Of a stretch of 64,000 nucleotides of DNA, positions 1-64,000 are shown in pieces. Under the pieces are notes generated by a model. The model had not been told where the DNA came from, ran no database searches, and saw nothing but the letters and a program-made list of their open reading frames with translations. The position numbers were made by a program, and so were the translations under genes. This DNA is from Plumapathes pennacea (lineage: Eukaryota; Cnidaria; Anthozoa; Antipatharia; Myriopathidae). The DNA lies in NCBI GenBank assembly GCA_964036295.1, contig OZ038463.1, positions 10,407,274 to 10,471,273 on the forward strand, in the 5' to 3' direction. Position 1 is the stretch's first letter, and each line of letters opens with the position of its first letter.

Positions 1-440
1 TGGGATAGTAACAACCCGAGCGGAAAGGTGGGTAGTTTCTGACCACATGAACTACGTTCACACGGGGTCCGATCATCTGAGAATTGACCTGAGAACCAGC
101 CCGCAATTCTGGTCTATAAACAAGTCCAGGAACTGATCGAATAATTAGGCAATTAGCCCGAGAACTACTAGAATCGGATAATTGGAGGCCGATAACTAGT
201 TCAAGTGCTATCCCGAGGACTAGTGAGAGAACTGCAGCCTAAAACCTTGTCGAAAAACTAGCCCGAGAAATATTCGGAGAACTGCAAACCGAGAACTAGT
301 CCAAGAACAACGCCGAGGATTAATCGGTTATTTATTCCGATAACTGCAGCTTGAGAACTACTTTAGCCCGAGCACCGCAGCTCGGAACTAGCCCGAGGAC
401 TAATCAGAGAACCGATTAGTAGCCCGAGACCTAGTCCAGG
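1..440. repeat. Degenerate short-unit repeat field
   Basis: Words such as GAGAACTAG, CCCGAG and AACTGCAG recur many times in a loose head-to-tail order, with variants at most positions. The spacing between recurrences varies from about 13 to 35 bases, so this is a decayed minisatellite or a compound repeat rather than a clean tandem array. It starts at or before the window edge. No coding frame is convincing here. Confidence 0.6.
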
Positions 441-780
441 AAGTATGTCCGGATAAGCGTTCAGTACATGACATCAAGAAAGGGAACTGCTCGGTGTAAA
501 GAGAAGAATCATTCTCCAGTGAGATCGTTTTCCCCTTGCTCAGTGCGAACGTCATTTCTCTGGCGCTTCTCTCTTCAGGCTCTGCAGAGTGGCTGTTGGC
601 GACGTTCGGACGAGGCACTGAACAGCCGTACAGTGGAGGGAGGAAGGAACAATGCCTTTTCACTTGGCCTTGGTATCACTGGACCTGAACTGTTTGCTGC
701 AGCGAGAGGGACAAGGTTTGTCACATTTTAGATCTTTTCAGGGACTTAAGGCGATTGAAGTGAGACTATTGATAGAGCCT

Positions 781-1104
781 TTTTCGCATGACTGTCGAAA
801 GTAATCGTGTGATTGCTTTGGTCTTGCGTTTGCTACGCTTTCCGATTGGTCCACACAAGTTTAGCAACATTCTTGTCAATCCAAGTGCAAGAGCAAAACA
901 TGATTGCGATATTCTCACGCAAGAAAGCAAGTGGCGATGGCGTGTTCTCGCATTGGTGATTTGTTAGTAAAACCAATTCAGTTACACTTTGGTTTTGGTT
1001 TTGGTTTTGCTCGTTATACTTCTACTGGTCTTACGTGTTTTTGCTCACCTCATTGATTGTCTCTGTGATTGCTTTGGTTTTGATTTTCGCCAGTCATCCG
1101 AAAA
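781..1104. repeat. MITE-like element, family A copy 1
   Basis: The ends form an imperfect terminal inverted repeat: the left end (781-801) reads TTTTCGCATGACTGTCGAAA and the right end (1084-1104) is nearly its reverse complement. The interior shares a distinctive stretch around 903-933 with the element at 3798-4085. A lone TIR-like end with the same core is visible near 2088-2106. It is noncoding. The transposase family cannot be assigned from the ends alone. Confidence 0.6.
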
Positions 1105-1464
1105 GCGCTAATTGCCTGACTGAACTGTTAAAGGCCCTCTCAGCCTTTTCAATGTTTTTGTTTACATCTGGAAAACCCAAGGATGAATTTGATTCCCAAC
1201 ACGAAAGAACGTAATTAATAAAAAGAAAAACAGGTTAGTAGCACTTTTAGATCGAAAGAAACTAATCTTCTCCTCAAACGAGTCGGATGGAAGTGGATTG
1301 CTATTCATTTTTCGACTTTCGGGGGCCCCAAAAATGGAGGAACCAGGGATTTCGGCACGCAAAGGACTGTGGTTGAGAGGGCTCCTTTAACTTGATACTC
1401 ATGTCTTGTTTTGAAATAGTTTTCAAAATCTGTATTGTGGACTGAATGTCGTTTCTTATTTCAG

Positions 1465-2667
1465 CCTTGATGCCATACCAGTTGAGAGTGTGTCGCAGAT
1501 ACCGATGCACAAGCCTTGGAGCACAGAAGATCTGTTCCAGAAGGTACGCGGTGTAACATTGAGTTCTATTTTTATTTGTGTAACTGCATGTTGTGTTCAG
1601 ACTATCCATTGGCTGTTCAGCCTGATTGCTCCTGAAACAGTAGTCAGGTCACCCACCCATTCTTGTTTTATTCGAACCAAGATTGTTAGGAAAACTAGTC
1701 GGTATAACGATATCAATTTTTTTAAAAAGACCCTCTCACCGTAGATACTTTTGCGCGCCCAGTGACTGACGGCGTCCATTTTCGTATCATACGTTTTATC
1801 GCGAACTATATCAACACAAACTCAGAAAATGTACTGAGTACGGCAAGCAGCGACAGTCAGATCGATCAGTCAAAACGTGGGCGCCTCAGGAAAGTCGAGC
1901 TCCGGATGTAAGAATAGACATGGGCGCGCAAAGCATCTACGGTCAGAGGGTCTCTTTAATGTTGTTTATTCAGCAGTGGATCGATAGTAATGAAGCGGAT
2001 GGTAATAGGGGTTATTGGCGATGTTAAATTGTAATGTTTCTCACTTGGAATGTCGGATAAGGGAACATCGGCACGCATTGGAGCAATTTTCGGATAACTG
2101 TCGAAACTAATGGTGTGATTGTTGCGTCTATCGAGTTTGAAATCACCTGATAAGCCCTCGTTCTCAGCGTGTCTCCAACAAACATCTGAGAAAAGCCAGT
2201 AATACCGTGTGCTAACTCGGAACTAACTCCCTCAGCAGGACCCGTGGTCAAGCAGAGAAATGTCTCCTCCCCTGTTGTGGAGCAAAGCCCATTCGCTCTC
2301 ACAAGACGCCCACAGACCCGGCCAGGCGCGGGCTGCGTTCTTACCGCAGCATCACAGCGAGCCCTACCTCCCCAACGAACGATGGTGGTCTCCGGGCGGG
2401 GCACCCCCTCCCCCGGCAGGACACGTCCATCCTGTTTACCAACGGTACCACTCACACCTACAGCGCCAGTACGCTATGGACGGCATGTACCAGGGGGCGC
2501 CCGCAGGCGCGCACAGGGTCCACGGTGGGGTTTTCGTCCAATCAGCGTTCCAGCCGGTGCATCAGATGTATACTAAGCCCCCCAGTCAGGGGAGCCGGCA
2601 GCTGCAGGTACCTCCTCAGTATGGACTGGGACACGGAAACCACCACAGCTCCAACCCCAGGTTTTGA
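1465..2667 (+). CDS. 3' part of an unidentified spliced gene (two exons)
   Basis: Two exons can be read. The first (1465-1543) has an acceptor TTTCTTATTTCAG and a donor AAG|GTACGC; it encodes a peptide containing PMHKPWSTEDLFQK and ends on a codon boundary. The second (2236 or 2239 to 2667) opens after a tandem CAGCAG acceptor in the matching phase and ends at TGA 2665-2667. Its ~143 residues are rich in Pro, His, Gln and Tyr (for example around GGAPPPPAGHVHPVYQRYHS), with no recognisable domain, as in the disordered tail of a regulatory or scaffold protein. The phase agreement and the splice sites are what support it; no family was recognised. Upstream exons may lie before 1465 or outside the window. 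The exons on either side of the 692-base intron could belong to an alternative transcript. Confidence 0.5.
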
Positions 2668-3498
2668 GTGCATGTAAAATACGGTGCGCGGAATTGAGCA
2701 GAAAACCGGGCAAATTTTAGCACGATTACCATTTGTGGAGTGCAGTTTCAATGTTTGGTCCAATGGTCGCCTTCAGCCGCCAAAACTTGTAGCAATAGAC
2801 TTCTAACAGTAATATTTGGTTGCCAGCTTTTTTGAAAACCTTTGGTCACCGTGAATTGTGCATAAGTGCCCGGGTATATTGTTTTGTTTGTTTACTGTTT
2901 AGAGTTGTTTGTTTGTTTGTTTTCTTTTTTATGGTTAGAAGTTAGATGGTTTAATAATAATAATATTGCAACGCTTAAAAAAATTCAGCCGCTAGCTGCT
3001 ATGAGTTTTCTACTTGGGTGAACAAGACACTGGCGAACCAGTGATGCTGTTTTAAACTGTGGCTTTTTTATATTATTTTTTTTATTTGTAATGTTTATTG
3101 TAGTCTTATCTGACCCAGAGAAAGTAAGTGAAATGAAAACTCAATGGATTTATTGGACAGTATTCTTTTATGGTAGTATTTAGTTGGTGTGGTTGTAGAC
3201 TCGTGGGCTGCCCAGTCATTGCACAGGGAACTCGAGGCTATTTTAGGATCTTGAAGTTTCAGCACCTTTGTGTTGAAACTGTGGTATAGACATGTAGCGC
3301 ATGTATATGAATAGTGTCGTTACTTGGTTACTTAGTAAGACTTGCTAAGAGCTGGGTATGGCGGTATTAGTACTCAACAGCCGAATATCCCCTTTAAAAC
3401 TACAGGTATTGTCCGGTCAATAGAGTATTAAAATTTAACGTACTACTGACATTGCAATCACGGACAGAGTATTCCCATGCATATTATCTCAGTGTTTT

Positions 3499-3710
3499 TA
3501 ACTCCCTCACACCCAAGAGTGATCAACTTCAATTTTCTCCTTTGGTCTTTCACCAGAGATATATATCAAACAGTATGGAGAATTTGCAACCTGATAGTTT
3601 TGCTCAGGTGAAAGTTGATTAATCTGTTAATTCTCTCTACACCGCTAATATGTTTTCTTCTTAAAAGGTTGGGGGAATCTGTACTTTGAGCTTGGGAGTG
3701 AAAGGGTTAA
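3499..3710. repeat. MITE-like element, TTAACC/TTTCACTCCCAAG family copy 1
   Basis: The left end carries TTAACTCCCTCACACCCAAG followed by GAGTGATCAACTTC; the right end reads CTTGGGAGTGAAAGGGTTAA, so the ends form a terminal inverted repeat. TTAA lies at each edge and may be part of the TIR or of the target site. Related copies occur near 37075-37268, 38602-38814, 39851-40036 and 60580-60775. Confidence 0.65.
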
Positions 3711-3797
3711 CTCTTTCACTGTCACGCCTTTTACGTCCGAATTAGACTTAAAATGAAAAGAAAAAAGAACAGCAACAAAGACTGGTGTGAGAGTCGC

Positions 3798-4085
3798 TTT
3801 TGGATGACTGTGATGTTTGCGTTTTTACGGTTTTCGATTGGTCCAAACAACTTTAGTTTTGTAGCATTCTTGGCCAATCAACAGCGGAGAGTAAACGGAA
3901 ACCCGGATGATTGCGATATTCTCACGCAAGAAAGCAAGTGGCCGATGGTACTGATGATTGGTTTTTTCTTCAAAGTAAAATCAAACGCGGATTACTGTGG
4001 CTTCCGATTGGTTGAAAGTGTTTCTGTACAGCATGTGTGATTGGCGGTGTACTTTAGTGTTGGTTTTTCGACAGTCATCCGAAAA
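3798..4085. repeat. MITE-like element, family A copy 2
   Basis: This is a second copy of the element at 781-1104. The right end (4065-4085) gives TTTTCGGATGACTGTCGAAA on the reverse strand, and the left end (3798-3810) keeps TTTTGGATGACTG. The internal block near 3907-3940 matches the first copy almost base for base. It is noncoding. Confidence 0.6.
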
Positions 4086-4349
4086 CGTCTCTATGGAATG
4101 TCCTCACTGAGGCCTGTTTCAAACGTCGAACTTCGCATGAGCCGAATACGATGCAAATGAGCAAAAGCCATTGTTTCAGCGAATTTACATTGTATTTGAC
4201 TCGTGTGAAGTTTGACACGCTCATTTGAGTGGTCGCACCTGTAGTCTGAAGTTTGTGTTTCAGCTTTGAGTTTAATTCGGCTTTGGCAGTAACAGGGTTA
4301 AATCTGTCAACGTTTTAGTGCACACGTGTAAAGTGATTGACTTTCTTAG

Positions 4350-4462
4350 GCCCGTTTTAGATGCCGCTCCTCACATGCTCCAACTTTATGAAAATGAGCA
4401 AAAACTATTGTTTGAGTTAATTTGCGTTCGGCGCATGTGAGGAGCGGCGTCTGAAACGGAGT
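4350..4462. repeat. Short foldback element
   Basis: The arms GATGCCGCTCCTCACATG and CATGTGAGGAGCGGCGTC are near-perfect reverse complements separated by about 60 bases, with flanking homology that continues outward (CCCGTTT... and ...GAAACGG). It is a small MITE or solo foldback element with no coding content. Confidence 0.6.
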
Positions 4463-5016
4463 TTAGTTTCGTGCTGTAATTCTGCTGCTGGACGCTGGCG
4501 CACGCGCAGTGAATTAATCACATGATATCAGCTGAGAAGTGTCTTAACTAAGCTATCTAAGCAGAGCTTAGGTATAAATATATCTATAAATCACTAAAGT
4601 ATAGAAATTCACAGAAAGTATGGAGACGGGACCTTATATATGTTTAGTTAGGAGTTAGGGTAAAATCTGTATTTTATTGCATTGGTTGTTAAGGCATCGG
4701 ATAAATTTTGTATTTTTATTGCATGTTAAGCCCTATGCTACAAGTAGGCGCGATTTTACGAGCTTGCCTTTTTCTTGTATGGTTTTCATTTTTATGGGAG
4801 GGTAAACTATTTTTAAAAGTTATGCTGTGTAACTATGCTGTTGAAGCTACACTTAAAAAAGAGCTCACGCCGTAAAATAAATGAACATGTAAAAACCAAT
4901 ACGTCTCATTGTCGTTTTGCACATTTCACGTTTCCATATTGGCTGGCAATCTCGTGCAAAGAAAGTTCGAGAAACTGCAAAAAATGTTGAATTACTTTTT
5001 GGCAGAGGGCGATTGT

Positions 5017-5231
5017 GGCCCCGTCCACACTAATCCGGATAAATTTGAAAGCGGAGGTTTTGTATGAAAACGCATCGAAAGTTTTCCGTTTTTCGTTTTG
5101 CTGTCGGCTAAAACGCGTTTTGGAAAATACCGTTTTCGGCCACCGAAAACGCGTCTTGGTGTGGACGGGAGGCCAAAGCGGATAAATAAATATCCGTTTT
5201 CAAATTTATCCGGATTAGTGTGGACGGGGCC
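5017..5231. repeat. 215-bp MITE with perfect 34-bp terminal inverted repeats
   Basis: The left end (5017-5050) begins GGCCCCGTCCACACTAATCC and is exactly the reverse complement of 5198-5231. A shorter inner copy of the GTGTGGACGGG motif lies near 5158-5169. The immediate flanks share TGT, a possible 3-bp target-site duplication as in PIF/Harbinger elements, but this is weak. The element lies about 750 bases upstream of the C18orf63-like start. Confidence 0.8.
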
Positions 5232-5983
5232 TGTGACGGAGTAAGGAAGCTGGTTCAACTGAAGTGACGGCGTCAGTCGGGCCCGCCGCACGAGTCTCTT
5301 GCGCTACAAGAGCTGCTTTTTACGTGTCGGCTCAAATTCAAATGCAGCTCGTGTGCAATAGTTTATTTTGCAGATCCCGGAATTGTTATCACTTCCAGTT
5401 GTCTTTTATTTTCTGTTCAGTATAACCTGCAAAACGTGTCTGAAGCTGCGAGTTTACACGGATATAAAGTTTTTATCTTTTGCCCGAACAATGCACCGGC
5501 CCGTACCTCAGGTGCATTTTCACTGACATTTCCACGGAAACTGAAACCAGGCCGTTTTCTAAAGCGATCCAATTTTGGTAGTGTGTTCGAATCGATGCGT
5601 CAGTCTAATCACCTAAATCGTTTCTTTTCGTGTTCGCATCGAGAATCGAACTGAAAGAGCGCATGCTTTGGCCTGCGTTAGTTGGCGGCGGGTGAGACAC
5701 ACGTGCCAGTGGGAGAATTTCAGTTAATGATTAAAAGCCGCCTCAGTTAATAGTTGTTGACCATTGCTTGCTCCTATTAATATAATGGCGGGCAAAAATG
5801 ATCAACTACAAGTATCACTTCTCGCCTGTGACTTTGCAGACGAAATCTTGGGCATTCGGCAAAAGCAGAAAAGACTGGAAACCAGTGTTCTTTGGCGCCT
5901 TTTTTCCCGCTCAGTTGTGGTGGAGTGCGCGGTGTCACCCAGGATGTGTTCTTCCTTGACAAGTCTGCACAGCAGTTCCGACG

Positions 5984-7078
5984 ATGAGGAGTCAAGAGAC
6001 TTTTGTCGGATTGTTCTTCGGCCCTTCACCAGAAATTGAAGACCTCGAAGCCGTTTCAGCGAAGGTCCACCCTGAAGATGGCAGAGAGATCAGCACAATA
6101 CAACCTCTGTGTTGTAGGTGAGTATTATGAAATAAACTCGGAGGTCATTTCATCGTTCGCACGACTCAGAAAGAGGTTCGCCAACATTCACATCTTGTTT
6201 GGCGGTTTGAAAAGTAAGCCAAAATCCAAACCAAATAGGACAGGTAAAAGAAGCTAAAAGAAAAAAGAATGAACAATTAGGCAAGACCTTCTGAGTGAGT
6301 GTCAAAATGGCACAGCCAGGAGATCTAAAAAGAAAACGAAAACCTCCGAAACTTTAAGGGGAAGGGGATACCATCACTTCAGGGTAACTGAGGATAGTTT
6401 TTATAATTGGATAAAATTCAAAATTTATAGTGTTGTTAGCCAAATGTTGGTCTCCCCAACACTGGGTTACCTGTGGGCTCAGCAAAGGAGCTGCTAGAAA
6501 TTCTGATACTAAGTTTGTTGTGTACTTTCGGCTCCAAAGGGAGTTACTCTTTACAGAAACCAAAATTCTGTGCTCATCAAGTCTTGATGATAAAACAAAG
6601 CTTGTTATCATTGGTCAGGTAGGTCAAAACTAGGATAACTTCAAACCTCTAAGCATATTGGATTACTCTTGAATGAATCCTAATTCTCCAATCTTGTCCT
6701 GAACAAATTAAATGTGTGAATAGTGTTGGGATAATATATTAATAGTCTGGTCAGCTGAACAAGAGGTCACTTGGCCATTTATATATCCAATCATGCTGAA
6801 CTATACGGTAACATTGTTTGCAGAAATCTATCTTGCACTCTGAGCAGTTTCAACGACTACTGAACAAGCTTGGCATAAAGGTAACAAGCTCCTCCAAGAA
6901 AACAAAATATTATATCATGCACAAGTTGGAACTGTAGATTGTGGCATATTTTTAATAGTCAAACACTCCAGATGCAAGTTACAATATAATTATTTATTAT
7001 TTCCTGTTATAAACCCAAAAGTATCATTTAATTACTTCCAAATTCCAGTTTTCCCCTTGACTACTACTGAAATTATTA

Positions 7079-7140
<62 letters not shown>

Positions 7141-10100
7141 CTTTTTTACCTTTACCAGAGTCAAGCCGCTTTGGACCAAATGTGCTTTAGCTGCCAGTTG
7201 GCCAACCATAGTGCACACATACATAGTGACATATAAACATACATTTGTGAATATCTACAAATAAGCATGTGTCAGATGGTTTTTGGTTGACTATTGGCTG
7301 ACTGTTGGCCAAAAGTCATGTCCTCCAACAGAGCAGTCAGCATCGGCTGACTATTGATCAATGGTTGGCTGACTGGCAGCTAAAGTACACTTGGTCTACC
7401 ACTTCTAAAAGGTTTGGCCTTGCCTTGGTTGATTAGATGAGTAAAAATGGTTAAATACTCTTATAACCCCCTTTTTTTTAGTTTTTTGACTACAGTGTCT
7501 CATTCTTACAGATAACACAGAGTGTAGATCTGAGCAGAGACCTCTTTCAATATTGCCTGTACTTCACCATAAACCAAAGACTTGCACCACTTTGGAACAA
7601 AGCTGGCGAGTATTTTGTGAAAGGTAAGAGTGAAGAGGAGTTTCAAGAAGGAACCATGAATGAGGGCAAATACAACTTTCATTGCACAATTCCATTAGGT
7701 TGTTTAATTTACAAATTCATTTACAAACTAATATTGAACTTCATATCTCATATACTAAACACACTCTTCTAAAGAGTTTCAGTACAAAAAAGAACACATG
7801 CCAATAGAAACTATGTAAATAATAAATAATTATTATAAAATTATTGCTACTTGAATACAACAAATCAAACAGTGCAAACATGTACAACAGTTTTACATTT
7901 TACTAGTTCTTGAAAATTATGCCTTCGAGTGAAATTGGATTAAATGAGTACAAGTAAATTTCAAAGACCACAAAAATGGCATGAGTGCCGTGGTAATTAA
8001 TAACATGCATACAATCTGTCAGCCACTTTGTTTCATTTGGTTCAGCTGTCAGTCATTTTCAATTTCAAAATTCTGCACTGTTAATTTCACATTTTGCACT
8101 GTTTAGGATAAATTGACATGCTCTCAGCCAATCAGAATTAGAAATTATTGTATGCGCATTATCAGCATGAAAACAGAAACTGTAGCATTAAGAGAATGAT
8201 CGACTTTTGGCTGCATTTTTTATTATTGCAGTGTTTATATCCAAGAATTTTATACTTTTTGTGCAGACAGGAGATGAAAACAAAATCTGATTGAAAATGC
8301 ATTAATGTAAATGCAACCTCAGTTTCCCACAAATTTATATCTCAGTGAATAGTGTTTGAGATACAATCAGACACCCATAAATGCAACAACTGTCAAAAAG
8401 CCATTCCCAGAGATTTTTAAATCTAATTATTAAAATACACTGTTGGACCATCATTCTTGTTTTTGAAAAACAAGCCAGGGGGCATGACTATCCAGACACA
8501 ATAGCTTATTTACATGACAAGAAAATTTCTTATATATTGTACTAGTGCACAAGGTCACAGTGTTTTCTTTCTGTCTATTGCTGAGATCATCTGCAAGCTA
8601 GAACAACATAAGTTTATCACTCATAATAATATTTTTCATATGCTACTTCAATGCCAGCTTGACTCAAAAGATTATAAGCAGTCGATATTAACAATATTGC
8701 CAGCAGAACATTTTATCGAGGTACAAAAGAACAATCATCTATTTTAGTCTGGTAACGGTGCACAACAAATTCCCAGAAAGACAAGTTTATGCTTACTAAT
8801 GACAACTACCAGATTTGCTGCCTTATAGTTCACTTATTTCCTAGCCCGCAATGCAAGTGTTCTGAGTTTCGTCCGAATCTTGACACTTTATCTGAATTTT
8901 GTCAGAACACCTGCATTGCAGGCTACTAACTTTGAGTCCTGCTCTACTCTTACAGACATTTTATTTTGACTGGGGTGTGTAAGCCTTATCATATACCATA
9001 TCTCTCTTATGAATTTTCCAGTGAATTGATACACTAGGGAGAAAATATGAGCTCCATAAACTGACCCATATTTACATTTGTACTATCGTTATAGTTTGCA
9101 CCACCAACATTTGAAAATGTAAACCTTATTGAGCCACCACACATACTGACTTGACTTTTACCCTCCATTCCATAAAACGATGGGGGACCGACTATCTGAG
9201 CACACAATGCATATGTTTTACTATTTTCTACCATGTGAGGGTGATCAAGGAAAACATCAAATCCAAAGTAGCCATCCCGTTTTACTGACTCTGTATTAAA
9301 GTTACCTTCTCTGCAAGCTACAATCTGCTGCACAACGTTTCCACTTGTCTCGTGCAAAACCAGTTTGACATGATAATGAGACCCCTTTTTGCCAAACAGA
9401 CGCACCCCGTGAAGGGTGACTCCACCACTGACTGACTCTACTGAGAAACACAGGTCATCACTATTGCCACCATATGCCCATCCACTAATTGCATGCCTCG
9501 GAGAAATGATATGCTCAAACCGCTTGCAGCGCAATGGCACTTTTCTCACTGCTGGCAAACCTCTGGGAATAGAGGAATATTTGATAGGTAATTCTGAAAC
9601 GGAGTTGAAGTAAAGGAACATTGTGCATACATCATTGTTTGAGAGTAGTTGTGTTCTGGGCACTTGCTCAGCAAACTCCCTTTCAGACATGAGGGGGAAG
9701 CGGATGAGGTTCAGAGTGCTCTCCCCCAGTACCATTCTCCTTTCTTGAGCACTGTCATCACGTCCTTGCCTTATGCATTCTTTGCCCGCCCATGAATCTA
9801 CTGCCTTAAAAAGCTCTACTTCACGAACGAGCAAGGAATTTCTCTCGAGAATCGATATCACAACTTCCTTGCTCACATCCAAGAAGTCTTCCGATTGAAT
9901 TGCTTCTTGTGTGTGACAGTCGATTACTTCCCAGCACTTATTGAATAAGTCGTTCTCCTCGAATTTCTGGGCTCCAGGAAGAATCGAGAAGACATTTTTG
10001 GCGTCGACATGTTCATTCAGAAATTCATAACATTTCGTGGATAGCGATGGAATAATATACTTCTTGGCGAGGTACAAAATCTGCAGAACTCCATTCCCGG

Positions 10101-13100
10101 TCAAATTGATCTCGTCGCAGTAAAGAAAACGCAAGAATTCCATGAGACTCTCGGAGTCACAGTCAGGAAGCTCAATTTCGCCTCCAGTCTCGGCGATCTC
10201 ACCATGGAACATGGCGAAAAACACGGGACTGCTGATGGAGAGGACATACTTGTGAGCAGGAAGGGTGACCATTAGATCTGCCTGGGTGGAATCTTTCACT
10301 ACAAATTTCACATCACTGATAAGTGAATTGTTGAACATATATTTGTTTCTCTCAGCTATGGTCTTTCTTTTGGTTTGCCAATCGTAATCTCCTGCAGAAG
10401 CCATCTTTCTCTCTTCGGCAACCAACACACAACTTGTGCGCACGCGCAGTGAAACAAACCACTCCTTTTCTGCGACGCCCTGGGCACGAATTCCAATAAA
10501 TAAATAAATAAATAAATAAATAATAAAAAGGCTCAAAGTCTTGACCCTCCCAGCACCCAAAATGCAAATGAACACTGCGAGTTACAAACGGCAAGGTGGG
10601 ACGGTTAGACTAAGTGGACAGCTCTGGTTTCCGTGCTGTTGCAATGCAAAAAAAAAAAACGAACAAGTGTTTGTTTTGACACTAAATATATTTATTTTTT
10701 TTCAATTTCAGGTCGTGACTTTCTTTTAGACTCCTCAAAGATGGACGCTATCAGTAAGTTTTTTTATGGTACATTGTTGGGTACAGCGGATTGTTAGCCT
10801 GCGTAGCTGGCGGTCTCATTCGATGCGGTTGAACGCGCCTCAGTTTCCCATCTGCCACCAGTACAAAATGGCGCCCGTGAACACTGTTCAACCGCATCGA
10901 ATGAGACCGCCAGCTACATAGGCTAGGGGAATGTTTGCTTTTTACACTACTTTAGTCTAATATCTGATCTAACTTACCTCTGTATCAACTAAAGAGGTTT
11001 CACTCACTCCAGCCATTGCATTTTAGGCCCCATCCACTCCCTAATCCGTTTTCGTTTGAAAACACATACTTTTTTATGTAGTACACTTTATCTCAAATTT
11101 ATCTCTCTTCCCACCCTTCCTCCTCCCATCCGTTCCTTCTCACTCAGCTCCTTACCATTTAATACCTCTGTTTCGGTTATAAATAACAAAAAATCAGTGG
11201 CTAAGTCAATCTGCCGAAAAGTTCCTCCCAGGAGCATTTTATATGAGCATGGCTTTAACTGTTTATATCTTACTTTTGCAAATGTGAAATTGGAGGTTGG
11301 AAAAATTGATTGGTGAGTGGATGATTAGCATTTTGCTTCCTTCGCGAGCTAATCAAAGTATCAGTCTGTTTACTCGCACTAACGTGGCTCCTTCCTTTTC
11401 CGTTACACTGACACTTGTTTAGCTTTTGACGTCACTATAAATGACCGAATTTGCTTTGGGCTGAAGGCGTTCAACTTGAAGCTACCTCCTTGTAAGGTAA
11501 TTGCCGTCAGTTTGGGAAATGATAGTTATGGGAACTTACAGTACACAAAACTACGTGGTATCACGGCAGCTGAGTAATTTGAATAACCGTGCATTTGCAA
11601 CAATTTGTCTAGTGTACTACCATGCAATTGAATATCAAAACTGGCCAATTTTAACGAAAGAGTTTGCCAGCTGGTGACAAGGATTTCTCTGCAAGCGTTT
11701 ACTGGTTTGGCCCGATAAAAGCTGTGTTGGCATGCATAGTTCTGCACCGGCAATGAATTATGGATTTGAGTATGAATTTATGATTTGTGGAGATATAGCA
11801 AGAAAACTACGCATCATATTTGAATCAGAAATTTATTTATTTTTATCTTTGTTACAGTCATTATTGTTACATTGTTTACCTCTTTTTGTTTAAAAAGCAT
11901 AAATAGATGGTCGATGATTAACTCCAAATTCTCGCGCCCGCCGGTCTAAATTTCAGAAATTGCAAAAGGACGGCTTTGTTATAGTCCCAGGAAAATTTCC
12001 TGATACGTGTTAACGTTTTCATTCTACTTTGCTATTCACAGGTAGAGCACTTCAGTGCTTCGTCCAAAGCCATTGAAGACTTCCATGCCAATAACTCGGC
12101 CGTTATTGGTGCCGCTGCTATACACGATGACTTGTGCTATGTTTTACCCAGGTAAAGTAGTAAACTATTTGACACATAAAATAGACTTGTCATTATTAGG
12201 GAACCAGGCTGCACTAAGCAAACAAACAAACTAAAAAGAAAAAGAAAAAGAAAAAAGAAAAAAAAAAAAAAAAAAAAACTACCCTTGCACAAATTCTCTT
12301 CCATGAAACACTATAGGCGCATCAAATGCTATATTTTCCTTTGCTTCAACAGTTTGAAGAAGGGTAGACTTGTTGGCATTTCGCATCATCTACCAAAGGA
12401 GGGGCCTTTCGCGACACATGAGGAATTGCGGAAACATTGGAAAGTTATGGTATTAAGTAGTTATATCTGTCTTATGGGAGGTTGCCATATCGACTATTTT
12501 TGGCGTGCAACTGGATTCACTTGAGTTTGACACCCAGCAGAAGTCACTTGATCGACTATTGTCTTGAGAACTTCTTCCGCAAATGTTCTACCCTATCGCA
12601 TCGCTTTACCGTCATGCGCACGCTCGCACACACTATTCGATACCTTCTCTATACTTTACTAAGTATGCCCCCTTTAAATTATTATTCAACACGTTGTCAA
12701 CAGAGTTGCATGTACTGTCTAACTACTGTAATATACAGTTACTTATGTTTGAAGAAAAAATGTTATACGTCAACAGTATGGTTACAGACTGCCTGCAAAG
12801 GAAACTACATTCTACAATATCAGCTTCTATTACATCAAAAGCAAACTCTTCACGTATCCTTACCATTATTAATTTGATTTAGGTTTGTGATTTGTGCGCA
12901 CATCTGAGAACGCCTTGACTGATTTTTGTTGTACCTTTCAATTAAATCATTTTTCGACGATATACTCGTCAGACTATAATCTCCGTGCGTACGTCGTAAA
13001 CACAATAACAGAGCTCCAAAGGGTATCTGTTCGTGTTGAACTGCAGCACTGCATGTGCATTTTATTCGAACCGATATCGACACCGAACGTATACAACTGC

Positions 13101-16100
13101 ATGCGGACGCACAACTGAAGACACACAATATCGAAAAAGAGCTTACTTTTGCATAAGTAACTAAACTGAAAAGAAAATAACAAACGAAGAGAAATGTGAC
13201 AACAAAACATTTGGACGAACTGAAAAAGACACCTCACCAGGACGAGATATACTTGAAGTAATGTTCACTAATAAACAGCATACCAGTTCAGTTCCTTCAA
13301 TAACCCGACGCGCGTGCTAAGCAATATCTTTACAAGATTTAGAACGAATGCGTCAAATTATCCTTTCCGCCAGATTTACCCTTTGCTGCTCGAGTTACTG
13401 CAGAATCTCCTTAATAGGGGAATCAGATATCCAGGTTGCTGCATCCGTAGCAGAGAGCCAATAGTGTCTCCTCGCTGTGACCAACAGGCTATCTTCAAAG
13501 CATTCCTGAAGGACCTTCACATCCGGATGCCGTCCATATGCGGGACACCCTTAAGGCTGATGGCTTCCCCCATGTACCCTGTCAAAACTTTACACAGTGC
13601 TTCCTCAGAGATTAGGAGCAATCTGACCCGAGAGACACCACAGATGCCGCATTGTCGTCCGTTTGAAAGCTTACCTGGCAGACGGACAACCGTTGAGGGT
13701 GTAAACAAGGGCGTAAACGAACCACGCCTTGGTCTTTCAATGGGCGCCGATGCAAACCAGGAATCACCAAACGTCGTCTCAGGAAGTGAGCTGCAGTGGA
13801 CGTTAGTTACTCCTTTGAGCCCCATTTTAATAGCCACGTTATTTTTGCCATTTATTTTGTTTGTATAGGTAATCGCATGATTTCTAGTGCAATTTGGAAT
13901 AAATTAGCACGAGTAAGTTTTTCAAAGACGACAAAATTGCACGAGCGCCGCCCAAAACCGCTCTATTTAAAGATACAAAATATACAGTGATTGAGTAACA
14001 CTCTTTTGCCATAATTTTCCAGGCGATGCTATTACTGCACAGGAAAGTCCACCAGTTTCTAAGGGCGTGACCAGTACGATGACTCCCGAAATTCACCCGC
14101 AGTCCACCCCAGCCAGTATTTCACGACCTCGGCTGGTACCGCATTTCACGGCTAGCAGACGCCTGAAATTCAGCCCCAGCAAGTCGAAAATGATGCACAG
14201 AGCCGTACCCCGTCCTGTTCTCTCTTCTTCTACCAGGAAGAATGCATTACCCCTGTGCAGCATCAACAAACCTAACCAGGATAAGAGAAACGCACCTGAT
14301 CAAACTGGAGACTCGGAAATTTTACTGTCTGTCAACTCTTCAACACATCAAGCAGTGGTGAACAACGCGACTTGCGGTGTACCCTTGCCCGTCCCACTAA
14401 AAATAGCACTGGGGAGAAGCCAGCCTCAGACGGGAGCAAAGGCCCAAATGGTGGGAGTCCGGTCAAGCAGAGTTGTTAGGACCGCTGCAGTCCCCAGTAC
14501 GTCTTACTGTCCTACTGTGTCCCTCACTTGCTTTTCTGGTTGCTCCAGTGCTACGATAAGTAAATCAAGCACAGGGAGCGTGGAAATCACGCACCAGAAT
14601 CCCGCTTTGGTTGCCAAGCGATTGCCCGCTACACGACCAGGTTTTGCATGGGCAAATGGTGTTGTTAACAGCAATTTCCCAGAGGCGACGAATGTGCTAT
14701 CAGATGCAACAGTGAGAAAAAGCATAAGTCCCGGCTTTGCTCCTATCAACACGGTAGCTTCTTCAAACCTTGGGCGTAGTACTGATATCGCCTTGGACTC
14801 CTTCCAAAGAATCGCGACCACAACTGGTAGATGTCTCCCCTTTTCACCGGTGGAAAGACAAGCAAACACCATGGCTGAGATGGTTTGCCGAAAGAGAAAG
14901 GTAAGCGCTATCAGTATGACTATTAATTCCAATGAGGAGGTAGGGATGGTGCTGCAGTTGAACTTCGCTACTCGAACTTTAACCCTTTTCCCTTTGATTT
15001 GCCCTTGTTTTTCAGTCATTTTCTATTGCCTATTTCGAACTCCCCGCTATCTCGAACTATGTTTTGTTTCCCTTGGCCCACATTAACCTTGGTTATCTCG
15101 AATTCTATAATGACAAAATTGATGGTCAGGACAAACATGCAAAACGTATCGGCCAAAGACAGCTGGAAACCATACAAAAACCTTTATTTTTTTTACTGTA
15201 ATTGACGCTGTAATTGAAACCTCGTTATGTCTCGAACTATTTTTCGTTTCCCTCGAGCTCAAGATAGCAAGGTTTAACCGTATATGATCAGGCTAAACTG
15301 TCTTCCCCCAAGTACTGCGTACTGGGTTCGTAAAATTCCGAACGTGGTACACTCGAGTGTTCTCTGAGGCAAAAAAAGTAGCTATCTGGACCGAGTGCAC
15401 AAAAGCAAAACCTTCTGCAATTGGACTAACTGAATGATGTGCTGTAACACGCATGTAGGCAGACGAAACTACTGGTACTGAAGAGCCACACAACAGGAAA
15501 CCAAGATCAAAACCTAAAGTTCAAGACTTGGACATAAGACAGTTGGCATACAGTAATCAGGTACTGGTGAAAATCATTTGTGGCCTCAAATATTTGAATA
15601 CGTCTTCGGTCATCCTTTCTATAACAGGGTTGCCATGGTCAGGGAAAAGTCAGTGGAGAACAATTTTCTTTTTCAAGGAGATCGGGCAAAAGTCAGGGAA
15701 TTTTGCATCAAATTAGGAAAAGTTTAGGTTCTTGTGAAAGTCAGGGGATTATATTTTCAGGTTGCGATAAGCTTAGATAACGATTATGGGCAAGACAATA
15801 TCATTTCAAAAAGTTTCCAGGAAGATGAAGATGAAGAGAAGCATACAGTTGATAGCTTTCAAAACAAACTGAATGATTGAAGCAAATGTAAAGTTAAAGG
15901 TCCTGGTCATGGTGTTCGATCACGTCATTCATGGTCAGTGAAAATTGTTTTGGGGCAAGTGAAATATAGGGATGTTTTTATCATTCTTAGTGAGTGACAA
16001 CCCTGTATAAGTACAGGACTAATTATTAAACACCAGCAAGTCGAACCAACTTTTCACTCTTCCATTAGAACTGCAACAACATGTACATAAACTCTGCATT

Positions 16101-16450
16101 GATTTCTTTAAACCAAATGGATGTCAGTGGGTTCACTTATAGTCTTTACAGACAAATCATGGCTGGCGGCACAGCTCTTAATGCGACAATAAAACTTATG
16201 CATAGGGGTTCGTCAACATGCAGACATAGTACACGGTTTTGGGCGTTTAAGTATAAACTTCAGGCTCTTAATCACTCGCATTGTATGACATACGCAGCTC
16301 AACAAAGCCAATACTGCTACACTGATGGACTGGTCGAGAAAGCATGGTATTGTCGTGAAATCCAAAGACAAGAAAGGAGAGATGGTGGATAAGATCAAGC
16401 TGTTCTTTGGTCTGACGCAGAGTGAGCTGCCCACAATCTATCATCCTTGA
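5984..16450 (+). CDS. C18orf63: C18orf63-family protein (DUF4708-type) with C-terminal SAP-like motif
   Basis: I read 12 phase-consistent exons: 5984-6117, 6540-6618, 6824-6880, 7512-7623, 10712-10753, 11423-11496, 12042-12151, 12353-12449, 13404-13785, 14023-14900, 15459-15560 and 16298-16450 (TGA). They encode about 739 residues. Family anchors are CRELLF near the start, INQRLAPLWNKAG and KGRDFLLDS in exons 4-5, CYVLPSLKKG across exons 7-8, the KHW motif, and CCIRSREPI with FKAFLKDL in exon 9. These follow my memory of vertebrate C18orf63 in order and spacing. The function of the family is not established. The middle (exon 10) is Ser/Pro/Thr-rich and probably disordered. The last 51 codons look like a SAP helix-extended-helix motif, suggesting DNA or RNA contact (inference). 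One exon of about 60 bases expected between 12449 and 13404 was not found. The start at 5984 fits the family length, but an out-of-frame ATG ORF begins at 5785. Confidence 0.85.
7081..7138. repeat. (TA)n microsatellite
   Basis: About 29 uninterrupted AT dinucleotides. It lies in the third intron of the C18orf63-like gene. The Tyr-Ile-repeat ORF crossing it is an artefact of the repeat. Confidence 0.95.
7275..7390. repeat. Short degenerate TTGGCTGACT repeat cluster
   Basis: The motif TTGGCTGACT or close variants occurs several times in both orientations, with an inverted partner CAGTCAGC. It is intronic and noncoding, possibly a decayed foldback element. Confidence 0.4.
8842..8925. repeat. 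84-bp foldback MITE
   Basis: The left arm TAGCCCGCAATGCAAGTGTT and the right arm AACACCTGCATTGCAGGCTA are reverse complements with few mismatches. The inner parts (TCTGA... / ...TCAGA) also pair. It lies in the host intron just 3' of the nested BTB gene. Confidence 0.7.
9034..10404 (-). CDS. Intronless BTB-BACK-PHR protein (BTBD3/BTBD6 type)
   Basis: The frame encodes 456 residues from ATG at 10404 (MASAGDYDW...) to TAG at 9036-9034. An in-frame upstream extension exists, but it crosses the (AAAT)n tract and looks like 5' UTR, so the MASAG start was chosen. The order is a BTB/POZ domain at about residues 25-135 (SDVKFVV, then PAHKYVLSISSPVFFAMF), a BACK domain to about 240, and a C-terminal PHR beta-sandwich at about 300-455 (GWAYGGNSDDLCFSV, GYFGFDVF). 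This architecture is that of BTBD1/2/3/6 proteins, adaptors for cullin-3 ubiquitin ligases (family knowledge); the substrate cannot be inferred. Vertebrate relatives are spliced, whereas this copy has no intron, which may mean an old retrocopy or intron loss. The frame is intact, so it is probably functional. It lies antisense within intron 4 of the C18orf63-like gene. Confidence 0.92.
   Translation of the reverse strand: MASAGDYDWQTKRKTIAERNKYMFNNSLISDVKFVVKDSTQADLMVTLPAHKYVLSISSPVFFAMFHGEIAETGGEIELPDCDSESLMEFLRFLYCDEINLTGNGVLQILYLAKKYIIPSLSTKCYEFLNEHVDAKNVFSILPGAQKFEENDLFNKCWEVIDCHTQEAIQSEDFLDVSKEVVISILERNSLLVREVELFKAVDSWAGKECIRQGRDDSAQERRMVLGESTLNLIRFPLMSEREFAEQVPRTQLLSNNDVCTMFLYFNSVSELPIKYSSIPRGLPAVRKVPLRCKRFEHIISPRHAISGWAYGGNSDDLCFSVESVSGGVTLHGVRLFGKKGSHYHVKLVLHETSGNVVQQIVACREGNFNTESVKRDGYFGFDVFLDHPHMVENSKTYALCAQIVGPPSFYGMEGKSQVSMCGGSIRFTFSNVGGANYNDSTNVNMGQFMELIFSP
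10495..10530. repeat. (AAAT)n microsatellite
   Basis: About eight AAAT units, about 90-125 bases upstream of the BTB start codon on that gene's strand, so within its likely 5' UTR or core promoter. Confidence 0.9.
10795..10925. repeat. 131-bp MITE with ~40-bp terminal inverted repeats
   Basis: The left end begins TAGCCTGCGTAGCTGGCGGT and the right end ends with nearly its exact reverse complement; the arms match over about 40 bases with two differences. The spacer is only about 50 bases, so a strong hairpin is possible. It is intronic in the C18orf63-like gene, immediately after exon 5. Confidence 0.85.
12221..12279. repeat. A-rich simple repeat
   Basis: AAAC units pass into AAAAAG units and then a run of more than 20 A. 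It sits in an intron, about 75 bases before the exon starting at 12353. Confidence 0.9.
15025..15280. repeat. Direct repeat with CTCGAACTAT motif
   Basis: The stretch ATCTCGAACTATGTTTTGTT near 15050 recurs as GTCTCGAACTATTTTTCGTT near 15229, with related TATCTCGAA words between them. It lies in the intron between exons 10 and 11 of the C18orf63-like gene. It is probably a fragment of an interspersed repeat. Confidence 0.45.
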
Positions 16451-16538
16451 CATCCAAAGCTTTCTCTGTATCAGGTAAGACGGTGCTGCAGCTCCTTGAC
16501 TGTACATTCAGTAGTCAGTCAACTAGTTTCAAAATTTT

Positions 16539-16905
16539 CTAATTTTCCTGCCTATTTTATGTTATTGAACGCCGAAATCACTGTTTCTTTCTAATTTATC
16601 TACAAGAGATCTCTCATTTTGAATGAAAGTGTTATGTTCCTTTAAACCAAATAGTTACCGCTAGTGCACGTTACCTGCGGGCTCCATTGGCCATTTTTAC
16701 TGTTGGAAAGAAAGAAGTTGCCAATTTTCCTGCCTATTAAACGCCGAAATAACTCTTTCTAACTTATCTACCATGGGCACTCTCTGATTTAAAGTATTTG
16801 TTGCAGTTTTCCTTTAAAGTTGCTTTAATGTTCCTTTAAAGCAAATAGCTGCGCGCGGGCTGCATCCATTGGCCATTTTTACTGTTGGAAAGAAAGAAGT
16901 GCAAG
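16539..16905. repeat. ~180-bp tandem duplication (two diverged units)
   Basis: Both units share AATTTTCCTGCCTATT, AACGCCGAAAT, ATGTTCCTTTAAA and CCATTGGCCATTTTTACTG in the same order, with indels between. The units are about 16539-16718 and 16719-16905, just 3' of the last C18orf63-like exon. Confidence 0.65.
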
Positions 16906-19010
16906 GCGTTTCTCATTTGATACATATATTGCTATCTAAACTTTACTGGAAGACACGGGAAAACCAAATAATCTAGACTCAGCGGTGAGCTCAATATCTC
17001 GCGCGAAAACAGGGCACGTACATCTCCCGCGCCTTCAAATGTCGGCCATTGCAAGAATTAATTTATCAGTCGTAAGCCCTACAACACATCTATCGTAAGT
17101 CACACAATTGCAGTCGTTAACTGGCTAGCTCCTTTGCTGCCAGACCTCGCGTGTTCTGCTCTGCAGAGGGTGGGATTTTATACTGGGTTTTACTGCAGTT
17201 TTAAATAAGTTATTATATGACGGTTAGTGTGGTATAAAAGACATAAAGAAAAAAAAAAACGTAACCGAAAATAACCAAAAAAGTTTTACTGGTGTATTGC
17301 ATTAGCTGTTTTAGTGTTTGTGTCGTTCATTTGTCTTGTGGTTTTAGTCACGTGGATGCTGGCACAATCAAGATTCTACTAGTCGAGTATTGAGATAATA
17401 ATCTATCAAAACACATTGTCGAAAAGTTTGGTACACGTTCTATCTCATAATGAATGGGCGATCCAGCTAGAACGCAAAATGCTTCCCAAGAGCGAGTGAC
17501 TGTCCTCGATGGCCGACTAGAAAGCTAATACGTCATACTGACGGCCGAAAACCCACATCGCTCCCGGCAGTAACCACTGCATGTTTGTTATTTTGAGTCT
17601 GCGAGAGACTTCTGTCCGCAAATTTCCCTCAGGGGTCAGAACTGACATCACGCAGGTGCTTTTGGTAGCTTCTCTTCAATTGATAGTGACAGACAAGATG
17701 TTCGCGTGATAAATAAAGAACCGTGTGCATGCAGCGGTTTCCTTGTTCATCGATTGATCCAAGTGGGTGATTACATCACGCCCGCAAGTTGATTTTAGAA
17801 TGTTGTACTATTGAAACGAGGCATGTGCCCCTTTGTTCTCTATGAGCTGTAATTTCAAAAGGTTATTTTATGAGCGCAAATAAACGAGGTCTGAACCTGC
17901 TGCAGACAATCGCTACCAGGACCATAATCTGTTGTTCGTAACTTTCTTTTCTTCAAAGTCATTCTTATGAAAGCTATTTTCATAACAAAGACTTTTTTGG
18001 GCCTTTTCTAATGGGTCATTTGACTCCAATGAAAACAAACAAGAAGATTTTAACTTGAAAAGTGGAGGAGTTTTATTTATTCATTTTGTCATACTCTGTT
18101 ACGATTGAATTTGCAAACTGTTTAACCGTTCTTGTATCATTCTATGAACTCAACCCATTCCAACCTTGAAGTATTCTGCACTTCGAAGCTGGTGTTTTCC
18201 CGTGGCCCATACCTTAAGCTCATTTTCACTTGTTTCAATTTTGCCTCTGGTGATTAATAATCGTGTGACTTCTGGTCGCTTCTAATCGTCATGTAATTGC
18301 CACAAAGGTGACAATAGTAGATATTAACAGCTATTGGTTGCACGAGTGTTTGCATTGAAGACAACAAAGGAAATCGAGTTGATAAACACCACAGCAACAC
18401 GTGTTACACCATTGTGGGTCAAATGTGCTGTTTCGTGGCAAGCACTTAAGCTGATTAGCATTAAGACACGTGCAGGAGCGAGGGTGGTCTATTTATCAAC
18501 ATGGGAGTCAGAATTTTGTGATAGTTATTGCTCATTAATTTGATGAAAGGAGTTCTACGATTTTACATAAGAGTAAGTGAGACACGTAAATATGTCTTGA
18601 TCAGATGGTCCAGCTAATTAAAAATTCCATAATATCATTTCTGATTCGATATTCAGTTCTTGGTGTAGTTTAATTATATTATTGATCATACTGGGGATAC
18701 ACTATGGTGGTAATACGTTATGGTAGTGATGATGATTGTACTAATATAATAAGAGTTCACTTAAAATATGAAATAGCGAACGGCTCCTATCATTTTTTAC
18801 TGTGTAACTCGTATAAATAAACAAATGTGCGAGTTCGTATAGGACAGCATTATCTTTTACGCGAAATATGATATATGAAGTGGTGGCAAGCTCAGTTTTC
18901 TTCTGCTGGGCCCAGTTTTTTAAAGCACGATTAGGCATCCTGGATTAGGTCCAAACTTTTGTGTCATTTTTAGGCCTGAAAAGCAAAAGATTTTGGTCCT
19001 AATACAATGA
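16906..19010. other. Intergenic, no gene recognised
   Basis: The short frames here show no domain, no splice-site partners and no composition change. An AATAAA occurs near 17713 but is far from the upstream stop codon. I see nothing further that can be named. Confidence 0.5.
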
Positions 19011-19012
19011 AT

Positions 19013-19172
19013 TCTCTCTAAGGCGGACACCCTCGGGACTAGCATTTAGTGTCCGCCTTGGACAGATTTCAGTTACAAAGAAACAAGTGAGAATCTGCAA
19101 GGACCAAATCTACATGCTGTCCGCCTTAGAGAAGTATCCCCTTTAGAGGGGTGTCCGGCGCTTAGGAAGAGT
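19013..19172. repeat. MITE-like element with GGCGGACA inverted repeats
   Basis: TCTCTAAGGCGGACA near 19014, TGTCCGCCTTGGACAG near 19051 and CTGTCCGCCTTAGAGAAG near 19118 form nested inverted repeats, followed by GTGTCCGGCGCTTA. The arrangement is that of a small palindromic transposon relic. Confidence 0.55.
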
Positions 19173-19429
19173 TGGCAGTACAACTTCCTCGATATGCTTT
19201 TACCTAGAATTTTTTTTAATTTATTTTTTTTTTTTTAGTTAGACTTTTATCTAAACCCTGCAGTTTGTTGGTCAAGCGGTAGAGAGAAAGAATTTTGGTT
19301 AATCGTGGGTTAGCTTGATGGAGTTTTGAACAAACGGGCCTTGACGTGCAACAAAACTGTGTGCACACTTCAAGACTAAACCCGATGTGTACAGCTTCCC
19401 TCCTGCATTTGCAGATAATTCTCTGAGTC

Positions 19430-20270
19430 ATTCATTTCGACTCCCGTGTACAGTTACTTTCCCCTGCTACACTGCAGGTAAAGTCTTCTCTGTCTAAATG
19501 CATCCATTTCCAGTCTAATACTAAAAAACTAATGTCATGTGTATAGTTCTCCTTGTCCATTGTGTAGATAATCCAAAAGTCTTCTCTGTCTAAATGCATC
19601 CATTTCCAGTCTAATACTAAAAACATTATGTCATGTGTATATAGTTCTCATTGTCCATTGTGTAGATAATCCACTTCCACTCTGTCTAAACTCTCCCATT
19701 TCCACTCTCACTGGTAAATTCTACCCTGTTACATACTGTGTAAAACAGGGTAAAATGTATGTAAATAAGCCACTTTTTGCTTGTAAATTGGAATCTACAT
19801 GCTGTCTACCCATTAACGCAATGTGTAGATGGGTACAGAGTATGTGAAAAGAATTTACACATGATGTAAATCATGTGTAAATTGTGTGTAGCTTACGTGT
19901 AAAATCTTTGCTAGCCATATTTACATACTATGTAAAAGGTAAACTTTTCCAGTGCTAAGACTAAAACCTGGAACACAACCTTACAGCTTAGACTAGAACC
20001 ATTGTGCCCAGTGGAGATCCCTCGTTTCCACTCTAGGTATAAAATCGCTGCATGCAGTCCAGCCCCCTCCCCTGTACGCTGTGTATTATTCCCTCTCCTC
20101 CCCTCCCCTCCGCTGTTTTGAAGTCGATCACTCATTTTCATTCTAATATTAAAACCACTGTGTACAGTTCCTCTCAGCCACTCTGCGGATAATCCCTGTG
20201 TCTTTAATCCCTTACTTCCCACTTTCTCAGAGTACATTGCTCCTTGTCTACTCTGTAGACATTCGCCTCG
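19430..20270. repeat. Degenerate ~96-bp minisatellite
   Basis: Two adjacent units (from about 19482 and 19578) are nearly identical over TCTGTCTAAATGCATCCATT and the following CAGTCTAATACTAAAAA. Looser copies continue to about 20270, recognisable by CTAATA.TAAAACC, GTGTACAGTTCC and GTAGATAATCC. The array is noncoding and decays toward its right end. Confidence 0.6.
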
Positions 20271-23200
20271 TTTAATTTTCCATTATCCTCTATTGCTACC
20301 TCCGCCGTCCGTTGTAATAATATCACTTTCTACAAACGCCCGGCTTTTGCGATACCAGACAATGAATTATTTTTGCGAACGAAACCTAATATCTTGTGCA
20401 TAGCTAAACTGTCCGAATGATGGCTTCCTGATACTGAATCCTGGAAGATACACAAATTTGAAACCGAATATAAATTTTACCTCTGAGGAAGAGAAAAATA
20501 GCTCAGTGGCACCCTTAGTCTTTCAAAATTTCTGACGGTCTCACCATATTGCTAACCTGTGGTGCAAAGTGAACAACGTGTTACTTTTGTTGTCAAGTAC
20601 ACACTTGTTGCCCAAGGTATGCCCAATAAATTCATGAATTCCCATACCAATTTGTACGCACAGTGAGCAGAGAAATGTTAGTCAAAATCAAGTAGAATTT
20701 ACGTTTTTATTCATCCATTCTGGCAAGGACTGTGCGTTCCATTTTTTTGGGTCGGTTTTCAGTTTTTGTATGCAATCTGTATGCTGCCTCAAAAATTCCC
20801 ATTGTCGAATTTGAAATGCATTTTAGAGGGTTGGAGTGTAATGGGTAGATTTTTATGGCTTGAGGACTTTAAACGTATTTTCCGCTTACGGGTTCTTAGA
20901 TTGTATAATCTTACTTTAATAAAGCTGGAATTGTGCTCCTACATAGCAACTCCAGCAATATGGGAAAAAGAAAGAGAACAGCCTTTGTTGGCTCGAGCAT
21001 TCAAGTATACTGTCATGGCGCACAAGTCCAAAATAAACATATAGGGCCGATTTTTTAAACAAGGTTTGGACCGCGGTTAAGCTGAAAGTCTTGGTCTGAA
21101 CAAGGTTAAACAATAGCCATGCTCAGTCGGACCACGGCTAAACGTGGTCTTTATTTACCGACGCCGATCCATGTTCCATAAATGCGATTTATTCTTTGGC
21201 TAATCCTGATTTACGGAGTCCGTCTAAACTTCAATTTTGCAAATAAACCAGTTCTAAGTTAGCCTTTGTTTTAAAAATCGACCCATAGACTTCCATCCAT
21301 TTTATCGAGTTCAGCCCACTGGTACAAACAAATGATCCAAATAATAAGTATTTTTATTTTTATATAATTATTATATGTGCATGCAGTTGTATTTCTTTCA
21401 TTATTATGTTTCTGTCAGCCGTTCCTTGACTTTGTCAATCCTTTTAGTCTAAGGTTTAAACATATAACTAGACTCTTCAAATCCTTGTTATGCTTTTGGC
21501 GAATTACCTAACAACTGGTCGGCATTTCTTCTTGCTTTCTTTTTTTCTTCCAATAACTCAGTTTTCTCAGGATTCTGGTGTTTTTCTACTGTAAAAAATA
21601 GTGTTATATCCTGCAGTTAAAACTCACATCGGTGTTAATTTGTTTATTTGTGCAGTGCCGGATTTCGGGTTTAGCTTTCTTTTTTCACAATGATTTTTCA
21701 TCTTTTCTAACATTCTTTGGACTAACAGAATGACCAATAATAAAGTAATCGTCCGTCTGTTTCTTCGTTGTGTTTTTTTTTTCTTAAAAATTAATACAAC
21801 TTTCTTAATACCGGGTGCCCAAAACATAAACTAAAAACTAATAAGACCAAATTCAACTGCGTTGTAATCAAGCAGTGAGCATTCATTCGAGAAGAGCAAA
21901 CAATTTTTCCTTTTAATTGAATACACGCGAGCCTTTTAAAGTAAAAAATCTGAGGAAAATGTAGGCATCTGGAATACCATAATGGCGAAAAACACCTAAC
22001 TATCCCTTAGTGTAGATGTGGTGGCACAATAACTAGGAAAAATATTCACGAATTACTAGAAACTCAACGAGAAATCAAGTTATAGACCTTTTGTACTAAT
22101 TGAGAGATCGCAAAAACTGACCAAGGGTGGAGCACATATACATAAATACAGTAACTGTGTATTACAATCTGAACCCCTTTTTCTTTCTTAATATATCTTT
22201 TTTTTTTCTTCGTGTCCACTGTCGCATCAGCATTTAAAATATCTTGAATGCTTGAATCGATTATAGCATCCCTTCGTTTGTCGTTGAATAAATAAAGCTA
22301 AAATCAAAGAACAAATAGGTTTCACGTGCAGAAGCCGAAAAATCTCCATTTATTATTTGCTAAAGATTCAACCAATAAACCCATGCCAACGTAGGCTCCG
22401 TGATCCCCTCAACATTTCACAGAACTTTTCCCGGACCCCTCGGCTATACCCAATGATTCTTGAAGATTAACAACCTGAATCTGGTTGCATTCTTTTTTCG
22501 GTAAGACCCACATATGTTCACTTCGTTTCTATCAGTGATGTTGTATTTATGTCTCGCCCCAGGATTCATTCAGCCAAATTTTACCTTTTGCTGTTATTAA
22601 GCCCATATAAAGAACGGTACCGTTCGTAAAAAAAAATACAAATTTCTTCCTTGTTCGGTATAAATACTAAGAATTTTCTTTTAGTATCGTGCGAGAAACG
22701 AGGAGTGATTTGTCCGTTCGTTTGTTAAGATTAATATGGCACCTTTACTGGCTGATTCAGGTACGAAAATGAAGTTTAGCGGATTAGAAGACGTACAGGA
22801 TAAACATACACATCGCAAAAGATCGAACTCCAAAACTTAGGAGCAGTAATCAGATGCATTAATGTATAAACGATCGGGCAGACCTAGAAATGCATTTTTC
22901 AATTCATTAGTAAATCTATCACCGTTTTAATCATACTGCACACAGTCCTGATAGAATTGTAATCTCTTATCAATTTTTAATAAACTGGTATATTTCCTAC
23001 CTTTGAAAAGAGATAAAGTTTGTGGAGTTTTATTAGCAACAGCGGGAAACACAGCTTGATATGTAAACACATGATAACATTGTGTGATAACGCATTGTCA
23101 GGCCTAGTCGATGATGAATTTCTTGCGCCACAGATGTAATCAATTGCAAACTAAACATATAGTACCCGGAGGAAAGAAAATACATATTGATAGGAAGAAA

Positions 23201-23849
23201 GTAGAAAATTATTTCGTCAGGTGCAGGTGACGAGGCAAGAAAATAAAGCGATCGAACAATGTCAAGAAAAGGCAAAGCTTCTCTCTTTTTTGCTAACTGT
23301 TTTTCTTTCGCAACATTCTGTCACAGAAAAGCTGAAATCTTCATTTTCAGATGGAAAGATGAATTTCAGCGTTTGATAACGAACACGCAGATATTTCCTC
23401 TTGATTTTCCACTTAGCTAAGTTATGCTAATATTCTAAAATCTTCGTGAACAAAACACAGCTTTTCTTTTTTACAAAACCTACACTTTAGTGCGACACCT
23501 TTGCTTTATAAACACTTCCTTTGGCCATTTCCTGGTAAAACCCGGCCGCATATAGACTGAGCTAAGAGGAAATTACGTGCAAATTTACCGCGCTGCCAAA
23601 AGCCAGGAAGGACTGTATATGACCATCACACATCAGTTTGATCATAGCCAGATTTGATATGTACATTTGTCACAGATTATAGTCGAAATATGAAAAACAC
23701 CGTTGATGGTCAGTGCGAAAATTTGTATTTTCTTTCAAAGAGAATATGACTGAATATAACTGGACCTTTGCACTGTTCAGCATAAAAATCTCTTTGGCCA
23801 GTCGATTACACTCAGTATTATCCCCTATATGGCTCCCTAGCGGGCAGTG

Positions 23850-23850
<1 letters not shown>
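20271..23850. other. Intergenic, no gene recognised
   Basis: Apart from the inverted-repeat element at 21042-21286, I see only AT-rich unique-looking DNA with short random frames. There is no domain and no convincing splice structure. Confidence 0.5.
21042..21286. repeat. MITE with TAGGGCCGATTTTTTAAAC-type inverted ends
   Basis: The left end reads TAGGGCCGATTTTTTAAACA, and the right end gives TATGGGTCGATTTTTAAAAC on the reverse strand. Inner words such as GGACCGCGG and GGACCACGG also recur. The element is about 245 bp and noncoding. Confidence 0.7.

Positions 23851-23856
<6 letters not shown>

Positions 23857-23913
<57 letters not shown>
23857..23913. repeat. (TTA)n microsatellite
   Basis: About 19 TTA units without interruption, giving the spurious poly-Tyr frame seen across it. 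Confidence 0.95.
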
Positions 23914-26900
23914 GCTAGTTTCATACGGCGACCGAAACCGGTCACTCTCAGTTGACCAGGAAAACGAAACGTGCCGTTTGCTTATCTTTATGTATGGTAT
24001 AGTGTATAGACTACTTGCAACCTCTGTCCCTAAATTTTTTTATCTCAATGGGTAAGCCGCTTCAGTGGGAAATGCTTGCGGAGCCGAGAACAGCTATAAT
24101 AACGATTGAAATATAGCAATCTGCCATTATCCCTATTTCTAAACTGGATTCAACAAATACTAACAAGGAAAAGGAATTGACTGAACATGTACTCCCTTGG
24201 CCATTCTGTTCAACACAGTAGGAAGGGTCTGTCCTGGAAGACACCTTACTCCAGCCATTCCTTGTTCAATTTTCGCTTATTCGAGAAAGAGGCGCCAAAA
24301 TGACGAGACAAACTCACCGCACAAATAGCTTTAGAAATAAATATATATCGCTGTTGTTTTGAGAGAATTTATTCCACCCTTAAAGATTCAGTTTTGTTTT
24401 TCAGGTTATTCTTCGACAGTAAAAGAATGTACGTTTTGCTTATACCTGAAAGACAGTTCTGGGTCATGGGTGAACGCGTTTATATAGTGAGCTCTCTTGT
24501 GCCGAACGTAAGATTTTTGTGGGAAACTGTTATGTATACATTTCTTCCCATTGCGAGTTTGGTAAATCACTTCAAACATATTATTAATTATATATTCAAA
24601 AACGCGAAAACATTTTAATTCCTCTTTCTGTCCTTAAGATTCGGTGTCCTTTTACTGAAGTAAGTATTTCTTTGTCTTTTGTGTTTACCTTACTTGAAAA
24701 GTTGTTTTACACAAACATTTCTTTAACCTTTTCAGACTCCTTTGAGCAAAATATAAATTAGTAAGGAGAGGCCAAAATAGGCTGCGGGCCGTAGTCTGTG
24801 TGTTCGATACTATATCACATACAAGCTCGATTTCTGAGCAAGACCCTGCCGTCACTTTTATTGATACATTGAAACAGCTTTATGGTCACAAATATGTTCC
24901 GCCGCCATTGTTATAAGCATCTTGTGTCTATGTCCTTTTAACAGCCCGAGCGCCTACATTTGCGTTAATATAAAGGCCGCTTTTTCGTATTTTGCGCAAT
25001 TGACTGAACGCAAAGCCTTTTAGCTAACGCTCAGCCACATTGAATGCATACAGTTGACTAATGGAAAATCACTTAAACGAAGGTTTTCTTTGAGAATGCC
25101 GACGGCGATGTTTTAGTAAGGCTACGACTAAAAGACATCATTACCTTTAGAAGACTGGGAAAAAGACGAGTTCCGTCCTGCTGTTGTTTCTTGTATTAGC
25201 ATCTTTGTATATGGCGAACGGTTGTGCGAATAGAGCAGAAAAGAGACGGAAACATAGCTGAAAAGAATAAAGTTGGTTGTCTTCCTGCATTTTGCGGCGC
25301 GCAGTCAGCATCGCCAAAATTTAATACAAAATCTAAATTAGATTTTTCGTGTCCACAACGCGCGATGGCTTTTTAGTAGTTCCTGACGAGATCACCCTAG
25401 AAATTATATTGCTAAGTGGAAGGCGGATAATGGCAACATAGCTCTTCATACTAACTTTGTGAATGTTAATGTTTATTTTGTCCTCAAAACTATTGGGTTT
25501 TTTTTGGTGCTCTGGGGCAATAGTTTTTTGATTATTGAATCAGCCGAGAACTATTCGGTGTACGCGGATGGATAGCCGTACATTTGCGCTCGAGGTCCTC
25601 CCAGACACAATTAACCTACTAACTGTTCGATAAGCAAATCCCCAAGACTACAAGTTAAGGAAATAACTTGTTAGCGAAAACTAGTTTAATAATGCCAGCT
25701 GTCGACAAATTATATATGCGATGCCAAAACGACCTTCCCGCAAGATATGATCGGCAGCAACACCACGAAGGAGCGATTTCGACTCAACCAAGTCCTCAAC
25801 TTGTCGCTGGAGGCTACGTATCCATTTTTGTGCTTTAGATAAATAGCTTCGATAAGAAATTACGGCACGCCGTCGCTTTATCTCCATACACATTTTCCAT
25901 TTGATTTAACTGAAAGGTCTTACGCGCAATAAACCTTTTACTAGCATTTGACAACTGTTGAATTTTTAATCTCAAACCATAGATATAGTGTCCTAGTTAT
26001 CAAGAAATCAGTCCTGACATCTTATGTGTCATTCTCGTGGAACTGGTCAAGGCCGCGAATACGCAAATTCCCAACATTTGGCAAAATCGATGTAATCCGA
26101 AGTCATTTGCAGATGCGCTATGATTTCTGGACACATCTTTTCGCTAAAGCTATGCATTAACATTATCATATTTTGCTAACAAAATGTAAATTTTATAGTC
26201 CAGATCCTGACCTCGCTTGCTCGGCGTCCCAAGAAAGGAATTAAGTCGACTTTGAAAATTGTTTTCGAGACAGCTGGAGAAAAACTTAATGCGCCAAGCT
26301 CTGAGCTGGATTTTTCAGTTAGAAAAACAAATGCCAAGAGTAAGCTGTAAAAAGTGGGGATAATCCAAACACTGGCGCTGAATAATTATGTCTATTTCAA
26401 ATTGACGGTTTCACAACGGATTAGTTTCCTCGGGGAAATTGAGAGGAATAACACTAAACAGATATTCCAAAGACATCATTAAAAAAAAAAACGCTAACAC
26501 AGAAGATACCTGGTCGAGCAAGTCGCTTTCGCCAATTCGAAACTTCTATCTTCCACTGTTTCCTGCGCGACTTCAGAACATGTAGGCGGTGCATGGCCGA
26601 CCACCGATCTGAGTTTAATTGCAGCCTTCGTTTAAAAGAAGTCAAGTTATTAGCCCACTTCTCCTTGTTGATGTTTATTTCTCTATTAGCGAAAGGCTTT
26701 TGTGCGAAATGGTAACTTTCTCTGGCTGCAGATGTGAATTTTACGGAGAGAATAGGCAAAGAGAATGCGCTGCACATAAACAAACAAGTCGTTATGTTCG
26801 TTTATTCTTCTTGGTGTAACTATTAATATCGTCGAAGCCTTTTGGAGTATGGATTTGGGACGGCTTCTTCGTAAATTGTGCCGAGTGGTTCCGTGTGGAC

Positions 26901-28850
26901 CCAGCAAGATAAATGTGATCGTTCGAGATTGTATGTGTGTGTGTGTGTGTGTATGCATGATTTAGAAATTGTGACTGAGAAAAGAGAACGTTCTAGGAGC
27001 AGGTTCATATAGGGGAGGGATCAATTTTGTGAAGAAGCGCGAAGAAATTTGTGTGAAATCTGTCCAATTCAAGTCGCTCGTGTACTTTCCTTTTTCAGAT
27101 GTTTAATGAAATCGTTTAAAAACTAGAGAAAAAGATAAGATAAACGAGACTTATTCAATCGGAGAGATAATTGATGTAGGGCTGATTAAAGCAAGAATAA
27201 ACTGGTCCTGACTACACTACAAAGCCCTTCACATCAAGAAAACAAGTAGTGATGAGCTTGTGTTTACAGGCGCGAATAAAATGCATCCGTTCATTGTCTT
27301 TATAGGATCATTTTCTTGGGCGCACTTCGTACTTATCAACTGAAGAAACCTTTTCTCAGTGTTCTATAACCCCACGTGAATGGTTCGATTTATTTTAACA
27401 GCATTATTTAAATGTTTGTTTTTCACACCGCTTATTCTTTCGTTTGCATTAATGTTCCACGAAGCTCTTGTGTGCAGCTCTCTATACACACAGTTTTGAC
27501 ATGCAAGTCACATAAAATCCTGACATTGAATTTTTGTTTCATAAACCTCAAGCTGGTGTATTATTTTTTGTTGCGAATACAACTGATTAGACGAGAAATT
27601 CAAAGGAAAAAAAAAAGAAAACACCTTGCACGAAACACAAGAAAAATTCAAACTGTGTACTTCCACGTTTGAGTATTAAAACAATAATTAAAGCTTTTCA
27701 AGATAAAAATGTGGTTCAAAGCTAACGACAACACGAGAGGAGGAGGCCGCAATAATTTAGTAAGACTTGATTGCGATTATGAAGTTTATTTTCGGTGTAT
27801 TAAACCGCTGGTGGCTCTATAACAGCGGGATGTTGTCAAATTTCGAGTTTGCTTAATTAGAAATGCTTTACACCTAAGATCTCATTGACTATATTTCTCC
27901 CTTCCGATTAGTTGACAGTCTCCCCCGTTGTAAATAACATAATTAAAGCCAGGCTTTGTTTCTAGATTGGGAACGTAAACAGAGAGGAAATCGAACTGAA
28001 TAGGAGACAAATGCTACGGTGTCACTTTTTCCCCAAACAATCTCTGCGCTCCGGGTTTGGCGGCAAGTGAATTCACAATGAGTTACCATTTCTTTTTGCC
28101 ATTGTTTCCCTTCAGCGGGGGAGATGCACAATTTTCCTATATTGTGTTGAAGAAGGAAATGGTTTGGCGCTTCCCGAAAAGGCACAAGATTTATCTTCTT
28201 CCCGCGCACACGCAAATATAAAGTGCAGTCGTTTCTTTCCCAGACAATTGTTCCTCACAATTACCCGAAAATACAATAAAATTACCAGTTCTCAATTCTG
28301 CAATATTTATCTACCGGTGCAAATCGATATCACACAAAGTTTTTAATGGTACTGCAAATACTGCTCGCCACCATCAGATAATATCTAATTGCCTTCTATC
28401 GGGGTTAATGTAGTTTTAGGTCTTTAAAGTGTAACGAGGCAAGGGTTGATCCCAGCGTCTCGGTGGCCGACTTTCGCGAGTACAATATTTTTTTCCGAAC
28501 ATCGCCACGAAACAAAAGTATGTCGCTCTTAAAAATGGGCTTTCTGGCCATACGTATTGTACGTTTTCAATGAAAACCAATTGACCTCAAACAGACCCAC
28601 TGCAGTTTGATTATCCGCGAGTGCGAGACAGTAAACTTTCATTATGTAAATCGCTGAGCGAGTCCATTAAGTAGAGAAAAGAAAAACTGAAAAGTTTGTA
28701 AATCTCTTTAGAAAAGGCAACGACAAAGGGCTAGAAAAAAGTAAGCTAAACCCTTAATGAAACACGTGCAATGAAAACAATAGGCGATGCTGCAGATGGG
28801 GTCGGACCCATTGAACGGAAAGCATGATTAGAATGAAATGGCCAGAATAG
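23914..28850. other. Intergenic upstream of the SoxB gene, no gene recognised
   Basis: There is a short (GT)n tract near 26934-26954. Frames on both strands are under 110 codons, without a recognisable domain or splice context. Its position in front of an isolated developmental regulator makes distal enhancers plausible (inference), but no specific element can be named by reading. Confidence 0.4.
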
Positions 28851-28852
28851 TC

Positions 28853-28874
28853 CACCTGCACTTATCTGCAGGTG
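28853..28874. promoter_or_regulatory. Palindromic double E-box upstream of SoxB
   Basis: CACCTGCA at 28853-28860 and TGCAGGTG at 28867-28874 are exact reverse complements separated by six bases. Each contains the E-box CACCTG/CAGGTG recognised by bHLH and Snail-type factors (family knowledge). The site is about 530 bases upstream of the SoxB start. Function is inferred only. Confidence 0.4.
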
Positions 28875-29149
28875 TTGTAAGTTTCCCACAAACAATGCCA
28901 CATTTGAATATTGTTTGAATGAAAGAGCAAATAGGTCGGAAAACTCCCAATTCACTCCAACTTCTCGGGCTTTTAAGCCATCCTCAAGCGTCGGCACTTC
29001 ATGAGCACTCCTCAGAGATATTTTGTGCAGGCAAACTCCACGGCGGCGGTCGTGTTTCCTGCCGACACGCACGTGTTTCGCTGCAATTGCACAAGAGTTA
29101 CCGCCGACTTCTGCTGAGCGCTCATTGGTCCGAATCCGAATTATACATT

Positions 29150-29225
29150 ATTCATGCACAAATAATTAACACCTATTGTTTACTGCAGGCATTATTATTG
29201 AAATGAAATATTAGCATTGTCCTAT
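29150..29225. promoter_or_regulatory. AT-rich block with SOX- and octamer-like sites
   Basis: Within about 75 bases are ATGCACAAAT (an octamer-like site with an inserted base), TAATTA, ATTGTTT and CATTGTCC. The last two match the SOX core (A/T)TTGT. They lie 180-260 bases upstream of the SoxB start, so SOX/POU-type or autoregulatory input is possible (inference). Confidence 0.3.
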
Positions 29226-29405
29226 TATATCATTATACCCATCAAACGTAATCACGCCTCGAAGGTGTGTAGCCGGAGTGCCGGTCATGTCATAATAGCC
29301 GAAGGTTGCTCCTTTGAACACAGTTTGACTTAGCGCGCCGAGCGAGAACAACTCGCACAGTTCGGACCTTCAGTACCTTTTGATCTCTCAGCAAAACAAA
29401 CCAGA

Positions 29406-30254
29406 ATGGGCAAGGCAGAGGAGGGACATATCAAGCGACCGATGAATGCGTTTATGGTGTGGAGTCGTGGCAAGAGAAAGCAGTACGCCGCACAACACCC
29501 GAGGATGCACAACTCCGAGATCAGCAAACGGCTCGGTGCCGAGTGGAAAATGCTCTCAACTGAAGAGAAGGAGCCTTTTATCTCTGAGGCGAAGCGACTA
29601 CAGGCTGTGCACATTCAAGAACACCCCGACTACAAGTACAAGCCGAAACGCCGCAAGTCCAAGACAGTGGCGAAGAAAGAGTTAGCGGCGCCCATGTTTT
29701 CACCTTTCAGCGCCTCAATGATGGCAGTAGAGAAATTCACAACGAGTCAATTGCCACAAACAATAGGTCATTCAGGCGCTTTGTCAGCAGACCCAATGTA
29801 TTCCAAAATAAATGGCTCGGCAGCGTTTCACCACTCCGTTTCTCCGGGATACCCAGTTATCTACCCAAGTGTTACGTCCGTTAACACGCACTCCGGTTCT
29901 CCCTCGCCAAGACAGCTTTTCGCCGGATCAATAGAGTCGACACACTCTTTCCGCGCCGCGGACGTGATCAATGGCCGACCCGCGTACAGCATGAGTCATC
30001 ACCAGCCTTTCCACCAAGCACCAATGCCTCTGCAGTTGCCGTCAAGAATCTCCGCGGTGGACGAGACCAGGGCCGCAGCCAACACAAACAGCTCTTCCAG
30101 TCCTCCAGCATCCAACGCTGACTCTGCAGCGTCGAAGGCAAACGGTTACGTTCACAGCTCCGTTCACAGCACAAGCGAAATGAGCTCCCAACGAGTGTGG
30201 CAACCGCAACAAGAACTGTCCAGACCAGTCGCCTATGTACCGGTATTACTTTAA
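29406..30254 (+). CDS. SoxB: SoxB-group HMG-box transcription factor, single exon
   Basis: The intact frame encodes 282 residues from ATG 29406 to TAA 30252-30254. An HMG box lies at about residues 8-87: it opens [20 protein letters not shown], continues with [17 protein letters not shown] and ends [15 protein letters not shown]. The [11 protein letters not shown] core and the basic tail after the box are typical of group B Sox proteins, which bind ATTGT-type sites in the minor groove and control neural and progenitor fates in animals (family knowledge). The C-terminal two thirds is rich in Ser, Pro and His, low in predicted structure, and ends [10 protein letters not shown]; it probably holds transactivation or repression segments. 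Lack of introns is usual for SoxB genes. Which cnidarian SoxB paralogue this is cannot be settled without a tree. Confidence 0.95.
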
Positions 30255-33200
30255 ATCAATCCACACCTTTTTGCTCAGGGGCCCTTAGTGTAATGCGATT
30301 TCGAGTTAACTCTAGAGTATGTATTGAAAGTGTTTGCCAAAGGTTGTCAACGCGTAACACGTTTCCCGATGAATTCTAATTTCGTCCCAGTTTTTAATCA
30401 CAGGCAGTGTTATTGAAGCATGTTTTTCTTTCCCCTTTAGTGTGGTCCGTTTCAAGATTGGAGAGTTCGTAATGGTTAGGTGTTAGCATCGTTGGAGGTT
30501 AGCGAGCTTTCTCGGTTCTCCAAAGCTACAAATTTCCGTTTCCAACAAAGAACACGGGACTGTGATAAATACAGTTTAATGAGGCCCAATTTTTGGCATG
30601 TAATGACTGACGACTGACAAAACCGCGTAATAACGGCTTAGGATACGACGGGTAGCTAGTTAAACTGAACTAGAGAGCGTAGGAGTTTCGAATTTTCGTC
30701 GCGAGAAATCGAAAAACATAATTTCGAATCTTTGGTTTAATTTATGCAACTTTCCTGCATACGTGTGTTACGGACAAACAAACAAGCTCATTGCGATATA
30801 GTTATCGCCGAGGAAGCGACTCAAATTCTTCAGTTAGACCAGTTCCTGTTTCGGCGCAGTGTTTGTTGCTGACGCTACGTCCTATTTCAACGAACAATAC
30901 TCTAATCTGGGTTCTCAAACTAACATTCTGTTTAGATTATTGTTATGCAAAAATTGTAATTCACTTAATGCGATAAAACAAGTGGCGACGTCAAGACATA
31001 GAACAAAACAATTTCTAAATATCGCCGTGGAAGTTACTTTACAACTTTATCAAACAGATAGTCTTGTTTACTTAGAGCTTGTCTTTCTTCTCGCATTATC
31101 AATGCCCGTTTTCTTTGCGAAGGAAACGTAAGATCGCCTAAAATATTTATTTTTTCGACTTTTTGCATAATAATTAATCGCGGCGGTACTTCAAACATCG
31201 CGTTGCCAGCCATTAATTTTGTTCTCATTCACCCCAGGCAAGGTTTTGGGCTAAGAATATTGTTTAACTTTGAATTGATTTTTTTTCTGCATATCTAGAG
31301 GTTGGTGTATGAAGCGAGTTTAATATTTCGTGCCCAACTGTTTGAAAAAAAAAAAAAGAATTAATCGTGAACCCACATGCAGAGAACGTGCCACCCTTGC
31401 TAATTTATTCGAATTTCGAGTCGCTGCTTCTTTCTGCTTAATGTTTTAGCTGAGAAAGCTCTTTTTACGTCCAGTAGCGACATGGACTTTAGGCTTCGTG
31501 GTACACTAAATATGCAGTCCAAGTCTCATTGAGAGAAATCAAAATTAATTTATTGGATCGCTTTGAGCCTGGCAGTTCTCGTTATAAATTCATGAGTGGT
31601 TGGTTTGTTGACCAAAGATCGCGTTCAGCTTGAGGTAGCCACATTTATATTGCACATATCTCGTCTGGATTCTTTATTCCATTGTATAAACAACTAATAT
31701 AAGCTATCTATATCCTTGGGCTGCAAAGGCGGAGATTATTATTAGAGTAATATTTCTTTTGATTGAAGTTGAGTTCGCTTCCAATGAGTTTGAAGATCAG
31801 TTTTAATAATTCAGAAAAGAAATTTCACACAGTTATCACATATCAAGGTTGATATCATGGTCCCAACATCTTGACACTTGGGTGTAATAATTTCTGCGTG
31901 CGTTTCTACGTTCTTGCACCAAAAAATATTTTTTCAGCCAAAGCGAATCTTAATTTCGCGCCCACACGAAGGCCTTTGTTTGTAAATTTCTCCTTAAACA
32001 ATGTGATGAAAGAATGGTATTCTTTTCTTGACAAAACTTATTTTCTAACTGAGATTTTCGGAAGGGGTTCAAGAAATTCAGAGGCTACTTAGGTAACAAC
32101 CTACATGTTGTAGTGTATTTATTGTGCGTGGCCTTGCCGTCCAAGCCACTGATGTATTTTTAGACCTACACACAGATGTTGTGTAAATTATTCCAACCTG
32201 TCAGGAGTCAGCTATTATATAAACAGTTTAGCGCGTTTCTCTGTATAATAGATTGTATAACAAGAACCCTGTAAATTCGTGCCCTGTTAAGCCTGGTTTC
32301 CATATAATCGTCTCTGACATAAGGATGGTCTCTGCATTTCCGGTCGTCTCCGACGCAAGGATAGAACATGGTTCTATCGGGACGATCGAGTCGCTTCTGA
32401 CATAAGGATCGTTTGAAACAATCGCAAGAGTGTTTCCATATAATCGTCCCGATCGTTTGACAAAACATTCTGCGACAGAGACGATCCTTACGTCAGAGAC
32501 GATTATATGGAAACCAGGGTTTATCCTCGATGTAAGTTCTATGAGGTACGTCGATATGAAAGCGAAATATTTATGTAAATGTGGTGAAAATTAAAATTGA
32601 TGTATTATTAAAGTACAGCTTTAGCTCACAGTTTGTCTGTGGTTTAAAACTCTGTACGGCCTTTTTCTTCGTCTGACCTTCATCTGTAGTTGCACATCCT
32701 AAACCGCGCAAAGCCCGCTGTCTTCTTATCTGTTGCAATTTTGTTTTGTTTTGAAAAGTGGATGTTTAAATTTTCTCTCATTCGATATGTTGGGCGCTTA
32801 AATGTGAAAGGATTTTTTACAACTTTATGCCTTAGCACTCCATCGATCGAAGGTTTTTTTTTAATAAAATGATGGTCGCTGGATGAAGCTTCAGAAACAG
32901 AACTTGGCTAGGGTGCTATAGGGTTTGGTCCGCACGAGGTCTGTTCCGTGGGCGAAATAAGCGCGATCCGAGTGCCATTGAAAATGTAAATTAATCAAAT
33001 CAGTGGGAGTTCATGTGACGAAGCCGTGTAATAACTAAGAATAAAGGTTTTATTTCCTCCCTCCTGTAAACTTCAGTATTCGCCGCCACAAGCATGCTGT
33101 CCATGCGCTCCCTCGGTTTCTGGGAGAGTATTGCCTTCTCACTATCCCACTTCAGAACCATGCGACAACCAAGGCCGCTCAAACGAAAGCAAAATGGAAA

Positions 33201-35080
33201 GCTTGTAGAAAGGCGCGAAGTTGCCGAGCTTAAGACGGCACATTCGTGTTATTAAACGCGGATTGTTTGCAAACCCCACTGTGATAGTTATTGAAGTTGT
33301 GTAAGAAGAACAGAGATATTTCTATGGGCGACAGTATATTAATAAGAATATTTCCAATAAAAACTGTACCTTTCTGAATGGATCGCAGTGGCCAAGTTTC
33401 AAAGCAATGGTTTGCTCATACATTGAGGAAGAAGAGAGTGAAATGTTTAATACTAGTTAGTGCGTAGTGTATCCTCTTAAGGTAAAAGCGAATTCCCCAT
33501 AATTGAGTAGTGACTAGTAAAATGTGTTGCGAAGGACTCGGGGAAGAATTACCTGGCGGACTGCATTTCTTCGTGTCAAAGTAAAGTCTTCTTTCAGTTT
33601 TCACAGGAAATAAGTTCTCGTGATTTTTTGTGTAATTTTGTTTGAATGATTATAGTGTTTCTCAAACGCTCTTCTCACTACCCGACAACAGTTAGCAGGT
33701 GCCACGGAATCGCCCAAAAAAAAACGCTGAAAGTCAGCTTCCCCTTTTTATTTTTTGCTTAGTTTTAGTCTGCAAAAGCTTTATAATTCTCTTATCGACT
33801 GTTTCTTTTCGACTGATTGTTTCTTTTGGGACAAGGTGTTGTTTACTCACTTTATTTTATTACTCATTTTGCTGATGATAAGTTTCGTGTAAAAGTTAAT
33901 GACTTTAAACAAGTCAGCTTCGTTCGCCGCAACGGTGTTTGCATCATTTGACTGTCAAGATAAACGAGTCAGCTAAATATTACTCGCCCTGAATTCAAAG
34001 TGTTCACAATTTCACACGATGAACTGATCCTGTACAACTTGAATATAGAGCTGCCGTTTGTGCTTCTCTGGAAGAAAATTAACAAAAGTTCCTATTATAA
34101 TATAAACTGGCATGAATGACAGAGGTCTAAAGATATGCGAAGCAATATTCTTTTAGACAAAAAAAAATCGACGCAGGCCCTGCGATATTGAAGAGAACTC
34201 TTACAAAACTCGAAATCAGAACACTCCAATGTAATTTTTTTTTTATTCCATTCTTTGGTTCAATCACGGTCTGCCACATCAATAACCACTCCAAGTTTTA
34301 ACAAAGCTGGAACGACTCGCCTGAATGTTTTGTTAGCATTTGAGGGAATAACTCGCGTAGTTATTTACTTTGTCCACATGTCAAACAGCGTTTAACGAGG
34401 CGACAGGAAAGAAACCTAAATTTCTTTTGAATAAAGGGACCAGTTATTCTCTGAAGCATGAGTTGTTAGTTTGAGAATAGATATGAGCTCATTTGGCAAC
34501 AAAGGTCTACTAAAGGAAAACAAAACGACGACAAAAGAGGGCGATCGGGACGCAAGAGAGACAAAGAGAGTGAATACACTTGGTTTAAATCAAACGATAA
34601 TGATCGTATGCTTTGACAGCTTTTAATAAAAGTGATCAAGAACTTGAACCCACGAGAATATTAAGGTAAATACACATTGCTGCCTAGTTATTAAGGCGCG
34701 CTTCGCTGTCACCTAAATCAAACAGGAAGTCGTCAAATTTGTCAACTTAGATTAAACGGAAAATGGGGTAAAGCAAACAGTAGGTTAAAAAGAGAGCCAG
34801 GTGGGAAAATAGAGTACTTTGATTAGGTTGTTTTCTACAACTGAGTTTTTTATGGAGTCCTGTAAGTCAAATATGATTAGATAGACTCTTTTTTCTTTCT
34901 TTCTGAACTCAAATGTACTGATTTAATTGAGTTTTTTTTTGTTTGTTTGTCGTGGTCTTGCGTAAATGATACTGATAATTGTTTAGAGGTGCCCATGTTT
35001 CCTCAACTACAAAACCATGTCTTTTGATTCGTCCCTCTCTCCCTCACTCGCTCACACAGACACACACACCCACCCACTTT
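30255..35080. other. Intergenic downstream of SoxB
   Basis: This holds the SoxB 3' UTR (its end is not identified; no clear AATAAA close by) and gene-poor AT-rich DNA. The only structured element I could define is the MITE at 32292-32518. The remaining frames are short and unsupported. Confidence 0.45.
32292..32518. repeat. 227-bp MITE with perfect 27-bp terminal inverted repeats
   Basis: The left end CCTGGTTTCCATATAATCGT (continuing CTCTGAC) is exactly reverse-complemented at 32492-32518. Internally, sub-repeats of the GTCTCTGACATAAGGAT and GACGAT type recur in both orientations, suggesting the element grew by internal duplication. Confidence 0.85.
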
Positions 35081-35085
35081 CTCCG

Positions 35086-35088
<3 letters not shown>

Positions 35089-35170
<82 letters not shown>

Positions 35171-35199
35171 GTCTCTCTGTCTCTCTGTCTCTCTGTCTC
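35089..35199. repeat. (CT)n microsatellite passing into (CTCTCTGT)n
   Basis: About 36 CT units are followed by five CTCTCTGT-type units. The poly-Leu-Ser frames across it are artefacts. A (TTTC)n tract follows at about 35350-35376. Confidence 0.95.
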
Positions 35200-35838
35200 C
35201 ACATATGCTCATCAGTATTCTCTCATCTTCTTTAACGACGGTTTAGTCGTGAAGTCATTCCACGTGAGCAAATTTGGCTGCTGTTTAATTTCCTGTCGGG
35301 TTCCATGCGTCAACTTGGCCTAACATATCATATAGCTCTCTTCAAACATTTTTCTTTCTTTCTTTCTTTCTTTCTTCTTTGTACAAGTGATTAATAAAAA
35401 AAACCGCGAGTTCATTTTCAGGAGGAAACACACGATACGCATAAAAAGTGTGGGATATTAAAGTTCGTGTTACAGCCATCGCTATTTACACCTGTGTTGA
35501 CCCAGGAGGTTCTCTTTAAACACTGAATATTGGCTACATGATTAGTGTTTTGACCCTTTTAGTGTGGGAGTGCCGTTCAAACCTGAAATTTAATTCGCAA
35601 AGTCGCATACTGTGATCATGACTGAAAGCTTTTGACGAATATTGTGATTGTTGAAATAATTAGGAAACTGAGATAGTTCACATTAAAATAACCACTTTCA
35701 TCGCAAAGAGCACCTACAAATCAACGTTTTGGTTTTTGTTGTTGTTGTTGTTTTTTGCTTTTTGCTTTTTGCTTTTTGTTTGTTTGTTTGTTTGTTTTTT
35801 TGGCTTTTTGGCTCAGTTTACGGTCTAAACGTCCAGTC

Positions 35839-36007
<169 letters not shown>

Positions 36008-37074
36008 GTTCCCAAACTTCTGCAGTTTACATACACAGATATCTTGTAGCAGGAAATAGTTTAATCTCCATTAAAAGCATTGTGAAAATTTCCTGTACTT
36101 ATGCTGCAAAAACCCCATCACTATGGCCTATCGGATTTCATCTTGCGCTCTTTTAATTTATCTTAGGTAAAAAAAAACTTCCCAGAAGTGTTGATTTATG
36201 TGTGCCGGTTTGAGATTATAAAAGTTTTTTTCATGTTGAAGGTCCCAGTTTGTTCATTTAAAAAATCACGCGTGAATATGAGGTCTACAAGGCTGTCGTG
36301 TAAATCAATAATTCCACATGCTACAAACATTTGCCTGCAACCCTACTCACGGAGTAATAACGGCGTTTCTCTTTCCATTAGCCATTCCGCGGAGTTGAGA
36401 AAGCATAACAGAATCGAAAATGACAACCCTGTAATAAGAAAGAGCACATCCAAATTAGTAGGTATCCCAGGTTTCAGCACAATTCATGGTCTATCAGAAA
36501 CCGAGCTGTTTGGCGAGCTTTTAAAAAATCATTAAAATACGAGACTATTAGTATGGAATGGGGGACGGCGCGTTCCCCATTTCATAAAGTCTCTTATTTT
36601 AATTACAAAGGTTTTACAGACATCTCTGTTTTGTTTGCCTTGGGCTTCTTGAAGCCGGCCAGCACCACTAGGTTCGTAAGTCTTAAAGCTTCAAGTCTTC
36701 TTTTCTATTTTTCTGACTAATTAAAAAGGTGGATGGTTAAGATTCTGGATGATTCTCTCAATACTGAACAACATACGGCTATGTATTGAAAGGAGAACTT
36801 ATTCTCTTTAGTCACTCTTGGGGATTTAGGTGAGCCTTTGTGAGCTTTCAGACAAGACAAAGAAGTCCCGATCCAGTTTATATTACGAATAGAATATTAT
36901 ATATATTAATTAAACTGCAACAATCCATAACTGACGAAATTTGTACAAGTGATTTTTGCAAATGGTCCTGCGCTGCGGGGCCAATCAAAGCAAGCGGCAG
37001 TATACACCGCCTAGCATGTTTTGAGCAAATTCTTGGGTTGCATGTGACGTCGTGACGACCACATTGGACGAACT

Positions 37075-37268
37075 TTAACCTTTTCACTCCCAAGTTCAAA
37101 ATGCAAATTCTCCCAACTTTTTAAGAGAAAATTGTATGAGTGATGTAATGAGAATTGATAGTTTAATCAGTTATCACCTGAGCAAGGTACCAAAAGCCAA
37201 GTTCTCCTTACTGTATGATATATTTGTGCTGCCGAAATTGAGGGAGAAAATTGAACTTCATCACTTCA
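37075..37268. repeat. TTAACC/TTTCACTCCCAAG family copy 2
   Basis: It begins TTAACCTTTTCACTCCCAAG, then shares GAGAATTGATAGTTTAATCA, TGAGCAAGGTA and ACTGTATGATAT with the other copies. The right terminal repeat is worn away. Confidence 0.6.
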
Positions 37269-37387
37269 TTATCCTCTATTGTACTCGGAACCAACATGGC
37301 TGCGATTTCTTTATATTCTGAATCTCCAAGGATTAATTGCAACCCAATTTCCTTGATGCCTGTTGCGTCTGTTTCAAACTGAGCCTT

Positions 37388-37633
37388 ATACCCTGTTCAC
37401 ACCAACTAAACCAGTTTAATTAAACCAAGTTTACAAGACTGCGTTTTCTAAATCCTGTTTTGATTTTGTGTCAATTACACAACATTTTACACCACCTCGC
37501 ACAGGTTGTTTAGTTGGACGGGTTTTAAACCAGTTTAGTTTTGCCGCACTCGCATTGTGAGCGGCCGACCTAACTAAACAAGTTTTATTAAACACCTTTC
37601 AAACATGTTTAAGCATTGGTGTGAACGAGGTAT
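37388..37633. repeat. MITE with ATACC..GTTCACACCAA inverted ends
   Basis: The left end ATACCCTGTTCACACCAACT pairs with a right end whose reverse complement is ATACCTCGTTCACACCAATG. AAACCAGTTTA-type motifs recur inside in both orientations. About 245 bp, noncoding. Confidence 0.7.
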
Positions 37634-38193
37634 TAGTGCGAAACCTTTCTTATAAAGATTAGTTTGATTTACATGAAAATGAACGTGCGTGTAAAACTAA
37701 GTTTCGTAACAAAGGTTTCGCACTGGGTCTCACTTTGACGAGACAACAAGTATGTCGGAAGTGACGTGTTGCTTCCAGGATCAAGACAGTCTGTAAAATG
37801 TAGGCTGACGTGAATAAGGATGGTCTGGCCCAAACTGTTTGGAAATTCATTTTAGCATAAAGTATTTAGAGGTATTTCTTTTAGTAGTAACAACACAATA
37901 GGCGTAAAAAAATTAATTCATAACTGCCCGTTCATTTTATACTGAGCGACAAATGAAACATTGCACCAGTAAATTTGTCAAATGTTTGAATAATTTTCAA
38001 TAAAAATTCAGCGAACATTTCTTGCCGTTCCCGATTGACTAGAGTGTGATGTTTTTGCCATATGCATGGTCTATCTTTTTATATGTATGGAAATCAATAA
38101 AATTATATATCATAATTTAGACATGTAACGTTTCTTTCGTCGCTCAGTGTAACTGGTCTCGTTGCATAAAAGCTCTTTTGACTGATCAGTGTG

Positions 38194-41100
38194 TCAGAGC
38201 GGTTTGAAAGGTCCATGGTGTTGCTGCCTGATCCAAATACTGTCAATCACTTCACCGTCCCAGGCCTTTATCTGTTCCCAGTACAAGTGAGTGGCGTTCA
38301 CGATCTTCAGTTTGCCGAATCCAGCGTTGCCAGGAAACCATTTCCGAAAAGCAGACCAGGGACCTGTGAAGGAAAGATGACTGCTTGAGCGAGCAGACTG
38401 GTTCGAGTCTACAATCAGGGAAATCGTTTTTTTTTTTTTTTTTTTCACACTTGCAAAATTTGTCCCATATTCCTTCCCAGTCCGGAGTTTTATATATTGC
38501 AGTCAGGAATATCTAGCGCAAAGCTGTTTGTAGTACTGCACAATCCAAGATCATGTTTTGTCAATGGTTCGGTCCACTTTATCACGCCTTTTTCTGGCTG
38601 CTTAACCTTTTCACTCCCAAGCTATAAAAATACAAATTCTCCCAACTTTTTGAGAAGAAAATATACGAGTGATGCAGGGAGAATTGATAGTCTAAACAGC
38701 TTTAATCTGAGCAAGCTATCAAACAACAAATTCTCCATACTGCAAGATCTATCTCCGGTGAGAAACTGAAAGAGAAACCTGAAGTTGATCACTCTTGGAA
38801 GTGAAAGGGCTAACCTTTCCCCATAAAGCGTGACATGAAAAGATCGCCGTAATAGGTCTACCCATAATACTTTAACACTACTTCGCGTACCGGTAGCCTT
38901 GAACTAAATGGAACTAACAAATAAGACCCACGAGAACACGAGGACGCCCACTGTACCTCTTGAACGCGGCCTGCTCTCGTTTCACGGAAGACGCGGCAGA
39001 CGAAATGACTGACAAAAGTAATCTGATTGGTCACCGACCATTATCGGGCTTATTCGCGTTAATGTATTGCCATTGCGTATATATTTTTGATCTATTGGAC
39101 GCCTATTACCATTCCAAAATTTCACGTACAAATTTGGGATCATTTGGTTTTAAAAGTTCAGAGTTTAACAATATTTACTAAAGTCTGCTCTGTACCATAC
39201 ATTTTACTGCTACTAACTGCTTATGAAGTGAAAGGACGCATTTGCCCTTAATTAACGTCCGAATGGTTCTTGATTGACTATCGATATTTGTTCTGTAGTC
39301 ACTGCAGTGTGCAAATCCAAGGCAAGAGACCATAAGGTAAGAGAGGGAGACTCGTGGCGCGCCGGAATCGTAACTAGTTATGTCAGAGGAACGAAGCCGA
39401 ATGAAAAGAGCAATTGTGTTCAGTGCTAATCTCTGCATGTCCAGAGTTAATGCAAATCTGAGTAGGACTAAAACGCTCGAACCATCAGCTTACACAATGA
39501 ATATATACGACGGCACGTTTTTACCAGCACGCCGAGACAGACCAAAACGAGGTCTCATTCCATTGTAACTTGTGATTGCTGTGCACTTGTATTGGTCGTA
39601 TGGCAATGGCATCATCGGCCAATGAGAATCAAAAACCAAAATTCATATTGGGGTCTACTGACGCAAGCAAACGGCCATGGCTTTTTCTCGCACTGCTAAT
39701 TGGTCCCTTCTTCTAAGTAAAACACTAATGCAAGTTATATTTTGGCTTCTGTTCGGATGAAAGTGTTTTCTTGGCCTCTTTGGCTGGCGCTGCGATATAA
39801 CTTTGAGTTCGGTTTTAAACTAGAGCCCATCGAAAACGCACTATGCACTTTTACCCTTTCACTACCGAGAGTGATCAACTTCAAGTTTTTCTTCAGCAGA
39901 ATTCAACAGTTTTTCACCATATATCTATCATACAGTAAGGAAAACTTGGCTTTTGATACCTTACTCAGATGAAATCTGTTTAAACTATAGATTCTCACTG
40001 CATTACATTTATTTTTTGACAGAATCTGCATTTTACAACCGTCAGTGTCAGGTTGTCGTCTTACCTCCCGGTCCCAGCATGGGGTTGACACAGATTCCGT
40101 ACGCCTCGTTGCATCCCGCCGCGCCAGCGATCAGGTGGACAGGGGCCTTAGGGTCGTTATAGTCATGCGCAGTGACAGTGTCGTTGTAGACAGGCCAAAG
40201 TCGTTCGTACGAGTGTTCATGGGCTTGAAGAACCAAATCCACACCATAACGGAAAAACAATGGCTCGAGACTTCAACAAAGAAGATAAAATCAGTGAGAG
40301 AGAAATGTATGCAGCCGGGCGGGTGGGCGTCTGTGTGTCATTGGGCCATCCATTAATTTTCGAAACAAATTTTTAGGCATCGTGATAATCAGAATCGGAA
40401 AATGACAAATATGTCACCCATCAGAAAAATGTACCATTGACAAAAATACGACCTCGTAATCGAGATTCCCCACACTTCCCACATTCCCCACCTCTGGGGC
40501 AACCAGGTCTGACAAATCCCCGGGATTGCCCGGGGAGGGGACGGTGGGGGTGGGGGGGGGATAGATAGTTACAGCTGGAATTGATCGATGCATTATTTTT
40601 ATTTTGAGGTGTAATTTCCCTTCTGCTGGATATTATCCTCCTGCCATAAATTATTCCATTATCAGCAGCAAGATTGGCCAAATCAGAACAGCATCCCTAA
40701 AAAACGTGCCCCCATCATGACATGTGTCACTTACTGACTCCTGACAACAGACTTGAGTGTTGTGCAATCATCGTTGTCGATGTTGGAGCAGTACATGGGG
40801 CGGTGACCGAATGCAACAACCCAGGGGTGGCGGGCACGGTTTTCGGGTTTGTTAGCTTCCTTTAGATCGTTCTCCAGCCACACTAGCTGCTCCCACACTG
40901 AACCATTCGTAAAGTAGACTTCAGTAGAATAGCTGGGAAACAGTAAGAGCAAAACGATATTTTATAACACATTTAAAAGGCTTACGACAACATCGTACGA
41001 CTTTCTTCGTGTCGTACGCAACAGACGTAACCAAACTGCAGGGTGATTAACACGATGCAATTCGTGTCATAAGAAAATTGCATGCAATCCTTTAATTGTA

Positions 41101-42767
41101 AGTGAAACCAGACTTAAATTTCTTTTGTATATATGTGTTCACCAACCTTTCTTTTGGGCAAGACACTCACTTATTTGAGAGGCAAAGTGAAGTGGGGTGG
41201 GAACCGATTTGATCCCCAGCTGTCCCGGGCTAAAAATTATTGGCAGCAAACGTCAACAAATCAGCCCCCCAGCCCCTCTCCCCTGGATGGCTACTGTTAA
41301 GTGCAATTGAAAACTTTTGCAGGAATCTCACCTGATGAAGTGAACCTTGGAGATGTCAAAGCTATACCACATCCAGTCAGTCTTTACTGGCCAATCCATA
41401 CGGGGCATAGAAAAACGGTATCGATAATGGCTGAAGTTGAATGGGATCTCTGTACAGGAACATTCACATTGACAAATAAAAAACAAAAGTATATATTAGT
41501 GTGTTTGAGACATACATTGTATGTGTGTAGAGGTGCATGATTGTACAGTTGATAGCACAAATCAAAACATGCACTGTCCTTTATTACAGTTCTAGTACTG
41601 TTGTATTTCATCTCACCATGGTTCCCAACACACGTCATGTAAGGTATCCAGGCAGCTATATCCTGAATTCGGTTCATAAACTGGTCACCATTCTGTCAAA
41701 AAAAAAGACACAGACATCTGTATAGTCAAGAAATAAAATAACATATATTTTGCAAGGTTATCTTATGCGAAAAACAGGGGGAAAATAATTACTGCATATA
41801 TGTGGGAGGTTCAAGATATCTGCTCCGATGCAAGAGAGTTGGCAAATATAACCCATTGTGGACTTGCTTTTGTATACCTGTGTCTAACAGATACAATTTC
41901 AGGGACAATGTATATAATATCATTGTCTACTCCAAATAGAGATCTTTACAGCTGACAGTATATGTAATCATGGTAACAGGATAATTATGTGAAGTGCAGT
42001 ATATATAGAAAAATAATGAAAAGAACCCTGAAGCCCAACTTACCACACCACCATTTGAATTTAAATCATAAGCAAAGTCACCAACATGCAGGACAGCTGT
42101 GTTGTTTCCAGACCTCGCTTCCTGAATGAGCCGTTTCAAGCTTGGTGATCCATCGATTCTCCCCATGTCTCCATAAACCAAGAATTGAGGTGACCAATCC
42201 TGAAAAAAGAAAGTTGCAGCTTTGCATGGGAAAGGGAGAGGAAGAAATACTATCCAGAGCCCAACTAAAAACAAACATTACAATCAACTTCATTTAAGAT
42301 GGACACCCTCAGGATTGATCTTACGAGAGTTCAGTAGAGTAAACAACTGACAACACAGCAGAGATCGCCCCTGGCTGCATGGTATAATAAAATAAATAAA
42401 TAAATATCAGTATCTAAAGCCGAGGAATAGGGAGTGGTTGCCCAATTCTCCCGAGCCAGAGGGTCACGTTTAAATGTTCGACCGGTGGAATACCCATAGA
42501 AAGAAGACAGGTTCAGAAGGGAAAAACTGTTGGAGTTGCCTCCCCGGATGGAAATACTTCCGACTACTGCTGGCCATAGGAATTGAACCCCCACCTCTTG
42601 GCTTGGAGCTTTATTATGGACTCAGGTGGCCACCCCCCAGACCGCTTGGCCACCAAGTTAGTTAAGTCCCATAAAGGGAATATTGCAGGTTGGTAACATC
42701 TTGCTTAGCCTAAAGTTGGTCAGATTTTTTTATTACACTCCTGGCACTAACTGCTACTTTTTCTTTT

Positions 42768-42801
<34 letters not shown>

Positions 42802-44346
42802 TGCAGATTGGGAGAATAGCTATACACTCCCAAGCAGGTAAACAGATCTTGGGTATACATGTAGGGTCAGATACAATAAACGTACCATCCTGTACTAGTG
42901 TACTGTATATAGAAACACTGTAGTAGGTCCTACCTCATCAACCCTCATGGCAGTGAATTCAAATCCTTTGCTTGAATTAAGACCACTCTGCACATAGTAG
43001 GAGTATTTATTTCCTGGGATCAAGTCCTGATGATTGAAAGTGAAAGAATAATGAAAAATGAGGCAAAATTGTATGTGGATGAAGAGTAAACTGCAGATTA
43101 CTGTAAGCTATACCAACAAGGATCACTGTCTTAATTATCGCTTAAACCCTGGCATGCAAACAGACTCCCAAATCAAGCCAATTCAACCCAAGTTTGCAAA
43201 GTTGTGAACTTGCATGCAGGGTGGCCAAACAGTACTTAAGTTCCAAGCGAATAGCCAAGTTGCAAGAATACCATCCAAATGCCGTAACAAAGCCGATGCA
43301 ACCTCGGCTTTGCATTGACCTTAGTGGCCAAACAATGAAAAACTTAGGTTGACTTTGTTGAAATTTTTAGCTCCATCAAAGTGCAGTCAGTTCATGTCAA
43401 TCTGAACCAAGTGGGTGGTCAAGTGTTGACTTGACTTGGGGAGTCTGTTTGGCCAGGGCTTTATGCTGTTCTTGATGAGAGTCGTATTAAAACAGATCAC
43501 ATGGAATGCTGCAAGCATGCAACATACAGCATTATTTTAAGTACATGTAGTGCTGTTAGTACAGTACCAGGACCTGTTTATTGTTTAGGTGCTAATTGTG
43601 TTTTCTTTCTGGGGCATAATTATGTATTTGTTGCACAAGGAAGGGTGTAACAATATGTCAATCATCACCCAATCACACAGACAATCAGTCAAGGTAGACC
43701 AATATGTGCTTGACAACTGATGTCTGCAGCCAGCAGAGCCAAGTAATGACCAACAAATAAAAGGAAGGAATAAAAGGAATGATTTGTTACAACAGGGACT
43801 GTACAGTAGAACTAATTGAGCTAATTGTTCATCATTTATTGCTCAGCTGTGAAATTATACTGTATGGATCTTTGGTGTCAGATTACAGTAATCTAAGACG
43901 GGCGGTCAGAGCTGGTCCCGAGGGCGTCCGCTTTATAGGGAGTTGATAAAATAATTTAAGGTCACATGCATGATCCACTCCTTCAATGCAGCCATCTTAA
44001 TTACCTTCAATCCAACTCTATGAATATACTTGAGTCCTTGAGGATTGCCTTCTGTGAATCGAACAAACTGCCCTGTGGCCTTCAGAGAATAGTTACTTGG
44101 GGCCGGTCCGTAGTACACGGTAGAACTCATGGCCAATTCCTTGAGGGCTGATGTTGACCACATAATCGTCATCTGTCCCGGTGAGTCGCCATAAGCGATG
44201 TGAATCTGTTCTGGACCGTGTTGCTGAGTGTCGGCAGACACATCACTAGCATCTTGCCGAAAAGAAGCCGGGATGACTAACGAAAAGTGGACAGATAAGC
44301 AAATCAAGAAGCTGTAAAAATACAAGAACCGGCAAAGCAGCTCCAT
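38194..44346 (-). CDS. ACP7: Purple acid phosphatase, ACP7-like, secreted
   Basis: Eight exons agree in phase, in transcript order 44346-44005, 43026-42934, 42199-42044, 41692-41617, 41449-41332, 40932-40735, 40270-40065 and 38363-38194, giving 452 residues, close to human ACP7. Residues 1-26 are a hydrophobic signal peptide. The first ~145 residues are the fibronectin-like domain of the family. The metallophosphatase motifs are complete: GDMG (Asp156), GDFAYD (Asp186, Tyr189), GNHE (Asn221, His222), GHRP (His305) and AHEHSYE (His345, His347). These bind the Fe(III)-divalent metal pair that hydrolyses phosphomonoesters (family knowledge). The GNHE codon is split by an intron; choosing the donor after CATG at 41617 restores the motif, whereas reading on does not. 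The last exon matches the family C terminus (GPWSAFRKW... with NATHLYW). The localisation is secretory or lysosomal by inference. Confidence 0.93.
38602..38814. repeat. TTAACC/TTTCACTCCCAAG family copy 3
   Basis: It starts TTAACCTTTTCACTCCCAAG and ends AAGTGAAAGGGCTAA, with the shared interior GAGAATTGATAGTCTAAACA. It lies in the last intron of the ACP7-like gene. Confidence 0.65.
39851..40036. repeat. TTAACC/TTTCACTCCCAAG family copy 4 (opposite orientation)
   Basis: TTACCCTTTCACTACCGAGA and GTGATCAACTTCAA match the left end of copy 1, and the interior AGATTCTCACTGCATTACAT is the complement of the copy 2-3 interior. It ends about 30 bases from the donor of the exon at 40065-40270. Confidence 0.6.
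40480..40562. repeat. G/C-rich hairpin-prone stretch in an ACP7 intron
   Basis: CCCCACCTCTGGGG and CCCCGGGATTGCCCGGGG palindromes are followed by a run of G-tracts ending GGGGGTGGGGGGGGG. A G-quadruplex or hairpin could form on one strand. It is noncoding. Confidence 0.5.
42762..42800. repeat. Poly-T tract
   Basis: A run of more than 30 T in an intron of the ACP7-like gene, in the same sense as a poly-A tail of a minus-strand insertion; no retroelement body was recognised next to it. Confidence 0.9.
43147..43458. repeat. 312-bp MITE in ACP7 intron 1
   Basis: The left end CCCTGGCATGCAAACAGACT (then CCCAAATCAAG) pairs with a right end reading CCCTGGCCAAACAGACTCCC on the reverse strand, with a small indel. 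The interior is rich in repeated AAGTTG, CAAGT and CCAAACA words. Noncoding. Confidence 0.75.
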
Positions 44347-44436
44347 ACTACCCGACGCAACCGGTAAACATTGCGTATGATGATGATCATGTGATCGAAG
44401 TGGCGCAGAGGAGGTTCGCTTTGACGGACCTACATG

Positions 44437-44519
44437 AAGGATTACCGCAGAACGATTGCATCGCGGGCGTGCGAAGGCGCACAGGGGCGCCCGCGATAAA
44501 ATCGTCTTGCGGTATCCTT
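44437..44519. repeat. Foldback element in the ACP7 promoter
   Basis: AAGGATTACCGCAGAACGAT...ATCGCGGGCG and CGCCCGCGAT...ATCGTCTTGCGGTATCCTT are near-complete inverted repeats of about 30 bases with a short GC-rich loop. It lies about 90-175 bases upstream of the ACP7 start codon and recurs in the duplicate at about 61747-61830. Confidence 0.65.
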
Positions 44520-44996
44520 GGTGTAAGATCAATATTTAGACGTTTAAAACAGGCCTAAGTCTCGTATTCAAGTTTTTGCCACTTTCACCAGGACAAGGCA
44601 TTCTGTATACTCTTTCCTGTCTGTCATGAAGTTACGTTGGTCCCCGGATGTTGTTACCCGGATATTGTAGATACGTGCAGCTAGCGTTAATTATACGTTG
44701 AGTCACAGGCTCTATACATTCGGATAATCAACAGTAAAAAAATGTTTAGTCAAAAACTGGAATGTGTCGTTGAGGATGAAAAATCGCAGTGTAAAAAACT
44801 AACTTTTAATTATTGATTGTGATCATCCAGGTTAGATTAGTCTCCAGAAAGGCTGTTGTTGATGACTGACGTTTTTACTCCCTGAGTGGAAGTTACCTTC
44901 AGACTAAAGCAAAGAAGAAGAAGAAGTCACAGAAACGTCCAGTGATCATGACTCCACGCTACCCTACATCAGAGGCACTGAGATTTTATTCTCCGT

Positions 44997-46063
44997 TCCT
45001 GGGGTCTGTCTGTCACACAGTGATATGTGATACCTTTGTTCTTACGAAAGGTCTTCGGCAACTATTAAACCTACAAACTGGCTAAATATGTTTAGTTGTG
45101 CGTTATCTTACCTCTCTCCGAACGTCAGCTCGCTGCGCTCGCTGGAACCGGTAAAAATTTCGGGGCGAAGAAGAGAAGAAAAAAGAAGGAAAGGCAGGAA
45201 ACTCTGACGCGACCGAGGGTAACTCGGCGACGAAAATCTCAGCAATCGACGAACCAGTCGCGAAGAAACTCAGGCACGAGTCATTTGCATAAATATTCTT
45301 TCCATTCATCTGATACAATTTACGGTCTGTCCAGAGAGTGTCGAGCAATTTGCCGAAACGATGTCTTTTCGGCAGCGAAATGATGCTCGACCCAGCAGAC
45401 TCGGCAAAACCTTTCATCAGTCCCCCACCCCAGGGCAATATTTAGCACTACCAAAAACTGGGTGGTCTCCGGTCATCTGATAGCAAAAAATTAACTGCAG
45501 GGATAGGGGCGGTTCCAGCGAGCGGTTCCAACCGGTTCCAGCGAGCGTAGCGAGGTTTAATAAGGGGGTTTAAGAAACCTAGGACGGCGACGGCAACGCG
45601 AGGAACCAAAAAGTAGTATCTCTGTTTTCCCTATGTCTTTGTAACTTTGCCTATTCTTAGGTTGCTCAATTTGTTCCGTTTTTGCCTAGGTTCTATTGAT
45701 TTCATCGTTTCCTACTAAGAAGAACGACTGCCGTTATTTTATCGAACTGTCGTCCACGTCCTGACAACGACGTAAAAAAGAAGCATTAGAAGTCGCACGC
45801 GAGAGCACGGCGACCCCGAGAACATGTCAATTTCAGATATTCACGCGCTTCTTTTGTCTTCTGTGATTAGTTTTATTGTTTCACCGACGTCGCTGTCGTC
45901 CTCTCGCGTCCTATATCTTAAAGTCCCTAGTTGCCGAAGACCGCCGTTCGGCGAACGACCAAAATCCCCATACATTTCTTTATAATCGCCAACGGTCATG
46001 TTCCTTCGTATCACATATCACTGTGTGACAGACAGACAGACCCCGGAGCCTGGGCTGCCTGTG
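44997..46063. mobile_element. ~1.06-kb terminal-inverted-repeat insertion
   Basis: The left end carries GGGGTCTGTCTGTCACACAG followed by TGATATGTGATAC; the right end is its reverse complement (GTATCACATATCACTGTGTG then ACAGACAGACAGACCCCGG). The matching site in the second duplication copy (62330/62331) reads straight through from TTATTCTCCG to TGACACATTTCAG, so the boundaries are set by comparison of occupied and empty sites. No transposase is recognisable; the longest frame (45103-45438, -, 111 codons) has no known domain. It is a non-autonomous element. Confidence 0.75.
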
Positions 46064-48010
46064 GTGAAACATTTCAGTTTTCAACTGATTCAAGATCTAT
46101 TTCAGTCTGTTGATTATTCGACTATGCGAGTGTCTTGATTACGATATATTCTTCCCCATTAGAACCTGTGACTGGCAACGAAAAATTAAATAAGCTGGCC
46201 AGCTTTTTCCGTACACTAGGAATTTATACTCCATGACACATTTCAGTTTGTAACTGAACATTTCATTTCTTTTGATTATTCGAATGCGAATGGCCTGACT
46301 TTTATGAGATTTATCAACTTCCCCATTATTACTCAACGTAAAAGTAAAAGCTAGCCAGTTTATTTTTGTCCGCTGGGATTTTATGTCGATTATTTGAATG
46401 CGAATACTCTGTGAGATACATGATTTGCATGTAACTTCCCTATTAGAACGTGTGACCAGTCAACCGTGTTCATACTGAGAAAGTGCAATGAGGTATTTTT
46501 AGAATTTGTCATTAGAGCGTAATTTGCTCGTAATCCTTGCTAACTAAACGCGGGAAGGTAAACCTCGCGAAACAAAATCGCTACGAGGTTGCACTCAAAC
46601 TCAATTCATTAGATTATGATTTATATGGTCTTAGTGAATGGTAACGTATTCATGATGGCCAAAAGTGTTGAGATGGAATAGGCTACTTTCACAGTCATGC
46701 GCAGTTCATGAGGTGCAGATTTTAGCGGAACACCAGACGATAAAACATGGAGGGTAGAGTGTATAACTTATTCTATTGTTCTAAAGCAATAATATAGACA
46801 CAAAATCAAGTAGCAGAGAAATTTACTTAACAGACACTCGTTTATGTGGGGAGTATAAGCGCTATTTTTATTTTCCAAATGCGCATAATTGTGAAAGTGG
46901 CTTATTATACTTCCCCCTCTCCCCCAGATCAATGTTAAAATATCAGCCTATCACACACCAACTCAAACCAACATTGATTTAGGGGGAGGGGGAAATTATA
47001 GTTACCTTTGATGTTAATTGTTCTATTTCAGTACAAAATAAATAGCCTTGGTATAAAGCATGAGTTGTCTATTCATATTCAATAAGCATTTTTACAATAA
47101 CACTTCAGTTTCTGGCTTTGTGATTGGTTAATTTTCATGATCAACAAGAGGACAGACACAAAATCGAGTGCTGACGACAGTGATTTGGACGGAGAAGGTG
47201 AATTCAGCTTCAATCTTACCTCAATTCTTGCAAAAGCGACATTCGACACTCGGCAAAGCGCCTCGTGGATCCACATTTTCTTGACAATGTTATGACGCGT
47301 TTCATGATCAATAAGAGGACAGACACATAAAAAACTGACGTCAATTTGTTAATGTCCCAACAAATTTTGACCATGAAGCAGTCGTAGATTATTGTAGTTT
47401 GGCCTTCTGCAGTCACGAAGTATGTGTCGGAACGCCTTGTTACATATTATTTAACAGAAAGTGCTATCGCTTGCTAAGGCAAACAATTTTTACTTGCGAA
47501 CTATTCTAAAGCAAAGTACACTCTTTCAGTATTCAAATGTGCAATTTTCCCAAAACAACGAACAATACTGCTATATCTGAGACCAGAAACGTAAATTGGC
47601 ATCAGTTCTAACCTGTTCACACTTGCGTATAGTCTTGACAAATTATGCCGGTAATTTACTTATTATAATAACAATTATTATTATTAGAGCCGGTTAAATA
47701 CTATGGGATTTCCCGCGTAGTAGCTACAACTTCGCGGATACGCGGACAAGTTCATTTCTCTACCTCACAAATTGAAAGATCGCTGCGTTTTACTGATGAC
47801 GCGCGAGTGACTTCACTGACCTCAAACCACAATTAAACAGCAGACCAGGAGGGAGAAAACAATGTGTCATAAATATACTCTAATTTATACCAACAGAACC
47901 TGTTAGTCTCCCTCATCACCGTGTCCATTCAGTGAAGTTGGACTAATTTCTGCCATTGAAGGAGGCTGAGAGGATATAGTGCCGCTTGGGTAAGCATAAT
48001 TTATGTGTTT

Positions 48011-51000
48011 TAACTTCCTGGTGTTGGCCCTGTATCCATACTTGTCCGCTAAATGAAACCAAACTAGTAAATCAGTCTGCATGTTTAAAACTCCTGATCG
48101 GTTGAATGCTTTTCTGATATTTACTGTACAGGTAATATTTTATGGTTACTACCGCAGGGAATTAACATACAGTTTTTGTTGCCGTTGTTGTTGTTGTTGT
48201 TCTTTTTTTTGTTTTTTATCAATTCAATCTATTTTAATTCGTGAAACAGTCTGTTTGTTGTGACCATTGCTCGTATGACCTTTATAGTACTCCTTTGAAC
48301 CATTTGCAATGGGGTAAGTTTTAAAATAATGTTAAATGCAACTTCCACAAGTCAAACTTTAAATTGGGAGCAGAAAGAGGCCATCAGGATAGTTTTTATG
48401 TAGCGCTATTTTAAGGTTCTTTCCGTACCAACAGATTGTCGAACATGATATAACAAGTGTCTGCACCGAAAGCGTCATTCTACAGTTGAGAGAAACTTAG
48501 CAAGGATAAACCTCTGCGAAGGTGAGTGTATCAGTTTTATTCTTGGCATGATGCAAAATCTGACATGATATAACTTAAAGGATTCTTCTTTGCATAACTA
48601 TCAAAATGTGTGACTTGGCATGATTAGATGAAACGATCGACAAAAATTAGAAGCCGGCTTGTGAAATCCAAATATACGTATCTGCTCATTTTGATCTACT
48701 GCATAATTATATCTTGGCTTCTTAATTTGATTGAGTTTGCGACGGCTACCAAAAAAGGTTGAAGGGTGAAGTTTTTTTGTGTGTTGTTCTGATAAATAAT
48801 ACTACGAGATTTTCCACGTCGCTAGGAAATTGCTGATTGTCTTGGAACTACTTCGAGTTAGTGATCACTCAATAAAAATAATACTGGTTCCGTATTTTTG
48901 TGAAGCAGGTTTTATTTCCTAGTCGTATTTCTTGGTTATGGGGTGAGTCCTATAATTATTAAAACTTGATTCAGCCAAGTTCGTAGAAAGTGAAAGATTT
49001 CACGTATTCAGTTTAACAAATACGAGGCAGCTGCATGTGTTGAAAGCAAACCACGAGTCAAACTTTTACACCATAGGAACAAGAAAATGATTTACCTGTG
49101 TTGGTTAATTTTATATATTCGATATTCCTCGAGATTGTTTTTCCTTACATCTAACCAGACATATACAAGGGATTTTTCGCTGTAAATTTGGGTAATAAAC
49201 GCAAATTAAAAAGTCTATACCAGAAAAATATGCATTATTTCTGTGATTTATTTCGGTTTCCTAGTTTGACTATGTAAGATGATCACATATAAGTAACACC
49301 GAGGACAGTCAAGAAACATAAGCCATGGAAGATGTGAGGGAAGTTGGTTGCCTTCCCAGCTCAAAACGTGCAATTATGCGTGCGTTATGATTGCAAAATG
49401 ACTGTGATAGGAATATTCGTTGGTTGTATCATGGAGAGTTATGTGAAATATTTTTCGGTGTTATGCATTGAAGGATAACGGAAAACCATTGAACGATTTG
49501 CCATGATTAACTTTTACTAGCGATAATTGGAGATATCCCCTCGCTCTGCAGTTGGTTTTCGGAACGGGGATCTTGTGTATTTTCCGCTGGGAGATTATTT
49601 TAAAATCTTTTTTACAAACCACGGTTGTATAGCGACGTCACCATTCGGCCGCTAAAATCGTGACTCGATCAGTTTTGCACAGTCTGCAAAGTCGATCTTC
49701 GACACCGAAATTTTATGAATTTTAAGAAAAGCCGCGATTGCTCCACAGGCAGCCCACGAGGTCTGATGACGTCATGGCCAATCGGTTAATAAGGATTTTA
49801 ATGAGAGACTTTCAAATCACGTTTTACGCGTGAAAATAGAAAATCTTATTCCTGAAATTGGTCAGATAACAGAAAGAGTCCTTACTTGTCGCTTATGGCG
49901 ACTTTCGAGGTGATTTGGCGTCGATTTAGCGATGATTCGTTGTGGTGATTGTGTGTACTAAAAGATGAGAAAGGCAGGAAGCCAACAGTCTAGAATTTCC
50001 GACTCGTTTGTACATAATCGTCGATTTCTCCCCTAAATCACCGCTTAAACGCCATCCGATTCCGGCACAGAACAGAACGATGACCAGACTTAGTCTCAGA
50101 CACATCAACATGCAGCCGATAAATGCCATTTCTCGATGCGAAAATGCCAGCGAAAGCTTGGCAACTTCGATTCTTGGATCATCGGACAGTTATGCATGGA
50201 CCAGAAAAGAAATTGAATCCCCACCACCCCTCCCCAAGTGACAATTTTTCAAACGTTCGTTCGAACCGAAAGGAGGATATTTCACCACTCCCAGAATGCA
50301 TTGCGAACAAACTATATTATCACATTTTTGCCCCCCGCGAAGCAGCAGTCTTCAAGCGATTCACATGAAAAACGTCGAGCGAAAAACACAAAACAAATCA
50401 AATCTCGTTCGAGTGCTGCTCAAAGGCGGCTAAATGTATAAATTATGTTCCACTTATGCCACAAGAGGGGCAATAGGGCCATAAGAGGGGCAGTGGTAAA
50501 AGAGATGATCAAAGAGTATCAAATACGTGTAAGCCTACACACCAGTGGTGTCGGTGAACAGATAAGCCGAATATATACGTACCTCTAAGTCAAAGCTGCA
50601 AGTCTATGTACGTTTGAAACGTATATTTACCGCTGGCGAACGTGTTCTCTCGAGCAAGCGGTTGGGAATCAACCACCATTTGACCATCAGCTGTGCTCGT
50701 TTATCGGCCGAATTAGAAAGCTAATGTGACCTAGAAATCTAAGAAATTGTGGACACGGTAGATCCTGAAGATTCATGGTGACTCCATTGTTTTTGTCGGC
50801 GTGGTGAAGACACAGCAAACTGGCCGATGATTCAGCGTTCTTGACTGAATATTTCTACTCTATCGGAAACAATTCAAGGCCAGAATTTGTGGTCAACACT
50901 TGGGAAAGCCCCTCTTATGGCATATTAAGTGGAACAGAATTTATACATTTAGCTGCCTTTGAGCAGCACTCGAGCGAGATTTGTTTTGTTTTGACAATAT

Positions 51001-51110
51001 GCAGTACTGTAATTGATCGACTGGCGACGAAATGAAAGCCACCTCGAAAGCAAAGCGCTTATATAGCTACAGCTATAGTCACGCTGCAAAATTCTGGTAG
51101 GTTTTATCAC
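48011..51110. other. Intergenic between duplication copy 1 and the second TIR-family copy
   Basis: AT-rich unique-looking DNA. A minus-strand frame at 49926-50129 starts with a signal-peptide-like stretch (MAFIGCMLMCLRLSLVIVLF) but has no donor or partner exon, so it is not called. No repeats of note otherwise. Confidence 0.4.
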
Positions 51111-51113
51111 AGG

Positions 51114-51511
51114 CAGCCTAGGCTCCGGGGGTCTGTCTGTCTGTCACACAGTGATATGTGATACCTTTGTTATTACGAAACATGACCGTTGGCGATTATA
51201 AAGAAATGTATGGGATTTTGATCGTTCGCCGAACGGCGGTCTTCGGCAACTATTAAACCTAAAAACTGGCTAAATATGTTTAGTTGCGCGTTATCTTACC
51301 TCTCTCCGAACGTCAGCTCGCTGCGCTCGCTGGAACCGGTAAAAATTTCGGGGTGAAGAAGAGAACACAAACAGAGGGAAGGCAGGCAACTCTGACGCGA
51401 CCGAGGGCCACTCGGCGACGAAAATCTCAGCAATCGACGAACCAGTCGCGACGAAACTCAGGCACGAGTCATCTGCATAAATATACTTTCCATTCATCTG
51501 ATACAATTGAT
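51114..51511. repeat. Second copy of the 44997-46063 element family (partial)
   Basis: It shares GTCTGTCTGTCACACAGTGA, GGTCTTCGGCAACTATTAAA, CTCTCCGAACGTCAGCTCGC and the following ~200 bases with the insertion at 44997-46063, and also retains a CATGACCGTTGGCGATTATA segment that the latter carries only on its right arm. The matching right end is not seen. Confidence 0.75.
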
Positions 51512-52570
51512 GGTCGGACATATGCTTACCAACTACTGGCTCCAAAATGTTCTTCCGAGCGATCTTGCAATGCTATGGTTCTTGTTCTTTTCCCTCCCTT
51601 TCCTTTCTGTTACGCTTCATGCCATTCTTGGTCAGCAAGTAGCTCTTGTCAGCGCACGGGTTGGACTTCATAGTGGATATCGTACAGTATACACGCGGGA
51701 TCAATGTAATATAATTCATATATCAGATATAACGCTTTCTTCATCGCTTCTAGAGCTCGCCATTGCCGTACGAGTCCAAAAACACGGGAAAACAGCGAGA
51801 AAAGCGCAGACAAACCTATAAATAAGAACTAAGAAGAGGTGCCGAGCCGAAACGCGCCACTCCTCTTACGTCACAGGTCCCAGTCTCCTACTTTGCGCGG
51901 CCTGGATTTTATATTTCCGATTTCAAACGCGGGAAAAAAATATAGGAACGCTTCGGAAAGGCTTTCTTTTGGGCATAAGTTGCTTAGATTACTTCCTAAT
52001 TTCGTATAAAAATGTATCCTCTGAAGGCTTATGTGCACTTTATTCTTTGAGAACGTGCTTGGCAGACTGTATGAATTAATTTGACGTGCCGACCGTGGGA
52101 ATTACGTACTTCGTCACGCAATCGGCTCATTTTTCAACGCAAAAGTATAACACACCCCATACTTTTTCTCCTTCCTTTGCGTGTAGCACTTGACTTCGAA
52201 GAAAAGACTGAGTCAACATTTCGGTAAAACAAAGGCTACTCTTGTTGGAAGTACCACGGTAAAAGTCCCAACAATGGCAGAGCGAGGGGGTATCTGCGAT
52301 TATCGTATTTCTAGTTAATATATAAAATTGTGTTCGGAGTTCGGCCGCCATGTGGTCCGGGCATGTAGTCCACAGAGCGATGGCTTTTGACCCACTCTGC
52401 GCAGCGCGCCGAAGCTCATAAATATGCATGATTGAGTATATTGAGACATTCCCCCCGGAATACTCACCTCCTTGTGTGACGAGCCAATAGACTATACTTA
52501 CGCCTGCCAATCCCTACTTTAGATCAGTAGGCATATGTACCTTTTAGGTACCTATTTTTTGCTTATACAG
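51512..52570. other. 5' region of the TPR-CHAT gene
   Basis: No exon could be fixed. A polypyrimidine tract with acceptor TTTTTTGCTTATACAG ends at 52570, so a spliced upstream exon or 5' UTR is expected here. A 127-codon minus-strand frame (52127-52510) has no recognisable domain. Confidence 0.45.
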
Positions 52571-55500
52571 GAGGAAAACCACCAACTGGAAGCAATGGAT
52601 GAATTTGGTCTTCACTACTACTCTAGAGAATGGGAACAATGTGCGCAACATGAAGCATTCCTTGCAATCCAAAAAGAGATTGGAGACAAAAACGGACAAA
52701 AATCAGCTTACGGCTTCCTTGGTGTTTGCTATCACTATCTCGGCCAATACAACAAGGCTATTGAGTATCTGAAAATGTACCTTACTATCACAAAAGAGAT
52801 TGGAGACAAAGAAGGAGAGGGAACAGCATATGGCATTCTTGGTTGTTGCTATCGCTCTCTCGGCCAGTACGACCAGGCTATTGAGTATCAGAAAATATTC
52901 CTTACTATCGCAAAAGAGATTGAAGACAAAGACAGAGAAGGAACAGCTTACAGCATTCTTGGTGTTTGCTATTACTCTCTCGGCCAATACAACAAGGCTG
53001 TTGAATATCTGAAAATGTACCTTACTGTCGCAAAAGAGATTGAAGACAAAGACGGAGAAGGAAAAGCTTACAGAAATCTTGGTCGTTGCTATTACTCTCT
53101 CGGCCAATACAACAAGGCTGTTGAATATCTGAAAATGTACCTTACTGTCGCAAAAGAGATTGAAGACAAGGACGGAGAAGGAATCGCTTACAGCAATCTT
53201 GGTGATTGCTATTACTCTCTCGGCCAGTACAACAAGGCTGTTGAATATCAGAAAATGCACCTTACTATCGCAAAAGAGATTGGAGACAAAAAAGGAGAAG
53301 GAAAAGCTTACGACAACCTTGGTCGTTGCAAGTACTATCTCGGCCAGTACGACATAGCTATCGAGTATCAGAAAATAAGCCTTACTATTGCAAAAGAGAT
53401 TGGAGACAAAGACGGAGAAGTAATCGCTTACGGCAATCTTGGTGATTGCTACGAGTCTCTCGGCCAGTACGACAAAGCTATTGAGTATCTGAAAATGTGC
53501 CTTGCTATCGCAAAAGAGACTGGAGAAGAGATTGGAAATAAACGCAGAGAAGAAACAGCTTACGAAAGTCTTGGTGTTTGCTACGAGTCTCTCGGCCAGT
53601 ACAACAAGGCTATTGAGTATCATAAAATACGCCTTTCTATCACAAAAGAGATTGGAGACAAAGACAGAGAAGGAACAGCTTACGGTGATCTTGGTCGTTG
53701 CTATTACTTTCTCGGCCAGTACGACATAGCTATTGAGTATCAGAAAATGCGCCTTACTATTGCAAAAGAGATTGAAGACAAAGACGGAGAAAAATCAGCT
53801 TACGGCATTCTTGGTGTTTGCTATCTCTCTCTCGGTCAGTACGATAAGGCTATTGAGTATCTGAAAATGCGCCTTGCTATCACAAAAGAGATTGGAGACA
53901 AAGACAGAGAAGGAAAAGCTTACTGTGATCTTGGTCGTTGCTATTACTCTCTTGGCCAGTACGACATAGCTATTGAGTATCAGAAAATGAGCCTTACTAT
54001 TGCAAAAGAGATTGAAGACAAAGACGGAGAAAAATTAGCTTACGGCATTCTTGGTGTTTGCTATCAGTCTCTCGGTCAGTACGACAAGGCTATTGAGTAT
54101 CTGAAAATGCGCCTTGCTATCGGAAAAGAGACTGGAGACAAAGACGGAGAAGGAACAGCTTACGGCAATCTTGGTGGTTGCTATCAGTCTCTGGGCCAGT
54201 ACGAAAAGGCTATTGAGTATCATAAAATGAGCCTTACTATTGCAAAAGAGATTGGAGACAAAAACGGAGAAGGAGCAGCTTACGGCAATCTTGGTTGTTG
54301 CTTTCGCTCTCTCGGGCAGTACAACAAGGCTATTGAGTATCTGAAAATGTGCCTTACTATTGGAAAAGAAATTGGAGATAAAGGCACAGAAGAAACCGCC
54401 GACAGTCTTGGTGGTTGCTATCAGTCTCTCGGCCAGTACAACAAGGCTATTGAGTATCATAAAATGTGCCTTTCTATCACGAAAGAGATTGGAGACAAAG
54501 ACGGAGAAGGAAAAGCTTACGGCAATCTTGGTCGTTGCTTTTGCTCTCTCGGGCAGTACAACAAGGCTATTGAGTATCTGAAAATGTGCCTTACTATTCC
54601 AAAAAAGAATAGAAACAAAGATGGAGAAGGAGCAGCTCACGGCAATCTTGGTTTTTGCTATCACTCTCTCGGGCAGTACGACAAGGCTATTGAGTATCAG
54701 AAAATGTGCCTTAGTATCGCAAAAGAGATTGGAGACAGAAAAGGAGAAGGAGCAGCTTACGGTAATCTTGGTTGTTACTATTACTCTCTTTACCAGTACG
54801 ACAAGGCTATTGAGTATCAGAGAATAAGTCTTGTGATCGCCAAAGAGATCGGAGACAAAGACGGAGAAGGAACCGCTTACTGCAATCTTGGCAGTTCCTA
54901 CCGTTCTCTCGGCCAGTACGACAAGGCTGTTGATTATCTGGAAATGTGCCTTACTATTGCAAAAGAAATTGGAGACAAACGCCAAAAAGGAAGCGTTTAT
55001 GGCATTCTTGGTGATTGCTATCACTTTTTCGGTCAGTACGACAAGGCTATTGAATATCAGAGGATAAGTCTAGTTATCGCAGAAGAGGTTGGAGACAAAC
55101 ACGAAGAAGGAAAAGCTTACTGCAGTCTTGCTATGTGCTATCGGTCTCTCGGCCAGCACGACAAGGCTATTGAATATCATAGAATATGTCTTGCTATCAC
55201 AAAAGAGTTTGAAGACAATCACTTGGAAGCAACAGCTTACGGCAATCTTGGTGGTTGCTATCACTCTCTCGGCCAGTACGACAAGGCTATTGAATATCTG
55301 ACAATATCTCTTACTATCAACAAAGATATTGGAAATAAAGATGGAGAAGGACACGCTTACGGCGGTCTTGGTGTTTGCTATCAGTCTCTTGGCCAGTACG
55401 ACAAGGCTATTGAGTATCAGAAAATAAGTCTTGCTATCGCAAAACAGATTGGATACAAACACGGAGAAGGGGCCGCTTACGGCAGTCTTGGTTGTTGCTA

Positions 55501-57708
55501 TCGCATTCTCGGCCAGTACGACAAGGCTATTGAGTATCACAAAATGTGCCTTACTATCGCAAAAGAGATTGGAGACAAAGACGGAGAAGGAAAAGCTTAC
55601 GGCTTACTTGGTGGTGGCTATCACTCTCTCGGCCAGTACGACAAGGCTATTGAATATCTGAAATTACGTCTTGCTATCGCAAAAGAGATTGGAGACAAAC
55701 ACGGAGAAGGAAGCGCTTACTGCGATCTTGGTGGTTGCTATCACTCTCTCGACCAGGAAGACAAGGCTATCGAGTCTCTGAAAGTGAGCCTTACTATCGC
55801 AAAGGAGATTGGAGACAAACACGGAGAAGGAAAAGCTTACGTCATTCTTGGTGGCTGCTATATGTCTTTCGGCCAGTGCGACAAGGCTATTGGGTATCTT
55901 AAAATGAGCCTTACTGTCGCAAAAGAGATTGGAGACAAATGCGGAGAGGGAGGCGCTTACGGAGGTCTTGGTAATTGCTATCACTTTCTCGGTCAGTATG
56001 ACAAGGCTATTGAGTATCAGAAAATGTACCTTACTAACGCAAAAGAGATTGGATACATACGCGGAGAACGATTAGCTTACTACAGATTTGGTGATATATA
56101 TTCCGCTCGCGGCCAGTATGGAGATGCTGAGTGGAATTTAAGAAAAAGTGTAAAGTGCCACCATAAGCTGCTTGAGACTGTACCAAATTGGGATGAAAGT
56201 AAAATTTCTTTTACAGAGCAATTTTCGGGCACGTATAAAAATCTTGTTAAAACTTTTCTGTATCAAGAGAAAAGAGATGAAGCTCTTTTTGTTGCTGAAA
56301 ACGGACGTTCAAGAGCTTTACTTGACCTTTTGTCCACCTGTCCTGTTAAATACGAATCCAGAGTTAAAAGCCTCAACGAAATCTGTGAGGTGGTTAAAGC
56401 CCTGGAATGTACAGTCCTCTTCTTTGCGTTACTTGACAATGATATTTGTACTTGGGTCATACAGCCAAATGATGATGTCTTGTTTCATCACAAAACTTGT
56501 ACTGAAGATGTAGACTCTCTTGTTAACAAGGCTATAAAGTCGATACAACCAAGCGAGGATGACACATGCGAAGATCGCTCACTGTCGTTTCTTTACTCAA
56601 AAGAGTTGTCAAAACCCACTAAGAAGAAACCAGAATCGATGCAAGCTCGTGCCGCCATGTCTGTCGGTTGGACTGTTCAACAACTAACATCATCTCAGTC
56701 CAGGACCCCACAATCCGCATCTACGAAAAAGCAGAACGTAGCTATAACAACAGTGTCCGGACCTCCAGGCAAGGCTGAGTCCTCTAAAACAGCGGACGAT
56801 TTAAAAATGAACGGTTTGCTAAAAGATCTTTACCGGATTCTTCTGGAGCCTGTTCGGCAATATGTGGTGGGGTCGCAGGTAATTGTCGTCCCTGATGGAC
56901 GACTCGCTCTGGTTCCATTTGCCGCCCTCATGGATAAGAACGGGCACTTTGTGGCAGAATCCTTACGAGTAAGACTAATTCCATCACTAACAACAGAAAG
57001 ATAATCAAAGAGCGTCCAGAAAAATCACCAGGCCGGTCTAAACCCTTGATAGTGGGAGAGCCAGAAGTGGGCACAGTTAAGTACAAAGGTAAAGTTACTA
57101 CTGCGCCAGGACTACCATGCGCAGCGAAAGAAGTGGAATTAATTGGTAAAATTCTACAAGTTCAGCCCCTTGTGGGAAATAAGGCGACCAAGAAGAGGTT
57201 TCTACATAGAGTTGAAAATGCCAGCTTGATTCATGTTGCAGCACACGGAAACAAAGATAGGGGAGAGATCTTGCTTGCCCGTCCTCCTGGAATGACTGGT
57301 ATTCTCCAGGCTACAGATCTCATGCTTCTCGTTTCCGATCTCGAACGTAAACGCATAAACGCAAAGTTGGTTGTTCTTAGTTGCTGTCACAGCGGCTGTG
57401 GTGACGTCATGAAAGGAGAGGGTGTAGTCGGTATAGCTCGTGCGTTTCTTGGAGCTGGAGCTAAAGCGGTTCTTGCAACATTGTGGGCGGTTGACGATAA
57501 GGCCACTTTGTGTTTTATGTTTCGTTTCTACGAGTACCTTAAAGATGGCGAAAGTGCAAACGTGGCACTCAATAAAGCCATGTAAGACGTGAGAGAACAC
57601 AAGGGGTTCGAGCATCCCCGCTACTGGGCTCCTTTTGTCCTCCTGGGTGAAAATGTGATTCCTTTTCCAAAACCACGATGCAGTAAATGTCCAGTAGTGG
57701 CCCTATGA
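52571..57708 (+). pseudogene. TTC28-like TPR-CHAT protein gene, frame broken twice
   Basis: The frame opens after an acceptor at 52570; the first Met of the exon is 52595 (MDEFGLHYYSREWEQC). About 28 TPR units of 40 residues follow (consensus near LGQYDKAIEYLKM.LTIAKE and GDKDGEG.AYGNLG.CY), then an alpha-helical linker (AENGRSRALLDLLS), a Ser/Lys-rich spacer and a CHAT domain. The first frame stops at TAA 57002-57004, inside the CHAT N-terminal strands; the fold continues in the frame starting near 57005, so a net one-base deletion is implied. That frame keeps the catalytic-type His (HVAAHG, 57244-57246) and Cys (LSCCHSG, 57382-57387), then has an in-frame TAA at 57583-57585, after which family-like residues (HPRYWAPFVLLG) run to TGA 57706-57708. 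CHAT domains are caspase/separase-clan proteases and TPRs bind partners (family knowledge). It could be a young pseudogene, a null allele or an assembly error. Confidence 0.8.
52679..56110 (+). repeat. 120-bp coding tandem repeat array (28 TPR units)
   Basis: Each 120-bp unit contains CTCTCGGCCAGTACGACAAG, GCTATTGAGTATC and GCAAAAGAGATTGGAGACAA. About 28 LGQY-type units can be counted, plus a last degenerate one (ARGQYGDA). The unit starting near 53515 carries a four-codon insertion and the one near 54390 lacks a codon; both keep the frame. The high nucleotide similarity makes the long antisense frames of this region artefacts. Confidence 0.95.
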
Positions 57709-60579
57709 GCCCTATAAAATCTGAGGGTTTGACTTTCTTTGTGCGTGTGTTTCTGATCAAAATTACGTAGATCACTGCACAGGCAAAACATGGATCTCAC
57801 AAGCAAACTCCGGATTTTGAAGACAGGCTAGGATGAAAATCGTAACATGAGCCATTTGTAGTGGAAAGTATTCATTTTATTTGTAATGGATAGAGAATCA
57901 AGGTAAAAAGAAAGGCGAATTTCACAATTACGCACATACGTATATGCGTAAGGGAATCCACGCCTCAGCTAGTTTTGGGTTAATACTCACCCTCTTATGA
58001 GAGTTGGACAGTGTAGAAAACGTCACCAACGCTTACATTAGTTTAAGCTATAAATAACAAGGTACAACCATTACAGCTCTTTTTTACTCATATTTTTGTG
58101 GGCGATATATTTTCAGGAAGCTTTAATCTTGAAATCACACTTGATCTGTTAAAGGTTATTAAGTAACATTTGAACGTATGTTTTTGATGTAGGTATTTTT
58201 GATATATTCAGGGTAACTTATCTAATAGAGAGCATTTCAGTCAGTGTAATCTTACGGAGTTAATTCCCCATTGCGAAACAAGTTAGTCAGTACCGGGGTC
58301 AGTATCACCTCTGGGCGTAACAGAGTGTGTTCATAACCGTTCTCGTTCTCTCGATAACGCTCAACCAACGGCCCCTTGAGATTACACTGAGTTATGCGAT
58401 ATTTTTAGGGCTTTTATACCTGAGCCGCCAGGTTTGTTAGCCAGCGTTCTCTATTGGCATAAAATAAACTGTACTGTATGAGCAGATAAGTAAGACAGCA
58501 ATGTAAGGTAATAAACTCTATTGATTGTGGAGTTGATTAAATCCGTGAATGCAGTCTGAGCTTGTGATTGATGATTTGATGTTCTGACAGTCGGGGCTGA
58601 ACTCTAACAAACGCTGTTTGAGCGATAGTACCGTAGCATGTAGTGACGAAAGTCGTCACGAATACCTGGAACACCCTCCCAATTTAACTCTAAAGTTAAA
58701 CGCTGATAGCACTTTGTTAAACACAGTCTGGACATTTGTGAAACGTGTTCAATCAGGGGTGGAGCGGATCGAGCGTTTTGAGCGCCGAAGGCACCATACA
58801 CTGGGGGGGGGGGGCAACTCCCCCTCCCCCCCCCCCCCCCTTAGTGTATGGTGCCTTCGGCGCTCAAAACGATCCTGATTTCAATAAAGTGCCGGAATAG
58901 CCAAAATTACCATACTCTGGTGGAATGTGGAATCGTTGGCCTCTGAACAATTGGAATCAAGATTACCAGAAGGCAAGACATTTGCAATTTTCTGGTGTAC
59001 TTTCGATTTTACGCATCGGCGACTATTTCTAGTTGGAATCTTTGGAAAGGCAAGACTTTCGTCAGTTTTGTTCTCTGCACAATACCTAATTTATCCGACG
59101 CTTGTCTTCAGGCTTGTCAGGAGTCAGTTTTTCCGTCCGGAGAGATGTGACTTCTTTACCCAGATTCAATGAGTGTTTTCAACATCAATCAATATTCTGC
59201 ACTATACGGGTTTTTGCTGCTTCTGCATGGCGGTACCACAAATGCACAGACATGAAAGAGTAGTAAACAAATATTATTTACTAGATGAAATGATTCATTG
59301 TTGTCCAAAATATTAACGGTTGGACGTTTGGCTCGAAGAAATATGATAGGGCTGTTTAAACACCAAAGTTTAATCTAATCACGTAGTTGTGTTTTCTCCA
59401 AATTGTTTTTGCGCGCGATATTTTTAGCGCAACTTTAGGGAACTAGTCCTGTTCTCAAACCTGGAGTATGGTGGCCTATGACTGCCACTTGAATTTTCCT
59501 GAAAATTCAATAAAAATGAGAGGACATTTAACACCACAAGAAACTTTTACTACCCAAAAACTAGCAGGCAAAATATTATCTCAATGTGTCCAGAAAAAGT
59601 GAAGAATATACTAAACACAAAGTCAGGATTTCAATGACGCGAGCAAACTGAAAAGCATGCAGCAATCTTTAACAAGAAACAATCATAAGATTTACAATAA
59701 GAAACTCCGATGTTCTTATAGCAAATGAGAAAGCGAAAAATGAAAACGATCGTACCAGCGAAGAGCATACATATCATATTGCCACAAGGAGAGCAGAAAT
59801 CAACAGTTGAAGACGCTAACAATTTAGCGCGAAAGTAGTGATCTTTTTCACTCTTGCTCACGATTCGCGCGCGTTTTGTTTCAAAGCTTTATGGGATACT
59901 TGGACCATCCAACCTTTGAATTATGATATCGGTTTTGATGGTGATACCGTTTTCGATAGAAGTGTGAGAGAGGAAACACTGACAAATTCAGGGACATCTT
60001 ACGAGTAAATGTCACGGAAAAGTATATGACTAATATTGTCTTTAAAGTATATTGCTGACCTACAAAGGGTACTGAGTGCGAAGACTTTTCACATGGCTTC
60101 AGAATCCCTTTTTATGCTGGGCCTAAGGGCTAAGGGCCTAAGGGTTGAATCTACTAATGCGCTCTTGCGGTTTTTGTTCAATTATATTCACTTTCGCATT
60201 CTTCTTCCAGTTGTGTACAGTTTCTTTATTGCTGGTCAAAACTAAGCGAAGCAAAGCAAACGTAATCAAACGGTACCATTATTTCGACAAGTTAAAGTCG
60301 CTCCCGGCTGTCACGGGGTTTTCAACTGTAACATACGCTTGTTAAACAGCCGTGAGTTTACCAAAACCGCGGTGATAATAGCTCTAAATTACAACAATCC
60401 GACTGGAAATTAAGAAAGCCTGATAGAAGAAGTGCATTTTACTAAGAAGAAGAAAAACAGATAAGTACTGAAGCGCAGGCTAGATTAATTGTAGACTGTG
60501 ATTATAGAAACAACAGCAGTCAAACTGTCAAAATCAATTATGCATGACATGAGATAAGTCACGCATACCCTATATTTTG
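57709..60579. other. Downstream of TPR-CHAT, no gene recognised
   Basis: An AATAAA lies near 58449 and may end the TPR-CHAT transcript. Apart from the perfect hairpin at 58774-58871, I see only AT-rich DNA with short unsupported frames. Confidence 0.45.
58774..58871. repeat. Perfect 29-bp hairpin enclosing G12 and C15 runs
   Basis: CGTTTTGAGCGCCGAAGGCA (to 58802) and its exact reverse complement (58843-58871) flank a run of 12 G and, after CAACTCCCCCT, a run of 15 C. The G and C runs are themselves complementary, so almost the whole element can fold on itself. Looser pairing (AATCAGG/CCTGATT) continues outside. Confidence 0.85.
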
Positions 60580-60775
60580 ACCAAGCTCAAAATGTAGATC
60601 CTCTCAACCTTGTGAGGCAACCCTAAGCAAACATACAAGTGTTGTAGATATAATATATAGTTAAATCAGGTTTCATTTGAGCAAGGTTTCAAGGGCCAAC
60701 TTCCCTATACTGTATGATATTTTTCTGTTGGGAAACAGAAAGAGAATATTGATGTTGATCACTCTTGGGAGTCTC
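60580..60775. repeat. TTAACC/TTTCACTCCCAAG family copy 5 (worn)
   Basis: It shares CAAGCTCAAAATGTAGATCC-type left sequence, TTGAGCAAGGTTTCAAGGGC, ACTGTATGATATTTTTCTG and GATGTTGATCACTCTTGGGA with the other copies. The terminal TTAACC is lost. Confidence 0.55.
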
Positions 60776-61464
60776 GCTCTGGTCCAGAGATTGTTCATTA
60801 AAGAATTCTAGTGGTGCGTGCGGACACTTGCCACACCAAACTTGAATCCCAGCATCTGTCGCGTTTTCACGCGACAAAACTTGTTAACAAAAAGACTCTG
60901 CGCTGGTGACGTACACATTGATGCGCATGTCGACTGCGAGACAGACAGACTACTGTTTATATAGGGACATTTTACGTTATCAGTAAATGTACTGGAGGAG
61001 ATACTTGCTATTTTCAGAACAGTCCCCGTGTTTTGTGTGGAAGACGCGTCCATTGGGTTGAAGGCGACAAATATTGGAGTAAAACCGCTTCATAGCGAGG
61101 GCTTGTTTACTATAGACCGCTCGATTGCCTCAAGAATACTAATAACGTGACCTCTGACGGCGGCCTTGTGGTTTCATTACGCTACTCTCGTGTTCTCCTA
61201 ACTTCCCGCGAGTTTAGATGGGGTTATATTACACGGGAACGCGTTGGAGAGTCGGACACTCAGGTTAGCTTTGGTCAAAATAGGCATCGTTGAGGGGTTT
61301 TTGTTGTAACTGGTTGTGAACCAGCTTTCCAGTATAGTCTTTGGTAGTTGTGCTATGGTCGACACATTCAGCAGAGTCCCAATTAATGTCGTGTTCATTC
61401 TGTCGGTGACGTTCAAGAAATGCGATTTCTGATGTCACCGATTCTGGTAACTCGTTAATGTGTT
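60776..61464. other. Intergenic, no gene recognised
   Basis: Two minus-strand frames (60808-61053 and 61198-61416) lack domains and splice partners and are not called. No repeats defined. Confidence 0.4.
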
Positions 61465-61552
61465 CAGTGAGGCTTGTTTCAAACGCAAATGAAAATAAAT
61501 CTATCGTTTCAGCTATCGTGTGTGCTGTTCGACGTTTGAAACAGGCCTAAAT
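61465..61552. repeat. Foldback with GTTTCAAACG / CGTTTGAAAC ends
   Basis: GAGGCTTGTTTCAAACG near 61469 pairs with CGTTTGAAACAGGCCT near 61538. The same motif occurs at 4112, 44540 and 61870, marking a family of small interspersed repeats. Confidence 0.55.
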
Positions 61553-61576
61553 CTCGTATTCAGGATTTTGCCACTT

Positions 61577-61657
61577 TCACCATATGACTAACGAAAAGTG
61601 GACAGATAAGCAAATCAAGAAGCTGTAAAAATACAAGAACCGGCAAAGCAGCACCAT
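61577..61657 (-). pseudogene. Duplicated ACP7 signal-peptide fragment
   Basis: Reading the minus strand from ATG 61657, 25 codons copy the ACP7 signal peptide (VLLCRFLYFYSFLICLSVHF; Glu2 replaced by Val). The homology ends at the breakpoint within the codon after Val-Ile, where TGG and TGA follow, giving a 26-residue frame. It carries with it the ACP7 upstream region. No downstream ACP7 exon is present in the window, so it is a fragment, not a gene. Confidence 0.8.
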
Positions 61658-64000
61658 ACTACCCGACGCAAACCGGTAAACACTTGCGTAGGATGATGAT
61701 CATGTGACCGGAAGTGGCGCAGAGGAGGTTCGCTTGACAAACATAAAGGATTACCGCAGAACGATCGCATCGCGGGCGTGCGAAAGCATGCGTACAGGGG
61801 CGCCCGCGATGAAATCGTCTTGCGGTATCCGTGATGTGGGTCAATATATCAAGTATGTGAAGTTTGACGTTTGAAACAGGCCTAAGTCTCGTATTCAGGT
61901 TTTTGCCACTTTCACCAGGACAAGGCATTCTGTATACTCTTTTCTGTCTGTCGTGAAGTTTGTCCTTTACGTTGGTCCCCGGATGTTGTCACCCGGATAT
62001 TGTAGATACGTGCAGCTAGCGTTAATTATACGTTGAGTCACAGGCTCTATACATTCGGATAATCAACAGTAAAAAATGTTTAGTCAAAAACTGGAATATG
62101 TCGTTGAGAATGAAAAATTGCAGTGCATGAGAAAACTGGCTAGTAACTTTTAATTATTGGTTGTGATCATCCAGGTTAGCCTAGTCTCCAGAAAGGCTGT
62201 TGGTGACTGACGTTTCTACTCTCTGAGCGGAAGTCACCTTCAGACTAAAGCAAAGAAGAAGTCACAGAAACTTCCAGTGACCATGACTCCACACTACCTT
62301 ACATCAGAGGCACTGAGATTTTATTCTCCGTGACACATTTCAGTTTTCAAATGATTCAAGATCTATTTCAGTCTGTTGATTATTCGACTATACGAGTGTC
62401 TTGATTACGACATAACTTCCCCATTAGAACCTGTGACTGGCGACGAAAAATTAAATAAGCTGGCCAGCTTTTTCCTTACACTAGGAATTTATACTCCATG
62501 ATACGTTTCAGTTTTTAACTAAACACTTCAATTGATTATTCGAATACAAATGGCCTGACTTTTATGAGATTTATCAACTTCCCCATTTATTACTCAACGT
62601 AAGGTAAAAGCTAGCCAGTTTATTTTTGTTCGGTGGGATTTTATGTCCGATTATTTGAATGTGAATACCCTGACCATGAGATACATGGTGCAACTTCCCT
62701 ATTAGAACCTGTGATCAGTCAACCATGTTCATACTAAGAAAGTGGAATATGGTATTTTTAGAGTTTGTGTCATTAGAGCGTAACTCGCTCGTATTCCTCG
62801 CTAACTAAACGCGGAAGGAAGCCTCACGAAACAAAATCGCTACGAGGTTGCACTCAAACTCAATTCATTAGATTATGATTTATAAGGTCTTAGAGAATGG
62901 TACCCAGCTAGAATATATCATGGCCAAAAGTGTTGAGATGGAATAGGCTACTTTCACAATCAGGCGCAGTTCGTAAGGCGCACATTTTCTGACGGAACAC
63001 TAGACGATAAAACGTGACGGGAAGAGTGTACTGTAATAACATATTTTATGGTTCTATGCAATAATATAGACACAAAACTAAGTAGCAGAGAGATTTACTT
63101 AACAGACACTCGTTTATGTGGGGAGTATAAGTGCTATTTCCAGATGCGCATGGTTGCGAAAGTGGCTTATTATATCAACTCCCCCCTCTCCTCCAGATCA
63201 ATGTTGGAATATCAGCCTGGCGGCACACCAACTCAAACCAACATTGATTTAGGGGAAGGGGGAAATTATAGTTACCTTTGACGTTAATTGTTCTAATTCG
63301 AATTTAGTACAAAATCAATTATAGCCTAGGGATAAAGCCGGTCAAAGTCGTTTATTCATATTCAATAAGCATAGTCCCAACTAAATGACCATGAAGCAGT
63401 CGTAGGTTACTGTAGTTTGGCCTTCTGCAGAGTCACGAAATTATGTGTCAGAACACCTCGTGACATATTATTTAACAGAAAGTGCATATATATCGCTTGC
63501 TTAGGCAAACACTTTTCACTTGCGAACTATTCTAGAAGCAAATTACACTTTCAGTTTTCAAATGTGCACCTGATTTTCCCAGAAAAACGAGCGATACTGC
63601 TATATCTGAGACGAAAAATGCAAGTTGACATCAGTTCTGGCCTGTTCACCTGCATAGCTTGACAAATTATGCCGGTAATTTAAATCTTTTTGTATTATTC
63701 TTCGAGCCGCTTATATTCTGTGAGATTCCCGTGTAGTAGCTACAACTTGACGCGGACAAGCGGACAAGTTCATTTCTTTAACTCACAAATTGAAAGATCG
63801 CTGCTTTTCACTGATGACGCGCGAGTGACTTCACTGACCGCAAACCACAAGAAAAACAGCAGACCAGGAGGAAGAAAACGATGTGTCTTAAATATACTCT
63901 GATTTATGCCAACAGAACCTGTTAGTCAGAAATTGGACTGATTTCTGCCATTGAACGATGCTGAGGATATAGTGTCGCTTGGGTAAGCATTTATGTGTTT
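61586..64000. repeat. Segmental duplication, copy 2 (runs off the window)
   Basis: Direct-orientation copy of 44274-48010, without the 1.06-kb TIR insertion and without the ~250 bases at 47091-47355. A ~50-bp direct repeat (CGTTTGAAACAGGCCTAA.TC to CCACTTTCACCA) lies at 61537-61583 just outside the left breakpoint and again at 61870-61916 inside, where copy 1 has it once (44540-44590). Confidence 0.85.

Follow-up and report, generated by a model that had tools for sequence, protein, structure and literature searches.

Gene layout and surroundings

The window (the whole stretch of DNA that was analysed, 64,000 nt) holds three genes recognised by Pfam, namely a Sox-type HMG-box ORF, a BTB-BACK-PHR ORF and a purple acid phosphatase gene, and their presence marks it as animal DNA. 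A bacterial contaminant or a CRISPR locus was accordingly rejected as an origin. The gene under study encodes a tetratricopeptide (TPR) array followed by a CHAT domain that is broken in two places, and its features are as follows.

52551..52570, plus strand: likely 3' splice site ahead of the coding exon (13 of 17 pyrimidines, then CAG)
52571..57708, plus strand: the one coding exon of the disrupted TPR-CHAT gene, ending with the TGA at 57706
52595..57001, plus strand: still translatable ORF of 1469 residues from a putative start ATG, comprising the TPR array, the linker and the initial fifth of CHAT
52706..56209, plus strand: 29 TPR units of about 40 residues each (profile and tandem-repeat evidence)
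56816..56992, plus strand: CHAT N-terminal part, profile positions 3-64 of 289 (PF12770, E 2.8e-9)
57002..57004, plus strand: TAA closing the TPR frame after the frame change
57016..57582, plus strand: CHAT C-terminal part in the next frame, profile positions 70-263 of 289, with both active-site residues inside (PF12770, E 1.1e-33)
57244..57246, plus strand: presumed catalytic His (CAC) of HVAAHG, aligned with the His of 8rot_B
57385..57387, plus strand: presumed catalytic Cys (TGT) of SCCHSG, aligned with the Cys of 8rot_B
57583..57585, plus strand: in-frame TAA within the CHAT domain
57586..57705, plus strand: 40 codons past the stop, the first 22 being the CHAT end (profile search, reaching 289 of 289)

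The open frame extends from 52523 to 57001 and is closed by the TAA at 57002. Since a good 3' splice site precedes it, position 52571 looks like the start of an exon; the first ATG thereafter is at 52595, from which 1469 codons remain open up to that TAA. Along this frame the TPR array is followed by the linker and then by the first part of a single, C-terminal CHAT domain. The exon does not look like a processed retrocopy, and this origin was rejected, because the splice site lies ahead of it and 57709-60000 contains no stretch of A longer than five.

A second copy of the segment 44273-48010, into which the 5' end of the purple acid phosphatase gene falls, is present at 61584-64000, equally oriented and with 82-88% identity, and the TPR-CHAT gene sits between these two copies. 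Short pieces of the same stretch are also present at 51101-51515, just upstream of the gene. Repeats of this kind are in keeping with the model of unequal crossing-over in PMC12314368, no link to the movement of this particular gene being implied.

The CHAT domain and its two breaks

The CHAT domain (PF12770) is split over two frames at nearly adjoining profile positions, the downstream frame beginning one base earlier than that of the TPR array. The upstream part scores 37.3 bits and the downstream part 117.4 bits, both exceeding the curated cut-off of 24. The net frame change before 57002 thus corresponds to one base lost or, equally, to two gained, and the indel sits in a run of only three A. 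The second break, the TAA at 57583, is a substitution-type stop in the CHAT frame; when it was read as X, the match rose from 117.4 to 141.4 bits and extended to the end of the profile. Taken alone, the 40 codons after this stop gave no Pfam match; the match obtained with the stop read as X ends at 57651, and therefore the first 22 of them belong to CHAT, while the last 18 lie past the end of the profile. The motifs HVAAHG and SCCHSG start at 57232 and 57379, respectively; a weak match (E 0.0044) to 8rot_B, a CHAT protein of solved structure, places their His (57244) and Cys (57385) opposite the His and Cys of that protein. Two CHAT proteins, 8rot and 8tl0, were among the PDB matches listed for the C-terminal CHAT query, both weak.

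These results confirm the initial annotation, which had described a preserved array (Pfam TPR_12, E 2.4e-228) with both halves of CHAT, an intact pair of His and Cys motifs, and a net loss of one base just before 57002. It had also noted that the TAA at 57583 is followed by about 40 family-like codons; the position of the stop is confirmed, and of these codons the first 22 fall within the profile.

In a working member of the family the CHAT domain lies in one open frame; here it is interrupted by the frame change before the TAA at 57002 and again by the TAA at 57583. The frame change ends translation ahead of the CHAT active site, and, were the frame to be restored, the CHAT end would still be lost to the second stop. 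As it stands, the sequence does not allow the protease to be produced.

One possible explanation is that the sequence or its assembly is in error, and that the gene is intact with one or both breaks as artefacts, arising for example from collapsed near-identical paralogues or haplotypes. The rest of the gene is open, with 4.4 kb ahead of the first break free of lesions, and repeat-rich multi-copy families are hard to assemble, both of which speak for such an error. However, both breaks would then have to be wrong, and they are independent and unlike in kind, one being an indel in an AAA run and the other a substitution-type stop. In addition, two other long coding stretches of the window, the BTB-BACK-PHR ORF (9034-10581) and the Sox-type HMG-box ORF (29334-30254), are unbroken, which argues against a generally error-ridden assembly. 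We consider an artefact unlikely on balance.

An additional scenario, included in the initial annotation as a rescued transcript, is that an active TPR-CHAT protein is nevertheless obtained, through frameshifting, a tiny intron or read-through of the stop, as might be suggested by the retention of the His-Cys pair and of the CHAT core. Programmed -1 frameshifting was rejected, as no -1 slippery heptamer, strict or relaxed, is present in 56900-57001, the overlap of the two frames. An intron as the cause of the frame change was likewise rejected: among donors in 56400-57000 and acceptors in 56997-57229, no pair combined a fitting frame length with a donor of at least 7/9 and a pyrimidine tract of at least 9/17. 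Close to the break, the frame length is matched by six GT-AG pairs (23-62 nt) with poorer sites, and their best donor (6/9) is common to a 32-nt pair (56969-57000) and a 44-nt pair (56969-57012). The 32-nt pair, however, would delete part of the matched CHAT N-terminal part, which ends at 56992, and an intron of this size is below the usual animal length. Whatever the mechanism, the TAA at 57583 would still follow; the base after it is G, and TAA followed by G is a poor read-through context. Separate translation of the CHAT half was rejected as well, since no ATG is found in the CHAT frame upstream of the His at 57244, the first one being at 57292. Taken together, the proposed rescue finds no support in these searches and is exceedingly improbable.

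Variation and predicted fold of the TPR array

The tandem array has a period of 120 bases and 28.3 copies between 52672 and 56080. Exactly 120 nt are found in 26 of the 29 units; units 7 and 15 (44 and 39 residues) and the divergent unit 29 were excluded from the comparison of units because of their length or divergence. Among the 26 regular units the mean amino-acid identity is 66%, and three of the 325 pairs reach at least 85%, the repeat identity taken as the criterion for fungal receptors in PMC4986451. Units 9 and 11 differ at only 5 of 120 bases and units 10 and 12 at 8; this similarity is the mark of a two-unit duplication, and some neighbours are recent duplicates.

Compared with the consensus, the 26 units contain 85 synonymous and 281 non-synonymous single changes, and three which in isolation give a stop, where random placement would be expected to yield 80.4, 268.1 and 20.6, respectively. 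The pooled dN/dS between repeats is 0.82, near neutral. These counts indicate that the reading frame of the array has been maintained, although change in its residues was hardly more restricted than under neutrality.

In co-crystals of HOP, TPR positions 2, 5, 6, 9, 12 and 13 contact the ligand (PMC1261162); in the present units these correspond to positions 40, 3, 4, 7, 10 and 11. At these six predefined positions pN was 0.460, as compared to 0.138 elsewhere, a difference equalled by one of 100,000 label permutations, and among the 40 circular shifts of the unit the contact register had the highest mean entropy. The concentration was weaker (379 of 100,000 permutations) for the seven most variable TPR positions, a set likewise taken from PMC1261162. 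The ratio pN/pS at the contact positions was 1.84, a value reached in 5,121 of 100,000 permutations, and this first hint of pN/pS above 1 at contact sites was not borne out by the direct test against neutral placement, in which the excess of amino-acid changes was not significant (P = 0.12, or 0.36 with each distinct change counted once). Since contact positions vary in TPRs generally, relaxed constraint explains much of the pattern on the contact face.

A structural model was built for five units (16-20), with an alignment made up of three further five-unit blocks from the array. The predicted fold (mean pLDDT 96.2) is a superhelix with two helices per unit, the first of which spans approximately unit positions 35 to 11 and thus holds all six contact positions. 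Its best matches among solved structures were LGN TPR domains bound to partner peptides; the TPR-like repeats of Podospora, which are described as nearly identical, were among the structure matches at ranks 30 and 32. As modelled, the array looks like a binder.

By analogy with the family, the long TPR superhelix of the intact protein would be a ligand-binding sensor, and the C-terminal caspase/separase-like CHAT protease would be the effector, freed when the sensor is engaged. If the present gene is transcribed, its mRNA would largely escape exon-junction-dependent decay, as its stop is located in the only coding exon recognised, and the product would be a 1469-residue TPR protein lacking the protease.

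Such a product raises another scenario, in which the gene still yields a working TPR part that acts as a decoy for, or an inhibitor of, intact TPR-CHAT proteins, with decay confined to the untranslated CHAT part. The position of the stop within the only recognised coding exon is in line with it, as are the contact-face variation and the superhelix modelled with high confidence, whose nearest solved structure is the LGN TPR domain; both make the array binder-like. The 1469 codons are open and both lesions lie downstream of them, even though this earlier part is the more stop-prone, with 786 stop-giving changes among 13,221 single changes versus 67 among 1,746 in the C-terminal CHAT part. Both lesions fall within the last 13.8% of the coding exon, a placement with a chance of 0.019 for two random lesions, in a region that was picked after the lesions had been seen (n=2). 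Such a placement speaks more for a TPR part that is still in use than for uniform decay, and it is the only evidence for such use. On the other hand, there are only two lesions and their after-the-fact clustering is weak, a very young pseudogene would look alike, and the product would end in a CHAT fragment that is likely to misfold. We therefore hold the retained truncation to be quite unlikely.

Family, age of the lesions and significance

By its architecture, the gene is a broken member of the known animal TTC28-like TPR-CHAT family, which is greatly expanded in corals. It shares with the coral proteins the long N-terminal TPR array (PF13424/PF13176) and the single C-terminal CHAT (PF12770), and the length of its array is inside their reported range of 31-3,832 residues (PMC12314368); the difference is that the present copy is broken in CHAT. 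Human TTC28/TPRBK, compared by its description (PMC12314368, PMC9145168), likewise has a TPR array followed by CHAT. According to PMC12314368, most non-anthozoan animals have one or two TPR-CHAT copies, Nematostella has 15, and stony corals have up to hundreds (6-362 in corals, with 276 and 304 in two Acropora assemblies). In view of these copy numbers, the window probably comes from a coral. Many of the coral genes are reported there to be tandemly duplicated, in regions where copy number differs between haplotypes, and pseudogenisation is described as one fate of the copies. Coral TPR-CHAT proteins have been proposed to act in recognition or cell death (PMC12314368, PMC6208414). No second TPR-CHAT gene was found in the 64,000-nt window, tblastn with the TPR query giving a single row (E 0.95).

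The initial annotation had likened the gene to the TPR-CHAT protease of bacterial type III-E systems, a comparison which stands as distant homology only, the close family by architecture being the animal one. The type III-E protein (Csx29, of Craspase) also joins TPR to a CHAT domain with a His-Cys pair (H585/C627), but it is bacterial and bound to gRAMP/Cas7-11, and it cleaves Csx30 once activated by RNA binding (PMC9729208). Its structure was absent from the PDB matches listed for the C-terminal CHAT query, and gRAMP/Cas7-11, Csx30 and Csx31 gave no Pfam match in the flank stretches scanned, some of them on one strand. Among the prokaryote and viral contigs scanned, no relative was confirmed by protein. 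One search of the contigs with a repeat DNA pattern returned no matches and another returned three bacterial MAG stretches; the C-terminal CHAT part had one weak match to a phage record (25.6% identity).

Two fungal systems offer further parallels. In the fungal repeat receptors of PMC4986451, similar repeats are likewise present in one gene with variation on the concave, ligand side. The Podospora CHAT protease, also fungal, resembles the present gene in joining a repeat sensor to a CHAT protease, and this TPR-bearing protease activates a gasdermin (PMC12881547). No gasdermin match was obtained in the window stretches scanned by Pfam. The TPR-CHAT family and its coral expansion (PMC12314368), and contact-face repeat variation in fungal receptors (PMC4986451), are thus already published; no description of such variation for the TPR-CHAT arrays of corals was found in the portion of the open-licence literature that was covered.

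Two lesions in 5.1 kb correspond to a neutral divergence of approximately 0.15-0.37% (limits 0.02-1.3%), an assumption-laden estimate for which indel:substitution ratios of 0.05-0.2 were assumed and the stop-giving fraction of changes was taken from the comparison of TPR repeats. A divergence of 0.15-0.37% is within the range often found between alleles in marine invertebrates, and a segregating null is for this reason as likely as a fixed young pseudogene. From the list of options that had accompanied the gene, a young pseudogene or a segregating null thus emerges as the best reading, with sequence error as a possible one and transcript rescue unsupported. We conclude that the gene is probably a recently inactivated member of the anthozoan TTC28-like TPR-CHAT family, either a young pseudogene or a null allele that is still segregating.

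We deem it highly unlikely that the locus is not dead, and that a protease-less allele has been kept for a TPR sensor whose contact face is hypervariable between repeats. Were this the case, corals would possess versions of their own caspase-like TPR-CHAT receptors that act as decoys or inhibitors, and the second lesion would have arisen only in a part no longer translated.

With recent inactivation as the preferred reading, the single locus is an ordinary one, as birth and death of copies are expected in a family expanded to hundreds in corals. Its useful part is the array, where the repeats of one gene differ from each other on the face predicted to bind ligand, a pattern also reported for fungal non-self receptors. 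Contact-face variation of this kind makes the idea of coral TPR-CHAT proteins as recognition receptors testable from existing genomes, the present copy being a candidate protease-less form.

Variability within the TPR array

Apart from the contact set (TPR positions 2, 5, 6, 9, 12 and 13), the positions that vary most among the 120-nt repeat units of the TPR-CHAT gene (array 52706-56209) are unit positions 25 and 36, with an entropy of 2.25 each.

Surroundings of the TPR-CHAT gene

The gene is flanked by two copies of one segment (44273-48010 and 61584-64000), which run in the same direction and share 82-88% identity over three pieces; the right-hand copy reaches the end of the window. Two further pieces were observed at 51101-51515, ca. 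1.1 kb upstream of the TPR-CHAT exon, one of them a 94% match to 45050-45327 and the other an inverted, 88% match to 45928-46070. Downstream of the gene, at a distance of ca. 1 kb, lies an inverted repeat (58771-58874) with 44-nt arms of 93% complementarity; at its loop a G run stands opposite a C run.

Other ORFs and genes, and dispersed repeats

Other ORFs and genes noted in the window were as follows.

ORFs and genes
9034-10581, minus strand: BTB-BACK-PHR ORF, intact
13995-15086, plus strand: long ORF
14504-15022, minus strand: long ORF
29334-30254, plus strand: Sox-type HMG-box ORF, intact
about 38200-44535, minus strand: purple acid phosphatase gene, in pieces, identified by domain matches

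The two long ORFs overlap on opposite strands, and a Pfam search with the plus-strand one returned no match. The phosphatase matches are to the N-terminal and the C-terminal domains. A family of dispersed repeats, present in both orientations, has five copies of ca. 190 bases each (3507-3710, 37075-37265, 38602-38804, 39854-40017 and 60581-60772) with an identity of 68-83%, and is perhaps a short mobile element.
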